Assembly (NCBI GenBank): GCA_015067585.1
Contig: SVMC01000008.1
Span: 1 to 64,000, forward strand
Direction: 5' to 3'
DNA length: 64,000 nucleotides
Source of the DNA: Oscillospiraceae bacterium
Lineage (GTDB): Bacteria; Bacillota; Clostridia; Oscillospirales; Oscillospiraceae
This document shows, piece after piece, positions 1-64,000 of this stretch. The translations under genes were made by a program, and so were the position numbers. Position 1 is the stretch's first letter. Every line of letters begins with the position of its first letter. The notes below the pieces were generated by a model that worked only from the letters and a program-made list of their open reading frames with translations, did no database searches and was not told the origin of the DNA.

Positions 1-3000
1 GTGCGCGGGTCAGGGTGCCCTCGGGGCTGAACTTGTCGCCGCCGGTGCCGTTCATCAGCTCGTTGGCTACGGCATAGTCGATGCCGGGATGTGCCCAGTG
101 ATCCTTGGCGGGGATGTCGCTGAAGTTCTTAGCGGGGCAGTCATGGAAACTCTCGTCCTTAGCGCCGCAGACGGTGCAGACACCATCCTTGTAGTCATGG
201 GGGATCACATCCACATAGTCTGCCTTGTAGCTGTCGCCGCAGGAGCAGGTGTAGGTGGTGTAGCCGCGCTCGGTGCAGGTGGGAGCGGTCACAACTGTCT
301 TGTAGTCGTGTACATGGTCATCCTTCAGCTTGGGGATGGCTTCGGTCTTGGTTTCGTCGCAGACGGTGCAGGTGAAGGTGCGGACGCCTTCCTCTTCTTT
401 GGTGGCTTCCTTGGTGACCACGCCGCCGTCCCACTTGTGACCCAGAGCATCGGTTTCGTCATCCTTGTAAGAATCGCCGCAAACAGAGCAGGTGTAGGTG
501 GTGTAGCCCTTTTCGGTGCAGGTGGGTTTGGTGACTACTTCTTCGTAGTCGTGGCCCAGAGGTGCGTATTCTTCTTCATAGCTGTGGCCGCACTTTGTGC
601 AGGTATAGCTAACAACACCAAAGGCCTCGCAGCTGGGACCAGCGAGCACTTTTTCTTCGTACTCATGCTCGCAAACGGGATCATCGCTGCCTTCTGCCAG
701 TTCATACAGGCGGATGGAGCTGCCGTAGGTTTCGGGAGTCCAGTTATCCTGCTGGGTGCCGGGGGCATTGAAGCCGCTGGCGGAGCCGGAGAAGGAGAAG
801 GGATAGTCGTCGGTGCGGTCGGTGTTGAAGAAGACGGTGTAGCTGCCGTCAGCGCGTTCATAGAAGGAGATGGTGACATAGTGGATTCGGCTGTAGCTGC
901 CGCCTGCCTGCAGAGGTGCGGTGCCGGAGGAGCCGGAGCGGCGCATCAGCTGGTTGCCATCGCAGTCATAGAGGAAGTACTGCACTTCGTCATAAATGGG
1001 GGATGCGGGAACATCCTCGCCCAGCTCAATGGTCCAGAGCAGGCTTTCGTCCACTTCGCCCACGATCTTGTCGCCTTCGATGGTGACGGGGGTGGAGCCG
1101 AGGGTGTCGGTGCCATTGCCGTAGCTGCCGTAGGTGACGGCGGTGTTGTTCAGTGCGTACTGACCATCGGCCACCAGCACATAGGACTTGCCGGCCTCAA
1201 TGGAGTCAGCCAGCACATATTCGCCTTCTGCGGGTTCATCGGGCACATAGTTGGGATCCTTTTCGCCGCAGACGGTGCAGATACCATCCTTATATTTGTG
1301 GCCCAGCTTTGCGGTCTCGTCGGCAACATAGGATTCGCCGCACTTGGAGCAGGTGTAGGTGGTGTAGCCGCCTTCGGTGCAGGTGGGATCGGTGACAACG
1401 GCTTCGTAGCTGTGTTCACAGGGAGGGGGAGGCATGGGTTCGCCGTCGGTTTCAAAGTCGATGGATTCCACGATGAATTCGTAGCCTGCGGTCATGCCGG
1501 TGTAGGCGTCGATGATGAGGGAGTCGGCTTCGATGCCGGTGTCCTCATAGCGGAACATCTCAGTGAAGGCTTCGCCGTCGGCGCTGCGGTAGCAGATGTA
1601 GGTGGTGCCGGACTTTTCGAGCTTCCACCAGTAGGTGCCGTTGGAGGCAAGGCCGGGTTCGGAGTTCACGCCCTGCGTGTCAGCGGTGACATTGCCGTCC
1701 ACCCGCAGGAAGTTCTGCATGGCGCCGTCGCCGCCGCGGATGCCGGCGAGGTTCTGATAGTCATCGCCCTCGGCTGCGTAGAAGCCAAAGAACTGATAGT
1801 AGCCATTGGCGGCGCTGCCCTGGCTGAAGTTGAACTTCATGGTGGCCTGCCAATCGCCGGTGACCAGAAGCTTCACCACATCCTTGGGAGCGAAGGTGGA
1901 GATCTGACCGTTGCAGGGTTCGAAGCTGTCCGTGGTGGTGATCAGGTACAGGCCCTGACCGTCACGGATGGCGGTGGAGGTCTGGTTGTCCACGGTGTAT
2001 CTGTCTTCCACACCGGGCTTGGTGAAGTCGATGTCGCTCATATCGATCTTGCCGTAGGCAAGGAGGACCTTGGTGTAGGTCTCATCGCAGCGGGTGCAGG
2101 TGAAGCGCTTTTCGCCGTCTTCATCGTTGGTGGGGGCCTTGGTGATCACACCGTCATCCCAATCGTGACCCAGAGCGGGAACCACGGAGGTGGTGAGCTC
2201 CAGACCGCAGAGGGTGCAGGTCTTGGTGGTGAAGCCGCCCTCGGTGCAGGTGGCCTCGGTCACCACGGATTCATATTCGTGGTCGCAGCCGTTGGCACTT
2301 ACCAGTGTAGCATACACGGTCTCAGCGATCACTCTGTGGCCGTCCACATTGGGATGGATGTAGTCGGGGAAGTTTTCGGGCATATCCGCGGTGGCGGCAT
2401 GGACATCGATGAGGCCACAGCCAACTTCTTCCGCAACAGCCTTCTGCTGGGGAACGATGCTGTTGATGATGGGACCGCACTGGATGCCGAAAGCGCCGGG
2501 TTCATAGGGCATGGCGCAGGTGGCAATATAGACCTCCGGCTCGGAGGGCAGATCGCGGTAGACCTGGATCAGCTCCTTCAGGGTGGCGGAATAGGTGCCG
2601 GTGTTGCCATAGTCGTTGGTGCCCAGCTTGATGATGACGATGTCGGGGTTGAAGTTCTTGCTGTCGGTGAACTCCTGATTGTTCCAGACGGAGATCTGAC
2701 CGTTTCTGGACAGGGTGGTGCCGTTTCTGCCGAAATTGCGCACATCATAGCCGTCGCCCAGCATATCGCCCAGGATCTTGGGCCAGTTTTCGGTAATTCT
2801 GGGGTTGCCGGAGGGGGATGCGGGGTTATGGCCGTAGGTGATGCTGTCGCCGATGCAGGCGATCTTGATCTTTGCGGTCAGACCTTCGTACATTGCCTCA
2901 AAGATGGCGGCATGGCCAGCCACATTGGGGTGGATGTTGTCGGGGAAGTTGGCTGCCATATCTGCCGTGGCTGCGTGGATGTCGATGACGCGGCAGCCCA

Positions 3001-3562
3001 TTTCCTTGGCAACCTGCTTCTGGATGGGAACGATCTCATCGGAAACAACGGAAGGAACGATGCTGAAGGCACCGTCATTGTAAGCGGTGGCACTGGTGGC
3101 CACATAAACCTTGGGCTTGGAGTCCAGGGACTGATAAGCCTCGATCAGAGCCTTGAGATCATCGTCAAACTGATCCTTCTTCGACCAGTTGGAGGGCTTG
3201 GAATCGTTGGTGCCCAGCATGAGGATGACGATGTCAGGCTGATAATTCTTGCTCTGGGTGAATGCACCTTCGTTCCAGTAGGGGCGGTCGCCCGCCTTCA
3301 TGACGGTGGTGCCGCTGATACCGAAGTTCTGCACTTCGTAGCCGTCGCCCAGTTCTTCGCCAAGCAGGGTGGTCCAGTTGTCGTCTAAAATGCGGGGGGT
3401 GCCGCTGGGGGAAGCGGGGTTGTGGCCGTAGGTGATGCTGTCGCCCACGCAGGCGACCTTAATGGGCGCGTCTGCTGCCAGTACGGTAGTGGCGGGCAGC
3501 ATACCCAGCAGCATGACCAGACACAGCAGCACAGCTAAGATCCGTTTGCCATTACTTTTCAT
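1..3562 (-). CDS. Secreted SLH protein with two SGNH/GDSL hydrolase domains (3' end outside window)
   Basis: The reading frame is open from ATG at 3562 to the window edge (about 1187 codons, C-terminus missing). The start has an AAGGAGGA ribosome site and a signal peptide (residues 1-29, ending TTVLA-A). Two SGNH hydrolase domains follow. Domain 1 has GDS with nucleophile Ser42, GTND at 117-120 and D208..H211. Domain 2 repeats this with S240, GTND at 314-317 and D400..H403. A beta-sandwich-like region comes next, then several Cys-rich repeats of the form PTCTExGYTTYTCSxCG. The last visible residues (NFSDIPAKDHWAHPGIDYAV, then NELMNGTG) open an SLH domain, so the protein is probably held on the cell wall. 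SGNH enzymes are esterases or lipases; deacetylation of a surface or dietary polysaccharide is an inference. The opposite strand also has a long open frame, which is a composition artefact. Confidence 0.9.
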   Translation of the reverse strand, partial: MKSNGKRILAVLLCLVMLLGMLPATTVLAADAPIKVACVGDSITYGHNPASPSGTPRILDDNWTTLLGEELGDGYEVQNFGISGTTVMKAGDRPYWNEGAFTQSKNYQPDIVILMLGTNDSKPSNWSKKDQFDDDLKALIEAYQSLDSKPKVYVATSATAYNDGAFSIVPSVVSDEIVPIQKQVAKEMGCRVIDIHAATADMAANFPDNIHPNVAGHAAIFEAMYEGLTAKIKIACIGDSITYGHNPASPSGNPRITENWPKILGDMLGDGYDVRNFGRNGTTLSRNGQISVWNNQEFTDSKNFNPDIVIIKLGTNDYGNTGTYSATLKELIQVYRDLPSEPEVYIATCAMPYEPGAFGIQCGPIINSIVPQQKAVAEEVGCGLIDVHAATADMPENFPDYIHPNVDGHRVIAETVYATLVSANGCDHEYESVVTEATCTEGGFTTKTCTLCGLELTTSVVPALGHDWDDGVITKAPTNDEDGEKRFTCTRCDETYTKVLLAYGKIDMSDIDFTKPGVEDRYTVDNQTSTAIRDGQGLYLITTTDSFEPCNGQISTFAPKDVVKLLVTGDWQATMKFNFSQGSAANGYYQFFGFYAAEGDDYQNLAGIRGGDGAMQNFLRVDGNVTADTQGVNSEPGLASNGTYWWKLEKSGTTYICYRSADGEAFTEMFRYEDTGIEADSLIIDAYTGMTAGYEFIVESIDFETDGEPMPPPPCEHSYEAVVTDPTCTEGGYTTYTCSKCGESYVADETAKLGHKYKDGICTVCGEKDPNYVPDEPAEGEYVLADSIEAGKSYVLVADGQYALNNTAVTYGSYGNGTDTLGSTPVTIEGDKIVGEVDESLLWTIELGEDVPASPIYDEVQYFLYDCDGNQLMRRSGSSGTAPLQAGGSYSRIHYVTISFYERADGSYTVFFNTDRTDDYPFSFSGSASGFNAPGTQQDNWTPETYGSSIRLYELAEGSDDPVCEHEYEEKVLAGPSCEAFGVVSYTCTKCGHSYEEEYAPLGHDYEEVVTKPTCTEKGYTTYTCSVCGDSYKDDETDALGHKWDGGVVTKEATKEEEGVRTFTCTVCDETKTEAIPKLKDDHVHDYKTVVTAPTCTERGYTTYTCSCGDSYKADYVDVIPHDYKDGVCTVCGAKDESFHDCPAKNFSDIPAKDHWAHPGIDYAVANELMNGTGGDKFSPEGTLTRA

Positions 3563-3747
3563 AGTGATCCTCCTTAATATGGTTGTCTTTGATGGCCGGC
3601 ATCCAGCGTTCCAACCATCTCAAATCTATGAATATTTTAACTTTTCCAAAGATGAAATTCAATAAAAGAAAATATCCCGGGAAAAAATCTCCAGTTTGTC
3701 AGTTTTAGACCGATTATTTTGTTAAATTTGTCTATGAAGCAAAGAAC

Positions 3748-3780
3748 AGAGGCCGGTTGCGATATTTGAACCAGCCTCTG
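3748..3780 (-). terminator. Intrinsic terminator after the Gx-transporter gene
   Basis: A 12-bp stem with one mismatch (CAGAGGC..GCCTCTG arms extended by CGGTT/AACCA) lies just past the stop of the 3793-4299 gene. On the minus strand it is followed by the T-rich tail TTCTTTGCTTC. Confidence 0.7.
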
Positions 3781-3792
3781 AACGACACAGTA

Positions 3793-4299
3793 TTATTCAA
3801 AATCATGCCCGATTCGGCGCATATGGCTTAGCAGGGCCTGGGCGCACAGTCCGGTGAAGAGGCCGGCGGCCATACCGCTGAGAGCCAGTACCGGAAAATA
3901 TACGGCGATCGATGGGGTCCCGGTGATGACCATGGCGGCAAAGAGCTGCCCGATGTTGTGGAACAGGCCGCCTAAAATGCTCATGACCCAGATCTGCCGC
4001 TCTGTTACGATTTTTCGCAGCAGGCACATCAGCGCCCAGCTCAAAAGTCCCCCTGCCAGAGAATAGGCGAGGGCCGCAATGCGCCCGGAGAACACCGCCC
4101 CCAGCACAACTCTGCACAGCAGCACCGCAAGGCCACTCCACGGGCCGTAAACCACCACGCAGTACACCGTCACGATGTTGCTCAGGCCTAATTTTACCCC
4201 GGGAACGGGGATGGGGGAGGGGATCTGCAGCTCCACCATGAAAATGGTCAGGGCAATGGCGGTGAGCAGGGCAAGGCGGGTCAGCCGTTTTGTTTTCAA
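3793..4299 (-). CDS. Gx transporter family membrane protein (ECF S-component-like; Hpre_diP_synt_I family)
   Basis: A 168-residue membrane protein with about five hydrophobic segments. It has the family's N-terminal pattern (RLALLTAIALTIFMVELQIP, then PGVKLGLSNIV) and the GGLFHNIGQLFAA segment. The family was once annotated as heptaprenyl diphosphate synthase component I and is now regarded as an S-component-like transporter; the substrate is unknown. It starts 13 nt after the queT stop on the same strand, so it is probably in the same transcript and under the same leader. A hairpin terminator follows it. Family assignment is firm; function is open. Confidence 0.8.
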   Translation of the reverse strand: MKTKRLTRLALLTAIALTIFMVELQIPSPIPVPGVKLGLSNIVTVYCVVVYGPWSGLAVLLCRVVLGAVFSGRIAALAYSLAGGLLSWALMCLLRKIVTERQIWVMSILGGLFHNIGQLFAAMVITGTPSIAVYFPVLALSGMAAGLFTGLCAQALLSHMRRIGHDFE

Positions 4300-4311
4300 G
4301 TCCTCACCCCT

Positions 4312-4818
4312 TTACGGAATCGAACGAAGCCGCTCTCCAAGTCCCTGCCGCTTCAAGGTCAGCAGCAGCGGCAAGCCAAGCAGATACATTACCGCCAGCT
4401 CTCCTGCGCCCACCTGCAGGGCAAACAGCCAGAAGCCTTCCCAGAAGGCCTCGGGCATCCCGGTGGCGGCGATCAGCGCCCCCACGAAGACGGCGTTGCA
4501 GATCACAGGAGGCAGCGGTGCAAGCCAGGGCTTGCGGCAGCGAGAGGTGAGGAAGGCTGCCAGCAGAGTAGCCGCCGTACCCACCACCACATCCAGCGCG
4601 GATACGGTGGAGAAGAGGTTGGCCAGAACACAGCCCATGGTCAGCCCCCAGATGCTCCAGGGCACGAAGAAGGGCAGGATACACAGGGCCTCCGCGATAC
4701 GGAACTGGATGGGGCCGTAGGCAAAGGCGGCGGTGGCAATGGTCAGCACCGCATAGACGCAGGCCAAAATGCCGCAGGCGGTGAGCCGGTGGATGGAGAT
4801 GCGAAGCTCGTTTTTCAT
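4312..4818 (-). CDS. queT: QueT family queuosine-precursor ECF transporter S component
   Basis: A 168-residue protein with about five membrane segments. The N-terminal stretch (AVLTIATAAFAYGPIQFRIAEAL) and the following LPFFVPWSIWGLTMGCVLAN segment match the QueT family (PF06177). These are substrate-binding components that import queuosine precursors such as preQ1 with the shared ECF module, which is not in this window. The start has GGAG nine bases upstream, and that site sits inside a pseudoknot-capable leader like a preQ1 riboswitch. A consensus promoter (TTGACG-17-TATAAT) precedes the leader. It is the first gene of a probable two-gene operon with the Gx transporter. Confidence 0.88.
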   Translation of the reverse strand: MKNELRISIHRLTACGILACVYAVLTIATAAFAYGPIQFRIAEALCILPFFVPWSIWGLTMGCVLANLFSTVSALDVVVGTAATLLAAFLTSRCRKPWLAPLPPVICNAVFVGALIAATGMPEAFWEGFWLFALQVGAGELAVMYLLGLPLLLTLKRQGLGERLRSIP

Positions 4819-4905
4819 TTGTGATCACTCCATAGTTTTGTTTTTCGACAGGATGGTTTCGAACTGTCGCAGCGGACCGGCAAGGTCCTTGCTGATCCGC
4901 TGTCA
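4819..4905 (-). promoter_or_regulatory. Putative preQ1 riboswitch (class III-like) in the queT leader
   Basis: The ~85-nt leader has two parts. First is a long hairpin (arms around 4871-4880 and 4891-4901, with GCAAGG/CCTTGC inside). Second is a short stem CGACAG (4869-4864) / CTGTCG (4851-4846) with loop TTCGAAACCATC. The loop's CCAT (4856-4853) can pair with ATGG (4833-4830), an H-type pseudoknot after an A-rich strand. That ATGG runs into the GGAG of the queT ribosome site, so closing the pseudoknot would hide it. Class III preQ1 riboswitches are known upstream of queT in Ruminococcaceae. Class assignment is from memory and architecture; a covariance-model search would decide. Confidence 0.6.
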
Positions 4906-4909
4906 CTCT

Positions 4910-4938
4910 ATTATAGTATGCTTCGCCCATCCCGTCAA
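4910..4938 (-). promoter_or_regulatory. SigA-type promoter of queT
   Basis: TTGACG (4938-4933), a 17-bp spacer, then TATAAT (4915-4910), followed by the structured leader. The -35 box is part of a small CCCGTC/GACGGG palindrome. Confidence 0.85.
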
Positions 4939-4955
4939 GACGGGAAAGGGGCATT

Positions 4956-5216
4956 TCAGCGGGAGGTTGGCCGCTGCAGGTATTTTTGGCGGGTGGCTTC
5001 GCCGCCCCGGATGTGACGCTGGGCTTTGTTCTCCTGCAGCACCTCCTGCACCTGTTGGTAGAGGCTGCTGCTGCAGAAGCGAAGCCGCTCGGAGATATCC
5101 TTATGTACTGTGGATTTGCTGACGCCGAATTTCTTGGCGGCGGCACGGCAGGTGGCCCGGTTTTCGATGATGTACGCGGCCAGATCGCAGGCCCGTTCCT
5201 CGATGTTGGTTCTCAA
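4956..5216 (-). CDS. spoIIID: Stage III sporulation transcriptional regulator SpoIIID
   Basis: An 86-residue DNA-binding protein with the SpoIIID helix-turn-helix (AAAKKFGVSKSTVHKDISER) and the C-terminal HIRGGEATRQKYL motif. In Bacillus and Clostridia SpoIIID acts in the mother cell after SigE and controls many genes, including sigK. I chose the TTG start at 5216 (protein RTNIEERACDLAAYI...), eight bases after GGGAG, because it gives the usual family length. A longer frame to an ATG at 5309 would begin upstream of the likely promoter. The gene is divergent from the YczE-like gene. With spo0A and the sigK fragment it marks the organism as a spore former. Confidence 0.92.
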   Translation of the reverse strand: MRTNIEERACDLAAYIIENRATCRAAAKKFGVSKSTVHKDISERLRFCSSSLYQQVQEVLQENKAQRHIRGGEATRQKYLQRPTSR

Positions 5217-5249
5217 AAGCACCACTCCCAGCACGATGATCCTCGTTGG

Positions 5250-5277
5250 AGGATATGCCGTCCAATCCGGGATTATG
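5250..5277 (-). promoter_or_regulatory. Possible SigE-type promoter of spoIIID
   Basis: On the minus strand CATAAT (5277-5272) and CATATCCT (5257-5250) are 14 bp apart. This resembles the mother-cell SigE pattern (ATA-type -35, CATA-type -10). It would give a leader of about 27 nt before the TTG start. The match is short and tentative. Confidence 0.35.
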
Positions 5278-5324
5278 ATGGGAAAAGCTGCGGCCGGGTG
5301 GGTGAACATTGGTTGAAATGCATC

Positions 5325-5353
5325 TTGCTTTTTCTGGGGCAGAATGGTATAAT
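5325..5353 (+). promoter_or_regulatory. SigA-type promoter of the YczE-like gene
   Basis: TTGCTT, a 17-bp spacer and TATAAT (5348-5353), about 47 bp before the ATG. Confidence 0.7.
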
Positions 5354-5399
5354 GCCCCTCGTATGACTGAAAATATCCAAGAGAAAGGTAAGAAAAAAC

Positions 5400-6047
5400 A
5401 TGAAATTTAGAAGAATTCTGATGTCCCTGTGCGGCGTCATCGTGTGCGCCGTGAGCGTGGGCGTGTTTAAGATCGCGGCCCTGGGCGTGGACCCCTTCCA
5501 GTCCCTGATGAGCGGCCTGAGCGAGCTGATCCCCATCTCCTTCGGCACCTTGTATGTCATCGTGAACCTGCTGCTGCTCACCTTCAGCCTCCTGACCGAC
5601 CGCAGCAAGATCGGCCTTGCCACCTTTATTAACCTGTTCCTGCTGGGTTACATCACCGAGTTTACATACAACAGCCTGCAGCAGCTCCTGCCCGACCCCT
5701 CCATGGTGGTGCGCGCAGTGTGCCTGCTCATCGGCATCGTGGTGATCTGCTTCGGCTCCGCCCTGTATATGACGGCGAACCTTGGTGTGTCCACCTATGA
5801 CGCAGTTGCCATCGTATTGTCCGAAAAGTGGAAGCTGGGCAAATTCCAGTATTGCCGCATCGCGGCGGACTTAGTGTGCGTGATCCTTGGCGTGGGCTGC
5901 TTCCTGCTGGCAGGGGGCAAGGCGCTGGACATCCCCACCATCGCCGGCATCGGCACCATCATCACCGCCTTCTTCATGGGGCCCCTGATTGAGTTCTTCA
6001 ATGTCAAGGTGGCAAGACCCTGGCTGAACAAGGAAACCCGTAAATAA
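5400..6047 (+). CDS. YczE/YyaS/YitT family integral membrane protein
   Basis: A 215-residue protein with five or six predicted membrane segments. It has the conserved features of the YczE group: an N-terminal GVFKIAALGVDPFQSLMSGL segment and a second, similar GSALYMTANLGVSTYDAVAI segment, which suggests an internal duplication. Members are widespread in Firmicutes. Bacillus YczE affects surfactin production, but the biochemical function is unknown. Its own promoter and a strong terminator make it a single-gene unit. Confidence 0.8.
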   Translation: MKFRRILMSLCGVIVCAVSVGVFKIAALGVDPFQSLMSGLSELIPISFGTLYVIVNLLLLTFSLLTDRSKIGLATFINLFLLGYITEFTYNSLQQLLPDPSMVVRAVCLLIGIVVICFGSALYMTANLGVSTYDAVAIVLSEKWKLGKFQYCRIAADLVCVILGVGCFLLAGGKALDIPTIAGIGTIITAFFMGPLIEFFNVKVARPWLNKETRK

Positions 6048-6060
6048 ATAAAAGACCCGA

Positions 6061-6093
6061 CAGCGGGGCACCTCAGCATGAGGTGCCCCGCTG
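6061..6093. terminator. Bidirectional terminator between the YczE-like and fructokinase genes
   Basis: A perfect 15-bp stem (CAGCGGGGCACCTCA and its complement) with a GCA loop. T-rich tails lie on both sides; the minus-strand tail is CTTTTATTTATTT. Confidence 0.93.
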
Positions 6094-6118
6094 ATTGATT
6101 TATGAAGCCTGGACCGCA

Positions 6119-7084
6119 TCAGCGGATCGTGCCCTCCATGCGGCGAAGGACCTCGCCGTATTCCGGCACACTGGAGATGCCGCCGCTTGCGGTGGTGGAC
6201 AGACCGGCGGCGGTGCAGGCGAAGGTGACGATGTCCCGCAGCTCGATTTCCGTCAGATCTTCCGGGGATTTGTCCGTCTGCAGCAGCTTCCACACCGCGC
6301 TGCCGCCGAAGATATCCCCGGCGCCGGTGGTGTCGATGACCGTGATGTCAGACAGGCTCGGCACCATGCCCTCGGCTTTGGCATTTTTGAAGAAGCAGCC
6401 ATCCGGGCCGCAGGTGACGAACACTAATTTTACGCCAAAGCTCTGCAAAATGTGCGATGCCCCTTCTTCCACACCCAGATTAAAGAGGAATTCCACCTCT
6501 TCATCGCTGATCTTTACCACATCCGCCTGCCCAAGGCCCCAGAGAAGCTGCTCTTTTGCGGTCTCCATGTCCTTCCACAGGGGTTTTCTCAGGTTGGGAT
6601 CATAGGTGATGAGTTTGCCCTTGCGCTTCGCGTAAGCTACCGCTTTGCAGGTCGTGCTGCGGGCAGGCTCGTCCGTCAGGGAAAGGGTGCCAAAGTGGAA
6701 CACCTTCGCCTCGTCAATGAGGCTGAGGTCCAGCTCCTCGAAGGTGAGGCAGGTATCCGCCCCCGGCTTGCGGGAGAAGGAGAATTCCCGGTCGCCATGC
6801 TCATCAAAGGTGACGAAGGCCAGCGTGGTGAACACATCCTCTGCCATCACCAGCCCCTTTGTTTCAATGCCCGCCTTTTGCAGGGTTCCTGTCAGGAGCT
6901 TTCCAAAGGCATCGGTGCCTACTTTACCCAGAAGGGCGGTCTTTGCGCCGTATTTCGTCAGCGCCGCTAAAAAATTGGCGGGCGCACCGCCGGGATGGGC
7001 CTCCATCACGGGATAGCCGTCGCTGTCTGTGCTGCGGCAGGCAAAGTCGATGAGCAGTTCGCCCAATGCGGTTACATCGATCAT
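6119..7084 (-). CDS. PfkB-family carbohydrate kinase, probable fructokinase
   Basis: A 321-residue sugar kinase of the ribokinase/PfkB family. The N-terminal signature is GELLIDF followed by HPGGAPANFLAALTKYGAKT, and the C-terminal ATP/catalytic signature is DTTGAGDIFGG with catalytic base D257. Overall it resembles ScrK-type fructokinases (fructose + ATP to fructose-6-phosphate). Its ATG overlaps the stop of the lyxose isomerase gene (ATGA), so the two are translationally coupled. The context suggests a path in which the isomerase makes a ketose that this kinase phosphorylates. Exact sugar specificity cannot be read from the sequence. Confidence 0.87.
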   Translation of the reverse strand: MIDVTALGELLIDFACRSTDSDGYPVMEAHPGGAPANFLAALTKYGAKTALLGKVGTDAFGKLLTGTLQKAGIETKGLVMAEDVFTTLAFVTFDEHGDREFSFSRKPGADTCLTFEELDLSLIDEAKVFHFGTLSLTDEPARSTTCKAVAYAKRKGKLITYDPNLRKPLWKDMETAKEQLLWGLGQADVVKISDEEVEFLFNLGVEEGASHILQSFGVKLVFVTCGPDGCFFKNAKAEGMVPSLSDITVIDTTGAGDIFGGSAVWKLLQTDKSPEDLTEIELRDIVTFACTAAGLSTTASGGISSVPEYGEVLRRMEGTIR

Positions 7085-7770
7085 ACTTGTACCTCCGGAT
7101 ATTCACTGCAGAGCAGGCGGTAAGGCGCTTCGTCCTCCTCGATGGTGGGGAAACGGCCCACGGGAGGGTTGAAGCGGTTGTCGTTGGCATCGTCGTTGCA
7201 CTGGCTGACCTCTCCCAGCAGCACATTGCCGCTGCCCGGCTCTACCTCAAAATCGTGGTAGAGGTACTGGGGGATGAAGATGGACTCGCCGGGGGTCAGG
7301 CGGATCTGGGTGCCGGCGGGGACGGTATAGCGGCGGCCATCGGTATACACCGTCACATCCGTCTCATAATTGATGGATTCATCGGGATTGGAATTGTACA
7401 CCCGGATCAGCACATTGCCGCCGCCGCGGTTGATGATATCCTCGGTCTTGAACCAGTGGAAATGGTTGGGAGAATACTGCCCTTCCTTGAGATAAAGCAG
7501 CTTTTCCGCGTATACCTTGGGGTATTTGTCCGCCATGGCACGGTTGCCGTTGCGGATGGTGATGAGGGAGAAACCTATTTTGTCAAAATCTCCCATGCCG
7601 TAGTCGGTGATATCCCAGCCCAGCATACAGTGGCGCACCTCGTCATATTCATGACCCTTGGTCTTCCAGTCCTCGGGGGTGAAATGGCAGAAGGGGGGGA
7701 GATAGCAGCAGTGTTTTTCGCACATGGCCTCCAATTCCTTCAGTGCCCGGTTGAGCTCAGAACGCTTCAT
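7081..7770 (-). CDS. D-lyxose ketol-isomerase (cupin fold)
   Basis: A 229-residue protein matching the D-lyxose isomerase family (PF07385). The cupin metal motif lies in PNHFHWFKTEDIINRGGG; likely ligands are H103, H105, E110 and H172 (in QYLYHDFE). Family enzymes interconvert D-lyxose/D-xylulose and often D-mannose/D-fructose. The coupled downstream fructokinase favours the mannose-to-fructose use here, which is an inference. The start has AAGGAG ten bases upstream and a promoter (TTGCGG-16-TATAGT) just behind, so the isomerase and kinase form a two-gene operon separate from the peptidase gene upstream. Confidence 0.88.
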   Translation of the reverse strand: MKRSELNRALKELEAMCEKHCCYLPPFCHFTPEDWKTKGHEYDEVRHCMLGWDITDYGMGDFDKIGFSLITIRNGNRAMADKYPKVYAEKLLYLKEGQYSPNHFHWFKTEDIINRGGGNVLIRVYNSNPDESINYETDVTVYTDGRRYTVPAGTQIRLTPGESIFIPQYLYHDFEVEPGSGNVLLGEVSQCNDDANDNRFNPPVGRFPTIEEDEAPYRLLCSEYPEVQV

Positions 7771-7802
7771 GGCAGTATCGCTCCTTTTTGCCTTTTTCTT
7801 TT

Positions 7803-7830
7803 ACTATACCCCAGATCCTCCGTTCCGCAA
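7803..7830 (-). promoter_or_regulatory. Promoter of the lyxose isomerase-fructokinase operon
   Basis: TTGCGG (7830-7825), a 16-bp spacer, TATAGT (7808-7803), in the gap after the peptidase gene. Confidence 0.55.
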
Positions 7831-7855
7831 GGACGATCAGGGGATGGGTTCACAG

Positions 7856-9604
7856 TTATGCATCCGGGAAGGAAAGCTGTTCCTCCAGAAGTTCCATGAC
7901 CGCCTTTGCCCGGCCTTCGTGCATGGGGCTTTCCAGATCCGCTTTTTCCACTGCGTCAAGGAAGGGCAGATGCGGGGAATCCAGCAGGGTGCGGTAGACC
8001 TCCCAGGCATCCTCGGTATCCTCCAAGGCCCTCTCATAGATCTGCAGGGCAGAGTCCACGGAGACACAGTAGCTCAGCATATAGAAGGGCATTTCGTACA
8101 GGTGGGAAAGCTGCGTCCAGTAGACGCGGTCAAATTCCTCGCCGTCTTCTCCGCAGCCGTATTCCTGCATCAGCTCGCTGAACAGCTCGTTCAGGGTTTC
8201 GGCATTGAGGGATTCCTCCGGCAGGGCATACACTGCCTGCTCAAAGGCGGCATAAGCGCCCTGCTGGGTGTAGGTATCCAGGGTATCCAGCAGCTTGATG
8301 CGGCAAAGCGCCTCATAGTCGCTGCGGCTTAAAATGGTCTGCATATTCTGCAGGGTCAGATACTCCATGCCCTGAGAATAGGTCTCTTCCAGATCCAGCG
8401 CCACATCCATCAGACCGTTTTCGTAAGAGGAAAGAAAATGTCCGAATTCATGGGCGGTATAGAGAATGTCCTCCACATCGCCGTAGGTATCCACAAAAAT
8501 GTAGGGAGCATTGTAGGAGTAAAGGTAGGTGGTATAGCCGGTGGGCGCCTTCTTCAGGCTGGTGGAAACATTGTATAATTCGTATTCCTCCATATAGGTG
8601 AAGGCATCCGCCGCAGCGGGATCCAGCAGCTCCATGGATTCGGCAAGACCGGACATAAGGCGTCCTTCCGTCATGCCGGGATAGGTGATGGCATCGTATT
8701 CCCCTGACCCGATCAGCTCCTCCCGGTAGGGGCCAAGCAGAGCCCGGATCTCCGCGAGATAAGCCTCCACATCCTGCGGCACATAATCCCGGCCATAAAA
8801 GTCATACTGGAAGGTCTCATAGTCCGCATAGCCGGATTTTTCCGCGATTTGCCGACGGATCAGCACCAGCTCACAGTAGAGCGCCGCGGCTTCTTCGTTG
8901 ATCTGCTGCAAATAGGCAAGGTAGGCCGCATTGTAGGCTTCCTCGGTCAGATCCTCCCGGGCAAGATAGTCGTTGAGCTTCACGGTCCCGCCGTCCAGCA
9001 GGATCTCCGGGTCGGCGCACAGGGTACGATAGTCATTTACAAGCTCGCTCTCCTGCTGATACAGGGCGACGATCTCATCGTTAAAGCTGTCGCTTTCTTC
9101 ATAGGCATCCAGCTCATGAGGATAGAAGTAACCCTCCCGTTCCATTCTGCCCCGCAGCTTACTCAGCGCGCAGGCCTGCAGCATCTGCTCCATCCACTGC
9201 TCCACCTGAGCGCTCAGCCGGTCGCAGAAGGCATATTCTTCCTGCCATTTTTCGTTGGTCTGATCGCTGTCGGCATGGATCATGGCAATGGCGGTCTGGG
9301 TATAGAAATCGCTATAGGCTTCTCCGGCAGCATCCAGGGCGTCCATCAGCGCGTTTACATCCTTCGCTTCCTCCGCAAGGGTGGTCGCAGTGTCAAACAG
9401 TTCCTGTAATGCTGCCTCATCGGGCTGTGTATAGGGCATCTGGCTGAATGGGACCATGGGTTCAACTCCGGCCAGCTCCTGCATCACTTCCGCAAAGGGG
9501 GTGGAGCCTTCGTTCATGATCTGCTGTATAAGCTCCATACTGCTGCAGCCGGTGAGCAGCAGCGCCGCGCACAGGATCAGCGCGGTCACACGCCATATCC
9601 GCAT
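7856..9604 (-). CDS. Lipoprotein metallopeptidase, M3 (oligoendopeptidase F-like) family
   Basis: A 582-residue protein with a lipoprotein signal (hydrophobic stretch, lipobox LLTGC, acylated Cys20), so it is anchored outside the cell membrane. The zinc motif HEFGH is at 385-389 and a further Glu follows in DLEETYSQGMEYL, as expected for the gluzincin M3 family. The length fits M3 enzymes, which cleave short peptides. Lipoprotein forms are less common than cytoplasmic PepF, so this one probably trims peptides at the surface. The start has GGAGGTGA. I see no partner gene; a separate promoter serves the next gene downstream. Confidence 0.82.
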   Translation of the reverse strand: MRIWRVTALILCAALLLTGCSSMELIQQIMNEGSTPFAEVMQELAGVEPMVPFSQMPYTQPDEAALQELFDTATTLAEEAKDVNALMDALDAAGEAYSDFYTQTAIAMIHADSDQTNEKWQEEYAFCDRLSAQVEQWMEQMLQACALSKLRGRMEREGYFYPHELDAYEESDSFNDEIVALYQQESELVNDYRTLCADPEILLDGGTVKLNDYLAREDLTEEAYNAAYLAYLQQINEEAAALYCELVLIRRQIAEKSGYADYETFQYDFYGRDYVPQDVEAYLAEIRALLGPYREELIGSGEYDAITYPGMTEGRLMSGLAESMELLDPAAADAFTYMEEYELYNVSTSLKKAPTGYTTYLYSYNAPYIFVDTYGDVEDILYTAHEFGHFLSSYENGLMDVALDLEETYSQGMEYLTLQNMQTILSRSDYEALCRIKLLDTLDTYTQQGAYAAFEQAVYALPEESLNAETLNELFSELMQEYGCGEDGEEFDRVYWTQLSHLYEMPFYMLSYCVSVDSALQIYERALEDTEDAWEVYRTLLDSPHLPFLDAVEKADLESPMHEGRAKAVMELLEEQLSFPDA

Positions 9605-9680
9605 GGGATCACCTCCATTGGTATTGTTTATCGTAATTCTACCATAGTGACATGATTTTTGTAGAGGTACACCTCATATT

Positions 9681-9784
9681 TTGTCGTTTTTCTGCATAAC
9701 ACCCAAAATTGTCGGATTATGTAAAAAACTTTCTGGGCAATTTGCCGCATATCTATTGAAAGCCAGAGAAATTTGTGATAAATT
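9681..9784 (+). promoter_or_regulatory. spo0A upstream region: two 0A-box-like sites and a SigA-like promoter
   Basis: TTGTCGTT (9681-9688) and TTGTCGGA (9709-9716) each resemble the Spo0A box (TGTCGAA) with one or two mismatches. A promoter-like pair TTGAAA (9756-9761), 17 bp, TAAATT (9779-9784) follows. This fits autoregulation as in Bacillus. Sequence match only. Confidence 0.4.
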
Positions 9785-9847
9785 TTAATCAACGCCGCAG
9801 TTACGATTCGCTGCGCAGGAATGATTACTATGACGGGAGAGGTACAA

Positions 9848-10633
9848 ATGGAACGATGCTTCAATGTGCTGATTGCCGATGGCAATGAGGCATTTTGTGA
9901 AGAATTACGCCAGAGGCTGGACGCAGTCGATGGCTATACAGTGGTGGGCACAGCGACAGACGGACAGCGTGCGATGGAACTGCTTCGGCAATGCCGGGCG
10001 GATGTGCTGGTGATCGATCTGATGCTGCCAAAGCTGGACGGGATTTCCGTTCTGAAGGCAGCCGCAGAACTGGAGCGGCGTCCTGCTTCGGTGGTGATGT
10101 CCTCCTTTGTGACAGACTATGTGGCAGGAATGACCGCCAATCTGGGGGCGCAGTATTTTATGCTCAAGCCCTGTGATCCCCGGGCGGTGGCGGACCGTCT
10201 GAAGGAAATGCGGGAGAGCACCATGCCGCAGCGCAACGCGGTGCTCCGCACAAGACCCGAGGTCAATGTGGAGGCCATGGTGACCTCCATCATCCATGAG
10301 ATTGGTGTGCCTGCCCACATTAAGGGCTACCAATATCTGCGGGAAGCCATCATGATCGCAGTGGGAGATATGGATGTGATCAATGCCATCACCAAGGTAC
10401 TGTACCCCCAGGTGGCAAAGACCTTCCAGACCACGCCATCGAGAGTGGAGCGGGCCATCCGCCATGCCATCGAGGTGGCATGGGACCGGGGCGATCTGGA
10501 GACCCTGCAGCGCTTCTTCGGCTATACGGTGTCCAACGCAAAGGGTAAACCCACCAACAGTGAGTTCATCGCCCTGATCGCAGACAAATTGCAGCTTCAG
10601 ATCAAGAATATGCAGTCCGTTCAGGTCTCTTGA
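9848..10633 (+). CDS. spo0A: Sporulation master response regulator Spo0A
   Basis: A 261-residue protein from the ATG at 9848 (GGGAGAGG ribosome site); an upstream in-frame ATG at 9821 lacks one. The N-terminal receiver domain has phospho-acceptor D57 ([13 protein letters not shown]) and the LKP lysine. The C-terminal DNA-binding domain has the Spo0A-only blocks [20 protein letters not shown] and [17 protein letters not shown]. It switches cells into sporulation when phosphorylated. Odd point: the N-terminal acidic pair, usually DD, is D11-G12 (IADGNEAF), which removes one expected Mg2+ ligand. The gene stands alone, ending at a strong bidirectional terminator. Confidence 0.96.
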
Positions 10634-10649
10634 TCCAAGCGAAAACGAA

Positions 10650-10674
10650 CCCGCCGGCCCAATGGGCCGGCGGG
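10650..10674. terminator. Bidirectional terminator between spo0A and the NSS transporter
   Basis: A perfect 11-bp stem CCCGCCGGCCC/GGGCCGGCGGG with an AAT loop between convergent genes. The + tail is GTTGTTTATTT. Confidence 0.88.
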
Positions 10675-10701
10675 CGTTGTTTATTTGGGGGAAAGACTTA
10701 A

Positions 10702-12240
10702 TTATCCCTTCTTGAGCTTTCTGCCGGAGAGGAAGGTCAGCACGAAGAAGACCACCAGCAGAACACCTGCGATGATGTAGCCGGCAATGACATTGCCGAA
10801 GAAGTCAGCAATCTGACCTGCGGCGATGAAGGCCATGGCAACGGGGACGATGAAGCGGATGCAGATGACATAGAACAGGCGCATATTGCCCTTGTAGCCG
10901 ATCTTGATCTCATCATAGAGAGAATCGGGACCCTGTTCCCAGCCGATGATCAGAGCCATGATCATGGCGCCGATGGGCATTGCCAGACCTTCAGACCAGG
11001 TGTCCATGAAGTCCAGCCAGCAGTCGTTCCATACTGCCATGGGGATGTCGGGATTGATCTTGTTGAGCAGGTTGATGGGGGCGATGCCGGTGCTGCCCAG
11101 ACCGTCAGCGGCAACCAGAGCGGCAACCAGAGTGATAAGAGCGCAGACCACAACGGTGATCTTGCTGCGGTTGGAGGTCTTGCCCTTGTCAGCATTGCGG
11201 TCGAGGATCATGGTTACGATAACCTCGATCAGGGAGATGGCGGAGGAAATGGCAGCGATCAGAACCAGAATGTAGAAGATGAAGCCGAAGATGCCGCCGA
11301 GGGGGCCCATGTTGTGGAACACGTCCTGCAGGGTGGAGAACAGGAGGTTCGGGCCGCTGAGCTTGATTTCTGCTACGGGGATGCCATTGTTGATGCCATT
11401 GGCAACAGCGGCGGGGATAACAGCCAGACCGGCCATCAGAGCAACGATGGAGTCAGCAACCACGATCACGAGGGAGTTCTTGGGCAGGTTTTCCTTCTTG
11501 TCCAGATAGGAGCCGTAGGTGATCATGGCACCCATGGCCAGGGACAGGGAGAAGAACATCTGACCGCCGGCGGTAGCCAGAACGGAGATCAGGCTGGGTG
11601 CTTCCTCAATGAAGCCGCCTTCCACAGCATAGCCGGGAACGAACATGAACTTGAGGCCTTCCACAGCATTGGGAAGGGTCAGAGCGCGGATGATGATGAT
11701 GACCAGCATGACGAACAGGGCGGGCATGCCGATCTTGTTGAACTTCTCAATGCCGCCGGAGATGCCGCCGCGGTTGATGAAGTAGCAAATGATCATGAAC
11801 AGCACAGTCACACCGATGCCCATCCAGGGATTGGTGAGCAGGGTGCCGAAGGAGCTGCTGTCGGGCATGGCACCAAAGATGCCGCCGGCATTGATGGCGA
11901 TGTAGTAGATGCAGTAGCCGCCGAGGACGGAGTAGAAGGTCATGATGAGGGCGGGTGCAATCAGAGCGAGCCAGCCGACACCGGAGAAGCGCTTGGTGAA
12001 CTTTTTGTAAGCTGCGATGGGGCCGGAGCCGGTCTTACGACCGAGCGCCAGCTCACTGCACATGATGGCAAAGCCAACGAAGATTGCCAGTGCTGCATAA
12101 ACCAGAAGGAAGGTAAAGCCGCCGCTCTTACCCATTTTGTAGGGGAAGCCCCAGATGTTGCCCAGACCGACCGCTGAGCCGATGGCAGCCAAAAGGAAGC
12201 CTATGTTGCTTCCCCAGGAGCCGCGATTGTTGTTATCCAT
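10702..12240 (-). CDS. Sodium-dependent transporter, neurotransmitter:sodium symporter (NSS/SNF) family
   Basis: A 512-residue protein with about 12 membrane segments in the LeuT-like NSS fold. The N-terminal signature is SWGSNIGFLLAAIGSAVGLG followed by NIWGFPYKMGKSGGF; the unwound TM1 binds Na+ and substrate. Bacterial members import amino acids such as tryptophan, tyrosine or leucine with sodium. The exact substrate is not readable. It has AAAGGAGA before ATG and its own promoter (TTTACA-17-TAAAGT). It is a single-gene unit. Confidence 0.9.
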   Translation of the reverse strand: MDNNNRGSWGSNIGFLLAAIGSAVGLGNIWGFPYKMGKSGGFTFLLVYAALAIFVGFAIMCSELALGRKTGSGPIAAYKKFTKRFSGVGWLALIAPALIMTFYSVLGGYCIYYIAINAGGIFGAMPDSSSFGTLLTNPWMGIGVTVLFMIICYFINRGGISGGIEKFNKIGMPALFVMLVIIIIRALTLPNAVEGLKFMFVPGYAVEGGFIEEAPSLISVLATAGGQMFFSLSLAMGAMITYGSYLDKKENLPKNSLVIVVADSIVALMAGLAVIPAAVANGINNGIPVAEIKLSGPNLLFSTLQDVFHNMGPLGGIFGFIFYILVLIAAISSAISLIEVIVTMILDRNADKGKTSNRSKITVVVCALITLVAALVAADGLGSTGIAPINLLNKINPDIPMAVWNDCWLDFMDTWSEGLAMPIGAMIMALIIGWEQGPDSLYDEIKIGYKGNMRLFYVICIRFIVPVAMAFIAAGQIADFFGNVIAGYIIAGVLLVVFFVLTFLSGRKLKKG

Positions 12241-12288
12241 TATGATCTCTCCTTTTCAAATTTGCATAGGAAATAAACTTCCTTATAT

Positions 12289-12317
12289 ACTTTAACGAAA
12301 AATCGGCCCCTTGTAAA
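12289..12317 (-). promoter_or_regulatory. Promoter of the NSS transporter gene
   Basis: TTTACA (12317-12312), a 17-bp spacer and TAAAGT (12294-12289) on the minus strand. Further upstream (12340-12354) is a perfect palindrome ATTAGA-ACC-TCTAAT that could be an operator. The rest of 12241-12557 is AT-rich with no gene seen. Confidence 0.5.
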
Positions 12318-12505
12318 AACTGTTTTTTGCATAATGACCATTAGAGGTTCTAATATACTCTGTTTTTATTTCGTTTCCTTATGGATTCTCGGAAAAGGAG
12401 ATGAATACCCGGCAAAAAAGTTTGTATTATGTTTGTATCGAATCAAAAATTTTTCACTTTTTTGCTTCTTTTCCATGATAACATAGAATATCCGTGAAAA
12501 TATGG

Positions 12506-12535
12506 TTGTGTCCGGGCGGGAAAAAGTGGTATAAT
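12506..12535 (+). promoter_or_regulatory. Promoter of the 12558 gene
   Basis: TTGTGT, an 18-bp spacer and TATAAT (12530-12535). Transcription should begin near 12542, right before the AAGGAGGT ribosome site, giving a very short leader. Confidence 0.65.
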
Positions 12536-12557
12536 GCGGAAAAAGGAGGTGCCTGCC

Positions 12558-12953
12558 GTGATCGACCAACTGATCTTCCGCAGCGGCGTAGTCTGCCGGG
12601 GCGGTTTTATTGCCTATTATAATGAAATGTCCGTATATTGTCCGGATCCCATGGCTATGTTCTCCCGTTCCGTTGCCGTTTTAGTGTGCGGGGACGGGCG
12701 GCTGCTGATCTGCCCCGTGGATATGACGAAGCCGGATCAGGTGCCGGAGCAGCCGGAATTCCGCCGCATCTCCCGGGGTGAATTCGGCACCCGTTCTTTC
12801 GGCGCCCTCTTTGCCCAGGGCCGCTATTTTTCCATCCGCAGCGGCGAGCTGATGGGCAGCTATCAGATCTCAGACGATCTGGTGCTCTGTGACGAATTCC
12901 CCAACCCCAGAGCTTATCAGCGCTATCTGCTTCAGAAGGAGCCAAAGGGATAA
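12558..12953 (+). CDS. Hypothetical protein, 131 residues
   Basis: I do not recognise this gene. The GTG at 12558 is seven bases after a near-perfect AAGGAGGT and fits the promoter; an ATG at 12534 overlaps the -10 box and cannot be the start. The soluble product begins M-IDQLIFRSGVVCRGGFIAYY and has no signal peptide, membrane segment or obvious catalytic motif. It mixes short hydrophobic strands (SVAVLVCGDGRLLICPVD) with charged loops and ends in LLQKEPKG. It stands alone between the NSS promoter region and a repeat. Confidence 0.7.
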   Translation: MIDQLIFRSGVVCRGGFIAYYNEMSVYCPDPMAMFSRSVAVLVCGDGRLLICPVDMTKPDQVPEQPEFRRISRGEFGTRSFGALFAQGRYFSIRSGELMGSYQISDDLVLCDEFPNPRAYQRYLLQKEPKG

Positions 12954-13102
12954 GGCGGCACAACCATCGAGGTATGCCCTTCCTGTTTGTCGAAAAACTG
13001 ACAGAATGGAGGATCCGGGCGAATTGGAAACACTTTCCAGGCGAACACAGTTCGACCCTACAGTGTGGCCTGATAGATTTTGCGATATATGTGGCGGGTG
13101 CC

Positions 13103-13163
13103 GTCAATCAGGGGACAGTCCCCCGATCGGCAGGCCGATCAGCGAACCGTCCCCGTGATTGAC
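13103..13163. repeat. Divergent copy of the GTCAATCAGGGGACGG inverted repeat
   Basis: A 61-bp imperfect inverted repeat beginning GTCAATCAGGGGACAG and ending CCGTCCCCGTGATTGAC. It is the same family as 36024-36114, 36344-36435 and 37880-37939. The remaining 12954-13209 shows no gene. Confidence 0.85.
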
Positions 13164-13209
13164 TACCGGGTACCTTTGGCGGCAGCGTTCCCGAAGGGAG
13201 CAGAAAGAA

Positions 13210-13240
13210 AAGCCCTCTCCGGATCTTCCGGAGAGGGCTT
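13210..13240 (-). terminator. Terminator of the uracil permease gene
   Basis: A perfect 14-bp stem (AAGCCCTCTCCGGA) with a 3-nt loop. On the minus strand the tail is CTTTTCTTTCTG. Confidence 0.92.
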
Positions 13241-13260
13241 TGATATGCTTGCTTTGGGAA

Positions 13261-14595
13261 TTACTGAACGATGAAGTTCACAGAGGTGTCACCCTGTTCG
13301 TTGGTGCCGAAGGTGTAGTCCTTGCCGGGCATGATGGCATTGAGGACGATACCCACGATGGAGGCAACGGCCAGACCGGACAGGCTGACGGGGCCGATGA
13401 CGATGGCGCCGCCGTAGGTGATGCCGATGGACAGGACCAGGATCAGAGCGGCAATGAGGACATTGCGGGACTTGGTGAAGTCCACCTTGTTCTCAACCAC
13501 GTTGCGGACACCGACAGCGGAGATCATGCCGTACAGCACCAGGGATACGCCGCCGATGGTGGCAACGGGCATGGAGCTGACGACGGCAGCGAACTTCGGG
13601 CAGAAGGAGAAGAGAATGGCGAGGACGGCAGCGATGCGGATGACCTTGGGGTCATAGACCTTGCTCAGGGCCAGAACGCCGGTGTTTTCGCCGTAGGTGG
13701 TGTTGGCGGGAGCGCCGAAGATGGAAGCCAGGGTGGTGGCCAGACCGTCGCCCAGCAGGGAGCGGTGGAAGCCGGGGTCTTCCATGAAGTTGCGGTCGCA
13801 GGTGGAGGAGATGGCGGAGATATCGCCGATGTGCTCCACCATGGCGGTGAGGGACAGGGGAACGATGGTGACCACAGCGGTCAGCAGGAGGCTGGTGTCC
13901 ACTTCACCGGAGAACAGGCCGAATACGGTGGCTTCCATGTGGATGGGCAGGCCGATCCAGTCGGCGTTGGCAACATTGGTGACCAGAGCTTCCCGGGCGG
14001 CAGGATCAATGATCATGGCGAAGGCATAGGAGCCGACCACACCCAGCAGGATGGGGATGATCTTGATCATGCCCTTGCCCCAGATGTTGGTGGCAATGAC
14101 GATGACGATGGCAACCAGAGCGATCCACCAGTTGGCAGCGCAGTTAGAAACCGCGGAGGAGGACAGGGACAGGCCGATGGCGATGATGATGGGGCCGGTG
14201 ACGATGGGGGGGAAGAAACGCATGACCTTCTTGGTGCCGAAGATCTTGAAGAGACCTGCCAGAATAACATACATCAAACCCGCGATGGCAACGCCGAAGC
14301 AGGCATAGGGCAGCAGCTCAGCCTCGCCATTGGGGGCGATGGCAAAATAGCCGGGGAGGAAAGCGAAGGAAGAGCCTAAGAATGCGGGAACCTTGCCCTT
14401 GGTGAGCAGGTGGAACAGCAGGGTGCCGAGACCGGCGAAGAGCAAGGTGGTGGCCACATTCAGGCCGGTGAGTGCGGGAACCAGAACGGTTGCGCCGAAC
14501 ATGGCGAACATATGCTGGAAGCCCAGGGTGATCATCTTGGGGTAGCCAAGCTGTTTGGCGTCATAAATGGCGTCGGTGTTTACATTTTTGTCCAT
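13261..14595 (-). CDS. uraA: Uracil permease, NCS2 family
   Basis: A 444-residue protein with about 14 membrane segments and NCS2 (uracil/xanthine permease) signatures: LGFQHMFAMFGATVLVPALT near the N-terminus, the AMVEHIGDISAIS helix with the key Glu, and GAPANTTYGENTGVLALSKV. It imports uracil by proton symport. The start is the ATG at 14595 (AAAGGAG seven bases before); a longer frame upstream is only the leader read in another phase. The leader holds a short peptide gene and an attenuator, suggesting control by pyrimidine supply. A terminator closes the unit. Confidence 0.92.
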   Translation of the reverse strand: MDKNVNTDAIYDAKQLGYPKMITLGFQHMFAMFGATVLVPALTGLNVATTLLFAGLGTLLFHLLTKGKVPAFLGSSFAFLPGYFAIAPNGEAELLPYACFGVAIAGLMYVILAGLFKIFGTKKVMRFFPPIVTGPIIIAIGLSLSSSAVSNCAANWWIALVAIVIVIATNIWGKGMIKIIPILLGVVGSYAFAMIIDPAAREALVTNVANADWIGLPIHMEATVFGLFSGEVDTSLLLTAVVTIVPLSLTAMVEHIGDISAISSTCDRNFMEDPGFHRSLLGDGLATTLASIFGAPANTTYGENTGVLALSKVYDPKVIRIAAVLAILFSFCPKFAAVVSSMPVATIGGVSLVLYGMISAVGVRNVVENKVDFTKSRNVLIAALILVLSIGITYGGAIVIGPVSLSGLAVASIVGIVLNAIMPGKDYTFGTNEQGDTSVNFIVQ

Positions 14596-14649
14596 TGATT
14601 GTACTCCTTTTCTGTTTTTTCTTTGGGAAGCTCTGGTGAAAACGGGCAG

Positions 14650-14681
14650 AAAAAAACACCGGATCAAATGAAAATCCGATG
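14650..14681 (-). terminator. Attenuator terminator in the uraA leader
   Basis: On the minus strand CATCGGAT (14681-14674) pairs with ATCCGGTG (14664-14657) across a 9-nt loop, followed at once by seven T. It lies between the promoter and the uraA start, so it can stop transcription early. Upstream TTCCGG and CCGGAA (about 14722-14694) can form an earlier pause or competing hairpin. Confidence 0.75.
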
Positions 14682-14759
14682 AAATACCCGATGTTCCGGA
14701 ATCAGAAAAGAAATCCCGGAAGAAACACACATTGCCTTGAAACCAGTGGATGCGGTCAT
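14664..14759 (-). CDS. uraA leader peptide (31 residues)
   Basis: The ATG at 14759 has AAAGGAGG eight bases upstream, one of the best ribosome sites in the window. It encodes a 31-residue peptide beginning MTASTGFKAMCVSSG and ending HRIFI. The stop codon lies in the loop of the attenuator, so a ribosome finishing the peptide would cover the terminator's 5' arm. This is the layout of the E. coli pyrBI leader, where UTP shortage slows polymerase and lets the ribosome block termination. It is not PyrR-like as far as I can see. Function is inferred from layout. Confidence 0.65.
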   Translation of the reverse strand: MTASTGFKAMCVSSGISFLIPEHRVFHRIFI

Positions 14760-14798
14760 GGCAGCGGCCTCCTTTCCGTAATTTCTTCAACCTTTCCT

Positions 14799-14827
14799 AT
14801 TTTAATGGTTTGCTGTATAAAAGTCAA
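14799..14827 (-). promoter_or_regulatory. SigA promoter of the uraA leader
   Basis: TTGACT (14827-14822), a 17-bp spacer, TAAAAT (14804-14799). Confidence 0.82.
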
Positions 14828-14916
14828 GGGAAAACGACTTGTTTCCAAAAAATGTGCCTATCGTTTGTTATTTATGCGGTAATTTAAGGTTGTTTGGTGA
14901 CTTTATACATGGAAAA

Positions 14917-14939
14917 GGCCGCCCCTTGTGGGAGCGGCC
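14917..14939 (-). terminator. Terminator after the proS-Cys-rich gene pair
   Basis: Stem GGCCGCTCCC/GGGGCGGCC with a short loop and a TTTTCC tail on the minus strand, ten bases after the stop. Confidence 0.75.
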
Positions 14940-14948
14940 CGATGTCGC

Positions 14949-15185
14949 TTATTTCGTTGGGGTCAGGCGGGCGATGATCTCGCCGTAATGAGCGGGGTCA
15001 TGGGGGTAGAGGCAGGCGGAGCAGTCCTTCACACCATTTTGGCAAAGGAAGTCACCGCCGCAGGCTTCCCCTAAATGGTACAGGGGGCAGAAGCAGAACA
15101 GGCAGTTGAATTCCTCCGGGCTGGCCGTTTCATGGCAGGGGAAAAACGCACAGTCCCTGTTCTGAAAGAAGGCATGATTGCCCAT
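14949..15185 (-). CDS. Cysteine-rich small domain protein (PF04071-like)
   Basis: A 78-residue protein with nine cysteines in the spacing of the Cys-rich small domain family: NRDCAFFPCH, FNCLFCFCPLYHL, then CQNGVKDCSACLYPH. It probably binds zinc or another metal; no activity is established. The ATG at 15185 shares one base with the proS stop (TGATG), so it is translated by coupling to proS. Homologues occur in many Clostridia and methanogens. A terminator follows. Confidence 0.8.
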   Translation of the reverse strand: MGNHAFFQNRDCAFFPCHETASPEEFNCLFCFCPLYHLGEACGGDFLCQNGVKDCSACLYPHDPAHYGEIIARLTPTK

Positions 15186-16621
15186 CAATAGGCAACGCCC
15201 CAATAGATCATCTTCTTGGCGGGTTTGCCGCAGATGGGGCAGGTGTCACCGAGGTTTTCCTGGGCGAAGGGCATGCAGCGGGAGGACATACCGGCCTCTT
15301 CCTTCATGCGCAGCTCGCACTCCAGGCTTTCGCACCACATGGTCTTGATGAAGCCGCCGTGCTCTTCCTGCAGGGCCTTGGCTTCTTCCAGAGAATGGGC
15401 TTCGTAGATGTTGTCCTGCAGGTTCTTCAGGGCCTTGGCGTACAGGCCGTCATGCACCTGCTGCAGCAGATCGAAGGCTGCCTCGGGGGCGGAATCGATG
15501 CTGACAAAGGTCTTTTCCCGGTTGTCGCGGCGTACCATGCAGCACTGGTCGTTCTCGATATCTCTGGGGCCGATCTCCACGCGCACGGGAACGCCCTTCA
15601 TCTCCCACTGGGCGCACTTCCAGCCCAGGGAGTTGTCGGTGTCGTCCACCTTGACGCGGATGCCGGCAGCGGCCAGCTTTTCGCTCAGGGCAGCGGCGGC
15701 TTCCAGAACGCCGGGCTTATGCTGGGCAACGGGAACCACGATGACCTGAATGGGAGCGATCTTCGGGGGCAGAACCAGACCGTTGTTATCGCCGTGGGTC
15801 ATGATGATGCCGCCGATGAGACGGGTGGACACGCCCCAGGAGGTCTGGTGGGGGTAGGCACGGTGGTTGCTCTTGTCGGTGAAGGTGATATCAAAGGCCT
15901 TGGCGAAGCCGTCGCCAAAGTAATGGGAGGTGCCTGCCTGCAGGGCCTTGCGGTCATGCATCATGCATTCGATGGTGTAGGTGGCTTCGGCGCCGTTGAA
16001 CTTTTCCTTGTCGGTCTTCTGGCCGCGGGTGACGGGCATGGCCAGCACATTTTCGCAGAAGTCGGCATAGACATTGAGGATCTTCTCGGTCTCTTCCTTG
16101 GCTTCCTCCGCGGTGGCGTGCATGGTGTGGCCTTCCTGCCACAGGAACTCACGGTGACGCAGGAAGGGGCGGGAGGTCTTTTCCCAGCGCAGAACGCTGC
16201 ACCACTGGTTGTACATCTTGGGAAGGTCGCGGTGGGACTGGATGACATCCCGGAAATGCTCGCAGAACAGAGTCTCAGAGGTGGGACGGATGCAGTAGCG
16301 CTCCTCCAGCTTTTCGCTGCCGCCCATGGTGACCCATGCGCACTCGGGAGCGAAGCCTTCCACATGATCCTTTTCCTTCTGCAGCAGGGATTCGGGGATC
16401 AGCATGGGCATATAGACATTCTCCGCACCGGTCTTCTTGAACTCGGCATCCATCAGATGCTGGATGTTTTCCCAGATGGCATAGCCATAGGGACGGTAGA
16501 TAAAGATACCCTTGATGGAGGAATAATCGATCAGCTCGGCCTTCTTGCATACATCGGTATACCACTGGGCAAAGTCTACCTCCATATCCGTAATTTGTTC
16601 GACTTTCTTCTCTTTTGCCAT
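15185..16621 (-). CDS. proS: Prolyl-tRNA synthetase (short, archaeal/eukaryote-like type)
   Basis: A 478-residue class II aminoacyl-tRNA synthetase. The class II motifs are visible: motif 2 around [20 protein letters not shown] followed by [10 protein letters not shown], and a C-terminal anticodon domain with a zinc-like Cys set ([11 protein letters not shown]) ending in ...YWGVAY as usual for ProRS type 3. It charges tRNA-Pro. It lacks the YbaK-like editing insert of the long bacterial form. I chose the ATG at 16621 because an ATG four codons upstream lies directly against the AAAGG site with no spacing. It is coupled to the Cys-rich gene downstream. I see no T-box leader. Confidence 0.95.
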
Positions 16622-16732
16622 AGTATGTTTCATCCTTTCGGAATAATATCTCTTTGGTTACACAAATTATATTTTATCACACCTGTCAAGGCTTTGCATA
16701 GGATAATGCAGCCTTTTTTCACAGGAGGGACG

Positions 16733-16894
16733 ATGATGGAAGAAATTATCCTTACCTTGGATCCTGCCACGGTGCGGTTTTACCGGGCGGTGGCGCAGAG
16801 CGCCGGACTGCCGCTGGAGCAGGTGCTCTCCGATGCCCTGTTCAAGCTGGCGGGGGAGCTGTCATTGCAGGCACTTCATCAGAAGCGGAAATAA
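16733..16894 (+). CDS. Hypothetical small protein, 53 residues
   Basis: The ATG (16733, or 16736) follows a clear AGGAGGG site. The product begins MMEEIILTLDPATVRFYRAV and is mostly helical, with a first strand EIILTLDP and two helices. This resembles the size and layout of ribbon-helix-helix DNA-binding proteins, but no motif proves it. It is divergent from proS and its last 16 bases overlap the end of the MBOAT gene on the other strand. Unrecognised; supported by the ribosome site and codon use. Confidence 0.6.
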   Translation: MMEEIILTLDPATVRFYRAVAQSAGLPLEQVLSDALFKLAGELSLQALHQKRK

Positions 16895-18264
16895 ATGAAG
16901 GGGTTGAAGGAGGCACTGATGCAGAACATCAGGCAGATCGCAAACAAAACAATACATACACCATTTTTAATGGCAGTTGCAGCCGGACCGTCTCCGAGCT
17001 GCACTTTTTTCCCGATGGGGGTGCAGGCAACGGCGGCGGGCAGCATCCACAACAGCCCCGGCACCATGCTCACATCCACCTGCGGCACCGTGGCGGCGCG
17101 GAAGGCGAACATATGCCCCAGTGCCTCCAGCATTTTGGAGAAATCCGTCAGGTTGAACATGACCCAGCCGATGCATACCAGCACGGCGCAGTAAAGCCAG
17201 CGGATCACCCCGGGGCATTTTTCGAGATATTTTCCAAGCCACAGCTTTTCGATCAGCAGCAGCGCTCCATAGTAAAGACCCCACAGCACGAAATTCCACG
17301 AAGCACCGTGCCAGAAGCCGGTGAGTGCCCAGACGATGAGGATGTTGCGAAGCCACTTGGCCTTACTGGTGCGGTTGCCCCCCAGAGGGATGTACACATA
17401 GTCCCGGAACCAAGTGGACAGGGAAATATGCCACCGCCGCCAGAAGTCCGTGACGGACAGGGAGATATAGGGATAATTGAAATTCTCTAAGAAATGGAAG
17501 CCGAACATCCGGCCGAGGCCGATGGCCATATCGCTGTAGCCGGAGAAGTCAAAATAGATCTGCATGGCATAGGCCACGGCGGCCAGCCAGTACATTCCGC
17601 TGCCGTAGGCCGCTGTGCCGCCGGCATAGATGGTCTCCGCCACCAGCGCCACCTGATTTGCCAACAGCAGCTTCTTGGCAAGGCCCACCACAAAGCGGCG
17701 GAAGCCCTCTGCCATGTCGGAAACGGTGGTGTTCCGCTCTAAGATCTCCCGCTCGATGGTCTCATAGCGGACGATGGGGCCCGCAATGAGCTGGGGGAAG
17801 AAGCTGACATACATGAGAAGGTAGAAATAGTTGCGCTGCACGGAGATCTTGCCGTTGTGCAGGTCGATCACATAGGACAGGATCTGGAAGGTATAGAAGC
17901 TGATGCCGATGGGAAGGGCGATATCCGGGGAGCTTACCCCGAGAAATGCCAGATTCTCGCAGAAAAAGTTCAGATATTTGAACACAAAGAGGTTACCCAG
18001 AATGACAATCACCGTGAAAAGATATACGGCTTTTCTGGCTTTCATTTTTCCCCGGGCAGCTAATTTTTCCTCCACGATACCCCCCAGCCAGGCAAGACCG
18101 GCGGCAAGGCACATGAGAACGACATTTTTCGGCTCGCCCCAGGCATAGAACAGCAGGGAAGCCATCAGCAGAAGGGCGTTTTGCACCGGACGGTATTTTA
18201 TCAGCAGGCACAGCAGCGCCAGCGGGAGAAAAGCGAATAAAAAGGTTTGAGAGCTGAATACCAT
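16879..18264 (-). CDS. MBOAT family membrane O-acyltransferase (AlgI/DltB-like)
   Basis: A 461-residue protein with about ten membrane segments and the MBOAT core: FWRRWHISLSTWFRDYVYIP followed by LGGN, and the catalytic-His segment TGFWHGASWNFVLWG. AlgI/PatA-type members move acetyl groups across the membrane to an exported polysaccharide or cell-wall polymer. The ATG at 18264 is seven bases after GGAGG and two bases after the stop of the DHHW gene, so the two are co-translated. Together they are a typical acetylation pair. The acceptor polymer is not identifiable here. Confidence 0.9.
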   Translation of the reverse strand: MVFSSQTFLFAFLPLALLCLLIKYRPVQNALLLMASLLFYAWGEPKNVVLMCLAAGLAWLGGIVEEKLAARGKMKARKAVYLFTVIVILGNLFVFKYLNFFCENLAFLGVSSPDIALPIGISFYTFQILSYVIDLHNGKISVQRNYFYLLMYVSFFPQLIAGPIVRYETIEREILERNTTVSDMAEGFRRFVVGLAKKLLLANQVALVAETIYAGGTAAYGSGMYWLAAVAYAMQIYFDFSGYSDMAIGLGRMFGFHFLENFNYPYISLSVTDFWRRWHISLSTWFRDYVYIPLGGNRTSKAKWLRNILIVWALTGFWHGASWNFVLWGLYYGALLLIEKLWLGKYLEKCPGVIRWLYCAVLVCIGWVMFNLTDFSKMLEALGHMFAFRAATVPQVDVSMVPGLLWMLPAAVACTPIGKKVQLGDGPAATAIKNGVCIVLFAICLMFCISASFNPFIYFRF

Positions 18265-18266
18265 GG

Positions 18267-19439
18267 TCAATCCTCCAGTGCAAAAGCTTCGTTGGTAAAG
18301 AATCCGTTACTGCCGATCAGAAGCACACGGTCGATGTCATTTTCTTCTATGTACCGTGCCAGATGGAAGGGCTGTCCCATAGCGGTCTCATAATGGCGCA
18401 GATCCACACTGTGGGTGCGGCCAAAATGGGAGGCCAGAAGCTGCACGATGGCATTGTCATAGGATTCGCCTAAGATCAGAAGGTTTTCTCCTTCGCCATT
18501 GTCAAAGATCACCTCGCCGAAATCGCCGCCGTAGAAGCTGCCGTAGGTCAGATAGGAGGCGGTTCCCGCGAAGAATTCCTTCTGAAGGCCGTAAGTGCCG
18601 GGTTCGCCGTTGACGGTGACGGTCATATCCGGGGTGGAGAAGGGATAGGCATAGAAGGGTTCTACGAACAGATTATCGCTGCCCAAAAGCTGCACCTTGG
18701 AACCGCTGAAGCTGCTGCTCATAAGCACCGGCTCTCCCGTGGGAACGAGGGGTTCCACACCCAGAAGCTTTGCTGCCTCCTGATAGCCGAGATAAGAGCC
18801 TTCCCAGTTCCAGTGATGGTCGGTGCGGTAGAAACGGGAATGGAAGTCGGAAAGATCATTCACTTCAAAACAGCCCATTTTGTCTGTAGAAAGAGGCAGA
18901 TTCTCCTGCAGATATTCATAGATGCCCAGCTTTTCCCCGGTCTCAAACACCACATCCGTTTCATGCTCAATATAATAGAGATGGAAGTCCGTTTCCGGGT
19001 GGGCGGAGATCACGGAGGAAAGCTCCTGCGCACGAGTCTGCAGCGGCTGCTCCACTTCCTCCCAGGTCTGCGGAGCAAAGGCAATATGATCGCCGCCATA
19101 GATGCGGAAGCCTTCATAGATCACCATCTGTGCAGGATCTGCCTCGGAAACCATGGTAAAGGCCTTATATTTGATGGAGTTATCCATATCATTATAATAC
19201 TTCTTCATAGTGACGGAGAAAGGTGCCTGATCCCCGAGGGCGTCCTCCACGCCCTGCTGGAAGCTGCCGTCCAGCCAGCCAGACAGGGTGAAGACGGGAA
19301 GTTGATTCGCTGTGCGGTTTTCATAGTCGTTGACGGCCTTGGGCCGCAGGATCGCCCGGGCAAGACCCAGCAGCAAAAACAGCACCACGCCCAATATCAT
19401 GGCCGCGTTGAGGACTGCGCAGATTCGTTTCTTTGTCAT
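18267..19439 (-). CDS. DHHW family protein (AlgJ/AlgX-like SGNH acetylation partner)
   Basis: A 390-residue protein with one N-terminal membrane anchor (residues 10-28) and an extracytoplasmic domain. It has the family signature RTDHHWNWEGSYLGY, an upstream ENRTANQLPVFTLSGWLDGS block and a C-terminal LLILGESYDNAIVQLLASHF segment with a GES nucleophile region. Such proteins work with MBOAT transporters to acetylate secreted polysaccharides. It is the first gene of a two-gene operon with the MBOAT gene. The upstream gap (19440-20040) holds repeats. Confidence 0.85.
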   Translation of the reverse strand: MTKKRICAVLNAAMILGVVLFLLLGLARAILRPKAVNDYENRTANQLPVFTLSGWLDGSFQQGVEDALGDQAPFSVTMKKYYNDMDNSIKYKAFTMVSEADPAQMVIYEGFRIYGGDHIAFAPQTWEEVEQPLQTRAQELSSVISAHPETDFHLYYIEHETDVVFETGEKLGIYEYLQENLPLSTDKMGCFEVNDLSDFHSRFYRTDHHWNWEGSYLGYQEAAKLLGVEPLVPTGEPVLMSSSFSGSKVQLLGSDNLFVEPFYAYPFSTPDMTVTVNGEPGTYGLQKEFFAGTASYLTYGSFYGGDFGEVIFDNGEGENLLILGESYDNAIVQLLASHFGRTHSVDLRHYETAMGQPFHLARYIEENDIDRVLLIGSNGFFTNEAFALED

Positions 19440-19590
19440 AATCGTTCCTCGTATTTCTATATGATGAGTGCAAATCGATAAATCAAATCAAAAAAGGTGC
19501 ATACATAATTATTGTACTGAATATTCCTTCTGATTGCAACCGTTTTCGGAATCTTTGCCCGGCTTCTGCACAAAGCCTGCCTGTATGCGC

Positions 19591-19692
19591 GTAGGGACAC
19601 CCCTCCGGGGTGTCCGGCAGAACATAATGCGTTCTTATGATGGCTTTCGGCGAAATTGTAGCCTTTTACGGGCGGATGGTATCCGCCCCTAC
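19591..19692. repeat. Double-hairpin repeat, copy 1
   Basis: A 102-bp unit bounded by GTAGGG and CCCTAC. The left end is a 9-bp hairpin (GGACACCCC-TCC-GGGGTGTCC), the right end an 8-bp hairpin (GGGCGGAT-GGT-ATCCGCCC). The centre contains ATGATGGCTTTCGGCGAAAT. Confidence 0.88.
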
Positions 19693-19734
19693 GTGTGGCC
19701 CTACAATCTTTGCAACGCACCCACATTTCCGGAT

Positions 19735-19832
19735 GTAGGGGACGGGTTTCCCGTCCCGGCAGGAATTGTTGCGTTTTTATGATGGCTTTCGGCGAATTCG
19801 CAGCCTTTTGGGACGGGAAACCCGTCCCCTAC
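19735..19832. repeat. Double-hairpin repeat, copy 2
   Basis: A 98-bp unit, same orientation and centre as copy 1 (ATGATGGCTTTCGGCGAATT), but both end hairpins are GGGACGGG/CCCGTCCC. The stems differ from copy 1 yet remain fully paired. The remaining bases of 19440-19950 hold no gene that I can support. Confidence 0.88.
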
Positions 19833-19953
19833 GGTAGGTCTGATGGTTTTTGCGTCGGTTCGATGCGGGAATGCCGGGGTACATTGTTTGGAATGACCAA
19901 GCCGACAGAGATCGCATTTTGTAAATTTGTAGTATTTTCAGCGGGATTGGTGC

Positions 19954-19985
19954 TTGCATTTTTCATAGAGTTAGAGTATGCTAAC
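19954..19985 (+). promoter_or_regulatory. feoA promoter with an overlapping palindromic operator
   Basis: TTGCAT (19954-19959), 17 bp, TATGCT (19977-19982). The perfect inverted repeat GTTAG-N6-CTAAC (19970-19985) covers the -10 box. TTAG/CTAA palindromes are typical of DtxR/IdeR-type iron regulators. CTAACTACAAA occurs again at about 20004-20014. Confidence 0.6.
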
Positions 19986-20040
19986 TACAAAGATAAGACA
20001 CATCTAACTACAAACGTTCCTGCGAAAGGAGTATTGCATA

Positions 20041-20264
20041 TGACACTTGATCGGCTGCCCATTGGCAACACCGCCGTGATCACCCGTGTGGGTGGAGAGG
20101 GTGCGCTGCGCTGCCGCCTTCTGGACATGGGGCTGATCCCCAAAACCAAGGTGACCGTCACCAAGGTGGCACCCCTTGGCGATCCCATCGAGCTGCGCCT
20201 GCGGGATTATACCCTGACCATCCGTCTGGCGGATGCCAGAGAAATCGAGGTGACGGAAGCATGA
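20041..20264 (+). CDS. feoA: Ferrous iron transport protein A
   Basis: A 74-residue SH3-like protein of the FeoA family: LDRLPIGNTAVITRVGG, then RCRLLDMGLIPKTKVTV and IELRLRDYTLTIR. It assists the FeoB permease in Fe2+ uptake under anaerobic conditions. AAAGGAG precedes the ATG, and its end overlaps feoB (ATGA), so the two are translationally coupled. A palindrome over the promoter suggests iron repression. Confidence 0.93.
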
Positions 20265-22249
20265 TCTTTGCATTGGTAGGCAATCAGAACTGCGGCAAGA
20301 CCACCCTGTTCAATCAGATGACCGGCTCCAATCAGCATGTGGGCAATTTCCCCGGCGTCACCGTCGAGCAGAAGGTGGGCGCTGTCCGTGGGCAGAAAAA
20401 CTGCGAGGTGGTGGATCTGCCGGGCATTTATTCCCTGCGTCCCTACAGCGACGAGGAGATCGTCACCCGTAATTTTATCCTGAACGAGCAGCCCGATGCC
20501 ATCATCAACATTGTGGATGCCACGAATATTGAGAGAAATCTCTATCTGACATTGCAGCTTATCTCCATGCGCATTCCCATGGTGCTGGCCCTCAATATGA
20601 TGGATGAGGTGCGGCATAATGGCGGCAGCGTCGATACGGAAAAGCTGTCGAAGCTGATCGGCATTCCGGTAGTACCCATCAGCGCAATCAAGAATGACGG
20701 TGTGAGCGAGCTGACACGCATCGCGGTGGACATTGCCCGCCGCCGCCAGATCCCGAAGGTCTATGACTTTTGCCCCGCCGGCCCGGTACACCGCTGCATC
20801 CATTCCGTGTGCCATATCATTGAGGACCATGCCCAGTCCAGCCGTCTGCCCGCCCGCTTCGCCGCCATCAAATTCATTGAGGGCGATCCCATCGTGCGGG
20901 AGCTGCTGGACCTGCATCAGAACGATCTGGATGCCATTGAGCATACCATCGTGCAGATGGAGGAGGATTGCGGTCTGGATCGCAATGCCGCCATGGCGGA
21001 TATGCGCTATAATTTTATTGAAGATGTCTGTCGGCAATCCGTGGTGAAAGCACGTGAAAGTCGGGAACATGTAAGAAGCGTGCGCCTTGACCGCATCCTG
21101 ACGGGAAAATATACGGCCCTGCCGGTATTTGCCCTGATCATGCTGAGCATTTTCTACCTGACTTTCAATGTGGTGGGTTCCTTCCTGTCCGACCTCTTAG
21201 CCATGGCCATTGACGGCTTTGCCATGCTGGTGGACAATGCCCTCACCGCCTACGGCCTCAACCCTGTGGTACATAGCCTGATCATTGACGGTGTGTTCGC
21301 CGGTGTGGGCGGGGTGCTGTCCTTCCTGCCCATCATCGTGACCCTGTTCTTCTTCCTGTCCATTTTGGAGGACACCGGCTATATGGCAAGAGTCGCCTTC
21401 GTGATGGATAAGCTGCTGAGGCGCATTGGCCTTTCCGGGCGCAGCATCGTGCCCATGCTGATCGGCTTCGGCTGCACGGTGCCCGCCGTCATGGCCACCC
21501 GCACCCTGTCCTCGGAGCGGGATCGGAAGCTCACGATCCTCCTCACCCCCTTCATGAGCTGCAGCGCCAAGATCCCCATCTACGGCTTCTTCACTGCCGC
21601 CTTCTTTGCCGAATATCAGGCGCTTGTGATGATGGGATTGTATGTCTTTGGCATTTTAGTGGGCATCGGCTGCGCCGCCATCCTCAACCGCACCACCTAT
21701 CGGGGCAACCCCGTGCCCTTCGTGATGGAGCTGCCCAACTACCGCTTCCCCTCTGTAAGAAGTGTGCTGCAGCTCATGTGGGATAAGGCAAAGGACTTCC
21801 TGCAGCGGGCTTTCACCGTCATTTTTGTAGCCACCATCGCCATCTGGTTCCTGCAGACCTTTGATCTGCGCTTCAATGTGGTGGCGGACAGCGCCGAGAG
21901 TCTGCTGGCCTCCGTAGGCAGCCTGATCGCTCCCATTTTTGCCCCCCTTGGGTTTGGCGACTGGAGAGTTTCCACCGCCCTCATCACCGGCTTCATCGCC
22001 AAGGAATCCGTGGTGTCCACCCTTGAGATCCTCATGGGCGGCAGCGCTTTGACGAGCCTGTTCACCCTCCGCTCCGCCATCAGCTGCCTGGTGTTCACCC
22101 TGCTCTATACCCCCTGCGTGGCTGCCATCTCCGCAGTGCGCCGGGAGCTGAACTCCGGCTTCCGGGCCGCTTTCATCGCCTTTGCCCAGACCGGCGTTGC
22201 ATGGATCGTGGCATTTGCTGTGTATCTGCTGCTGGGGGTGTTCCTGTGA
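20261..22249 (+). CDS. feoB: Ferrous iron transport permease FeoB
   Basis: A 662-residue protein. The N-terminal GTPase domain has G1 GNQNCGKTT (7-15), switch region GNFPGVTVEQKVG, G3 DLPGIYSL and G4 NMMDE. A helical linker follows, then a membrane part with about eight segments, including the Gate motifs SGRSIVPMLIGFGCTVPAVM and FMSCSAKIPIYGF. It imports Fe2+. It sits between feoA (4-bp overlap) and a small FeoB-associated gene (GTGA overlap), a complete clostridial-type feo operon, closed by two terminators. Confidence 0.97.
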   Translation: MIFALVGNQNCGKTTLFNQMTGSNQHVGNFPGVTVEQKVGAVRGQKNCEVVDLPGIYSLRPYSDEEIVTRNFILNEQPDAIINIVDATNIERNLYLTLQLISMRIPMVLALNMMDEVRHNGGSVDTEKLSKLIGIPVVPISAIKNDGVSELTRIAVDIARRRQIPKVYDFCPAGPVHRCIHSVCHIIEDHAQSSRLPARFAAIKFIEGDPIVRELLDLHQNDLDAIEHTIVQMEEDCGLDRNAAMADMRYNFIEDVCRQSVVKARESREHVRSVRLDRILTGKYTALPVFALIMLSIFYLTFNVVGSFLSDLLAMAIDGFAMLVDNALTAYGLNPVVHSLIIDGVFAGVGGVLSFLPIIVTLFFFLSILEDTGYMARVAFVMDKLLRRIGLSGRSIVPMLIGFGCTVPAVMATRTLSSERDRKLTILLTPFMSCSAKIPIYGFFTAAFFAEYQALVMMGLYVFGILVGIGCAAILNRTTYRGNPVPFVMELPNYRFPSVRSVLQLMWDKAKDFLQRAFTVIFVATIAIWFLQTFDLRFNVVADSAESLLASVGSLIAPIFAPLGFGDWRVSTALITGFIAKESVVSTLEILMGGSALTSLFTLRSAISCLVFTLLYTPCVAAISAVRRELNSGFRAAFIAFAQTGVAWIVAFAVYLLLGVFL

Positions 22250-22395
22250 GCTGGCTGGAATGGCTTCTTCTGGGTCTTCTCGCCCTCTGGGTCATCGTCA
22301 GCATCCTCTGGATGCGGAAGCGCCGTAAAAAAGGCCGCTGCATCGGCTGCGGCGGCGATTGCTCCCGTTGTGCCTATCGCGGGAATCGGGAATAA
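22246..22395 (+). CDS. FeoB-associated Cys-rich membrane protein
   Basis: A 49-residue protein from a GTG overlapping the feoB stop (GTGA). One membrane helix (about residues 3-22) is followed by a basic stretch RKRRKKGRC and a Cys-rich tail GCGGDCSRCAY. This matches the small proteins found after feoB in many Firmicutes, thought to help iron transfer or FeoB assembly. Confidence 0.88.
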   Translation: MSWLEWLLLGLLALWVIVSILWMRKRRKKGRCIGCGGDCSRCAYRGNRE

Positions 22396-22408
22396 ACTCT
22401 GTTGGAGC

Positions 22409-22433
22409 AAGGGGGGCTTTTGTGCCCCCCTTT
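22409..22433 (+). terminator. feo operon terminator 1
   Basis: Stem GGGGGGC/GCCCCCC with a TTTTGT loop, then TTTGTGCTTTT. Confidence 0.8.
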
Positions 22434-22484
22434 GTGCTTTTCTGCTGCGTACGCACGGAGCCACAGCCATTTTCTATCGTCTTG

Positions 22485-22509
22485 CCCGCCATGGTATGGC
22501 GGGTTTTTT
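22485..22509 (+). terminator. feo operon terminator 2
   Basis: A perfect 8-bp stem CCCGCCAT-GGT-ATGGCGGG followed by six T. The gap to the Mrp operon also has an inverted repeat AAAATGCAG/CTGCATTTT (22560-22590). Confidence 0.9.
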
Positions 22510-22604
22510 AATGCCCTGCCCTCGTCGCAAAAAACAAGCAGAGCGCCCATGTCTTACCTAAAATGCAGCAGGTGATCTTTTCTGCATTTTAACCAAGACA
22601 TCCC

Positions 22605-22632
22605 TTGCATTTTCAGACAGAAGTGCTAAAAT
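22605..22632 (+). promoter_or_regulatory. Promoter of the Mrp-like operon
   Basis: TTGCAT, a 16-bp spacer and TAAAAT (22627-22632), 59 bp before mrpE. The 9-bp inverted repeat at 22560-22590 lies just upstream and could be an operator. Confidence 0.6.
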
Positions 22633-22690
22633 GTAATATGGAGAGATTTGGAGAATTTCCCCGTTTTGAGCATAAGATAGGAGGAAACAA

Positions 22691-23155
22691 ATGCTTTTGC
22701 TGTTTTTTCTGGCATGGGTTATTTTTAATGGAAGATTGACGGTGGAGATTGCCCTGTTCGGAATTGCGATTTCCGCTGTGGTGTTCCTCTTTATTTGCAA
22801 GTTTATGGGCTACAGCTTCCGGAAAGAGCTGAATTTCTATCGGAAGGCGCCGATCTTCCTGCAGTATTGCCTCGTTTTGCTGAAAGAGATCGTTCTGGCC
22901 AACCTGACGGTTTGCCAATTGGTTCTCACGCGGAAGGAAGTGGTGGAGCCTGTTTTGGTGCATGTCGCCACCAGTCTGAAGACCGATATGGCAAAGACCC
23001 TGCTGGCCAATGCCATCACCCTCACCCCCGGCACCATCACCGTGTCCGTCACCGGGCAGAAGCTGCTGGTACACTGCCTGGATAAGAGCCTGGCCCAGGG
23101 CATGGAGGATTCTGAGATCGTTCGCATTCTGGAAAGACTGGAGGGAATTGCATGA
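22691..23155 (+). CDS. mrpE: Na+/H+ antiporter subunit E (MrpE/MnhE)
   Basis: A 154-residue protein with two N-terminal membrane segments and a cytoplasmic domain with the MrpE block TLLANAITLTPGTITVSV. It is a small subunit of Mrp-type cation/proton antiporters and is equivalent to MbhA in membrane-bound hydrogenase. GGAGG precedes the ATG. It is the first gene of the operon and overlaps mrpF by ATGA. Confidence 0.92.
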   Translation: MLLLFFLAWVIFNGRLTVEIALFGIAISAVVFLFICKFMGYSFRKELNFYRKAPIFLQYCLVLLKEIVLANLTVCQLVLTRKEVVEPVLVHVATSLKTDMAKTLLANAITLTPGTITVSVTGQKLLVHCLDKSLAQGMEDSEIVRILERLEGIA

Positions 23156-23496
23156 GTGTCCTGGAAATGATCCGGCAGAACAATGGTTTGTTTTACGGCA
23201 TTTTGTCGGTACTGGCGGTGATGCTGGTGCTGTGCCTGATCCGGGCGGCCATCGGGCCCAGAATTGCCGACCGTCTGGTGGCGGTCAATATGATCGGCAC
23301 CATGGTCATTGTAAGCATCGCCATTCTGGCACTGGTAAAAAATGAAGGCTATCTGGTGGATATCTGCCTGATCTATGCCCTTATCAGCTTCCTGTCTGTC
23401 ATCGTGCTGACCCGTATTTACACCGGTGTCTACCGCGACGCCAAGGAAGAGGAGAAAGAGAAAAAGGAGGATGGGGAACATGCAGATCCTGAATGA
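23152..23496 (+). CDS. mrpF: Na+/H+ antiporter subunit F (MrpF)
   Basis: A 114-residue protein with three membrane segments and the MrpF pattern IGPRIADRLVAVNMIGTM followed by YLVDICLIYALISFLSVIVL. The C-terminal tail is strongly charged (EEEKEKKEDGEH). Starts by ATGA overlap with mrpE; equivalent to MbhB. Confidence 0.92.
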   Translation: MSVLEMIRQNNGLFYGILSVLAVMLVLCLIRAAIGPRIADRLVAVNMIGTMVIVSIAILALVKNEGYLVDICLIYALISFLSVIVLTRIYTGVYRDAKEEEKEKKEDGEHADPE

Positions 23497-23830
23497 TCTT
23501 CGCTTTGTTGCGGGAACCGGTCTTTTGCTGCTTGGACTTATCATCTTTGCGCTGCAGATCTTCGGCGTGTTCAAGTTCAAGTATGTGCTCAACCGGATGC
23601 ACGCCGCCGCCATGGGCGATACCATGGGCATCACCTGCTCCCTTGTGGGTCTGATGCTGCTGAGCGGTTTCAATGTGACCACGCTGAAAATGGCCATGAT
23701 CGTCATTTTCCTGTGGCTGGCCTCTCCCGTTTCATCCCATCTCATCTCCCGTCTGGAGGTCGTGACCAACGAGGAGCTGGAGAAGCACTGCGAGCTGCCC
23801 CCGGAGGAATGGGAGGATGAGCTATGCTGA
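23480..23830 (+). CDS. mrpG: Na+/H+ antiporter subunit G (MrpG)
   Basis: A 116-residue protein with three membrane segments. It carries the MrpG motif VLNRMHAAAMGDTMGITCSL and LKMAMIVIFLWLASPVSSHL. The ATG at 23480 is nine bases after AGGAGG and within the end of mrpF; frames extending further upstream lack a ribosome site. Equivalent to MbhC. Confidence 0.92.
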   Translation: MQILNDLRFVAGTGLLLLGLIIFALQIFGVFKFKYVLNRMHAAAMGDTMGITCSLVGLMLLSGFNVTTLKMAMIVIFLWLASPVSSHLISRLEVVTNEELEKHCELPPEEWEDELC

Positions 23831-24081
23831 TCTTTGAGCATATTTTGCTTTTGTTTTTGGTGGCCTGCGCCATTGCGGTGAGCTTTTCCAAAAACCTTTT
23901 GAATTCCATCATCATTTTTATGTCCTACAGCCTGGTCATGTCCATCATCTGGATCCTGCTGGAATCTCCGGATCTGGCCATCACCGAAGCTGCTGTAGGC
24001 GCCGGTGTCACGAGCCTTTTGTTCTTCGTGACTTTGAAGAAGATCCGCGCGATGAAGGAAGAGGATAAGAAACATGAGTAA
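23824..24081 (+). CDS. DUF4040 domain subunit (MbhD-like)
   Basis: An 85-residue membrane protein with SFSKNLLNSIIIFMSYSLVM and SPDLAITEAAVGAGVTSLLF, the DUF4040 signature. In classical Mrp this domain is fused to the C-terminus of MrpA; here it is a free gene, as in the Mbh hydrogenase (mbhD). It overlaps both neighbours by a few bases. Confidence 0.88.
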   Translation: MLIFEHILLLFLVACAIAVSFSKNLLNSIIIFMSYSLVMSIIWILLESPDLAITEAAVGAGVTSLLFFVTLKKIRAMKEEDKKHE

Positions 24082-25045
24082 ACCAATTCCGGAAGAAGAA
24101 TATAACCGAAAGCCGCTGACGCCTGTGATCCGCTGGGTGATGGGTGAGGCGGACCCCTATCTCGGCAATGTGGAGATGCGCAGACCCCGGGACAATGCCC
24201 CCAGTGAGGGCCTGGTGCAGTCCCACCGCAAGGACCGTGAAGAGGTCATCGAGCAGGTATTTGACCGTGAACACAACCGGGTGCTGAAGGGCTTCAATGT
24301 GTTCTATCGCTTCACCGCTGTGCTGTGCTGTGTGGCGCTGATCGCCATGCTGCTGGTGGCGGTATACTATCTGCCTCCGGTGGGTCATGCCGATAATCCC
24401 ACCAGCAATGAGGTGGCTGCCAGATATATTGAAAGCGGTCTGCAGGAGACGGGCGCGGTGAATATCGTCACCGGCATGATCTTAGACTACCGTGCCTTCG
24501 ACACCTTTGGCGAATCCAATGTGCTGTTCATCGCCACCTGCACCGTGCTGATCCTGCTGCGGGACGATCAGAAGAAGAAAAAGAAGCTTCCCGACCCGGA
24601 GGAAGTCCGGGAACGGCGCTTTGAGCCGGGAGATGACATCATTCTCCAGCGGGTGACCTTCATTTTGTTCCCCATCATCATGATCTTCGGCATCTATGTG
24701 ATCCTGAACGGCCATCTTTCCCCGGGCGGCGGCTTTTCCGGCGGCGCCATCATGGGCGCGGGCCTGATCCTCTACGCCAATGCCTTCGGCTTTGAAAAGC
24801 TCAATCGGTTCTTCACCGAAAAGACCTATAAATGGGTCAGCTTCGGTGCACTGAGCTTCTATTGCCTTGCAAAGAGCTATTCCTTCTTCACCGGCGCCAA
24901 CCATCTGCCCTCCGGCATTCCCCTTGGCAACGCCGGCGACATCATCAGCAGCGGTCTGATCTTCCCGCTGAACATCTGCGTGGGCATGGTGGTGGCCTGC
25001 ACCATGTATGCCTTCTTCACTCTGTTCCGGAAAGGAGGATTTTAA
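24074..25045 (+). CDS. MbhE-MnhB fusion subunit (MrpB-like)
   Basis: A 323-residue protein. After a charged N-terminal tail of about 75 residues comes an MbhE-like part (NVFYRFTAVLCCVALIAMLL, then GAVNIVTGMILDYRAFDTFG). A charged linker (KKKKKLPDPEEVRERR) leads to an MnhB/MrpB domain with ILNGHLSPGGGFSGGAIMGA. These are small membrane subunits of Mrp/Mbh antiporters, separate genes in Mbh and partly fused here. Co-translated with its neighbours. Confidence 0.87.
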   Translation: MSKPIPEEEYNRKPLTPVIRWVMGEADPYLGNVEMRRPRDNAPSEGLVQSHRKDREEVIEQVFDREHNRVLKGFNVFYRFTAVLCCVALIAMLLVAVYYLPPVGHADNPTSNEVAARYIESGLQETGAVNIVTGMILDYRAFDTFGESNVLFIATCTVLILLRDDQKKKKKLPDPEEVRERRFEPGDDIILQRVTFILFPIIMIFGIYVILNGHLSPGGGFSGGAIMGAGLILYANAFGFEKLNRFFTEKTYKWVSFGALSFYCLAKSYSFFTGANHLPSGIPLGNAGDIISSGLIFPLNICVGMVVACTMYAFFTLFRKGGF

Positions 25046-25047
25046 CC

Positions 25048-25422
25048 GTGAGCGAGCATATTTTTCCGAATATCGGCGAAGCGGTGGCCATGATCCTCTT
25101 CGGCATTGGCTTTGCCAACCTGCTGTTCCAGAAGAATCTGATCAAGAAGATCATCGGCTTCAATATTATGGACACCGCTATTTTCCTCTTTTTGGCGGAA
25201 AACGGCTACATTTCCGGCCGTATGCCTCCCATCGTGGTGGACGGTATTCAGGAAACCACCCATTACATCAATCCCATCCCCGGCGGCCTGGTGCTGACGG
25301 GCATCGTGGTCAGTGTCTCCGTCAGCGCCCTGATGCTGTCGCTGACCGTCCGGCTTTATCGCAGATACCGTACCCTCGACTTGGATGAGATCTCTGCCCG
25401 GCTTCGGAAGGAGGGTCTGTAA
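25048..25422 (+). CDS. mrpC: Na+/H+ antiporter subunit C (MrpC, NuoK-like)
   Basis: A 124-residue protein with three membrane segments. Conserved text includes GFNIMDTAIFLFLAENGY and INPIPGGLVLTGIVVSVSVS (NuoK-like proton path). The GTG at 25048 is nine bases after AAAGGAGG. Equivalent to MbhG. Ends directly against the next ATG. Confidence 0.92.
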   Translation: MSEHIFPNIGEAVAMILFGIGFANLLFQKNLIKKIIGFNIMDTAIFLFLAENGYISGRMPPIVVDGIQETTHYINPIPGGLVLTGIVVSVSVSALMLSLTVRLYRRYRTLDLDEISARLRKEGL

Positions 25423-26937
25423 ATGGCATTTGTACAGAATGTGCCCTTCTTCTCCATCATGCTTTCCATGTTCTCCGGCATCATCTCCGCGGTGCTTCCG
25501 GGAAAGTGGGCAAGACGGCTGAATACCCTGGTGGTTACGGTGGTTGCCCTGATGTCCGGCTGGCTGCTGTGGTTCATCATCCGCTCCGGCATTGGCAGCT
25601 ACACCTATATGATGGGCCATTTCCCCGCACCCTGGGGCAATGAGATCCGCGCAGGTGTGCTGGAGGCAGGCATGGCCCTGTTCATCTGCGTCATCATGCT
25701 CATCTCCATTCTGGGCGGCAGAAAACCGCTGAACGATGAAGTAGAGCACAGCAAGCACAATATTTATTTCATCCTGTGCGATATGCTGCTGAGTTCCCTT
25801 TTGGCGCTGATCTATACCAATGACCTTTTTACCGCCTATGTTTTCGTGGAGATCAATACCATCGCCGCCGCCGGTCTCATCATGATCCGTCAGAACGGCC
25901 GCTGTATTGAAGCGGCAGTGCGCTATATGATCATGAGCCTGCTGGGTTCCGGTCTGTTGCTCATGGGCATTTGTATGCTCTACAGCCTGACGGGTCACCT
26001 GCTGATGTCCAATATCCGGCTTGAGATCGCCGCCATTATGGATGCGGGCACCTATCAGGTTCCGGTGCTCATCACCATTGGCGTTATGACGGTAGGTCTT
26101 GCCATCAAGAGCGCCCTGTTCCCCTTCCATAGCTGGGTCCCGGATGCCTACGGCTATTCCACCGTGTCCTCCGGTGCCATCCTGTCCAGCCTGGTGTCCA
26201 AGGGCTATCTGTTCCTGCTGATCAAGATCTTCTACCGTGTCATCGGGTTTGAGTACATTTCCGGCAGCCATATTCTGAGCATTTTGTTCCTGTTTGGTCT
26301 GTGCGGCATGATCTTCGGTTCTGCCAGCGCCATATGGGAGTCCAACATCCGCAGAATGATCGCTTTCTCCTCCGTGGCCCAGATCGGCTATATCTATATG
26401 GGCTTCGGCCTTGGCACGGAAGAGGGCATGGTGGCTGCGGTATTCCATATTCTTGCCCACGGTGCCACCAAGGCGCTGCTGTTCATTTCCGCCTCCGGTC
26501 TGATGGAGGTCTCCGGTGACAGTACGGACTTCTTCGACCTCACCGGTGCCGCCTACCGCAACAGGACGGCGGGTGTGGGTTTCCTGGTGGGCTCTTTGTC
26601 CATGGTTGGCATCCCCCTGTTCTCCGGCTTTGTCAGCAAGCTCCTGTTTGCTGAAGCTGCAGTTCTGGTGCCCAACTGGAAGCTGCTGCCCACACTGATC
26701 GTTCTGGCCATCAGTACCATTCTGAATGCCATCTACTTCCTGAAGACGGTCATCCGCATCTATTCCCCGGCAGACCCTGCCGTGGTGGCGGAAAAGGGCT
26801 TCAAGCGCCTGCATCTGCGGCAGCAGAAGCTGTTCGCCATGACCATGGTGCTGTTCATCCTTGTGAACCTTGTCCTCGGTGTCACCTCCCAGCCCGTCAT
26901 CCGCCTCATCGAACAGGGCTTGCACCATTTTGCCTAA
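25423..26937 (+). CDS. Proton-conducting antiporter subunit 1 (MrpD/NuoN-like)
   Basis: A 504-residue protein with about 14 membrane segments and the proton_antipo_M core: LAIKSALFPFHSWVPDAYGY, MIAFSSVAQIGYIYMGF and HGATKALLFISASGLMEVSG. This region carries the Lys/His residues that move protons in NuoL/M/N and MrpA/D. It follows mrpC with no gap, the position of mbhH. After it comes a 246-bp gap with repeats. Confidence 0.9.
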   Translation: MAFVQNVPFFSIMLSMFSGIISAVLPGKWARRLNTLVVTVVALMSGWLLWFIIRSGIGSYTYMMGHFPAPWGNEIRAGVLEAGMALFICVIMLISILGGRKPLNDEVEHSKHNIYFILCDMLLSSLLALIYTNDLFTAYVFVEINTIAAAGLIMIRQNGRCIEAAVRYMIMSLLGSGLLLMGICMLYSLTGHLLMSNIRLEIAAIMDAGTYQVPVLITIGVMTVGLAIKSALFPFHSWVPDAYGYSTVSSGAILSSLVSKGYLFLLIKIFYRVIGFEYISGSHILSILFLFGLCGMIFGSASAIWESNIRRMIAFSSVAQIGYIYMGFGLGTEEGMVAAVFHILAHGATKALLFISASGLMEVSGDSTDFFDLTGAAYRNRTAGVGFLVGSLSMVGIPLFSGFVSKLLFAEAAVLVPNWKLLPTLIVLAISTILNAIYFLKTVIRIYSPADPAVVAEKGFKRLHLRQQKLFAMTMVLFILVNLVLGVTSQPVIRLIEQGLHHFA

Positions 26938-26952
26938 AAGGTCGGGTCTTGC

Positions 26953-27109
26953 CGTAGGGGACGATGCCCACATCGTTCCGCCATATCGGGCAAAACCTTT
27001 CGGTTTATATCGTAGGGGACGGGTTTCCCGTCCCAAAAGCTTGCGAATTCGCCGGAAGTTCCGATAAAAACGCAACATTTCCTGCCGGGCGGCCAATAGC
27101 CGCCCCTAC
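26953..27109. repeat. Double-hairpin repeat copy 3 (inverted) plus a half unit, inside the antiporter operon
   Basis: 27012-27109 is a full 98-bp unit in the opposite orientation to copies 1-2: left hairpin GGGACGGG/CCCGTCCC, right hairpin GGGCGGC-CAATA-GCCGCCC, centre GCGAATTCGCCGGAAGTTCC. A lone end hairpin with GTAGGG (GGACGATG/CATCGTTCC) lies at 26953-26978. No gene is present in 26938-27183. Confidence 0.85.
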
Positions 27110-27183
27110 ATTCTCTGAGGCGGGTGCATTGCGGGTCCTGTCAGATCCGAGGCACCATTTGCCATAAGAAAAGAGGTTTCATC

Positions 27184-28650
27184 ATGCTGATTTTATCATC
27201 TGTTTTCGTCCCGGTGCTGTGGGGCGTTATGCTCCTGCTGCTGCCGGAGTTCAAATCCCGCGGCAGGCTGCTGACGGTCTCCGGAATTGGCCTGAGTCTT
27301 GCCGCCTGCCTTGGCCTTGCCGCCATGCTGGGTGGAGAACCGGAACTGTTCCTCTTCTCCTTCGGCAGCAATCTGTCGGTGTATTTCCGCATCGACGAGG
27401 TGGGCAGACTCTTTGCCGCGGTGGTCATCTTCGTGTGGCTGCTGGCGGGGTTCTATGCCTTTGAATACATGAAGCATGAGAAGGAAGAAAAGCGCTATTT
27501 CGGCTTCTATCTCATGGTGTTCGGCATCCTCCATGGTCTGGTGTTCGCGGGCAACATGGTCACCTTCTACCTGTGCTATGAGCTGATGACCCTGCTGTCC
27601 TTCCCTCTGATCCTGCATAACCGCTCCAAGGAAGCCATCATGGGCGGCCTCAAGTACCTGTTCTACTCCCTGTTTGGTGCGTATCTGGTGTTGTTCGGCC
27701 TGTTCTTCCTGAATAAATACACCACCGTTCTCACCTTCCTGCCCGAAGGCACCCTGAATCTTGACGCGGTTGCCGGGAATGAGACCATCCTTCTGATCGC
27801 GGTGTTCTCCATGATCCTCGGTTTCAGCGTGAAGGCGGGTATGTTCCCCCTGCACGCATGGCTGCCCACGGCCCATCCCGTGGCTCCCGCCCCTGCCAGT
27901 GCCGTCATGTCCGGCATCATCGTGAAGGTGGGCGTGCTGGGCATCATCCGGGTGGTGTACTATCTGGTGGGTGCGGACTTTATCCGGGGAAGCTGGGTGC
28001 AGACGGCGTGGATGAGCCTCTCCCTCATCACCGTGTTTATGGGCTCCATGCTGGCCTACCGGGAAAAGGTGCTGAAAAAGCGGCTGGCCTATTCCACCGT
28101 CAGCCAGGCTTCTTACATCCTCTTTGGCCTGTCCCTGCTGCAGGCCCAGGCTGTCACCGGTGCGCTGCTCCATGTGGTGTTCCATGCCATCATCAAGTCC
28201 TGCCTGTTCCTGTTCGCCGGCGCCGTGATTTTCAAAACCGGCAAGACCCGCGTGGAAGAGCTGCGGGGCATCGGCAAGGAAATGCCCGTCGCCCTTTGGT
28301 GCTATACCTTTGCCGGCGCTGCCCTCATCGGCATTCCTCCTGCCAGCGGCTTCATCAGCAAGTGGCATCTGGCATTGGGTGCCCTTGGCTCCGGTATTCC
28401 GGTGTTCTCCTGGCTTGGCCCGGTGGTGCTGCTCATCAGCGCCCTGCTGACGGCAGGGTATCTGCTGCCCATTACGGTGCAGGGTTTCCTGCCCGGCGCG
28501 GACTATGGCGATGCGGCAGTGAAAAAGAAGGAGCCGGGCCCGGTCATGCTGCTGCCCCTGCTGATCTTCGCGGTGCTGGCCCTTGCCTTTGGCCTGTTCC
28601 CCACGGCTCTGACGGAGTACATCTCCGCCATCGTGGGCGGGATCGTGTGA
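27184..28650 (+). CDS. Proton-conducting antiporter subunit 2 (MrpA/D-like)
   Basis: A 488-residue membrane protein of the complex I antiporter family. It has the conserved LGFSVKAGMFPLHAWLPTAH, PVAPAPASAVMSGIIVKVGV, RLAYSTVSQASYILFGLSLL and HVVFHAIIKSCLFLFAGAVI. I start it at ATG 27184, with AGAGGT seven bases upstream. The repeat-filled gap in front might hold a second promoter, but I see no clear one. Cation specificity is not readable. Confidence 0.9.
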   Translation: MLILSSVFVPVLWGVMLLLLPEFKSRGRLLTVSGIGLSLAACLGLAAMLGGEPELFLFSFGSNLSVYFRIDEVGRLFAAVVIFVWLLAGFYAFEYMKHEKEEKRYFGFYLMVFGILHGLVFAGNMVTFYLCYELMTLLSFPLILHNRSKEAIMGGLKYLFYSLFGAYLVLFGLFFLNKYTTVLTFLPEGTLNLDAVAGNETILLIAVFSMILGFSVKAGMFPLHAWLPTAHPVAPAPASAVMSGIIVKVGVLGIIRVVYYLVGADFIRGSWVQTAWMSLSLITVFMGSMLAYREKVLKKRLAYSTVSQASYILFGLSLLQAQAVTGALLHVVFHAIIKSCLFLFAGAVIFKTGKTRVEELRGIGKEMPVALWCYTFAGAALIGIPPASGFISKWHLALGALGSGIPVFSWLGPVVLLISALLTAGYLLPITVQGFLPGADYGDAAVKKKEPGPVMLLPLLIFAVLALAFGLFPTALTEYISAIVGGIV

Positions 28651-28658
28651 GGTAAGCT

Positions 28659-30134
28659 ATGAGTCAATATTGGATCCTGGCGATCATTCTGATCCCCATC
28701 CTTGGCGGAGTTCTGATCCCCTTCCTTCCCCTGCAAAAACGAAGCCTGATGCTGAAGTACATTGAGGCCGTCGTGCTGCTTGCCTCTGTGCTGACCTGGC
28801 TGCTGCTTCTGCAGGGCACCACGGAAGTGTTCCACATCGTCCGCTTTGTGAATAATCTGTCTATTTCCTTTAAGATTGATGGTATGACCATGGTATTTGC
28901 CGGGCTGATCGCGGTGCTGTGGCCCATGGCTACCCTCTACGCTTTCGAGTACATGGAAGGAGACACCAGAGAAAAAACCTTCTTCATGTTCTTCACTATG
29001 ACCTACGGCATCACGCTGGGCATTGCCTTTGCATCGGACCTCATGACCATGTACTTCTTCTATGAGCTGCTGACGCTGGTGACGGTGCCGCTGGTGATGC
29101 ACACCCGGAACCGTGAAGCCATCCTGGCTTCACGAAAGTACCTTTATTTCTCCATCGGCGGCGCTGCCTTTGCCCTGATGGGCATGATCTTCGTTATGGT
29201 ATTCGGCAATACCATGGAATTTATCCCCGGCGGTGTGCTGAACAAGGCTGCGCTGACGGAGCATGCCCCGCTGCTATTGTGGATCTACTTTTTCTCCTTT
29301 ATGGGCTTCGGCGTCAAGGCGGCCATCTGGCCCCTGTCCTCCTGGCTTCCCCAGGCGGGTGTTGCCCCCACCCCGGTCACAGCGCTGCTGCATGCGGTGG
29401 CGGTGGTCAATGCGGGTGCCTTTGCCATCATCCGCCTGACCTATTATTCCTTTGGCGTCCGTTTCCTTTGCGGCACATGGGTGCAGTATGTGTGCATGGC
29501 GATCGCCATTTTCACCATCGTCTATGGCTGCAGCCGGGCGGTGAAGGAGACCCACATCAAACGCCGTCTGGCCTGGTCCACGGTGAGCAACCTCTCCTAC
29601 ATCATTTTCGGCGCCACCATCATGACCCCCCTTGGTCTGGCGGGGGCTCTGTCCCATTTCGTGTTCCACGGCTTCATCAAGATCTGCTCCTTTCTGTGTG
29701 CCGGTGCCTTCATGCACCAGACGGGCAGAAGCCATGTGTATGAAATGAACGGCATGGGCAGAAGGATGAAGCTGGTCTTCGGCTGCTTCACCGTGTCTGC
29801 CCTGGGCCTCATGGGCGTACCCGGCTTTGCCGGCTTCATCAGCAAGTGGACGCTGACAGAGGCTGCGGTGGAAAGCGGGATGCCCCTTGCCTGGGTGGGC
29901 ATCGCGGCCCTGCTGATCTCCGCGTTTCTGACCGCCATTTATATGCTGGGTGTGGTCAACCGGGCCTATTTCCCCAAGAAGAGCTTTGACGAAGCCTCCA
30001 TTGAAGGCATCACAGACCCCGGCTGGCGGATGTGGCTGCCTCTGGTGGCGTGCGCGGCGGCCATTGTGCTGCTGGGTCTGTGCTCTGAACCTCTGATGGA
30101 CTTGATCCGGGAAGTTGCCCGGGGAATCTATTGA
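28659..30134 (+). CDS. Proton-conducting antiporter subunit 3 (MrpD-like)
   Basis: A 491-residue protein with about 14 membrane segments and the family core GFGVKAAIWPLSSWLPQAGV, APTPVTALLHAVAVVNAGAF, RLAWSTVSNLSYIIFGATIM and SHFVFHGFIKICSFLCAGAF. It lies eight bases after the previous gene and overlaps the small gap before the last subunit. Third of four paralogous large subunits in this operon. Confidence 0.9.
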   Translation: MSQYWILAIILIPILGGVLIPFLPLQKRSLMLKYIEAVVLLASVLTWLLLLQGTTEVFHIVRFVNNLSISFKIDGMTMVFAGLIAVLWPMATLYAFEYMEGDTREKTFFMFFTMTYGITLGIAFASDLMTMYFFYELLTLVTVPLVMHTRNREAILASRKYLYFSIGGAAFALMGMIFVMVFGNTMEFIPGGVLNKAALTEHAPLLLWIYFFSFMGFGVKAAIWPLSSWLPQAGVAPTPVTALLHAVAVVNAGAFAIIRLTYYSFGVRFLCGTWVQYVCMAIAIFTIVYGCSRAVKETHIKRRLAWSTVSNLSYIIFGATIMTPLGLAGALSHFVFHGFIKICSFLCAGAFMHQTGRSHVYEMNGMGRRMKLVFGCFTVSALGLMGVPGFAGFISKWTLTEAAVESGMPLAWVGIAALLISAFLTAIYMLGVVNRAYFPKKSFDEASIEGITDPGWRMWLPLVACAAAIVLLGLCSEPLMDLIREVARGIY

Positions 30135-30148
30135 AAGGAAGGGTCGCC

Positions 30149-32302
30149 ATGATCGCTCTGATTTATCTTTTGATCTTTATGCCCATGGCAGCGGCGCTCC
30201 TTTCCTACCTGATCGGGCGGCGTGCAAAGACCGCGCGGGATGCCTTTGTGTGCCTTGTGGTGGTGGCGGAGTTTGTTCTGAGCCTGACCCTGCATACCTT
30301 AGGCTGGGGGGATCACGGCGTGATCTCCCTGCCCGGCATCTGCGGCATGGGACTGCACTTCACTCTGGACGGTTTCCGTGCCATCTATGTGAGCATTGCC
30401 TGCTTCATGTGGATGATGACGGGCCTGTTTTCCCCCGAATATTTCGCCCATTACCACAACCGCAGCCGCTACTATTTCTTCAATCTGATTACTTTGGGGG
30501 CAACGGTGGCGATCTTCCTCTCCGCCGACCTCTATACCACCTTCATTTTCTTCGAACTCATGTCCCTTGCCTCCTATGTCTGGGTGGCACAGGACGAAAA
30601 ACCCGCAGCCCTGCGGGCAGCGGGTACCTATTTAGCGGTGGCGGTCATGGGCGGCATGGCCCTGCTGATGGGGCTGTTCCTGCTCTACCATGAGACCGGT
30701 ACATTGATGATCGCGGAACTTCCCGCCGCCTGCGAAGGCAAAAACCTCTATGCCGCCGCCATTTGTATGTTCGTGGGCTTCGGCGCCAAGGCGGGTGCCT
30801 TCCCCATGCACATCTGGCTGCCCAAGGCCCATCCCGTGGCACCGGCTCCGGCCAGTGCCCTGCTCTCCGGCATCCTGACCAAGACGGGAATTTTTGGCCT
30901 TTTAGTCATCAGCTGCAAGATGCTCCTGAATGACGAGCTGTGGAGCACCTTCATCCTGCTGGTGGGCGTGGTCACCATGTTCCTGGGGGCGCTGCTGGCC
31001 CTGTTCTCCGTGGACTTCAAGCGGACACTGGCCTGCTCCTCCGTGTCTCAGATCGGCTTTATTATGGTGGGTTTGGGTATGTTCGGCCTGTTGGGGGAGG
31101 AAAACAGCCTTGCCATGCAGGGTACCTTCCTTCATATGATGAACCATTCCCTGTTCAAGCTGGTGCTGTTTCTGACGGCGGCGGTGATCTTTATGAACAC
31201 CCATAAGCTGGATCTCAATGAGATCCGCGGCTTCGGCCGCAAAAAGCCCCTGCTTGGCTTCTGCTTCCTGATGGGAGCCCTGGGCATCGGCGGTATCCCC
31301 ATGTGGAGCGGCTACATCAGCAAGACCCTGATCCATGAGAGCATCGTGGAGTACATCCACGGCCTGCAGGGCGGCCATTTCCTGCCCGGCATCCTGACTG
31401 AGGGGCATATGCATGCCATTGAGTGGATCTTCCTCATCAGCGGCGGTCTGACCCTTGCCTATATGTGTAAGCTCTATGTGGCGGTATTCGTGGAGCGAAA
31501 CGAGGACCCCGCCGTGCAACGGGCCTATGATGAAAAGAAACCCTATATGAACCGTATCAGTGCTGCCGCTTTGACCATCAGCGCGGCGGTCATCCCCTAT
31601 CTCGGCGCGTCGCCCCATGAGACCATGGACCATCTGACCGATCTTGCCCAGAGCTTCTTCGGCGTGGAGCACGCGGCACATGTGGCACTGTACTTCAACT
31701 GGATCAATGTCAAGGGCAGCTTCATTTCCCTGTGCGTGGGCACCTTCGTCTATGTCCTGGTGGTGCGCGGCTGGATGATGCGGCGGGAGCTTAGTGGGAT
31801 CAGGCGTTATGTCAATCGCTGGCCTGCGTTTCTTGATCTGGAAGAGGCGGTTTACCGTCCTGTGCTTCTGCGGCTGCTGCCCGGTGTACTGGGTACGGTC
31901 TGCAGGATCATGGATGGCTTTGTGGATGTGCTGGCAAAGGCGCTCATTGCCATTGGCAGCGTATTGGCGGGTATTGCGGACATCTTCGTGGATGGCATTG
32001 TGGTGCTGCTGCGCAGAACCATCTATCGTGACAGTCCCAAGCCTGCGGAACTGGAAGAGGGCAATGCCCTGACCCACAGCCTTGGTATGCTTCTGAACAG
32101 CATGACGCAGCCGCTGAACAAAACCTTCCGGCGGAACCGGGAAGAGAAGCGGGATTTCGAGCACTGGCTTGTGCTGAAATATGCCTCCTTCAAAGAAAAC
32201 CTCACGGTCATTGGCCGCAGCCTGTCCTACGGTCTGGTGCTGTTCTGCCTCGGCCTGTGCGCTACCCTTCTCTACCTTCTGATCTCCGCATTCCTCAAAT
32301 AA
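30149..32302 (+). CDS. Proton-conducting antiporter subunit 4 (NuoL/MrpA-like, long)
   Basis: A 717-residue protein. The first ~480 residues are the antiporter core (GFGAKAGAFPMHIWLPKAHP, VAPAPASALLSGILTKTGIF, RTLACSSVSQIGFIMVGLGM). It then continues with extra membrane segments and a charged C-terminal region (TFRRNREEKRDFEHWLVLKY) ending in a last helix, like the long NuoL/HyfB-type subunits. The ATG at 30149 has GGAAGGG five bases before. No hydrogenase or NADH-oxidising gene follows: a strong terminator closes the operon. Confidence 0.88.
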   Translation: MIALIYLLIFMPMAAALLSYLIGRRAKTARDAFVCLVVVAEFVLSLTLHTLGWGDHGVISLPGICGMGLHFTLDGFRAIYVSIACFMWMMTGLFSPEYFAHYHNRSRYYFFNLITLGATVAIFLSADLYTTFIFFELMSLASYVWVAQDEKPAALRAAGTYLAVAVMGGMALLMGLFLLYHETGTLMIAELPAACEGKNLYAAAICMFVGFGAKAGAFPMHIWLPKAHPVAPAPASALLSGILTKTGIFGLLVISCKMLLNDELWSTFILLVGVVTMFLGALLALFSVDFKRTLACSSVSQIGFIMVGLGMFGLLGEENSLAMQGTFLHMMNHSLFKLVLFLTAAVIFMNTHKLDLNEIRGFGRKKPLLGFCFLMGALGIGGIPMWSGYISKTLIHESIVEYIHGLQGGHFLPGILTEGHMHAIEWIFLISGGLTLAYMCKLYVAVFVERNEDPAVQRAYDEKKPYMNRISAAALTISAAVIPYLGASPHETMDHLTDLAQSFFGVEHAAHVALYFNWINVKGSFISLCVGTFVYVLVVRGWMMRRELSGIRRYVNRWPAFLDLEEAVYRPVLLRLLPGVLGTVCRIMDGFVDVLAKALIAIGSVLAGIADIFVDGIVVLLRRTIYRDSPKPAELEEGNALTHSLGMLLNSMTQPLNKTFRRNREEKRDFEHWLVLKYASFKENLTVIGRSLSYGLVLFCLGLCATLLYLLISAFLK

Positions 32303-32328
32303 TACTGTTTTTTATCAAAAAGCAAAAG

Positions 32329-32382
32329 AAATCCCCTGAAACGGCCTTTGGCGCTTTCCAAAGCCTGTTTCAGGGGGATTTT
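32329..32382. terminator. Bidirectional terminator after the antiporter operon
   Basis: A long stem (ATCCCCTGAAAC and GTTTCAGGGGGAT, with an inner TTTGG/CCAAAG stem) between convergent genes, flanked by T-rich tails on both strands. Confidence 0.9.
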
Positions 32383-32385
32383 CAT

Positions 32386-33228
32386 TTATAAGGCAAAGTC
32401 TTCAATGGCCTGTGCCACGCCGTCGTGGTCGCAGTGGGCGGTGATCTCGTGGGCGAGGGCTTTGATGTGGGGGTGGGCATTGCCCATGGCAACGCTCAGA
32501 CCCGCCGCCTTCAGCATGGCTTCATCGTTCAATCCGTCGCCGATGGCCATGGTAGCTTCCATAGGGATGCCAAGGCGGGAGGCCAGGGCACGAAGGGCAT
32601 CGCCCTTGTTGCCGTCGGGGGCATTGATCTCAATGTTGTGGGGGGCAGAGGAGGTGGTGAGCAGGCCGGGGAAGCGCTTTGGCAGCAGCTTCAGCAGTTC
32701 CTCCTGCAGTTCCGTGGTGCGGGTGAAGATGATGATCTTCTGCACATCCTTGCCCTGCAGCCGCAGATGGCTTTTCAGCTCATCCACCGGGGTGCGCAGC
32801 ACCTTGAGCATTTTGAGATAGTGCTCATCCGGCACGAATTCGTGAGCTTTTTCCTGAAAGGCCCGGGTGATCCAGCCCCAGCTGTCCACATAGCAGTCGT
32901 AGATCAGGTCGAAGTTTTCCAGATACTCCATCACCTCCACTGCCCGGGGCATTGGGATCTCTGCCCGGGCCAGTACGGTGCCGTTCACCACATCGTAGAC
33001 ATGGGCACCGTTGATGGTGATGGCATAGTGGAGGAAGGGCAGACTCCGGACAAGCTCCGGCATACCGGTAAAAAACCGCCCGGTGGTGGGGACGATCTCA
33101 ATGCCCTTTGCGGCGGCAGCTTTCAACGCCGCAAGATTGCCCTCGGACAGGGTCTTGTCCGTTCCGAGCAATGTGCCGTCCAGATCCAGCGCGATCAGGC
33201 GGACGGGTGTTCTTTCCTTTTGTACCAT
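32386..33228 (-). CDS. Cof-type HAD-IIB family phosphatase
   Basis: A 280-residue hydrolase of the HAD superfamily, type IIB. Motif I is LDLDGTLLG (D15, D17), motif II PTTGR, motif III the GNKGDALRAL lysine and motif IV AIGDGLNDEAMLKAAG. Such enzymes dephosphorylate sugar phosphates, FMN or phospholipid precursors; the substrate is unknown. I chose the second ATG (33228), seven bases after AAGGAAGG; the first is too close. It forms a single-gene unit. Confidence 0.88.
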   Translation of the reverse strand: MVQKERTPVRLIALDLDGTLLGTDKTLSEGNLAALKAAAAKGIEIVPTTGRFFTGMPELVRSLPFLHYAITINGAHVYDVVNGTVLARAEIPMPRAVEVMEYLENFDLIYDCYVDSWGWITRAFQEKAHEFVPDEHYLKMLKVLRTPVDELKSHLRLQGKDVQKIIIFTRTTELQEELLKLLPKRFPGLLTTSSAPHNIEINAPDGNKGDALRALASRLGIPMEATMAIGDGLNDEAMLKAAGLSVAMGNAHPHIKALAHEITAHCDHDGVAQAIEDFAL

Positions 33229-33234
33229 TTGCAT

Positions 33235-33663
33235 CCCTTCCTTTCCCCCGGATTATAGCCGAAAAGAAGCCTTATTGCAATCCCAAAGGGGGAGTGCCCC
33301 CTTCTGTGAAAAGTTACAAATTTTCCGCCGCATTTTTCCGTCAACCAAAAAATTATGGGTAAAAAGCTTGGAATTCTGCCGTTTTTGCCTGTGGAAAACC
33401 CTGTTGAAGTTGGGGAAAACTTTTTGAATCCCACTGGGGCAAATGGCATATATTGAGGAATTATGTCTACCTGAGTCCCATACCTTGTATTTCCTGCCCT
33501 GTGGAAAACCGGGGCGCTGTCCTGCTGTAAAAACCGACGAAAGCAATTTTTCAATGGGATAAAAAAAGCGTTTTTTGTCTTTGGAGAAGGGGGAATTATG
33601 TGATATAATCATCATTGGCGGATTATCCCCTGCTAAATTTAATGCCTTCTGAGGTTTTATTAT
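33235..33663. other. AT-rich intergenic region with two DnaA-box-like repeats
   Basis: No gene is visible in these 429 bases. The 13-mer CCTGTGGAAAACC occurs twice (about 33389-33401 and 33499-33511); its complement contains TTTTCCACA, one mismatch from the DnaA box TTATCCACA. Nearby GTTGAAG and GGGGAAAAC look like weaker relatives. Such text is common beside dnaA, but no dnaA gene is present. Confidence 0.4.
33581..33609 (+). promoter_or_regulatory. Promoter of the U32 peptidase gene
   Basis: TTGGAG, a 17-bp spacer and TATAAT (33604-33609), about 55 bp before the ATG. Confidence 0.7.
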
Positions 33664-35748
33664 ATGCTTGAATTACTGTCCCCCGCGGGCTCAATGGAAG
33701 CACTGCGCGCCGCCGTGCAGAACGGCGCGGATGCGGTCTATTTGGGCTACGGGAGCTTTCATGCCCGTCAGGGCGCTAAAAATTTTACTGCCGACCAGCT
33801 TCGTGAAGCGGTGAAATACTGCCACATCCGGGGTGTCAAGGTGCACCTGACCCTGAACACCCTGGCCACCGACCGGGAGCTTTCCAAGGTGGCAGAGATC
33901 ATCCGCACTGCCGCCCTTTGCGATGTGGACGCTTTCATCGTGCAGGATCTGGGCATCGTCAGCCTGTGCCGCCAGATCGCGCCCCAGATGCCGCTGCACG
34001 CATCCACCCAGATGTCTGTGCACAATTTAGAGGGTGTGCGTCAGGCCGCTGCCATGGGTCTGAGCCGTGTGGTGCTGGCAAGGGAGCTGGACCGGGAGCA
34101 GATCGCCCATATCTGCCGCAACAGTCCTGTGGAGATCGAAGTGTTCGCCCACGGCGCCCTGTGTATGTGCTATTCCGGTCAGTGCTATATGTCCGGCGTC
34201 ATCGGTCGGCGCAGCGGCAACCGGGGCCAGTGCGCCCAGCCCTGCCGCCTGCCCTACGGCTACAGCCGCTTTGAAAACAAATATCCTCTGAGCCTGAAGG
34301 ACAACTGTCTGGTCCATGCCCTGTCCGAGCTGGAGGCCATGGGTGTGGCTTCCATTAAAATCGAGGGCCGCATGAAGCGGCCGGAATATGTGGCCACCGT
34401 CACCAAGGTCTATCGGGATGTGCTGGACGGCGCAAGGATCGGGCGGCAGCAGCTCACCGATCTGCGGGATGCCTTCTCCCGTCAGGGCTTTACCCAGGGT
34501 TATTATGCCGGGAAAACCGGGAAGGATATGTTTGGCATCCGCACCGATGATGCCCCCAACGATGCCCTGTATTCCAAGGCCAGAGCCACCTATGAAAAGG
34601 GGGAGAATCCCCGGGTGCCGGTGCGGTTTTACGCGGTGATCACCCGCCGTCAGGGCAGTATGCTGGCGGTGCAGGATGGGGATGGGCACATCTGCAAGAC
34701 CGTAGGCCCTGCTCCCGATGAGGCCATCAACCGCCCCATTTCCGAGGAACTTCTGCAGGCCCGCCTGAGTAAGACCGGCGGCACCCCCTACCGCTGTACC
34801 GGGGTGCGCTGCGTCATCGAGCCGGGTCTGACCCTTTCCGCTGCCGCCATCAATACTATGCGCCGTGATGTACTGGAGCACCTCACGGCCCTTCGTGGCC
34901 GCAGAGAAGCGCCCCGTCTGGGCAGCTTCACTGCCTCCATGCACTATTCCGGCCCCACTGCCCCACCGAAGCTCACTGTGGGCATTACCAATGCCAATCA
35001 GCTGACCCGGGAACTGCTGGAGGCCGCACCCGCCATGCTCTATGCCCCGGTGCATCTCATTGCCCAGCAGCCCCGGATTTTTGACCGCCTGCCCGCCCAG
35101 ACGGAGCTGGTGGCAGTGCTTCCCCGCATCCTGCAGGATCGGGAGAATAATAAGATCGTGCAGCAGCTGGATGCTGCCTATGAATTGGGTGTCCGCAAGG
35201 TACTCTCGGGCAATATTGGCCAGTTCAGCATTGCCCGCTCCCGTGGTTTTTCGATCTGCGGCGATTTTGGGCTGAATGTCCTCAATTCCCGCACCATGCT
35301 GGAGCTGCGCTCCCTTGGCCTCATCAGTGCCACGGCCTCCTTTGAGATGACCCTGCCCCAGCTGAGAGATCTGAGCAAGGTGCTGCCCACAGAGCTGATC
35401 GTCTACGGCAGACAGCCGCTGATGCTCACGGAAAACTGCATCATCAAGGGCCGCACCGGCTCCTGTGCCTGCCGTGCGGGCGCCACCAAGCTCATCGACC
35501 GCACCGGCGCGGAGTTCCATGTCCTTCGGGACGGGGACAGCTGCCGCAGCGTGATCCTCAACGGCAAGAAGCTCTACTGGCTGGACAAGCAGAGCCAGCT
35601 CCGCCGTTTGGGTCTGAGCTTTGTGCGCGTTCAGTTTACCACAGAAAGTCCCGCCGAGGTATCCAGGGTTATGGAAGGCTGGCGCACCGGTGCAGACTTC
35701 GACCCCGGCACCTGCACCCGCGGCCTCTACGCCCGGGGTGTGGAATAA
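33664..35748 (+). CDS. U32 family peptidase / RNA-hydroxylation type protein (with DUF3656-like region)
   Basis: A 694-residue protein. Residues 1-300 are a U32 peptidase TIM-barrel-like domain: LELLSPAGSMEALRAAVQNG, ADAVYLGY, and the Cys-containing block HGALCMCYSGQCYMSGVIGR followed by GNRGQCAQPCRLPY. A collagenase-like/DUF3656-type region follows (about 300-690). Family members include E. coli RlhA and TrhP, which act in 23S rRNA or tRNA hydroxylation; classical members were reported as collagenases. RNA modification is the more likely role for this long form. It has its own promoter; repeats separate it from maf. Confidence 0.85.
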   Translation: MLELLSPAGSMEALRAAVQNGADAVYLGYGSFHARQGAKNFTADQLREAVKYCHIRGVKVHLTLNTLATDRELSKVAEIIRTAALCDVDAFIVQDLGIVSLCRQIAPQMPLHASTQMSVHNLEGVRQAAAMGLSRVVLARELDREQIAHICRNSPVEIEVFAHGALCMCYSGQCYMSGVIGRRSGNRGQCAQPCRLPYGYSRFENKYPLSLKDNCLVHALSELEAMGVASIKIEGRMKRPEYVATVTKVYRDVLDGARIGRQQLTDLRDAFSRQGFTQGYYAGKTGKDMFGIRTDDAPNDALYSKARATYEKGENPRVPVRFYAVITRRQGSMLAVQDGDGHICKTVGPAPDEAINRPISEELLQARLSKTGGTPYRCTGVRCVIEPGLTLSAAAINTMRRDVLEHLTALRGRREAPRLGSFTASMHYSGPTAPPKLTVGITNANQLTRELLEAAPAMLYAPVHLIAQQPRIFDRLPAQTELVAVLPRILQDRENNKIVQQLDAAYELGVRKVLSGNIGQFSIARSRGFSICGDFGLNVLNSRTMLELRSLGLISATASFEMTLPQLRDLSKVLPTELIVYGRQPLMLTENCIIKGRTGSCACRAGATKLIDRTGAEFHVLRDGDSCRSVILNGKKLYWLDKQSQLRRLGLSFVRVQFTTESPAEVSRVMEGWRTGADFDPGTCTRGLYARGVE

Positions 35749-35763
35749 TATCCGATTTTCACC

Positions 35764-36007
35764 GTAGGGGACGGGTTTCCCGTCCCAAAATGTTACGAAT
35801 CGCCGAAAGTTCTGATAGAAATGCAGCATCTCCTGCCGGACAGTCCGGAGGCCTGTCCCTACGCACACAGGAGCGGAATTTACCGGAAGTATCAAGTCTC
35901 ACTGTAGGGACAGCCGTCCCCGGCTGTCCGCGTACGGGCTTCGAATTCGCCGGCGGTTCCGATATAAACGCAGCATTTCTCTGCGGGACGGGGAACCCGT
36001 CCCCTAC
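35764..36007. repeat. Double-hairpin repeat, copies 4 and 5
   Basis: Copy 4 is 35764-35862: hairpins GGGACGGG/CCCGTCCC and GGACAG..CTGTCC. Copy 5 is 35904-36007: hairpins GGACAGCCG/CGGCTGTCC and GGGACGGGG/CCCGTCCC, centre TCGAATTCGCCGGCGGTTCC. Both end in GTAGGG/CCCTAC and share the orientation of copy 3. Most of this is repeated again at 36115-36327. Confidence 0.88.
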
Positions 36008-36023
36008 ATTCGCAGAAGAAAGC

Positions 36024-36114
36024 GTCAATCAGGGGACGGTTCCCCGATTGATTGACGAGATGATACTCTTTTGTGCATTTTATGAATCAATCAGGGAACC
36101 GTCCCCTGATTGAC
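36024..36114. repeat. GTCAATCAGGGGACGG inverted repeat
   Basis: A 91-bp element, GTCAATCAGGGGACGGTTCC at the left and its complement at the right, around a 30-bp AT-rich loop. It is repeated at 36344-36435 in the duplicated block. Confidence 0.9.
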
Positions 36115-36343
36115 ACGAATCGCCGAAAGTTCTGATAGAAATGCAGCATCTCCTGCCGGACAGTCCGGAGGCCTGTCCCTACGCACACAGGAGCGGAATT
36201 TACCGGAAGTATCAAGTCTCACTGTAGGGACAGCCGTCCCCGGCTGTCCGCGTACGGGCTTCGAATTCGCCGGCGATTCCGATATAAACGCAGCATTTCT
36301 CTGCGGGACGGGGAACCCGTCCCCTACATTCGCAGAAGAAAGC

Positions 36344-36435
36344 GTCAATCAGGGGACGGTTCCCCGATTGATTGACGAGATGATACTCTTTTTGTGTATT
36401 TTATGAATCAATCAGGGAACCGTCCCCTGATTGAC
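36344..36435. repeat. GTCAATCAGGGGACGG inverted repeat (duplicate)
   Basis: Second copy of the 36024-36114 element with one inserted T. It abuts the maf ribosome site. Confidence 0.9.
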
Positions 36436-36448
36436 AACGAGGACATCT

Positions 36449-37015
36449 ATGATTATTTTAGCATCCAAATCTCCCCGGCGGCAGGAGCTGCTGGAGCGGA
36501 TCGGTCTGAGCTTTCGGGTCATGACCGAGGAAATTGACGAAACCATGGACCCCGCCATCCCTTTGGAGCGGGAGATCTGCCGGGTCAGCGAAGCGAAGGC
36601 CCGGGCGGTTGCCCCCCGGGCAGAAGCCGATGACCTGATCATCAGCGCCGACACGGTGGTATGCATCGACGGTCGGCGGCTGGGCAAACCCGCATCCGAA
36701 GAGGATGCAAAAGCCATGCTGCGGCTGCTCAGCGGCCGTGCCCATGAGGTGGTCAGCGGTGTGTGCCTGCTGCGGGGCGATCGCTGCGAGACCCGGGCAA
36801 TTACCACGAAGATCCACTTCCGTTCCCTTTCCGAAAAAGAGATCGCGGCCTATGTCGCCAGCGGCGAGCCCATGGACAAAGCGGGCAGCTACGGGATCCA
36901 GGGTCTGGCCTCGATTTTTGTGGACAGATTGGACGGAGACTATTATAATGTCATGGGGCTGCCTCTGTGCGCCCTTTCTCAGATGCTTTCCCGCTTCGGC
37001 GTGGAGGTTCTGTGA
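36449..37015 (+). CDS. maf: Maf family nucleotide pyrophosphatase
   Basis: A 188-residue protein with the Maf signatures IILASKSPRRQELLERIGL, ISADTVVCIDGRRLGKP and DKAGSYGIQGLASIFVDRLD followed by YYNVMGLP. Maf proteins hydrolyse non-canonical or modified nucleoside triphosphates and are linked to division arrest. The ATG at 36449 follows GAGGA; an in-frame TTG upstream lies in the repeat. It opens the maf-mreC-mreD-PBP2 cluster, 21 bases before mreC. Confidence 0.93.
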   Translation: MIILASKSPRRQELLERIGLSFRVMTEEIDETMDPAIPLEREICRVSEAKARAVAPRAEADDLIISADTVVCIDGRRLGKPASEEDAKAMLRLLSGRAHEVVSGVCLLRGDRCETRAITTKIHFRSLSEKEIAAYVASGEPMDKAGSYGIQGLASIFVDRLDGDYYNVMGLPLCALSQMLSRFGVEVL

Positions 37016-37036
37016 TACGAAGAATGAGGTGATGGC

Positions 37037-37870
37037 TTGAAAACCGATAAACCCGCACGCCGCAAGCTGATCGTTCTGATCGCGGTATTGCTGGCCATCG
37101 TTCTGGCGGTCAGCTCGGCACTGATCTCCGGCACTGCCGCGGGAAAGAATGTGACCCAATCCCTGCTGGCCCCCTTCCAGAGTGGCCTTTCCGCCCTGAC
37201 CCGCACGGTGGAGCGGTTCTATAACTATGTGTTTGAATATGAATCTCTGGCAGCGGAGAATGCCTACCTGAAGGAACGGCTGGCGGAAATGGAGGACGAG
37301 ATCCGTACCGCCGACAGTCTGCAGCGAGAAAACGAGCGGCTTCGCGCAGTGGCCAACCTGCTCAAGGAGCACGAGGACTATGAGCTGCTGTCCGCCTATA
37401 TCATCGGCTGGGACTCCAGCAACTGGCGCAACACCTTTACCATCGGCAAGGGCACCCTTTCCGGTGTGAACGAGGGTATGTGCGCGGTGACGGAGCAGGG
37501 GCAGGTGGTGGGCATCGTCACGGAATGCGGTGCCAACTGGGCCACCATTACCACGATCCTGGACTCCTCCCTGCAGATCTCCGCAACCCTGTCCTCCTCC
37601 GGCTACAACGGCATCGTACAGGGTGCCTACAAGACCGACAAGGAGAACCAGCTCCGCATGGACTACCTCTCCACCGATGCGGTCATCCGTAACAATGACC
37701 AGGTGGCCTCCACCGGCTCCACCCTTTATCCCCGTGGCCTGATTTTAGGCTATGTGGTGGACGCAGGTCTGGACGGCACCGGTGTGGCAAAATACGCCGT
37801 CATCGAGCCTGCCGCGGACTTCGATGCACTGGAGCAGGTATTCATTATTACAAACTATGTGAACGAATAA
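37037..37870 (+). CDS. mreC: Rod shape-determining protein MreC
   Basis: A 277-residue protein with one N-terminal membrane anchor (about 11-31), a coiled coil (about 65-110, LAAENAYLKERLAEMEDEI) and the MreC beta-barrel domain (NTFTIGKGTLSGVNEGMCAV, ...STLYPRGLILGYVVDAG). It scaffolds the elongasome outside the membrane. Starts at TTG 37037, seven bases after GAGG. mreB, usually just upstream, is absent; maf takes that place. Confidence 0.93.
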   Translation: MKTDKPARRKLIVLIAVLLAIVLAVSSALISGTAAGKNVTQSLLAPFQSGLSALTRTVERFYNYVFEYESLAAENAYLKERLAEMEDEIRTADSLQRENERLRAVANLLKEHEDYELLSAYIIGWDSSNWRNTFTIGKGTLSGVNEGMCAVTEQGQVVGIVTECGANWATITTILDSSLQISATLSSSGYNGIVQGAYKTDKENQLRMDYLSTDAVIRNNDQVASTGSTLYPRGLILGYVVDAGLDGTGVAKYAVIEPAADFDALEQVFIITNYVNE

Positions 37871-37879
37871 GGCGAGCAA

Positions 37880-37939
37880 GTCAATCAGGGGACGGTTCCT
37901 TGATTGACAAGTCAATCGAGGAACCGTCCCCTGATTGAC
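37880..37939. repeat. Near-perfect 60-bp inverted repeat between mreC and mreD
   Basis: Two 29-bp arms with one G-T mismatch and a 2-bp loop (GTCAATCAGGGGACGGTTCC at the left). It is the tightest copy of the GTCAATC family, and it lies inside an operon. As RNA it would form a long hairpin without a T-run. Confidence 0.95.
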
Positions 37940-37964
37940 TGATTTTTGCCGAAAGGAGGTCACC

Positions 37965-38522
37965 ATGGAGAATCAATGGTACAGCCAGCTTAGAAAACTG
38001 CATATCACAAGATCCCAGTGGCGGACCTTCTTTAAATGGGCGCTGTACACGGCGGCTTTTGTGGCCACGGTGGTGCTGCAGAGCGTTATTCTCAGCCGTA
38101 TGCCCGTGTTTGGGGCGAAGGTTAATTTGGTGCCCTATTTTGTGGGCTGTGTGTGCATCATCGAAGGTGCCGACAGCGGCAGCATGTTTGCGCTGCTCAT
38201 CAGCCTGGTCTGGGCACTGTCCGGCGGGGATATGGGCTATGTATCCGTGCTGGTGCTCACCTGCGGCGGCATGGGTCTGGGCCTTTTGATGCGAAAGCTC
38301 CTGCGGCAGCAGCTTGTCACCTGCGTGGTGTGCTGCTTTGTCCTGAGCCTTTGCCATGAAAGCGCCATTTTCCTGCTGCGGCTGTTCCTGGATACCGCCA
38401 CAGCGGCCCAGTATTTCCGTATTCTCATCCCCGGCGTCCTGCTGGGTATTCCAAGCTGCCCGGTGTTCTTCTATCTCTTCCGGGCCATTCACCGTGTGGG
38501 AGGAAACACATGGAACGCATAA
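37965..38522 (+). CDS. mreD: Rod shape-determining protein MreD
   Basis: A 185-residue protein with about five membrane segments after a short basic N-terminus. The pattern VVLQSVILSRMPVFGAKVNL, VPYFVGCVCIIEG fits MreD. It links MreC to the PBP2/RodA synthase. AAAGGAGG lies five bases before the ATG. Its end overlaps the PBP2 gene by 13 bases. Confidence 0.88.
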   Translation: MENQWYSQLRKLHITRSQWRTFFKWALYTAAFVATVVLQSVILSRMPVFGAKVNLVPYFVGCVCIIEGADSGSMFALLISLVWALSGGDMGYVSVLVLTCGGMGLGLLMRKLLRQQLVTCVVCCFVLSLCHESAIFLLRLFLDTATAAQYFRILIPGVLLGIPSCPVFFYLFRAIHRVGGNTWNA

Positions 38523-40579
38523 TCAAATTTCGCCTTGGTGTATTCTTGGCACTGGTGGCCCTGCTGATGGGTTTTTACGGCTTCCGGGCTTATACAGTGC
38601 AGGTGGTCAACGCCACCAACACCGACGGCTCCATCAGCACCTACACCTACTATACCCCCGTCTCCGCCGCCCGGGGTCAGATCCTTGACCGCAACGGCAA
38701 CATCTTAGTGTCCAACCGCGCCAGCTACAATCTGATCATCAACAGCTATGTGCTTTACAATGCGGATAATCCCAACGAAAGCCTGCGTCAGCTTACCAAT
38801 CTCTGTATGGATCGCGGGCTGGATTATGCGGATCATCTGCCCATTAGTCTGCAAAAGCCCTATGACTATACACTGGACAGCTATTCGGAGGCATGGCAGA
38901 ATTATTTCCGCCAGTATCTGAGCTCCCGCAGCTGGGATCCGGACATTTCTGCCCAGCAGATCGTGAAGCTGATGAAGAAGTCCTACAATATTCCCAACAA
39001 CTGGACGGAGGAAGAATGCCGCCGGGTCATCGGCCTTCGCTATGAGCTGGAGCTGGTGTATGTGGCGAACCTTCCCACCTACACCCTGCTGGCGGATGTG
39101 GACTCCGACAGCCTTGCAAAGCTGATGGAACTGAATGTTCCCGGCATGAGCGTGGAAACCACCACCGTCCGGGAATACAATACCCCCTATGCCGCCCATA
39201 TTCTGGGCCGAACCGGCCCCATCTATGCAGAGGAATACGAGCAGTATAAGGAACAGGGCTACAGCATGAATGCCCAGATCGGCAAGGACGGTCTGGAGGC
39301 TGCCTTTGAACCCTACCTCCACGGCGAGGACGGCGTCCGGGTCACCACTGTGGCCTCCGACGGTCTGGTTTTGGAAGAGTATTATTCCGAAGAACCGAAG
39401 GCAGGCGCCAATGTGGAGACCACCCTGGACATCGGCCTGCAGGCCGTGGCAGAAAAATCTCTGGCGGACTGTATCGAGAACCTGAACGAGAACGGCGTTC
39501 CCGGTACCGGCGAAGGTAAGGATGCCAAGGCCGGCGCTGCCGTGGTCATGGAGGTCAAGACCGGAGATGTTCTGGCCAGCGCCAGCTACCCCACCTTCAA
39601 TCTGGAGACATTCTCGGAGGATTATCAGGCCCTCATGGAGGACGAGCGCTCTCCCATGTGGAACCGTGCCCTGCTTGCCACCTATCCCCCCGGTTCTGTC
39701 TATAAGATGATCACCTCCATCGCAGCCATCGATTCCGAAACCATCAGTCCTTACTATAGTATTGAGGACAAGGGTGTTTACACCTATTACGACAGCTATC
39801 AGCCGGTGTGCCACATCTGGACCAGCTCCAACGGCACCATGACCCACGGCATCGTGGACCTTGCCCACGCCATCAGCGTCTCCTGCAACTACTATTTCTA
39901 CGAAGCGGGCCGCCTGACGGGCATTGACGCCATCGATGAGGTGGCGAAGGCCATGGGTCTGGGTCAGCCCACGGGCATTGAACTGCCGGAGGAGATCGGC
40001 TACCGTGCCAACGGCGAGACCAAGAAGATCCTCTATGCCGACCAGCCTGACCAGTCCGGCTGGTACAGCGCGGATACCCTGGCGGCCTCCATCGGCCAGT
40101 CGGAAAACCGCATCACCCCCCTGCAGCTCTGCGTCTACGCCAGCACATTGGCCAATCAGGGCACCCGCTACCGTGCCACCTTCCTGCAGAAGGTCATCTC
40201 GGCAGACTATCAGGAGCTTTTGGAGGAGGTGGACCCGGAGGTGCTCAGCACCTACGAGATCTCCGACACCGCATACGATGCCATTGTCTACGGTATGCGT
40301 CTGGCAGCCACCGAGGGCAGCGCCAAGACCCATCTGGAAAACTATCCCATCGATGTCTGCGCCAAGACCGGCACCGCCCAGCACGGCTCCGGCGGCTCGG
40401 ACAATGCCTCCCTTGTGGTGTTCGCTCCGGCGGAGGATCCCCAGATCGCCATTGCGGTGTATGTGGAAAAGGGCGCCCAGGGCGGCAACCTGGGCACCAT
40501 CGCCGCAGACATTCTGGACCATTACTTCTCTCAGGAGACCCTCTATGAGACCTACCCCACCGAGGGTGTGGCCAATTAA
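38510..40579 (+). CDS. mrdA: Penicillin-binding protein 2 (elongasome transpeptidase)
   Basis: A 689-residue class B PBP. An N-terminal membrane anchor (about 7-30) is followed by a dimerisation domain (AARGQILDRNGNILVSNRAS). The transpeptidase has S396-x-x-K399 (PPGSVYKM), S458-C-N460 and K619-T-G (AKTGTAQHG). It cross-links peptidoglycan during elongation. It overlaps mreD and completes the mre cluster; rodA is not here. A strong terminator follows. Confidence 0.94.
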   Translation: MERIIKFRLGVFLALVALLMGFYGFRAYTVQVVNATNTDGSISTYTYYTPVSAARGQILDRNGNILVSNRASYNLIINSYVLYNADNPNESLRQLTNLCMDRGLDYADHLPISLQKPYDYTLDSYSEAWQNYFRQYLSSRSWDPDISAQQIVKLMKKSYNIPNNWTEEECRRVIGLRYELELVYVANLPTYTLLADVDSDSLAKLMELNVPGMSVETTTVREYNTPYAAHILGRTGPIYAEEYEQYKEQGYSMNAQIGKDGLEAAFEPYLHGEDGVRVTTVASDGLVLEEYYSEEPKAGANVETTLDIGLQAVAEKSLADCIENLNENGVPGTGEGKDAKAGAAVVMEVKTGDVLASASYPTFNLETFSEDYQALMEDERSPMWNRALLATYPPGSVYKMITSIAAIDSETISPYYSIEDKGVYTYYDSYQPVCHIWTSSNGTMTHGIVDLAHAISVSCNYYFYEAGRLTGIDAIDEVAKAMGLGQPTGIELPEEIGYRANGETKKILYADQPDQSGWYSADTLAASIGQSENRITPLQLCVYASTLANQGTRYRATFLQKVISADYQELLEEVDPEVLSTYEISDTAYDAIVYGMRLAATEGSAKTHLENYPIDVCAKTGTAQHGSGGSDNASLVVFAPAEDPQIAIAVYVEKGAQGGNLGTIAADILDHYFSQETLYETYPTEGVAN

Positions 40580-40585
40580 AAAACG

Positions 40586-40627
40586 AAATCGCCGTAAAGC
40601 AGGAATATATCTGTTTTACGGCGATTT
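40586..40627 (+). terminator. Terminator after PBP2
   Basis: Stem AAATCGCCGTAAA with its complement TTTTACGGCGATTT, ending in a T-rich tail. Confidence 0.92.
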
Positions 40628-40723
40628 TTCGGCTTTTTTAAGGAAAACTGCAAGAATCGTGACTTATGTGGCAATACTTGGCAACGGATTCCCTGCACAT
40701 ACTGCAATTTGCACAGAATCCTG

Positions 40724-40752
40724 TTGACAACACATATCTAATGATGTAGAAT
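40724..40752 (+). promoter_or_regulatory. Promoter of the SLH gene array
   Basis: Consensus TTGACA, 17 bp, TAGAAT (40747-40752), with a leader of about 130 nt before the first SLH gene. I see no clear structure in the leader. Confidence 0.85.
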
Positions 40753-40889
40753 GTCTACAAGGATGCACTTATTACAGCGGTAATACTATGATTCACAAGT
40801 GAAACCGTTTTATGAAAAAGACGCCGTTTTACAGCATAGCAGCTGCCCTGTGTGATTCATCCGGGACCCCTGAACCGAAAGGAGCGAGA

Positions 40890-42635
40890 ATGATGAAAAA
40901 ACTGAACCGAATCCTCGCCATTGTGTTGGCCCTGGCCCTGGCCCTGTCTATGGTGATTCCTGTCACAGCGGCGGCAGAACCCCGGTCGGAGTTTACCGCA
41001 AAGGTGATGCGTCTGCTGCAGGATAAAAAATCTCCCTATCCTGCGGATGTGTATGTCTATCCCTATGCCCAGACCTATGATGCCTCGGTTATCAAGGGCG
41101 GCTCCACCCTGCTGCAGTTCAAGTGCAACCGGGAAACCCATTATAACGACTATTTCTGCTTCGGTATCTACGAAGGGTCTGTAGAAAACTTCGAGAAGCT
41201 GGCCGAACAGGGAAAAGAGCCGAAGCTGATTGAGGTTCGCACCTTTGAAATGTCGAAGTTTTCTGCCTTTGATCGTGCGCTGGCAACAACCTGGACCGCA
41301 GATTCCAGATACCCTGTGGGCGATTATACACTGGCCGCCTTTGTCATGAGTGCCACGGGCAATGTTTACGAACAGTATCTCGTTGTGGCAGACCTTCATG
41401 TGGTCAGCAAGGAGATCCCTGCCACCGAGCTGGAAATTTATAAGTATTGGAACGATAATCTGTATCAGGCTGGTGACGGCTTCCCGGAAACCCACGATAT
41501 CAATTCCACGGTCTGCTACGAAATGTACGCACTCCCCCTCAATAACACTTCCGACCGCACCATTACAGTTTCAAGCACCCGTCCGGATGTGGTCTATCCC
41601 TATGTAGATGCGGGCCGCGTTTATCTGGACTTCAGAGGTCTTGGCAAAGCGGATATCAGCATTACCTACGGAAAGCTGAAAGGCGAGCTGATGATCTATT
41701 CTGTCTCGGACAACGCACTGACGAAATTCGAGATTGTTCCCGGGGAAACGGAGCTTTGCGTGGGTATGACGGATCGCCTGCGTGTTGACTATGCACCATC
41801 CAATATTCCTGTCGCTCCGGAGTGGTACACCTCAGATCCGTCTGTAGCTACCGTCAACAACGGTGTGGTGACCGCGGTCGGCGCAGGCACGGTGACAATT
41901 TCTGCCAATCTCAGCGGTAAGAGCGACGAAGTGACTTATACCGTCACGGAGCACAATTTCCCCGAAGAACCCACCGAGCGTGAGCGCACCGCCACCAAGC
42001 CCGCCATGATCGCAGGCCACTGCAGTCTCTGCGATCAGGATGTGGCAGTAGAAATCCTCGGAGAGCAGATCTTCGTGGACACCGATTACAAGGCATGGTA
42101 CTCCGAACATGTGGACTATGTCTATGACCAGAAGCTTATGAACGGCACCGGAGAGCGCACCTTCGGCCCCGATATGGCATTGAGCCGCGCCATGGTGGTG
42201 ACGGTGCTCTACCGCGCCGCAGGCAGTCCCGAGGTAGAGGGTGAGAACCCCTTCAACGATGTGGAGGCAGGCCAGTGGTATTCCGATGCGATCGTCTGGG
42301 CCAGCCGGAATGAGGTGGTCAACGGTGTCGGCAATGGCCGTTTTGATCCCAACGGCAGCATCACCCGGGAGCAGATCGCTACGATCCTCTATCGATACAC
42401 CGAAAATCTGGGCGTTGAGATGGGGGAAGGCGCTGATCTGGATGCCTATCCCGATGGTGTGGCAGTTGCTGACTTTGCAAAAGAAGGTATGGCATGGTCC
42501 CTGGCCGAGGGCCTGATCAGCGGTACCGTCTCCAACGGTGTTACCACCCTCAGCCCCAAACATAACGCCACCCGCGCCCAGTTTGCCACCATCATCTCCC
42601 GCTATCTGCAGATGTTCCCGGCTGTTGATGAATAA
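40890..42635 (+). CDS. SLH surface protein A (Big_2-like domain, three SLH domains)
   Basis: About 581 residues from ATG 40890 (AAAGGAG five bases before). A signal peptide ends near residue 29 (IPVTAAA). An uncharacterised beta-rich region follows, beginning around VYVYPYAQTYDASVIKGGST. A bacterial Ig-like (Big_2) domain comes next (WYTSDPSVATVNNGVVTAVG). After a CxxC motif (HCSLCDQD) come three SLH domains: VDTDYKAWYSEHVDYVYDQ, NDVEAGQWYSDAIVWASRNE, and ATRAQFATIISRYLQMF at the end. SLH triplets bind secondary cell-wall polymer. First of five tandem relatives (types: A, B, D versus C, E). Function beyond surface display is unknown. Confidence 0.9.
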   Translation: MMKKLNRILAIVLALALALSMVIPVTAAAEPRSEFTAKVMRLLQDKKSPYPADVYVYPYAQTYDASVIKGGSTLLQFKCNRETHYNDYFCFGIYEGSVENFEKLAEQGKEPKLIEVRTFEMSKFSAFDRALATTWTADSRYPVGDYTLAAFVMSATGNVYEQYLVVADLHVVSKEIPATELEIYKYWNDNLYQAGDGFPETHDINSTVCYEMYALPLNNTSDRTITVSSTRPDVVYPYVDAGRVYLDFRGLGKADISITYGKLKGELMIYSVSDNALTKFEIVPGETELCVGMTDRLRVDYAPSNIPVAPEWYTSDPSVATVNNGVVTAVGAGTVTISANLSGKSDEVTYTVTEHNFPEEPTERERTATKPAMIAGHCSLCDQDVAVEILGEQIFVDTDYKAWYSEHVDYVYDQKLMNGTGERTFGPDMALSRAMVVTVLYRAAGSPEVEGENPFNDVEAGQWYSDAIVWASRNEVVNGVGNGRFDPNGSITREQIATILYRYTENLGVEMGEGADLDAYPDGVAVADFAKEGMAWSLAEGLISGTVSNGVTTLSPKHNATRAQFATIISRYLQMFPAVDE

Positions 42636-42677
42636 GCCGGCTTGCGTGAAAGTCATGAAATGAAAGGAAAAATCACA

Positions 42678-44387
42678 ATGAAAAAGCATAATAAACTCAT
42701 TGCTCTGCTGCTTGTGCTTGCACTGGCCCTGTCTCTGGCAGTTCCTGTTTCTGCTGCGGCAGAAACTCAGCCCCGCAGCACCCAGGTCCTGAAGATGCGC
42801 AATGCAGAAAAGGACCCCGCCACTTCAATGATCCTGGTCTACCCCTATGCACAGACCTTCAGCGCCACTGCCATCAAAGGAAGCAGCACGCTGCTGCAGT
42901 TCAAATTGACCTACTCGCTTTATAACGATGAATTATTCTATATGTTCATCTGCCGCGGCTCTGTGGACGAGGTGCTGTCCTCTTATGAACCCGATGTGGT
43001 CGAAGAGCGTATCTATGAAGCAGACGATTTCTATAATAATGCCATTGGTGTGACCTGGACGGCAGATTCCCGCTACTCTGTGGGCGAATACACCCTGATC
43101 GGCGTGATCCTGAATGCGGACGGCAGCCTTAAGACCCAGAATTATTATGCTGTGGATCTTTATGTTGTTGACCATCATATTCCTGCCACCGGCATGGAGG
43201 TAGCAGAACTCTATATGGCCGAATTCTTTGAGGTCCCGGAAGAAATGCGTCTCGGTGAGTATATGTACATAGCCTATTCTCTGACTCCCTATGCCAATAC
43301 CTCCGACCGTACTACCAAAGTCTATACGCCCAATCCCGATGTTCTGGATGTCCGTCTGCGGGAAGGATATGTGTATGTGGTTTGCAAAGGCTTCGCCGAT
43401 ACCAGCATTACCATCACCTGCGGCAATATCAGCAAGACGATCCCCATCAAAGCCGGTCGCCCCAATCTCGAAATCCTTTGGGCTTCCGGTGAGAACACCG
43501 ATCTGTGCGTTGGTATGACAGACAAGCTTTCCCTCAAAACCACTCCTTACGGCTATCCCTTCGCAGTGAATTGGGAATCCGACAACACCGATGTAGTCAC
43601 CATTCAGAACGGCATTGTCACAGCGGTTGGCCCCGGCACGGCCAATATCAAAGTCACCTGCCTGAATGAAACCGCCACGGTTACTTATACCGTACATCCC
43701 CACGAGCTGCCGGAGGGCACTCCTGTCAGTGAGCGCACTGCCACCAAGCCTGCCATGGCAGTCGGCCCCTGCAGCTGCTGCGGCAATAAAGAGGCGGTGA
43801 ACATCTTTGAAAAGCCTGTGTTTACCGACACCGATTACAAGGCATGGTACTCCGACCATGTGGACTATGTCTATGACGAAGGCATCATGAACGGCACCGG
43901 GGAGCATAGCTTCGGTCCCGACATGGCGTTGAGCCGTGCCATGGTGGTGACGGTGCTGTACCGTGCTGCGGGCAGCCCGGAAGTCACCGGCGAGATCCCC
44001 TTCGCCGATGTGGAAGAGGGAATGTGGTACTCTGACGCGATCCTCTGGGCCTACCAGAATGAGGTAGTCAACGGTGTTGGTGACGGCAGCCGCTTTGATC
44101 CCAACGGCAATATTACCCGCGAGCAGATCGCCACGATCCTCTACCGCTACACCCAGAGCCTTGGTGTGGAGATGGCAGAGGGTGCGGACCTGAATACCTA
44201 TCCCGATGGTGCGATGGTATCCGCTTATGCCGAGGAAGGCATGGCATGGGCTGTTGGTGAGGGCTTGATTACCGGCGCTGTATCCAATGGCGTCACCACC
44301 CTCAGCCCCTGGAACACCGCCACCCGCGCTCAGTTTGCCACCATTATCTCCCGCTATCAGCAGATGTTCCCCGCCGATAGCGAATAA
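42678..44387 (+). CDS. SLH surface protein B (Big_2-like type)
   Basis: 569 residues, a paralogue of A. The ATG at 42678 begins KKHNKLIALLLVLALALSLA; the signal peptide ends near VPVSAAA. The N-terminal region repeats the VYPYAQTFSATAIKGSSTLL block. A Big_2-like domain follows (WESDNTDVVTIQNGIVTAVG), then CSCCGNKE and three SLH domains ending MFPADSE. It lies 42 bases after gene A with no terminator, so both are probably on one transcript. A GC-rich hairpin follows (44401-44426). Confidence 0.9.
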   Translation: MKKHNKLIALLLVLALALSLAVPVSAAAETQPRSTQVLKMRNAEKDPATSMILVYPYAQTFSATAIKGSSTLLQFKLTYSLYNDELFYMFICRGSVDEVLSSYEPDVVEERIYEADDFYNNAIGVTWTADSRYSVGEYTLIGVILNADGSLKTQNYYAVDLYVVDHHIPATGMEVAELYMAEFFEVPEEMRLGEYMYIAYSLTPYANTSDRTTKVYTPNPDVLDVRLREGYVYVVCKGFADTSITITCGNISKTIPIKAGRPNLEILWASGENTDLCVGMTDKLSLKTTPYGYPFAVNWESDNTDVVTIQNGIVTAVGPGTANIKVTCLNETATVTYTVHPHELPEGTPVSERTATKPAMAVGPCSCCGNKEAVNIFEKPVFTDTDYKAWYSDHVDYVYDEGIMNGTGEHSFGPDMALSRAMVVTVLYRAAGSPEVTGEIPFADVEEGMWYSDAILWAYQNEVVNGVGDGSRFDPNGNITREQIATILYRYTQSLGVEMAEGADLNTYPDGAMVSAYAEEGMAWAVGEGLITGAVSNGVTTLSPWNTATRAQFATIISRYQQMFPADSE

Positions 44388-44400
44388 TCAGTTTTCTCAA

Positions 44401-44426
44401 GGCCGGAAGGGGACACCCTTCCGGCC
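44401..44426 (+). terminator. Intergenic hairpin in the SLH array, copy 1
   Basis: GGCCGGAAGGG-GACA-CCCTTCCGGCC, a perfect 11-bp stem without a good T-run. Repeated at 46524-46549 and 48306-48331. It may reduce rather than end transcription, or protect mRNA ends. Confidence 0.6.
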
Positions 44427-44463
44427 TGCGCCTTATCTCACAAAAAACGAAAGGACCATTCCT

Positions 44464-46509
44464 ATGAAAAGAATCGTAGCCTTCCTGCTGGTACTGGCGA
44501 TGGCCTTCTCTCTGGCTGTACTTGCTGCCGCAGAGGAACCGGCGGAACCTGTCGCAAAGGCACAGCTCATCACAGAAGCCGTGTTTGCTGACCAAATCGG
44601 GTTCTCCTGCGATCAATATGGCTTTCTCGGCCAATACCACAACAAGACTCGTCCCATCTCCGTGTTTGGTGAACCGCTGACCACATGGGATGCTGTCTGG
44701 AGAAAAATGCTAAACGATGACTTGTTTGCATTGCAGCGGGGTGAATACTACGCCTTGTTCTACAGAACCGGCAAACAGCTTACCGGATTTCAATATACAG
44801 ACTTCAGGGAAATCGATGGATATATCCGAGGCGAAAAAAGCGTACGGAATTATGATTTCTTCACTGCTACAGGAAAAATGATGCCCAAGCCGATCGTACC
44901 CGAGGGCTATGTGGTGGATCGTTATCTGAAGGATGATCTGATCGTTGCGGGCTATCCCTCCAGCACGGATTCCTTTGGCAACAGGGATTATCGTTGGAAG
45001 CTGTTCCGCACAGACGGAACCTGCCTCAGCCCGGAATGGGATTCCTATGTTGGCATTGAGCGCCTGACGGAGGACCTTCTGAAGGTTTGGGACAGCTCGT
45101 ACATTTCAAACCGGGTCATGAATGAGCAGGGCGAGCTGTTGACGCCGGCTGCGGGAGACCATATCTTTACATTTGAAGACGGCAGCTTCCTGACGATGCA
45201 TCCGCTGCCGGTGAATCCTGATCTGGGATATCAAAATGTGCGGTATGTGCTCTACGATTCCGCAGCAAAGCAGCTGGGAGAATATGTGGGGACGAATGCC
45301 TACAGCATTCATGACCGCTATCTGGCGATCTATGACGAATCTACCAGGAGCCTCAAGCTGTTGGATCATGGTAAGCCGATATCGATTCCTGCAGGTGCCA
45401 TGAGCAGCGGCAGCGGTGAGATTTCCAAATACAACACCGAAGCAGGTTTTTCCTCCACACCTTTGTTCTATATCATGACCAAAGATCAGTATTACACCGT
45501 ATATGATCTGGAATGCAATGTGGTAATTCCGGAAATGTATTGCCGAAGGATGACCATTGCGGCAAATCATGTGTTGGCGGTGAATTACGACGGTGATACC
45601 GAATTGTATAATGTGAAGGGTGAAAAAGTGGCGACTTTGCCAGGCAGCGACTATCAGGGCTTTTCTGAAGGTCTTCTCTGGCATAAACAGGGCAATGCCT
45701 ATGCGATTTACAATTTGAAAGGTGAGCAGGTTACAGACTACACATATTCCTATTGCGGAGAGAGTGGCGCTTTTGGACTTGTAAATGTAAAGCGAAACGG
45801 TAAATATTTCCTGATCAATGCAGCCGGCGAGGAACAAAATTCGCAGGGTTTTGATGCTTGGGTGCGTTTTGAAAGCCATTTCGGCGACTATCAAATTGCC
45901 GGGAATTATGGCATCGTTCGCTATCTGGAGCCTGGAGAGGGCCTGTTCTGGGATGTCAAGGAGGGAGATTGGTTCTGTGACGAGGTATACTACTGCTATG
46001 AGAACGATATCCTGAACGGCACCGGTGTGGGCCGCTTCCAACCCGATGGTGTTACCACCCGCGCCATGGTGGTGACGGTGCTCTACCGCCTTGCGGGAAG
46101 CCCTGAGGTGGAAGGCGAGCTTCCCTTCACCGATGTGGAGGCCGGTCAGTGGTATTCCGACGCGGTGCTGTGGGCCAATCAGAACGAGATCGTCAACGGC
46201 GTAGGGGGTGACCGCTTCGCTCCCACTGCCAACATCACAAGAGAGCAGATTGCCACCATCCTCTACCGCTACAGCAAGTTTACCGGCATCGAAATGGCGG
46301 AAGGTGCCGATCTGACCACCTTCCCGGACAGCGGCAAAGTGGCAGACTTTGCCCTTGAGGGTATGGCATGGGCCGTGGCAGAGGGCCTGATCACCGGCAC
46401 CGTCTCCGGCGGCACCACCACCCTCTCTCCCCAGGCCAGCGCCACCCGCGCCCAGCTTGCAACCATCATTTCCCGCTATCAGCAGATGTTCCCGGCGGAT
46501 AGCGAATAA
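44464..46509 (+). CDS. SLH surface protein C (WG-repeat-like type)
   Basis: 681 residues. The ATG at 44464 follows AAAGGA; the signal peptide is KRIVAFLLVLAMAFSLAVLA. A long beta-propeller-like region holds WG/KWG-like repeats (WKLFRTDGTCLSPEWDSYVG, LYNVKGEKVATLPG, IYNLKGEQVTDYTYSYCG). Three SLH domains follow (WDVKEGDWFCDEVYYCYEND, TDVEAGQWYSDAVLW...), ending MFPADSE. It lacks the Big_2 domain. Type C pairs with type B just as E pairs with D. Confidence 0.9.
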   Translation: MKRIVAFLLVLAMAFSLAVLAAAEEPAEPVAKAQLITEAVFADQIGFSCDQYGFLGQYHNKTRPISVFGEPLTTWDAVWRKMLNDDLFALQRGEYYALFYRTGKQLTGFQYTDFREIDGYIRGEKSVRNYDFFTATGKMMPKPIVPEGYVVDRYLKDDLIVAGYPSSTDSFGNRDYRWKLFRTDGTCLSPEWDSYVGIERLTEDLLKVWDSSYISNRVMNEQGELLTPAAGDHIFTFEDGSFLTMHPLPVNPDLGYQNVRYVLYDSAAKQLGEYVGTNAYSIHDRYLAIYDESTRSLKLLDHGKPISIPAGAMSSGSGEISKYNTEAGFSSTPLFYIMTKDQYYTVYDLECNVVIPEMYCRRMTIAANHVLAVNYDGDTELYNVKGEKVATLPGSDYQGFSEGLLWHKQGNAYAIYNLKGEQVTDYTYSYCGESGAFGLVNVKRNGKYFLINAAGEEQNSQGFDAWVRFESHFGDYQIAGNYGIVRYLEPGEGLFWDVKEGDWFCDEVYYCYENDILNGTGVGRFQPDGVTTRAMVVTVLYRLAGSPEVEGELPFTDVEAGQWYSDAVLWANQNEIVNGVGGDRFAPTANITREQIATILYRYSKFTGIEMAEGADLTTFPDSGKVADFALEGMAWAVAEGLITGTVSGGTTTLSPQASATRAQLATIISRYQQMFPADSE

Positions 46510-46523
46510 AGCAGTTTTCTCAA

Positions 46524-46549
46524 GGCCGGAAGGGGACACCCTTCCGGCC
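46524..46549 (+). terminator. Intergenic hairpin in the SLH array, copy 2
   Basis: Same 26-bp sequence as 44401-44426; the flanking bases (GCAGTTTTCTCAA before it) are also shared, pointing to segmental duplication. Confidence 0.6.
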
Positions 46550-46581
46550 TGCGCGTATGAAATCAAATAAAAGGAGAAAGC

Positions 46582-48291
46582 ATGATGAAACATTTCAAAA
46601 AAATCCTTGCCATTGTGTTGGCGCTTGCGCTGGCTCTGTCTTTGGCAGTTCCCGCCGCCGCAACTGCGGAGCCGAAGCTTCCCATCGCCCAGCTCCTGAA
46701 GATGAAGGATGCGGGGAAGAATCCCGTAACTCCGGATACCCTTGTGTATCCCTATTCCCAGACCTTTGGCGCTACCGCCATCAAGGGAAACTCTGTGCTT
46801 CTGCAGTTCAAGCTGGCACAGAACAGACCCAGTACCGACCTGTTTGGCTTGATCATTCTCCGCGGTTCTGTCGAGGAAATGGCAAATTCCGGAGAGCTTG
46901 AAGTGGTGGAAGAGCGCCTTTATAAAATGAGCGATTTCCAAAACGGAGCTTTGGGCATGACATGGACGGCGGATTCCCGCTATCGCGTGGGTGAATACAC
47001 CTTAGTAGGCATGCTGCTGGACAAGAATGAAGAGGTCTACGAGCAGGATTATTATTTTGTCGATCTTTATGTGGTCGACCGGAATATTCCGGCGACTCGT
47101 CTGGGGGTTGCGTATGTTAAGGACGGCAACTATGATATGCTTCCCGGCGAGATCCTCCTGAACCAGACTTGCTGCTTTGAACCGTATCTGGAACCCTATG
47201 CCAACACCACCGAACGCAAAATCACGGTTACCAGTTCCAAACCTGAGATTGCATCGGTCACGATGGATGCGGGCTATGCCTATGTGACCGCGAAAGGTAT
47301 TGGACGCACGATCATCACCTTCACCTGCGGCAATCTGAAGAATTCCTTTGAACTGCTTTGCGGTGCAGATGCTGTGGTCGGTTTATCCTATACACATAAT
47401 CCGAATCTGTGTGTTGGTATGACAGATAAGCCAACCGTTAATTTTACGCCGAATCATCTGCCGATTTCCATTGATTGGTATTCCCAGAACCCTGAGGTTG
47501 TTACTGTCAAGGATGGTGTTGTCACAGCCGTCGGCCCCGGTTGGGGAGAAATTATTATTGCCGGTTTTGGATATGGTAATAATGCAATTCAATATACCGT
47601 CACCGACCATGATCTTCCGGAAGATGCTCCCGTCAGTGAGCGCACCGCCACCAAGCCTGCCATGCAGGTGGGCCATTGCAGCCTCTGTGGTCAGGATGAC
47701 GCGGTGAATATCATCGAAAAGGCGATCTTCACTGACACCGATTATAAGGCATGGTACTCTGACTATGTGGACTATGTGTATGATAACGGCATCATGAACG
47801 GCTCCGGCGCCACCACCTTTGCGCCCGACCGTACCATGACCCGTGCGGAACTGGTCACCGTGCTCTACCGCATTGCGGGCAGCCCGGAAGTGACATATGA
47901 TGCTGCCTTTACGGATGTTCCCGCCGGTCAGTGGTATTCCGATGCCGTGACATGGGCAGCACAGAACCAGATCGTCAATGGCGTTGGCAATGGCCGCTTT
48001 GCTCCCACCAATGTCATTACCCGGGAGCAGGTCGCAACCATCCTCTATCGCTACACCCAGACCCTTGGTGTGGAGATGAGAGAGGGCGCAGACCTGAGTG
48101 CCTATCCCGATTGCGGCAGCGTATCCGGCTTCGCGGTTGAGGGCATGGAATGGGCCGTAGCCGAGGGCCTCATCACCGGTGTTTCCTCCGGCGGCAAGAC
48201 CACCCTCGCCCCCAAGAACAGCGCCACCCGCGCCCAGTTCGCCACCATCATCTCCCGCTATCAGCAGATGTTCCCGGCGGATAGCGAATAA
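46582..48291 (+). CDS. SLH surface protein D (Big_2-like type)
   Basis: 569 residues, the closest match to B in length and plan. The ATG (46582, or 46585) follows AAAGGAG; the signal peptide ends near VPAAATA. It has VYPYSQTFGATAIKGNSVLL, a Big_2-like domain (WYSQNPEVVTVKDGVVTAVG), HCSLCGQDD and three SLH domains ending MFPADSE. Its first SLH differs from the others (TTFAPDRTMTRAELVTVLYR), so the SLH blocks are not all homogenised. Confidence 0.9.
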   Translation: MMKHFKKILAIVLALALALSLAVPAAATAEPKLPIAQLLKMKDAGKNPVTPDTLVYPYSQTFGATAIKGNSVLLQFKLAQNRPSTDLFGLIILRGSVEEMANSGELEVVEERLYKMSDFQNGALGMTWTADSRYRVGEYTLVGMLLDKNEEVYEQDYYFVDLYVVDRNIPATRLGVAYVKDGNYDMLPGEILLNQTCCFEPYLEPYANTTERKITVTSSKPEIASVTMDAGYAYVTAKGIGRTIITFTCGNLKNSFELLCGADAVVGLSYTHNPNLCVGMTDKPTVNFTPNHLPISIDWYSQNPEVVTVKDGVVTAVGPGWGEIIIAGFGYGNNAIQYTVTDHDLPEDAPVSERTATKPAMQVGHCSLCGQDDAVNIIEKAIFTDTDYKAWYSDYVDYVYDNGIMNGSGATTFAPDRTMTRAELVTVLYRIAGSPEVTYDAAFTDVPAGQWYSDAVTWAAQNQIVNGVGNGRFAPTNVITREQVATILYRYTQTLGVEMREGADLSAYPDCGSVSGFAVEGMEWAVAEGLITGVSSGGKTTLAPKNSATRAQFATIISRYQQMFPADSE

Positions 48292-48305
48292 AGCAGTTTT
48301 CTCAA

Positions 48306-48331
48306 GGCCGGAAGGGAACACCCTTCCGGCC
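48306..48331 (+). terminator. Intergenic hairpin in the SLH array, copy 3
   Basis: Same stem as copies 1 and 2, with one loop change (GAACA instead of GGACA). Confidence 0.6.
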
Positions 48332-48366
48332 TGCGCTTTATCAAATCAAATGGAAGGAGAATTTCC

Positions 48367-50424
48367 ATGAAAAAACTCTTAGCTTTTCTGCTGGTACTGG
48401 CGATGGTCTTCTCTCTGGCCCTTCCGGTTGCCGCAGAGGAAGCGCCGGAGGAACCGGCTCCCGCCACCGCACAGGTGATCACCGATGCGATATATGATTG
48501 CCATTCCTTTGGATTTCTAAATGATTCTTATGGTCTTATCAATCAATATACCAACTACAGAGCCATTTCCGTGTTCGGAGAACCGCTGACTGATTGGGGT
48601 GGTGCAAGCCGGGCGCTGACAGAGGATGTTTTCGCCATGGCGCTGCCTGAAATTGCGATCTATGCCCTGTTCCACAGATCCGGCAGACAGCTTACCGGCT
48701 ATATGTACAGCAAATTTGAGGTATTTGAGGACTATATCCGGGCGAAAAAGGGCGAAGTGCTCTATGATTTCTTCACGCTGGACGGAAGATCGCTCCCGAA
48801 GCCGGTAATACCGAATGGCTATGTGACCGGGAAGTATCTGGGCGACGGTCTTGTTGTGGCCGGTGATCCTACCCTCAGACCCGATGGGTACCCCGGTTAT
48901 AGCTGGGCACTGTTCACCATGGACGGCAAACGCATTACCCCGGAGGGCAAGCTTTACAGGGGTATTGAGCGCCTGACAGACGATCTGTTGATCCTAAGCG
49001 AATCGAAAGGGGGCAGCGGGATCATCAATGAGCAGGGAGAATGGGTATATCCCGTGGGAGGCAGTTACAGCCGATATATTCTCGATACCGGCGAATTCAT
49101 TATTTCCACTATGGTAAATACGGAAGATCCGACTTTATTCAGTGGGAATGAGTACATTTGTTACAATGCAAAGGGAGAGCAGCTCTGGTCCTATATCGGT
49201 GCGGGAGCTGAGGTCCTCTTTGGTCGCTATCTGGCGATCGAGACCAGAGACGAAAAAAATGTGGTGCTGATGGATGGCAGCGGCCCGGTGGAGATCCCGG
49301 AAGAAACCGCCGGCATTGGTGCGGAGGGCTTCGGAATCGGCAACATCCTCATGGATGCACTGCGGGAAAAACAGATTCCTACCCCAGTGTTCTTTACCTA
49401 CGGCACAGATAAACGCTGCACCTTCTATGATTTGGAGGGCAATGTGGTGATCCCTGCCACAACCTGCAAGTATTTGTCCATTGGCTGCGGCCATGTGATG
49501 TTTGTCAATGAGGAGGGGGATACGGAGCTGTATACCGCCGCCGGCGAAAAGGTGGCGACCCTGCCGGGGGACGGCTATGATGGTTTGTCCAGCGGTCTGA
49601 TTTGGCACCAGCGGGGTAATGCCTATGCCATCTACAATCTGCAGGGCGAACAGGTCACGGAATACACCTATGCCGCCTGCAGATACAGCGGCGCTGCCAT
49701 CGGCCTTGTGAATGTTCAGAGAAACGGCAAATGGTTCCTGGTCAATGCCGAAGGTGAAGAACAGAACAAGCAAGGCTTTGATCAACCCATCGAATTTATG
49801 GGCCATTTCTGCGGCTATCAGATCGCCGGGAATTGGGGCATCATCCGCTATCTGGAGCCGGGCGAGGGCCTGTTCTGGGATGTGAAGGAAGGGGAATGGT
49901 TCTGTGACGAGGTATACTACTGCTATGAGAACGATATCCTGAACGGCACCGGTGTGGGCCGCTTCCAGCCCAATGGGGTCACCACCCGCGCCATGGTGGT
50001 GACGGTGCTCTACCGCCTTGCGGGCAGCCCCGAGGTGGAGGGCGAGCTTCCCTTTACGGATGTGGAGACCGGCCAGTGGTATTCTGACGCTGTGCTGTGG
50101 GCAAGTCAGAACGACATCGTGAATGGTGTAGGCAATGACCGTTTTGCGCCTACCGCCAATATCACCCGCGAGCAGATCGCCACCATTCTCTACCGTTACA
50201 GCAAGTTCATCGGCATCGAAATGGCGGAAGGTGCCGACCTGACTGCATTCCCGGACAGCGGCAAAGTGGCAGACTTTGCCCTTGAGGGCATGGCATGGGC
50301 CGTAGCCGAGGGCCTGATCACCGGCACCGTCTCCGGCGGCACCACCACCCTCTCCCCCCAAGCCAGCGCCACCCGCGCCCAGCTCGCAACCATTATTTCC
50401 CGCTATCAGCAGATGTTCCAATGA
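48367..50424 (+). CDS. SLH surface protein E (WG-repeat-like type)
   Basis: 685 residues, paralogue of C. ATG 48367 follows GGAAGGAG; the signal peptide is KKLLAFLLVLAMVFSLALPV. WG-like repeats (WALFTMDGKRITPEGKLYRG, LYTAAGEKVATLPGDGYDG, IYNLQGEQVTEYTYAACR) are followed by three SLH domains nearly identical to those of C. It ends YQQMFQ, without the PADSE tail of B, C and D. A true terminator follows, closing the array. Confidence 0.9.
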   Translation: MKKLLAFLLVLAMVFSLALPVAAEEAPEEPAPATAQVITDAIYDCHSFGFLNDSYGLINQYTNYRAISVFGEPLTDWGGASRALTEDVFAMALPEIAIYALFHRSGRQLTGYMYSKFEVFEDYIRAKKGEVLYDFFTLDGRSLPKPVIPNGYVTGKYLGDGLVVAGDPTLRPDGYPGYSWALFTMDGKRITPEGKLYRGIERLTDDLLILSESKGGSGIINEQGEWVYPVGGSYSRYILDTGEFIISTMVNTEDPTLFSGNEYICYNAKGEQLWSYIGAGAEVLFGRYLAIETRDEKNVVLMDGSGPVEIPEETAGIGAEGFGIGNILMDALREKQIPTPVFFTYGTDKRCTFYDLEGNVVIPATTCKYLSIGCGHVMFVNEEGDTELYTAAGEKVATLPGDGYDGLSSGLIWHQRGNAYAIYNLQGEQVTEYTYAACRYSGAAIGLVNVQRNGKWFLVNAEGEEQNKQGFDQPIEFMGHFCGYQIAGNWGIIRYLEPGEGLFWDVKEGEWFCDEVYYCYENDILNGTGVGRFQPNGVTTRAMVVTVLYRLAGSPEVEGELPFTDVETGQWYSDAVLWASQNDIVNGVGNDRFAPTANITREQIATILYRYSKFIGIEMAEGADLTAFPDSGKVADFALEGMAWAVAEGLITGTVSGGTTTLSPQASATRAQLATIISRYQQMFQ

Positions 50425-50432
50425 GACATTCG

Positions 50433-50467
50433 CAGACTGCCCGGAGGGGAACCCTTCGGGCAGTCTG
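50433..50467 (+). terminator. Terminator of the SLH array
   Basis: A 16-bp stem CAGACTGCCCG-AGGG/CCCT-CGGGCAGTCTG with a GAA loop. Confidence 0.82.
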
Positions 50468-50818
50468 TTATTCCCCCGGCGGAGGTATATGCCGCCTGCG
50501 GATAAGCTTTGGCAAAGACTTCCCGGGAAACAGAGGTATATGCAAAAATTGCGAGTATTTTTCAAAATAATCTGTATATTCATGAATAATATACAAAAAT
50601 GATCGGCGGGCATAAAATGTGTGTTACTGCACAAGAAAACAGATGTCCGCAACAGGAAGATAAAATAAAGCAAAACGAACATCAGAAATTGAAATATTTC
50701 TGCAAAATTGTATAAAATACATAAATTCTTAAGGCTATGCATTTTTTGCCTTGAAAAGTGCAGAAAAATTCGTTATAATTACTTTGCTATTTTAACTAAA
50801 AAAAGGAGAAAACTAATT
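50468..50818 (+). promoter_or_regulatory. AT-rich control region of the TAXI transporter
   Basis: A promoter TTGAAA (50751-50756), 17 bp, TATAAT (50774-50779) serves the next gene. Upstream, 50573-50595 (TGTATATT-CATGA-ATAATATACA) is an imperfect AT-rich palindrome that recalls ArgR-type boxes but is unproven. The region is much richer in AT than its neighbours and encodes nothing that I can support. Confidence 0.6.
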
Positions 50819-51775
50819 ATGAAGAAGTTTATTGCCATTCTTCTGGCGCTCGTTCTGGCACTGTCTCTGGTTGCCTGCGGCGGCGGTGCCTCCAAGATGA
50901 CCATGGGCACCGGCGGTACTGCCGGTACTTATTATGCTTACGGCGGCGTTCTCGGCCAGTACATCAAGAACCATGCTGACATCGATGTGGTTGTCGTTTC
51001 CACCGACGGCTCCAAGGCTAACATCCAGAGCATCGACGCCGGCGACTATCAGCTGGGCACTGTCCAGTCTGACGTTCTGGCATACGCATGGGAAGGCACC
51101 CGTTCCTTCGAAGAAGAAGGCGCCATCGATTCCTTCCGCGTTGTTGCAGGTCTGTATGCTGAAGCTGTTCAGCTCATCACCATGGACCCCGAGATCAAGT
51201 CCGTTGCCGACCTGGCCGGCAAGTCTGTTTCCATCGGCGCTCCCGGCTCCGGCGTTTACTTCAATGCAGTTGATGTTCTCACTGCTGCCGGCCTGACCGA
51301 GCAGGATATCAACCCCCAGTACCAGAGCTTCGCTGACTCCACCGACGCTCTGAAGGACGGCAAGATCGACGCTGCATTCATCGTTGCAGGTGCTCCCACC
51401 CCTGCCATCACCGAGCTGTGCACCACCAACGAAGCTTACCTCGTTCCCATCGACGGCGAGGTCGCTGACAGCCTGATCGCAAGCTGCCCCTTCTACACCT
51501 CCTATGCCATTCCCGCCGGCACCTATCCCGGCCAGGAAGAGGATGTCACCACCGTTACCGTTAAGGCTACCCTGATCGTTGATGCTGCCGCTTCCGAAGA
51601 TGATGTTTACAACATCACCAAGGCCATCTTCGACAATAAGGATGCCATCGCTGCCGAAAACGCAAAGGGCAACGAACTGAGCATTGAGAACGCAACCAGC
51701 GGTATGGCTGCTCCCTTCCACGCAGGTGCTGCCAAGTACTTCGCAGAGCAGGGCGTTACTGTCGAAGCCAAGTAA
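50819..51775 (+). CDS. TAXI-type TRAP transporter solute-binding lipoprotein
   Basis: 318 residues. A lipoprotein signal (LALSLVACGGG, acylated Cys20) is followed by a TAXI-family binding fold: MTMGTGGTAGTYYAYGGVLG, GDYQLGTVQSDVLAYAWEG and KSVADLAGKSVSIGAPGSGV. TAXI receptors feed fused TRAP permeases with organic acids or amino acids such as glutamate; the ligand here is unknown. AAAGGAG precedes the ATG. A hairpin after it probably lets the receptor be made in excess over the permease. Confidence 0.94.
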   Translation: MKKFIAILLALVLALSLVACGGGASKMTMGTGGTAGTYYAYGGVLGQYIKNHADIDVVVVSTDGSKANIQSIDAGDYQLGTVQSDVLAYAWEGTRSFEEEGAIDSFRVVAGLYAEAVQLITMDPEIKSVADLAGKSVSIGAPGSGVYFNAVDVLTAAGLTEQDINPQYQSFADSTDALKDGKIDAAFIVAGAPTPAITELCTTNEAYLVPIDGEVADSLIASCPFYTSYAIPAGTYPGQEEDVTTVTVKATLIVDAAASEDDVYNITKAIFDNKDAIAAENAKGNELSIENATSGMAAPFHAGAAKYFAEQGVTVEAK

Positions 51776-51787
51776 ATTGCAGTTTTT

Positions 51788-51836
51788 CTGAAAAGGGCTG
51801 CGGTGAATTCTCGCCGCAGCCGTTTCAGTATTTTTA
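51788..51836 (+). terminator. Hairpin between TAXI receptor and permease
   Basis: CTGAAA/TTTCAG and GGCTGCGG/CCGCAGCC arms, then TATTTTTATAG. It is likely a partial terminator that sets the receptor-to-permease ratio. Confidence 0.72.
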
Positions 51837-51861
51837 TAGATTTTTAGATTAGGAGATACAT

Positions 51862-53814
51862 ATGGCATTATTCAAGAAAAAGAATGTGCCTGAGGTGCAG
51901 GAACCCATGGATCTGGATGCGGTCATGAAAAAGTTTGACCGGGAATCCAATGTCCGCGTATGGGAGGGTGCCCCCCGGCTGATCGTAAACATTATTCTCG
52001 CGTTATTCTCTTTGTTTGTTATTTATGTGACTTTGTTCACCAGCTGGCTGGAGGAGATCCGCCTGACCTCCTTTATGGCCTGCATCGTCTTTGTCGGCTT
52101 CCTGGTGTTCCCCGCAAAGAAGGGAAATCAGAAGACCAATGCGATGCCCTGGTATGATATCCTTGCCATGCTCCTTGGCACCGGCGCGTTCCTGTACTTC
52201 ACCTTCAATGCCACTGCCATCATTCAGCAGGGCAACTCTTTTGAATGGTATCAGATCGCCATTGGCATCGTGGGCATCCTTGCTCTGGCAGAGGTGTGCC
52301 GCCGCAGTGTGGGCCTGCCCATTCTGATCGTGGCTGCCTGCTTCGTGGCCTATGCCCTGATCTGGGGCCTTTCCAATCCCGACTTTGGAAAGCGTCTGAT
52401 GATGGTGGTCAGAACCTTGTTCTACACCAAGGAAGGCATTTTCTCCACCCCCGTCAATGTCTGCTCCAAGTTCATCGGCGTATTCATCATCTTCGGTGCC
52501 TTCCTTGAGCGTACCGGCATCGGTGATTTCTTCATTCAGATCTCCAATTCCGTGGTTGGCCGCTTCTCCGGCGGTCCTGCCAAGGTCGCAGTCGTTGCTT
52601 CCGCACTGGAAGGCATGGTTTCCGGCTCCTCCGTTGCCAATACCGTCGGCTCCGGCTCCGTTACCATCCCTCTGATGAAGAAGACCGGCTATAAGCCCGA
52701 ATTTGCCGCGGCGGCTGAGGCATCTGCCTCCACCGGCGGTCAGATCATGCCTCCCATCATGGGCGCTGCCGCCTTCCTGATGGCGGACTATGTGCAGATC
52801 CCCTATGCGCAGATCGCGCTGAAGGCCATCCTGCCTGCCATTTTGTACTTTGCCGGTGTGTTCATCACTGTCCATCTGGAAGCCAAGAAGCTGGGTCTTC
52901 GTGGCCTGACCAAGGATGAGCTGCCCCAGCTGAAGCCGCTGCTGAAGAAGCTGTATCTGCTGCTGCCCCTGATCCTTCTCATTTACCTCGTTTCCACCAG
53001 CACCCGTTCCATTGCTTATGCCGCAGCCCTTGCCATTGTGGCGACCGTCGTGGTCAGCCTCATCAATAAGGACAACCGTCTGACGCCCCAGCGCTTCCTG
53101 GAAGCTCTGGCCTCCGGCGGTCAGGGTATGATCACCGTTGCCGCAGCCTGCGGTGTGGCAGGCATCATTGCCGGCACCATCACCATGACCGGTCTTGCCA
53201 ACACCCTGATCAACGGCATCGTTGCCCTCGCCAGCGGCAAGGTCATCATTGCCCTGTTCCTCACCATGCTCTGCTGCATCGTTCTGGGCATGGGCGTTCC
53301 CACCACCGCGAACTACTGCATCATGGCTGCCACCTGTGCCCCCATTCTGGTTCGTATGGGTGTCCCCGTTCTGGCTGCTCACTTCTTCGTATTCTACTTC
53401 GGCATCGTTGCCGACCTGACGCCTCCCGTTGCACTGGCTGCCTACGCAGGCGCTGCCATTGCCGGCGCAAATCCCATGAAGACCGCCCTGCAGTCCACCA
53501 AGCTTGCCATCGGCGCCTTCATCGTGCCTTACATCTTTGCGCTGAATCCCGCAATGCTGTTCATCGATACCACCGTTGGACAGGTCATTCTGATCTGTGC
53601 CACCTCTCTCATTGGTATGTTTGCTGTCTCGGCGGCACTGGAGGGGTATCTGCTCCACGATATGCCCTGGTATCAGCGCATCGTCAGTGTAGCAGGCGGC
53701 CTGCTGCTGATCTATCCCGGTATCACCTCCGATTTGATCGGCCTCGCCCTTGTGGGCATCGTGGTGGTTCTGCAGATCCTGATCCGAAAGAAGACCACCG
53801 TACAAACCGCATAA
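51862..53814 (+). CDS. TRAP transporter permease, fused 4TM-12TM
   Basis: 650 residues with about 17 membrane segments. The N-terminal small (DctQ-like) part is followed by the DctM-like domain with ALEGMVSGSSVANTVGSGSV, TIPLMKKTGYKPEFAAAAEA, STGGQIMPPIMGAAAFLMAD and GMGVPTTANYCIMAATCAPI. It works with the TAXI receptor 86 bases upstream, using an ion gradient rather than ATP. AGGAGA precedes the ATG. A terminator follows. Confidence 0.94.
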   Translation: MALFKKKNVPEVQEPMDLDAVMKKFDRESNVRVWEGAPRLIVNIILALFSLFVIYVTLFTSWLEEIRLTSFMACIVFVGFLVFPAKKGNQKTNAMPWYDILAMLLGTGAFLYFTFNATAIIQQGNSFEWYQIAIGIVGILALAEVCRRSVGLPILIVAACFVAYALIWGLSNPDFGKRLMMVVRTLFYTKEGIFSTPVNVCSKFIGVFIIFGAFLERTGIGDFFIQISNSVVGRFSGGPAKVAVVASALEGMVSGSSVANTVGSGSVTIPLMKKTGYKPEFAAAAEASASTGGQIMPPIMGAAAFLMADYVQIPYAQIALKAILPAILYFAGVFITVHLEAKKLGLRGLTKDELPQLKPLLKKLYLLLPLILLIYLVSTSTRSIAYAAALAIVATVVVSLINKDNRLTPQRFLEALASGGQGMITVAAACGVAGIIAGTITMTGLANTLINGIVALASGKVIIALFLTMLCCIVLGMGVPTTANYCIMAATCAPILVRMGVPVLAAHFFVFYFGIVADLTPPVALAAYAGAAIAGANPMKTALQSTKLAIGAFIVPYIFALNPAMLFIDTTVGQVILICATSLIGMFAVSAALEGYLLHDMPWYQRIVSVAGGLLLIYPGITSDLIGLALVGIVVVLQILIRKKTTVQTA

Positions 53815-53820
53815 AGCTTA

Positions 53821-53855
53821 TGGGGAGATGCTTCGGCATCTCCCCACATTTTTTT
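53821..53855 (+). terminator. Terminator of the TRAP operon
   Basis: Perfect 11-bp stem TGGGGAGATGC-TTCG-GCATCTCCCCA followed by CATTTTTTT. Confidence 0.95.
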
Positions 53856-53909
53856 GATGACAGATGGGATGCGCTGTAGTATGATAGGGAAAGAATGGGA
53901 GGGAAGAAC

Positions 53910-54872
53910 ATGGAACATCATTTTGTTTATCCGCGAAAAGGTGCCGGACGGCCACAGATCCTGCTGATCGGCAACGGTCTGGAGTACAGCAGCGGCCAGA
54001 AAAGCTGGAGCGAGCTGCTTGATCGTCTGACGGTGGCGGACGCCATCTCCCTCACGAAGGAGCAGCGGGATGCCATCCCCTTTCCCATGCTCTATCAGCT
54101 CCTGTCCACCCACGCACCGGCACCCTCCAGCTTGACCGCACAGCAGATCCGGGAGGAAGAACAGCGGCTCGCCGAGGGCATCAGTGCCCTGAATCACGCA
54201 TCCAATGCACTGCTGGATGCCCTGCCGGGGCTGGATGCGGACCATATTATGACCACCAATTATTCCTATTGCCTTGAAAAGGCCTTTTTCCCCCGGCTGG
54301 ATTTTACAAAATCTTCTGCCCGCACCCGAAAACGCCTGCGTCTTGGAGGAGCCGATGGAAAAAAGGAGATCAATTATAAGCTGCACAGCTGCTACCTTGC
54401 CAAGTCAGGCAGCAGGCGGACCGGTCTTTGGCATATCCACGGGGAATGCGCCGTGCCCAAGGGCATCGTGCTGAGCCATGACCGCTACGGCAGGCTGCTG
54501 CAGCGCATCGAGGATGTGTGCAGCCATCAGCATTATCCCGGAAAAGCGGATCAGATCCTCATGAAGGAATTCACCTCCTGGCCGGAGCTGTTCCTGTATG
54601 GCGATGTGTATATCCTGGGCCTTGGCATGGAGTTCAATGAATTCGACCTCTGGTGGCTGCTGCGCCGCAAGCAGCGGGAGCAATACGCCGACGGCAGGAT
54701 CTATTTTTACGAGCGCCGCCCGGAAGAAGGCTTCCAAAGCAGCAAGCATCTGATGCTCCAAGCCAACGGTGTCACCCTCTGCGGTGCCGGCTGCACCGAA
54801 CAGGACAGCTACGATACCTTCTATGCCGCCGCATTGGAAGATATCAGTAAACGCATCCGGGAAGCCCGATGA
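53910..54872 (+). CDS. SIR2-like domain protein
   Basis: 320 residues with a SIR2-like (SIR2_2) fold. The nucleotide-binding start is ILLIGNGLEYSSGQKSWSEL in place of the classical GAGxS. MTTNYS has the conserved Asn117, LWHIHGE the His pair at 175/177, and YILGLGMEFNEFDLWWLLRR lies near the end. No zinc-binding Cys pairs of true sirtuins are seen. SIR2-like proteins of this sort are often NAD-degrading enzymes in phage defence, but this gene has no recognisable partner. The ATG at 53910 is seven bases after GGGAGG. Fold assignment is likely; function is open. Confidence 0.72.
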   Translation: MEHHFVYPRKGAGRPQILLIGNGLEYSSGQKSWSELLDRLTVADAISLTKEQRDAIPFPMLYQLLSTHAPAPSSLTAQQIREEEQRLAEGISALNHASNALLDALPGLDADHIMTTNYSYCLEKAFFPRLDFTKSSARTRKRLRLGGADGKKEINYKLHSCYLAKSGSRRTGLWHIHGECAVPKGIVLSHDRYGRLLQRIEDVCSHQHYPGKADQILMKEFTSWPELFLYGDVYILGLGMEFNEFDLWWLLRRKQREQYADGRIYFYERRPEEGFQSSKHLMLQANGVTLCGAGCTEQDSYDTFYAAALEDISKRIREAR

Positions 54873-54896
54873 AGCACAGGGGCCGCGAAAGCAAAA

Positions 54897-54917
54897 GGGG
54901 ACAGTTCTGTGTGTTGA
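54897..54917 (+). repeat. Short direct repeat, left copy
   Basis: GGGGACAGTTCTGTGTGTTGA. Matches 55537-55557 at 19 of 21 bases and shares GGGGACGGTTC with the larger inverted-repeat family. Confidence 0.75.
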
Positions 54918-55026
54918 GGCGGCTTCACGCAATTCCACCTCATTTTCCGCCAAATGCTTGCAATATAATCTGCAAAGTATATCCGCTGACCGATTTTCAA
55001 CCAATATTTTTACTGAGGAAATGTTT

Positions 55027-55557
55027 ATGAATTATCAATTTGAGATGAATTACATTGATAAGAGCGTAATCAGAAAGGTTCCCGCTTTTAACACTTGTAT
55101 AGGTCCAAATAATCCGCAAGAGTTTGGCTGGGTTGCAAACAATATCGACGATTTCAGGACGCAAAGCATAGAAATATATCAAAAATTATTGGCGGCGTTT
55201 CTCACAGAAAACGGGATGAAATTATATGTCTATGATATCAATAAAAATATCCACGGGCACCCTCTTTTTCAAGAAATACCCGTTGGCAATGTAGATTTGG
55301 CTTTCTTAAATCAACGCAATCGCTTTATTGCGATTCTCTCAGAACACAAACCTTCATCTTCGCGTATTTTTGAAGATCAGGATATGTTTTTTGAAATAAT
55401 GTATGAAAAGGGATATGCTTTGTTTGAAATCAATGATTTTTTCACAGAAGGGAATTCAATGACCTTTTATTGCCGCAATTATGAAGTATTGTCACAATTG
55501 GAACAAATTGCAAAAACAATAGGATTTCAGAAGACAGGGGACGGTTCTGTGTCTTGA
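55027..55557 (+). CDS. Hypothetical AT-rich protein, 176 residues
   Basis: Unrecognised. The ATG at 55027 is seven bases after GAGGA; an ATG at 55021 is too close. It is soluble, with no signal or membrane segment, and begins NYQFEMNYIDKSVIRKVPAF. It includes an aspartate/Glu-rich middle (SSSRIFEDQDMFFEIMYEKG). Base composition is far lower in GC than every neighbour and codons end mostly in A/T, which suggests transfer. The last codons and the stop are supplied by the short repeat at 55537-55557, so the natural C-terminus may have been replaced. Confidence 0.65.
   Translation: MNYQFEMNYIDKSVIRKVPAFNTCIGPNNPQEFGWVANNIDDFRTQSIEIYQKLLAAFLTENGMKLYVYDINKNIHGHPLFQEIPVGNVDLAFLNQRNRFIAILSEHKPSSSRIFEDQDMFFEIMYEKGYALFEINDFFTEGNSMTFYCRNYEVLSQLEQIAKTIGFQKTGDGSVS
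55537..55557 (+). repeat. Short direct repeat, right copy
   Basis: GGGGACGGTTCTGTGTCTTGA; contains the stop codon of the 55027 gene. With the left copy it brackets the AT-rich gene (640 bp apart). Confidence 0.75.
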
Positions 55558-55670
55558 AAGAAAACCTGACTTGTATCCGGAAATAAATCGAGATAGTTCG
55601 ATATTCTCGGTGTTTTCCGAACATTCTTTTAAACGGTCGCGTTCTGTCCTCTGACCAATTCTCAACCAAG

Positions 55671-55708
55671 CACCCTTGCGGGGCAGGTCATCCTGCCTTG
55701 CAAGGGTG
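55671..55708 (-). terminator. Hairpin after the sigK segment
   Basis: CACCCTTGC/GCAAGGGTG with an inner GGCAGG/CCTGCC stem. No strong T-run on the minus strand, so termination is only likely. 55558-55670 shows no gene. Confidence 0.5.
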
Positions 55709-55722
55709 TGCCTGTTCCTGTG

Positions 55723-56097
55723 CTAATCCGCCCTATCCTCCCGCAGGAATGCCTCCCGCAGTTTTTCAAGCCCCCGCTTTTCGATGCGCGATACATAGGA
55801 GCGGCTGATGCCGCAGAGGGTGGCGACTTCTCTCTGGGGCAGGGGAGGGGTACCGCCGAGGCCGTAGCGGAGCTGCAGCACACGGCGCTCTCTTGGGGAG
55901 AGGCATTCGCGCAAATAGCGGTACATCTGGGCATACTGCTCCTGACAGCTCAGATCCTCCAAAAGATCCGTGTCATCGCACAGCACATCCATCAGGGACA
56001 ATGCGCTGCTGTCCCGTCCGGTGTCGATGTCGTCAGACAAAGACACATCCTGCGCGCTCTTTTTCTGGCTGCGGAAATGCATCAGGATCTCATTTGC
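55723..56097 (-). pseudogene. sigK: C-terminal half of sporulation sigma factor SigK (interrupted gene, skin-type)
   Basis: About 124 residues in frame, with no start of their own. The segment begins ANEILMHFRSQKKSAQDVSL and continues with SigK-specific text (DDIDTGRD, LMDVLCDD) into sigma region 4: LSPRERRVLQLRYGL and CGISRSYVSRIEKRGLEKLR. ISRSYVSRIEK is typical of SigK rather than SigE. SigK is about 235 residues, so roughly the first 110 are missing. The break lies at the NEILMH position where the skin element interrupts sigK in Bacillus and Clostridioides. A serine recombinase gene abuts it on the same strand. It is probably functional after excision in the mother cell and so not a decayed gene. 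The N-terminal half is not in the window. Confidence 0.88.
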
Positions 56098-56130
56098 TAT
56101 CCTCCCCCCAACGACTTTTAGAAGCGTTGG
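56090..56130 (-). other. Putative recombination (att) site of the sigK intervening element
   Basis: The minus strand reads GGATAGCAAATGAGATC here. AATGA (56094-56090) is the core reported for the Bacillus skin site. 56108-56130 is a quasi-palindrome (CCAACG..CGTTGG with CTT/AAG inside) that could be a recombinase arm. The recombinase stop codon (56092-56090) is part of the core, and its last eight bases are shared with the sigK segment. Confidence 0.7.
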
Positions 56131-57919
56131 AGGGTTTCGTTTTTCCCAGGCCGCTATTTTCCTCCTCAAATTCCTCGTAATCGACATTTGCAAAGGCTTC
56201 AAGGGGTTCTTCTTCGCCACCTTCTTCATCCATGTGAGCTAATCTATCATCCATATCGGGGAATTCAATATCACTTTCATCCGCACCAAACAGAACCACA
56301 TGGGCGTTCACGCCATCCCAAATCACCTTGCGGACAACGGTTCTGATCGCCGATCTCTTTTCCTCGATGGACATATCATCGATACTGGTACGGAACATGG
56401 ACAGCATCTGACGTAGCAGATCAAACTCAGCATCGGTGAGCGAATTGACATTAACCAAACCTTCCAGTTCATGGATGCGGTTCTCCACATCCCGGTTCAT
56501 CTCGGACAGTTCTTCAATGCGCTTCAGCACACGGGGCTTGGCGATGGAGTCACCAACCATGCCCAGAGAATCGATCAAACCATTGATCGTCTTTTCGTTT
56601 GCTTCATGCTCTGCCCGCAGATCTTCCAATTGCCGCTCATACTGTTCCCGCTTGCCGGTGTAGAACTCCCGGCTCTTTGCAAGCTGAGAAATAAAGCTGC
56701 TGTCATGGTCGGTCAAAGATTTGATCTGCTCAATGATCGCCGCATCCAGGATGTTGCCGTTGGCATTGCGGCGGTTGCATCGCTCCCGCTTGCTCCGCTC
56801 TTTCATCTTGCATACATAGGTATAAATAACTTCACCGGAAGCGGTATTGCGCTGAGACAGTTTGGGGTACATTCTCTCGCCACAGGAGCAATACACCAAA
56901 CCGGTCAGCAAGGCTTCATTATTCCGGGGCTTACGATATGCCTTGGATTTATTTCTATCCAGGGATTCCTGCACCTTGATCCACTGTTTGGAAGGAACAA
57001 CACCGGCATGCTTACCAATGGCAACGATCCACTCACTGACCGACAGAAGCTGCGTGGTTCTTCCCTTTTCCTGGTTCGTACGGTTATATGCCATGATACC
57101 ACAACTGCCGTCAAAAGCTTCCTTCGGGAAGCAGACTTCCGCTTCCTTTTCTACAAAGTAGTTGTAGGCATCTTCATCTGCCACCATATAGACAGGATTC
57201 TGCAAAATTGCCTTGATGGCAAAGCGGGTAAAATCCTTTCCCTGTTTGGTCTTGATCCTTTGCCGCAGAAGCTCTGCTTCCACAGCAGTCAGGGAATCTG
57301 TTTCCATGTAAAGATCAAAAATCATTTTGGGAATTTCAATTTCCTCGGGAATCGGGATCAACTTGTAAGATTTTCTTTCTTTGCCGTCAATTGTGATCTT
57401 ACTGACAGAACCTGATTTGAAACCGGTGGGTGTATTACCACCCAGCCAGCGACCAGTCTTTGCCAGTTCGTGCATATTATCCCGGATACGCTCAGCGATG
57501 GTTTCACGCTCCAGCTGGGAGAAGACAGATATGATGAACATCATGGCTCTGCCCATAGGGGTACTGGTGTCGAACTGCTCCTTAATGGATACGAAGGCTA
57601 CATCCAGCTTGGTCAGTTCATCGATCAAGCCAGTAAAATCGCTGATATTACGGCTGATTCTGTCCAGGCGATAGACTACGATTGCCTTGAACTTATGCTT
57701 GCGCACTTCCTCCATCATCCGTTTGAAATCCGGTCTTTGCAGGTTGCCGCCGGAGAATCCTTCATCCTCAAAGACAACGCAGCGATCCACATATTCCTCA
57801 CCAAACATATTGCGGACATACTCTTTGCAAAGCTCCACCTGATTGCCGATACTTTCACCCTTGCCGGTGAATTTGGATTTCCGGGAGTATATGGCAATCT
57901 GTTCCTCATTTCGGCCCAT
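56090..57919 (-). CDS. Large serine recombinase, SpoIVCA-like sigK-element excisionase/integrase
   Basis: 609 residues. The N-terminal resolvase domain has catalytic Ser12 (IAIYSRKSKFTG), YRLDRISRNISDF and QLERETIAERIRDNM. A recombinase domain follows (GRWLGGNTPTGFKSG), then a zinc ribbon (VYCSCGERMYP...CKMKERSKRERC) and a long coiled coil (about 440-540). GGGAGG lies eight bases before the ATG. Such enzymes cut and rejoin att sites. Its end lies in the core of the broken sigK gene, so it most likely excises the element during sporulation. The C-terminal tail is acidic, then ends RWGEDSK within the att sequence. GC content is clearly lower than in the 1-54 kb region. Confidence 0.93.
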   Translation of the reverse strand: MGRNEEQIAIYSRKSKFTGKGESIGNQVELCKEYVRNMFGEEYVDRCVVFEDEGFSGGNLQRPDFKRMMEEVRKHKFKAIVVYRLDRISRNISDFTGLIDELTKLDVAFVSIKEQFDTSTPMGRAMMFIISVFSQLERETIAERIRDNMHELAKTGRWLGGNTPTGFKSGSVSKITIDGKERKSYKLIPIPEEIEIPKMIFDLYMETDSLTAVEAELLRQRIKTKQGKDFTRFAIKAILQNPVYMVADEDAYNYFVEKEAEVCFPKEAFDGSCGIMAYNRTNQEKGRTTQLLSVSEWIVAIGKHAGVVPSKQWIKVQESLDRNKSKAYRKPRNNEALLTGLVYCSCGERMYPKLSQRNTASGEVIYTYVCKMKERSKRERCNRRNANGNILDAAIIEQIKSLTDHDSSFISQLAKSREFYTGKREQYERQLEDLRAEHEANEKTINGLIDSLGMVGDSIAKPRVLKRIEELSEMNRDVENRIHELEGLVNVNSLTDAEFDLLRQMLSMFRTSIDDMSIEEKRSAIRTVVRKVIWDGVNAHVVLFGADESDIEFPDMDDRLAHMDEEGGEEEPLEAFANVDYEEFEEENSGLGKTKPSNASKSRWGEDSK

Positions 57920-57959
57920 TTCTTTCGCCTCCCTCTTGATATGTGATGTTGTTTAATCT

Positions 57960-57988
57960 ATCATATCATAGCGTACCAAATTAGTAAA
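57960..57988 (-). promoter_or_regulatory. Possible promoter of the recombinase gene
   Basis: TTTACT (57988-57983), 17 bp, TATGAT (57965-57960). A SigA-like pair; I could not recognise a clear SigE -10/-35 as expected for a mother-cell recombinase. Confidence 0.45.
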
Positions 57989-58120
57989 CAGGGAGATTGC
58001 GATGATCGCAAGTTTGTCCCCAGAGATGGGTGACACCTATCCCCTGAGAGATGATGGCATATATGCCCCAGTCTGTATCTCCCGGAAATATGCGCTGGAA
58101 CTACTGATGATTCTGAAATA

Positions 58121-58169
58121 CAAAAACCGCTGTAGCTTTCACCCCATAAAGGATGTAAGTTGCAGCGGT
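58121..58169 (-). terminator. Terminator of the molybdenum-cofactor operon
   Basis: ACCGCTG..CAGCGGT stem with GCTT/AAG inside and a TTTTTG tail on the minus strand, 16 bases past the mogA-moaE stop. It separates the operon from the recombinase. Confidence 0.8.
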
Positions 58170-58184
58170 ATATTATTTACGATG

Positions 58185-59087
58185 TCAGCAGGATAATTCT
58201 GTTTCGGACACACATTGATTTTTCAGTGTGCCGACAAGGTAATCGAGTCCCGCAACAACGTGGGGGCGAATATCGCCGCCGATCAGGACGAACATAATAT
58301 CATCACCGACCTTCAGTTCTCCCTCATTGAGCCAAACACGGACATAATGAATTCCGTCCTGTCTGTAAGTATCAGCTACAGCCGCTTCCACTTTTTCCTT
58401 GTCGTAGGAAAAGATCATGCCGGTCACAGGCGCAGCATCTTTTGTTCCCTCACGAACCATTGCTTTTGCAGTCCCACGGACAACACCGTTGTGGGTCAGA
58501 TACATACCGACTTTACTTGCAGAAGAATCAGCCTTAGCCTCCCGCAGCCATTCGTCCATGGAAGGGGCCTTTTTCTTGTGATGATGATGGTGAGGTTCCC
58601 CGCAGTCGGCGGAGCCGTTGCCCAACAGCATCTCTAAACCATGCTCCACAGGGTCGATCACTGCCATCAGATTTTCCTTTGCCGCCTTTTCGCTGCCGGG
58701 AAGATTGATGATTAATGTTCTGCCTCGAATACCAGCCTCGGAACGAGATAAACATCCCTTGGGAGTGATGCGCAGGCTCTCTGCCCGCATTGCTTCCGGA
58801 ATACCGGCTGTGCGGCGCTCAATGACCTCAAGAGTTGCTTCGGGGGTGATGTCTCTGGGCGAAAATCCGGTGCCGCCGGTGGTGAGAACGAGATTGATAT
58901 TCATATCATCGGCGCACTTAATAAGCTCCGATTTAATCTGCTCTTTTTCATCAGGGATGATGCCGGTATAGGTAACATTCCAACCTTTGCTCTCTAAAAT
59001 GGCACGGATGGCGGGGCCGCTGGTGTCAACACGCTCTCCCCGAGCACCTTTGTCGCTGATGGTAATGACTGCCGCAGTATAGCTCAT
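58185..59087 (-). CDS. MogA-MoaE fusion, molybdenum cofactor biosynthesis
   Basis: 300 residues. Residues 1-155 are a MogA/MoaB domain (AAVITISDKGARGERVDTSG, LVLTTGGTGFSPRDITPEAT), which adenylylates molybdopterin. A linker with five His and three Lys follows (EPHHHHHKKKAPS). The C-terminal ~115 residues (VGMYLTHNGVVRGTAKAMVR, YVRVWLNEGELKVGDDIMFV) match the clostridial MoaE-type molybdopterin synthase large subunit. It is the last gene of the operon, overlapping the MobB-MoaC gene by ATGA. The His run may bind metal. Confidence 0.85.
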   Translation of the reverse strand: MSYTAAVITISDKGARGERVDTSGPAIRAILESKGWNVTYTGIIPDEKEQIKSELIKCADDMNINLVLTTGGTGFSPRDITPEATLEVIERRTAGIPEAMRAESLRITPKGCLSRSEAGIRGRTLIINLPGSEKAAKENLMAVIDPVEHGLEMLLGNGSADCGEPHHHHHKKKAPSMDEWLREAKADSSASKVGMYLTHNGVVRGTAKAMVREGTKDAAPVTGMIFSYDKEKVEAAVADTYRQDGIHYVRVWLNEGELKVGDDIMFVLIGGDIRPHVVAGLDYLVGTLKNQCVSETELSC

Positions 59088-60064
59088 ACATTTTCCTCCC
59101 TCTGAAAATCTCCGTGGACGCCGCCAGTCTTTTGAAGCAGGCGAATGTCGCTGATGACCATATCCTTCTGGACGGCTTTACACATGTCGTAGACCGTCAG
59201 AGCAGCTGTGGACACAGCCGTCAGCGCCTCCATTTCCACCCCGGTTCGTCCATCGCAGGACACAGACGCTTCAATTTCAACGCTGCATCTGTTTTCGTCC
59301 AAACGCAGGGACAGATTGATACCATCGATCAGGATGGGGTGGCACATGGGGATCAGATCAGGGGTCCGCTTCGCTCCCATAACGCCGGCAATTTGAGCTA
59401 CCGTCAGAACATCGCCTTTTTTCATTCCGCCGCTGCGGATCAATTCAAAAGTATTTTTGTTGACCAGCACTCGTGCTGCGGCAACAGCTGTACGGCGGGA
59501 CTCGGGTTTCTCTCCCACGTCCACCATCTTGGCACGACCTTCTTCATTGAAGTGGGTAAAATCGTTGGCATTTTTCACGGCGGTTCTCTCCAAAATAAAA
59601 TTAGCAATAGGGGAAATGTCTTCCAAGCCAAAGCAGGGAATGTCTGTATCCATTTCCATGTCAGTCACCAAGGCAATGAAATGCTCCGGTTCAAAAGGGA
59701 AACCCTTTCCGGTAGCAGCACGGGCGATGCCGATCTGGGGCAGATTTTTATTCTTGTAACCCTCCACCAAAATCAGGTCCACGCCGTGTACCATGCCCAA
59801 CAGCTGCTCCAGACTTAGTTCACCATATTCGACATAAGCAGTCTTCTCGGTTGAACTGATCATGGTAATATCAGCTCCCGCTTTGGAAAATCGCCACGAG
59901 TCTTTTCCTTCATGGTCAATCTCAAACTTATGGCCATCGTGTTTAATGACTGCCAGCCGCAGTCCACGATTTTTCAGTTCGCGAACCAGTTTCTCAATGA
60001 GTGTGGTTTTGCCTGTGCCGGAATAGGCTGCAAAGGCAATGACAGGAATATTATTCATGTTCAC
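59084..60064 (-). CDS. MobB-MoaC fusion, molybdenum cofactor biosynthesis
   Basis: 326 residues. The N-terminal MobB-like GTPase (about 1-165) has the P-loop AAYSGTGKTTLIEKL and VIKHDGHKFEIDHEGKDSWR; MobB assists nucleotide attachment to the cofactor. The C-terminal MoaC (about 167-326) has FTHFNEEGRAKMVDVGEKPE, GAKRTPDLIPMCHPI and CDGRTGVEMEALTAVS. MoaC makes cyclic pyranopterin monophosphate together with MoaA. The domain order puts an early and a late step in one chain. Overlaps moaA and mogA-moaE by four bases each. Confidence 0.92.
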   Translation of the reverse strand: MNMNNIPVIAFAAYSGTGKTTLIEKLVRELKNRGLRLAVIKHDGHKFEIDHEGKDSWRFSKAGADITMISSTEKTAYVEYGELSLEQLLGMVHGVDLILVEGYKNKNLPQIGIARAATGKGFPFEPEHFIALVTDMEMDTDIPCFGLEDISPIANFILERTAVKNANDFTHFNEEGRAKMVDVGEKPESRRTAVAAARVLVNKNTFELIRSGGMKKGDVLTVAQIAGVMGAKRTPDLIPMCHPILIDGINLSLRLDENRCSVEIEASVSCDGRTGVEMEALTAVSTAALTVYDMCKAVQKDMVISDIRLLQKTGGVHGDFQREENV

Positions 60065-61014
60065 CCTCCGATTTTGTTCATACTGCGCTTCGCTCCGCTG
60101 CGTTCAGTGGCGGATAACGGCGCATGACATGCAGGCTTGGACAAAATTGTTCGTTCCATCTCTCTGCGCATACCATCGAAATTCATTCCCTTGATGGAGT
60201 ATTCCTGATCAGAATGGAGACAGGGTTTCAGCTTTCCATCAGCGGTCAAGCGAATTCGGTTACAGGCAGCGCAGAAATAGCTGCTGACTGCACGGATAAG
60301 TCCGACATTTCCTTTGGCATCAGGCAGACGATACAGCTTGGCAACGCCGTCATTCTGTTCCGCTTCCGTCAGTTCGGGCAACGCAGCAAGCACGGCTGAA
60401 CCCGGTACATAGGCCTGCTGTCCAAATTCTTCGTTCTCTGTCATGGGCATCAGCTCGATAAAACGCACATCGGCGGGATAGCGTCTGGACAGGTCGGCAA
60501 GAGCGGGAATTTCATCATCGTTGAACCCGCCGATCAAAACGGCGTTGATCTTCAAATGCTGAAAGCCTGCTTCCAGTGCCGACTCAATTCCTTTGATTGC
60601 CTGCTCCAATGTGCCAACGCGGGTGATATAGGCATATTTCTCAGGATTTAAGGTGTCCAGACTGATGTTTAATCTGTCCACACCTGCGGCCTTGAGATCT
60701 TTTGCCATCTGCGGCAGTAAGATACCGTTGGTAGTTACGCAGACTTCATTGATTCCTTCGACACCAGCACTTCGCTCACAGAGGGATAGGATGTTCTTTT
60801 TTACGAGCGGTTCGCCGCCGGTCAATCTCAGTTTGCGGATCCCCAGCGATGCCGCCGCCTCTACAGCCATGATCATCTCATCTTCCGTGAGCATATCCAG
60901 ATGGCTTTTCTTGCAGATGCCGTCTGCGGGCATGCAGTATCGGCAGCGCAGATTGCAGCGGTCTGTCACCGAAAGACGCAGATAATATATTTCTCTTCCG
61001 TATGTATCAACCAT
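60061..61014 (-). CDS. moaA: GTP 3',8-cyclase MoaA (radical SAM)
   Basis: 317 residues. The N-terminal radical SAM cluster is CNLRCRYC (C-x3-C-x2-C), with LRLTGGEPLVKKNI and NISLDTLNPEKY. The second cluster is FCAACNRIRLTADGKLKPCL, and the required C-terminal GG ends the protein (MNKIGG). It starts molybdopterin synthesis from GTP. The ATG at 61014 overlaps the end of the upstream gene, seven bases after GGAAGA; longer in-frame starts are less likely. Confidence 0.93.
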   Translation of the reverse strand: MVDTYGREIYYLRLSVTDRCNLRCRYCMPADGICKKSHLDMLTEDEMIMAVEAAASLGIRKLRLTGGEPLVKKNILSLCERSAGVEGINEVCVTTNGILLPQMAKDLKAAGVDRLNISLDTLNPEKYAYITRVGTLEQAIKGIESALEAGFQHLKINAVLIGGFNDDEIPALADLSRRYPADVRFIELMPMTENEEFGQQAYVPGSAVLAALPELTEAEQNDGVAKLYRLPDAKGNVGLIRAVSSYFCAACNRIRLTADGKLKPCLHSDQEYSIKGMNFDGMRREMERTILSKPACHAPLSATERSGAKRSMNKIGG

Positions 61015-61015
61015 A

Positions 61016-62032
61016 TCAATATCTTCCAAAGGTACAGTTGGGCCAGTGGCAAGGCTTGCAGAGCTGGCAAAGGCCGCCATCGCCCAAATTGATCAGTTCT
61101 TCCTTAGTCAGCTTGTCCCCAGTGAAAATTTGAGGAAGCAGCACATCAAAAATCGTGGTAGGCAAACTGATCGCTGCTCCGGGAACACCCAAAATCGCAA
61201 CCTCGCCCAAATAGGCAACCAGAGTCATATTTCCCGGCTGAGAGGGAACGCCATGGCTGACCACATCCGCACCCAATACACGGATTGCGCTCGGCGTCAA
61301 ATCATCGGGATCAACCGACATACCCCCGGTGAAAATCAGAAAATCTGCACCGTTTTCAAGGTGTTTCTTAGCGGCACACACGATCATATCCAGATCATCG
61401 TCACAAATGGAGACCCCTACGATTTCAGAGGGATATGCCTCCATTTTCCTGCGAACGACCGGCTCAAATTTATCTTTAATGCGTCCATGGTAGACTTCGC
61501 TGCCGGTGATGACAACACCAATTTTTCGGTGCTGATAAGGCCGCAGGTCAAAGAGTTTTTTCCCCTTGCAGAGTTTTTCGGCTTCAATGATCTGCTCCTC
61601 CTGCGTAACCAGCGGGACGATTCGCATAGAGGCAAGTCGAGTTCCTTTTTCCACGGGATAGTGATCGGGATAGGAAGCGATGGTGATATCTCCGATGGAA
61701 TTGAGTTTTCTCTGAAGCGCTGTGTTTACACGGAACATACCACGTTCCTCTGCCATGAGCAACACCTTTCCCTCAGAAGGTTCCGTGTAGTAAGCGCCTT
61801 TCACAGGAGCCATGGCCGCCATACGGCGGGCTGCATCTTCCTCGTGGATTTCCCCGGCGTTTTCCTCCCAGACAAATACAGTCTGCTTGCCGTAGTCCAG
61901 CAACTTAGGAATATCTTCTTCACGAATGATGTGCCCACGTTTGAAGGCGGCACCCTTGAAGCCATCATACATAGCCGTTACATCATGGCACAGTTCCATT
62001 CCTACAGCATTTTCCACTCTGATCTTCTTCAT
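61016..62032 (-). CDS. MoeA/MogA-like molybdopterin-binding protein with C-terminal Cys cluster
   Basis: 338 residues. The central part holds a molybdopterin-binding (MoCF) domain: IGVVITGSEVYHGRIKDKFE, LIFTGGMSVDPDDLTPSAIR and GVPGAAISLPTTIFDVLLP. The end (GGLCQLCKPCHWPNCTFGRY) has four Cys that look like a metal or Fe-S site; this tail is common in clostridial homologues. It may be specific to a certain class of molybdoenzyme, for example molybdenum hydroxylases, but that is inference. Overlaps both neighbours. Confidence 0.82.
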   Translation of the reverse strand: MKKIRVENAVGMELCHDVTAMYDGFKGAAFKRGHIIREEDIPKLLDYGKQTVFVWEENAGEIHEEDAARRMAAMAPVKGAYYTEPSEGKVLLMAEERGMFRVNTALQRKLNSIGDITIASYPDHYPVEKGTRLASMRIVPLVTQEEQIIEAEKLCKGKKLFDLRPYQHRKIGVVITGSEVYHGRIKDKFEPVVRRKMEAYPSEIVGVSICDDDLDMIVCAAKKHLENGADFLIFTGGMSVDPDDLTPSAIRVLGADVVSHGVPSQPGNMTLVAYLGEVAILGVPGAAISLPTTIFDVLLPQIFTGDKLTKEELINLGDGGLCQLCKPCHWPNCTFGRY

Positions 62033-63249
62033 AGTAAAAATCCTTTCAAAACTGTTCCTGCTTCCAGCGGTCCGCTTCCTGCGGGAACCACAGCCATTAC
62101 ATTACATCCAATGGTGCTGCTGAGAACGATATTTCCCTGATCTTTGGGAAGTTTCATGCAAACGACACCGTCCTCTAATTCCAGTCTGCCTCTCAGAAAA
62201 CGTGTTTTAGGGCTTTTCTTGGTAAAACCGTTGGAAAGCGTTACTTTGATTTCCTGTGGTAGATATTCATTTTGGCCTGTCAGTTTTCTCAATGCAGGCA
62301 ATGCAACGGCATAAAAATTTGTAAGAGAGGATGCAGGATTACCGGACAGCCCACAAATCAGCTTCCCCGCCTTTACTCCATAGGCACAGGCCATGCCGGG
62401 TTTCATATCCACACCCCGGAACAACATCTCCACGCCGGATGCTCCCATGGCCGCAGGTGTCAGGTCGTAGTCGCCTACGGATACACCGCCAGTAGTCACA
62501 ACGGCATCGCATTCCGAAAGTCCCTCGTTCAGCCGTGCGGAAATGTCTGCAACGCTGTCACCTGCAATCCCAAGATACACCGGTTCACACCCAATTTGCT
62601 TCAGGGCTGCCTCCAGCATATAGCGGTTGGAGTTTCTGATTTTTCCGGCACCGGGAGCCGCATCGGCCTCCACCAACTCACTGCCGGTGGAAAGCAGCGC
62701 AACCTTTGGCTTTCTGTATACCAAGGGCATTGCTTCTCCCTGTGCTGCCAGCGTACCGGCCAGACCAGGGTCGACTACAGTTCCGGACCTGGCGAGAACC
62801 GCGCCTTTGCTGATATCCTCGCCGGTGCGTACAATATTGCTTCCGGACTTTACAGGAGCAAACAGTGTAACGGTTTCATCGGTGAAAACAGTTTTTTCAT
62901 ACATGATCACCGCATCGGCGACCTTGGGAATAGGCGCTCCGGTAAGAACTTTTGCAGCAGTACCTGCCAAAACTTCTTTGGTCGGAACAGCCCCTGCCGG
63001 GATCTCCTCCAGAATCTGAAGTGTCACCGGATGCTCTTTCGAGGCCAATACCGTATCCTCTGCACGAACTGCATAGCCGTCATAAGGAGAGCGGTCAAAG
63101 GCCGGTACATTTTCCTGTGCAATCAGATCCTGCGCCAGAACCCGTCCACCGCATTCGGACAAGGGTACCTGCTCCATGCCTACTGCCGAAACTTGGGACA
63201 GCAGCAGATCACATGCACGCTCAAAACAAGGATTTTCAAGCATTTTCAT
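62029..63249 (-). CDS. moeA: Molybdopterin molybdotransferase MoeA
   Basis: 406 residues with the MoeA blocks: VPAFDRSPYDGYAVRAEDTV, VLTGAPIPKVADAVIMYE, LLSTGSELVEADAAPGAGKI, VVTTGGVSVGDYD and LICGLSGNPASSLTNF. It inserts molybdate into adenylylated molybdopterin. Its start overlaps modC by 14 bases, tying molybdate import to its use. Confidence 0.94.
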   Translation of the reverse strand: MKMLENPCFERACDLLLSQVSAVGMEQVPLSECGGRVLAQDLIAQENVPAFDRSPYDGYAVRAEDTVLASKEHPVTLQILEEIPAGAVPTKEVLAGTAAKVLTGAPIPKVADAVIMYEKTVFTDETVTLFAPVKSGSNIVRTGEDISKGAVLARSGTVVDPGLAGTLAAQGEAMPLVYRKPKVALLSTGSELVEADAAPGAGKIRNSNRYMLEAALKQIGCEPVYLGIAGDSVADISARLNEGLSECDAVVTTGGVSVGDYDLTPAAMGASGVEMLFRGVDMKPGMACAYGVKAGKLICGLSGNPASSLTNFYAVALPALRKLTGQNEYLPQEIKVTLSNGFTKKSPKTRFLRGRLELEDGVVCMKLPKDQGNIVLSSTIGCNVMAVVPAGSGPLEAGTVLKGFLL

Positions 63250-64000
63250 TGTCCTCCAATAACAAAAGTGAAGCTGTAGGCAAACGCATATACAGTTTGT
63301 CTGCCTGATAGTTTTTCCATGTTTCTTTTTCTGTTTCCCATCCGATCGGCATCGTGTTTTCCGTGCCGTCAGGGCGAAGCATAACCGTTATGGAAAAGGG
63401 ATTTTCAATCACATCCACAACTTTGAACAGAGTTGCGTTATCGCCCTTTCCCGGGCATATATCATGCATACGAATGCCTACATAACGGGCTGCTTTGGAA
63501 AGTCCGTTCACGGCCAGTTCCATACCCCATTCGGCAGCATAAATACGATTTGGCCCGATGCACTCAATTGCAGAAATGTTTTTGCAGCCGGTAAGCATGG
63601 CACCTGTTCTCGTTTGCGGTGATGCAAATATTGCCTTTTTTTCACCAAAAGCTTCGATCCTGCCATTGCTCATCACGGCAATGCTATCCGCCATGCGGTA
63701 TACCTCATCCCGGTCATGGGAAACCAAAAGAACTGTTTTCCCAAAGGAACGAATCACGCTGCGAACCTCCTGCTCCAACCGAAAGCGCAGGTGGCTATCC
63801 AGAGCAGAAAACGGTTCGTCTAACAGTAGAATGTGTGGATCAGAAACCAGAATACGGGCCAAAGCCACTCTCTGCTGCTGTCCGCCGGAGAGCTGATAGG
63901 GGTAATGATTTGCCAGCTCCGCAAGGCCAAAACTGTCCACGACCTGCCGAACAAAGTTTTCTCTCTTATCCTTGTTCTTTTCCCGCTTTGCTCCCGTGCG
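63236..64000 (-). CDS. modC: Molybdate ABC transporter ATP-binding protein (5' end outside window)
   Basis: About 255 C-terminal residues, open to the window edge. The ABC signature is LSGGQQQRVALARILVS, Walker B HILLLDEPFSALDSHLRFRL and H-loop LLVSHDRDEVYRMAD. A C-terminal regulatory (TOBE-like) domain follows (about the last 100 residues). Position before moeA makes molybdate (or tungstate) the likely substrate. The Walker A and probably modA/modB lie to the right of the window. Confidence 0.85.
   Translation of the reverse strand, partial: RTGAKREKNKDKRENFVRQVVDSFGLAELANHYPYQLSGGQQQRVALARILVSDPHILLLDEPFSALDSHLRFRLEQEVRSVIRSFGKTVLLVSHDRDEVYRMADSIAVMSNGRIEAFGEKKAIFASPQTRTGAMLTGCKNISAIECIGPNRIYAAEWGMELAVNGLSKAARYVGIRMHDICPGKGDNATLFKVVDVIENPFSITVMLRPDGTENTMPIGWETEKETWKNYQADKLYMRLPTASLLLLEDNENA

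Follow-up and report, generated by a model that had tools for sequence, protein, structure and literature searches.

How can full-length sigma-K be made in a bacterium if one stretch of its DNA has only the end of the sigK gene, with a large serine recombinase gene directly beside it? The question is raised by the window, that is, the whole stretch of 64,000 nucleotides analyzed here (Oscillospiraceae bacterium, GenBank assembly GCA_015067585.1, contig SVMC01000008.1, positions 1 to 64,000). A first-pass annotation had proposed that sigK is cut into two halves by a skin-type element. The reading favored here, with a probability of roughly 0.78, is that sigK of this genome is split by two elements of the skin type, both with a predicted large serine recombinase of their own and both needing excision in the mother cell. 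As judged from the sequences, insertions into sigK occur at three places in the family: site A at codon 66, site B at codon 111 and site C at codon ~213. A separate recombinase family and distinct inverted-repeat junctions go with each site. The features of the window on which the analysis is built are the following.

55723 to 56094, minus strand: sigK 3′ exon, from about codon 111 to the stop (TIGR02846 profile and sequence)
56090 to 57919, minus strand: the site-B element's large serine recombinase, complete, 609 aa (Pfam; homologues of relatives in the same place)
56092 to 56104, minus strand: right half of the attachment site for the site-B element, with arm GAGGATAGC and AAAT core (sequence; motif also in relatives)
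57960 to 57988, minus strand: sigma-A-like promoter, TTTACT, 17 bases, TATGAT, recognized by eye (upstream alignment)
58002 to 58087, plus strand: remnant of a divergent tnpV gene (blastn homology to relatives ends at 58087)
58185 to 59087, minus strand: MoaB/MogA-type molybdenum cofactor protein with a C-terminal extension, likely cargo (NCBIfam)
59084 to 60064, minus strand: MobB-MoaC fusion, likely cargo (NCBIfam, both parts above cut-off)
60061 to 61080, minus strand: MoaA, likely cargo (NCBIfam TIGR02666, above cut-off)
61016 to 62032, minus strand: molybdopterin-binding protein, likely cargo (NCBIfam TIGR00177, below cut-off, E 2.8e-15)
62029 to 63249, minus strand: MoeA-like protein, likely cargo (NCBIfam)
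63236 to 64000, minus strand, running on until the contig stops at 64,379: ABC transporter ATPase, likely cargo (NCBIfam)

The reading of the sigK fragment given by the first-pass annotation was borne out in its main points. The TIGR02846 profile (227 positions) is matched by 55723-56097 (minus strand) from about 108 to 226 only, which leaves the window with the C-terminal part of SigK alone. The exon opens as stated with A-N-E-I, encoded by GCA-AAT-GAG-ATC with AATGA at 56094-56090, and it keeps the normal C-terminal end, so that site C is not split here and the breaks lie at A and B only. The abutting large serine recombinase is also as described, and its Resolvase, Recombinase and Zn_ribbon_recom domains are all above the Pfam cut-offs. 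Its TGA stop (56092-56090) comes from the exon's own AATGA, hence the end of the gene and the attachment core overlap, and the right half-site pattern of site B is matched at 56093-56104. An element-borne recombinase thus stands beside the sigK junction at site B in the window itself.

Two further supports had been offered for the element. The lower GC rightwards is a modest drop, 47-52% at 56-64 kb vs 50-57% at 50-55 kb, with 44% at 55-56 kb. Of the sporulation genes named, Spo0A (9821-10633) is above its cut-off and SpoIIID (4956-5309, minus strand) falls slightly under it, with 108.0 bits against 111.5.

The position of the junction was followed in relatives. Among 29 of their sigK loci, 23 have the SigK start joined in frame on the upstream side, four open with ANE (site B) and two with KKYY (site A). 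Close homologues of the window recombinase adjoin the sigK 3′ exon at the same site-B codon in 20/22 cases, the exceptions being L064 and L056, the latter having the recombinase with no sigK end exon after it. Matching 5′ parts are present on the same contig in several site-B relatives. Cultured organisms with a site-B element include Anaerovorax odorimutans DSM 5092 and Holdemania sp. Marseille-P2844. The proposal that an element of the skin type sits at the CIE|NEIL site together with a recombinase of its own is thus well supported. The left junction reads approximately GTN-GAA-AAT-GCTATCCTC and the right one GAGGATAGC-AAAT-GA, and inverted-repeat half-sites around a short common core were found at site A as well as at site B. 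The site-B arms are complementary at 7.3/9 positions (mean of 12 genomes), and arms paired across genomes reach 6.9, almost equally well, which makes the complementarity a family trait and not proof of genome-specific pairs. The lowest value, 2/9, belongs to G159, whose site-B recombinase is 41% identical to that of the window. No left site-B junction was found in the window genome by pattern search, and no relative of the site-B recombinase among the IMG/VR contigs.

Similarity to the site-B elements of relatives stops at 58087 (blastn), the shared part being the recombinase, its promoter and the first part of tnpV. A TATAAT-like -10 is kept in 8/10 aligned upstream regions of the recombinase and is absent in L057 and L069. 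The neighboring tnpV is complete in L050 and truncated in the window, where the remnant frame has no Pfam match. Beyond it, where phage genes would be looked for in a prophage-like skin element, the six likely cargo proteins at 58185-64000 comprise cofactor enzymes and the ABC ATPase. The five cofactor proteins have no match (E <= 1e-5) in the 42 loci compared, searched up to 10 kb on each side, and the corresponding place in L050 is taken by restriction-modification-like genes. From its place, the molybdenum-cofactor operon seems to be part of the site-B element of the window, which would then be at least 8.3 kb in size. The earlier claim that everything rightwards of ~56.09 kb is element DNA is likely as regards the DNA in hand, the far end being outside the assembly. 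No directionality factor was identified in the portion of the site-B element held by the window.

The model of two halves did not survive the search for the other half. It had placed the N-terminal half further along the same replicon, beyond 64 kb, and had expected it to end at AATGA, naming its absence as the outcome that would tell against the model. The contig ends at 64,379, and within the limits of the assembly (1.82 Mb, 66 contigs, 81.6% complete) there is no N-terminal SigK part that ends at AATGA. The sigK start lies on another contig (C33:5828-6028, minus strand) and reads MVTETLWLL...LRLVAHIMKKV-stop; past about codon 66 it is no longer in the frame of sigK, and it does not reach AATGA at codon 111. 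Since this only start piece stops at another codon than AATGA, the two-half model was rejected. The ~45 codons in between, that is, the middle exon from 66 to 111, were not found in the assembly, so the start and end pieces do not meet. The first-pass annotation had also named an intact sigK elsewhere as an outcome that would overturn it, and none was found in the assembly. One match on contig C44 was tried as intact sigK and rejected as SigE, being above the SigE cut-offs.

The break point on C33 coincides exactly with the site-A junction, and two different junctions in one genome point to more than one element in its sigK. The main competing account is that only the site-B element interrupts the gene, the C33 start being decayed or misbinned and the real start-plus-middle piece missing from the assembly. 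Genomes with site B alone do exist (G070, G025, G024), the assembly is incomplete, the start piece of G071 is decayed, and the end of the start exon of G366 appears on two contigs. However, SigK of the same-genus genome G001, which is intact, shares 84% identity with the C33 piece, and the DNA similarity continues for 48 bp ahead of the start codon; the 175 bp past the junction of the C33 piece are element DNA common to G064 (81% over 301 bp, blastn); and a search of the window genome gave no second start piece. We leave this single-element account a small but real chance.

On C33, beyond the shared 175 bp, there is an AAA/DUF4143 ATPase gene resembling genes in L343, L346 and L294, and further on a flavoprotein reductase beside a gene that is presumably peroxiredoxin-like, a desulfoferrodoxin and an MFS transporter, all of them likely part of the site-A element. 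The synteny around the intact sigK of G001 gave no usable link between C33 and C5, and no site-A recombinase was found in the window assembly. In the explanation proposed, sigK would be broken after about codon 66 on C33 and would resume at codon 111 in the window, the gaps being filled by two elements, and the middle exon and a site-A recombinase would exist elsewhere in the genome. Crossover would occur at AA in site A and at AAT in site B. During sporulation the mother cell would excise both elements, both excisions being needed since two elements are present, after which full-length sigma-K would be made. Control may lie with a directionality factor rather than with the recombinase, the promoter of which resembles a standard sigma-A promoter, as in C. 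difficile.

Site A was characterized in relatives. Its recombinase has 554-557 aa, is 23% identical to the site-B one of the window and carries the same three Pfam domains. It directly adjoins a sigK start or middle exon on 18/18 contigs, these having been fetched because they carry it. The start side reads approximately AT(G/A)-AA|N-AAG-G and the middle side TTTAA|G-AA(A/G)-TA(C/T). With the register centered on AA, the arms are complementary at 13.0/20 positions vs 4.9-7.6 at five other shifts (11 genomes), and cross-genome pairs reach 11.4/20. Site A occurs alone in two one-contig genomes, G416 (start at 906249-906043, the rest at 883804-883307) and G207. In-frame stops interrupt the site-A recombinase of G337 (two) and that of G162 (one), and 13 relatives of this recombinase were found among IMG/VR contigs. 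In surveys of 400 genomes, recombinase matches at E <= 1e-120 were obtained in 71 and 35, counts that include distant relatives not necessarily located in sigK, and a sigK start-piece match was obtained in 349, a survey figure that is not a per-site frequency.

Breaks at both A and B were found in 15 genomes, the window genome included, a set drawn from genomes chosen for short frames or recombinases and thus not a frequency. All three pieces are present in seven of them (G159, G139, G334, G201, G413, G080, G062). The middle exon has both junctions, with another piece missing or decayed, in G066, G071, G115, G296 and G366, and start and end only were found in the window genome (G000), G064 and G244. 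The start and end exons of G064 are 44 kb apart on one contig, with no middle exon found between them. The complete order is seen on contig C1 of G159 (minus strand), where the start exon (ending at 34849) is followed by the site-A recombinase (28084-26399), the middle exon (26435-26298), the site-B recombinase (20238-18604) and the end exon (18560-18198). On contig C29 of G139 the order runs along the plus strand, with exons at 20618-20814 (start), 32030-32167 (middle) and 39075-39380 (end). The site-A recombinase of G139 points towards the start exon, and the frame of its site-B recombinase covers only ~335 codons, so that the latter may be defective. Part of the order is retained on one contig in G334 and G066 (middle and end) and in G080 and G115 (start and middle), the middle exon of G334 lying between two recombinase genes.

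The third site was recognized from 16 distinct sigK-like pieces which leave the frame right after SYVSR, 10 continuing with TAATGTAA and the others with its variants. A tail exon (RIEK-ALEKL-like) with the inverse arm before it was found in L052, G126, G283, G116, G148, G333 and G296. The recombinase belongs to a third family (530 aa in L052, the same three domains), and stands directly before the tail exon in all of these except L052, where it is at the side of the end exon. On the single contig of G126 (plus strand), sigK lies in three exons, start-plus-middle at 1133687-1134019, end at 1144950-1145258 and tail at 1167014-1167067. Between the first two stands the site-B recombinase (1143200-1144870), and between the last two the third recombinase (1165333-1166910). 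One contig of G283 combines sites A and C. Several separate elements in one gene are thus present on single contigs of G159, G139, G126 and G283. G139, broken at A and B, has an end exon that stops at the site-C junction, and in G296 the start, middle and tail pieces lie apart; the tail exon of G139 and the end exon of G296 were not found. The site-C pattern with two mismatches matched 190/400 genomes and its reversed control also matched often, for which reason it was used only where it meets a sigK piece. No Rfam match was obtained at site C in three loci at gathering thresholds.

If the elements are removed precisely, the pieces should give a working frame, and this also bears on the possibility that sigK is dead in the lineage and the pieces are insertion relics in a non-sporulating bacterium. 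Damaged parts among the relatives would fit such decay (the start of G071, the site-B recombinase of G139, the site-A recombinase of G337). However, once the pieces were joined at the inferred crossovers, an open SigK frame of 225-235 aa resulted in 5/5 genomes (G080, G062, G201, G413, G334), and the joined frame was also open in G159, up to site C in G139 and across B and C in G126. Frames are therefore open in 8/8 genomes joined, and the joining restores sigK in the relatives; one extra codon in the G080 and G126 joins is attributed to the joining offset. Between split exons of different genomes, dN/dS is 0.05-0.40 in 10/12 comparisons, dS being saturated in the other 2/12 and high in several more, and the closest three-piece pair, G062/G080, gives 0.09 for the start exon and 0.05 for the middle exon. 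Constraint thus appears to act still on the split gene. The start, end and recombinase frames of the window genome are all intact and both Spo0A and SigE are present, which together make a dead sigK improbable. That the three-piece pattern is an artefact of assembly or binning is hardly credible, since, although the window genome and many relatives are drafts with pieces often close to contig ends, identical junction sequences recur across independent assemblies, the whole order is found on single contigs (G159, G139), and one-contig genomes carry site A (G416, G207) or sites B and C (G126).

The split by two elements may be one case of a wider arrangement, for and against which we hold the balance to be about even. 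In this arrangement sigK of the family would have up to three independent DNA locks, with elements at one, at two or at all three of the sites (the last in G139 and G296). Sigma-K would then be the output of an AND-gate of two or three mother-cell excisions, and the gene would serve as a shared landing platform with several bays for cargo such as the molybdenum-cofactor operon. Skin elements have been debated as passengers in a safe landing site or as regulators of sigma-K timing, and a family whose sigK has none, one, two or three elements, with a separate recombinase for each, offers a natural experiment for this debate and for the coordination of several excisions. The data are also relevant to annotation, as gene callers may overlook a sigK that is divided into three or four short pieces, and its owner may be misjudged as to spore formation. 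Candidate recombinase/att-site pairs are provided by the three recombinase families, whose junctions can be read from the sequence.

Among known systems, the closest is skin(Cd) of C. difficile. As described in the available parts of PMC5025042, it is likewise an element in sigK with a large serine recombinase immediately upstream of the 3′ part and with inverted repeats at attL/attR. The recombinase, CD1231, is made constitutively, and a directionality factor, CD1234, restricts excision to the mother cell; the sigma-A-like promoter found here fits such a constitutive recombinase by analogy. It differs in being one element at one site and in that CD1234 is known there, and the likeness to CD1231 drawn here is one of description. 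The skin element of B. subtilis, in the accessible portions of PMC5025042 and PMC13141910, shares the location in sigK, the serine recombinase, the removal in the mother cell and a short core, but it is single, 48 kb in size, prophage-like and at a site other than that of C. difficile. The first-pass annotation had taken AATGA to be the junction in both Bacillus and Clostridioides; since the same portions of PMC5025042 put the two elements at different sigK sites, AATGA cannot be the junction of both. The likeness of sites A-C to these junctions, as drawn here, is one of kind.

Integration into sigK is also described for Clostridium tetani and Alicyclobacillus (PMC5553647, PMC13141910, as far as their available text goes), but these are prophages, one per sigK. 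In Bacillus cereus ATCC10987 the sporulation gene gerE contains gin, a serine-recombinase element that is excised during sporulation and is free of phage genes, which are thus no requirement for this wider kind of element; it has three recombinase genes, but is one element at one site (PMC5595907, in the part available). In the literature covered, from which most subscription journals are absent and where several articles are available in part, no sigK with more than one element was found. For genes with several elements the precedent is in heterocyst-forming cyanobacteria, where the accessible part of PMC4874684 gives several excisable elements in 10/87 interrupted genes and up to four in one nifD; these are mainly nitrogen fixation genes, neither sporulation genes nor sigK. 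With cyanobacterial nifD as the precedent for multi-element genes, what is new here is a sporulation sigma factor gene in three pieces and, probably, in four.

The large serine recombinase of the element inserted at codon 111 of sigK (site B) takes its stop codon from the sigK attachment core (AAATGA, window 56090-56094), and thus the last gene of the element terminates within the host gene. A divergent tnpV gene adjoins the site-B recombinase in L050, a locus from a relative (9541-10077), and in the window tnpV (58002-58087) is cut short at the point where the cofactor operon starts. The tnpV product is possibly a directionality factor or a regulator. For the cargo of the site-B element, L050 is the closest relative among those examined, and it carries the following set, which looks defence-like.

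Site-B element cargo of L050
1140-8138: ResIII helicase, two N6/N4 methylase pieces, FRG domain, Beta protein

At codon 66 (site A), the cargo of another relative (G080, L124:13933-17605) resembles an ABC transporter protein pair, as judged from the translations.

The recombinase gene was also found at the upstream boundary, head-on to the exon, for site A in three genomes (G032:C36, G031:C60 and G139:C29) and for site B in one (G334:C8), as if the elements may occur in both orientations. A third insertion site, with its own recombinase family, lies in sigK after SYVS at codon ~213; it is unoccupied in the window genome and was located in the following loci.

Loci with the third sigK site (codon ~213)
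G126:C1:1133687-1167067
G283:C23
L052:1724-7500

Irregular sigK loci were also observed. The genome G064 has the start and end exons on one contig (C16:28657-73626, L131-L133) with 44 kb between them and no middle exon there, which may reflect misassembly, loss or rearrangement. In G071, a decayed start is joined to a short stretch of middle exon followed by a stop (C58, L127:17611-17830), and the real middle exon is on a separate contig, C97. The locus L056 (8680-11761) has a start-plus-middle exon and then the site-B recombinase, whose end has no adjoining sigK end exon; that exon is on a separate contig, C25.

Among the neighbouring genes, window 40812-50424 holds a row of several large related proteins, which match one gene adjoining the intact sigK of a same-genus genome (G001) and presumably resemble S-layer homology proteins. 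A few kb off the split sigK of G032 (L137:8110-10350), there are frames rich in repeated SIHAPLAGCD-like peptides, which we take to resemble a translated CRISPR array.
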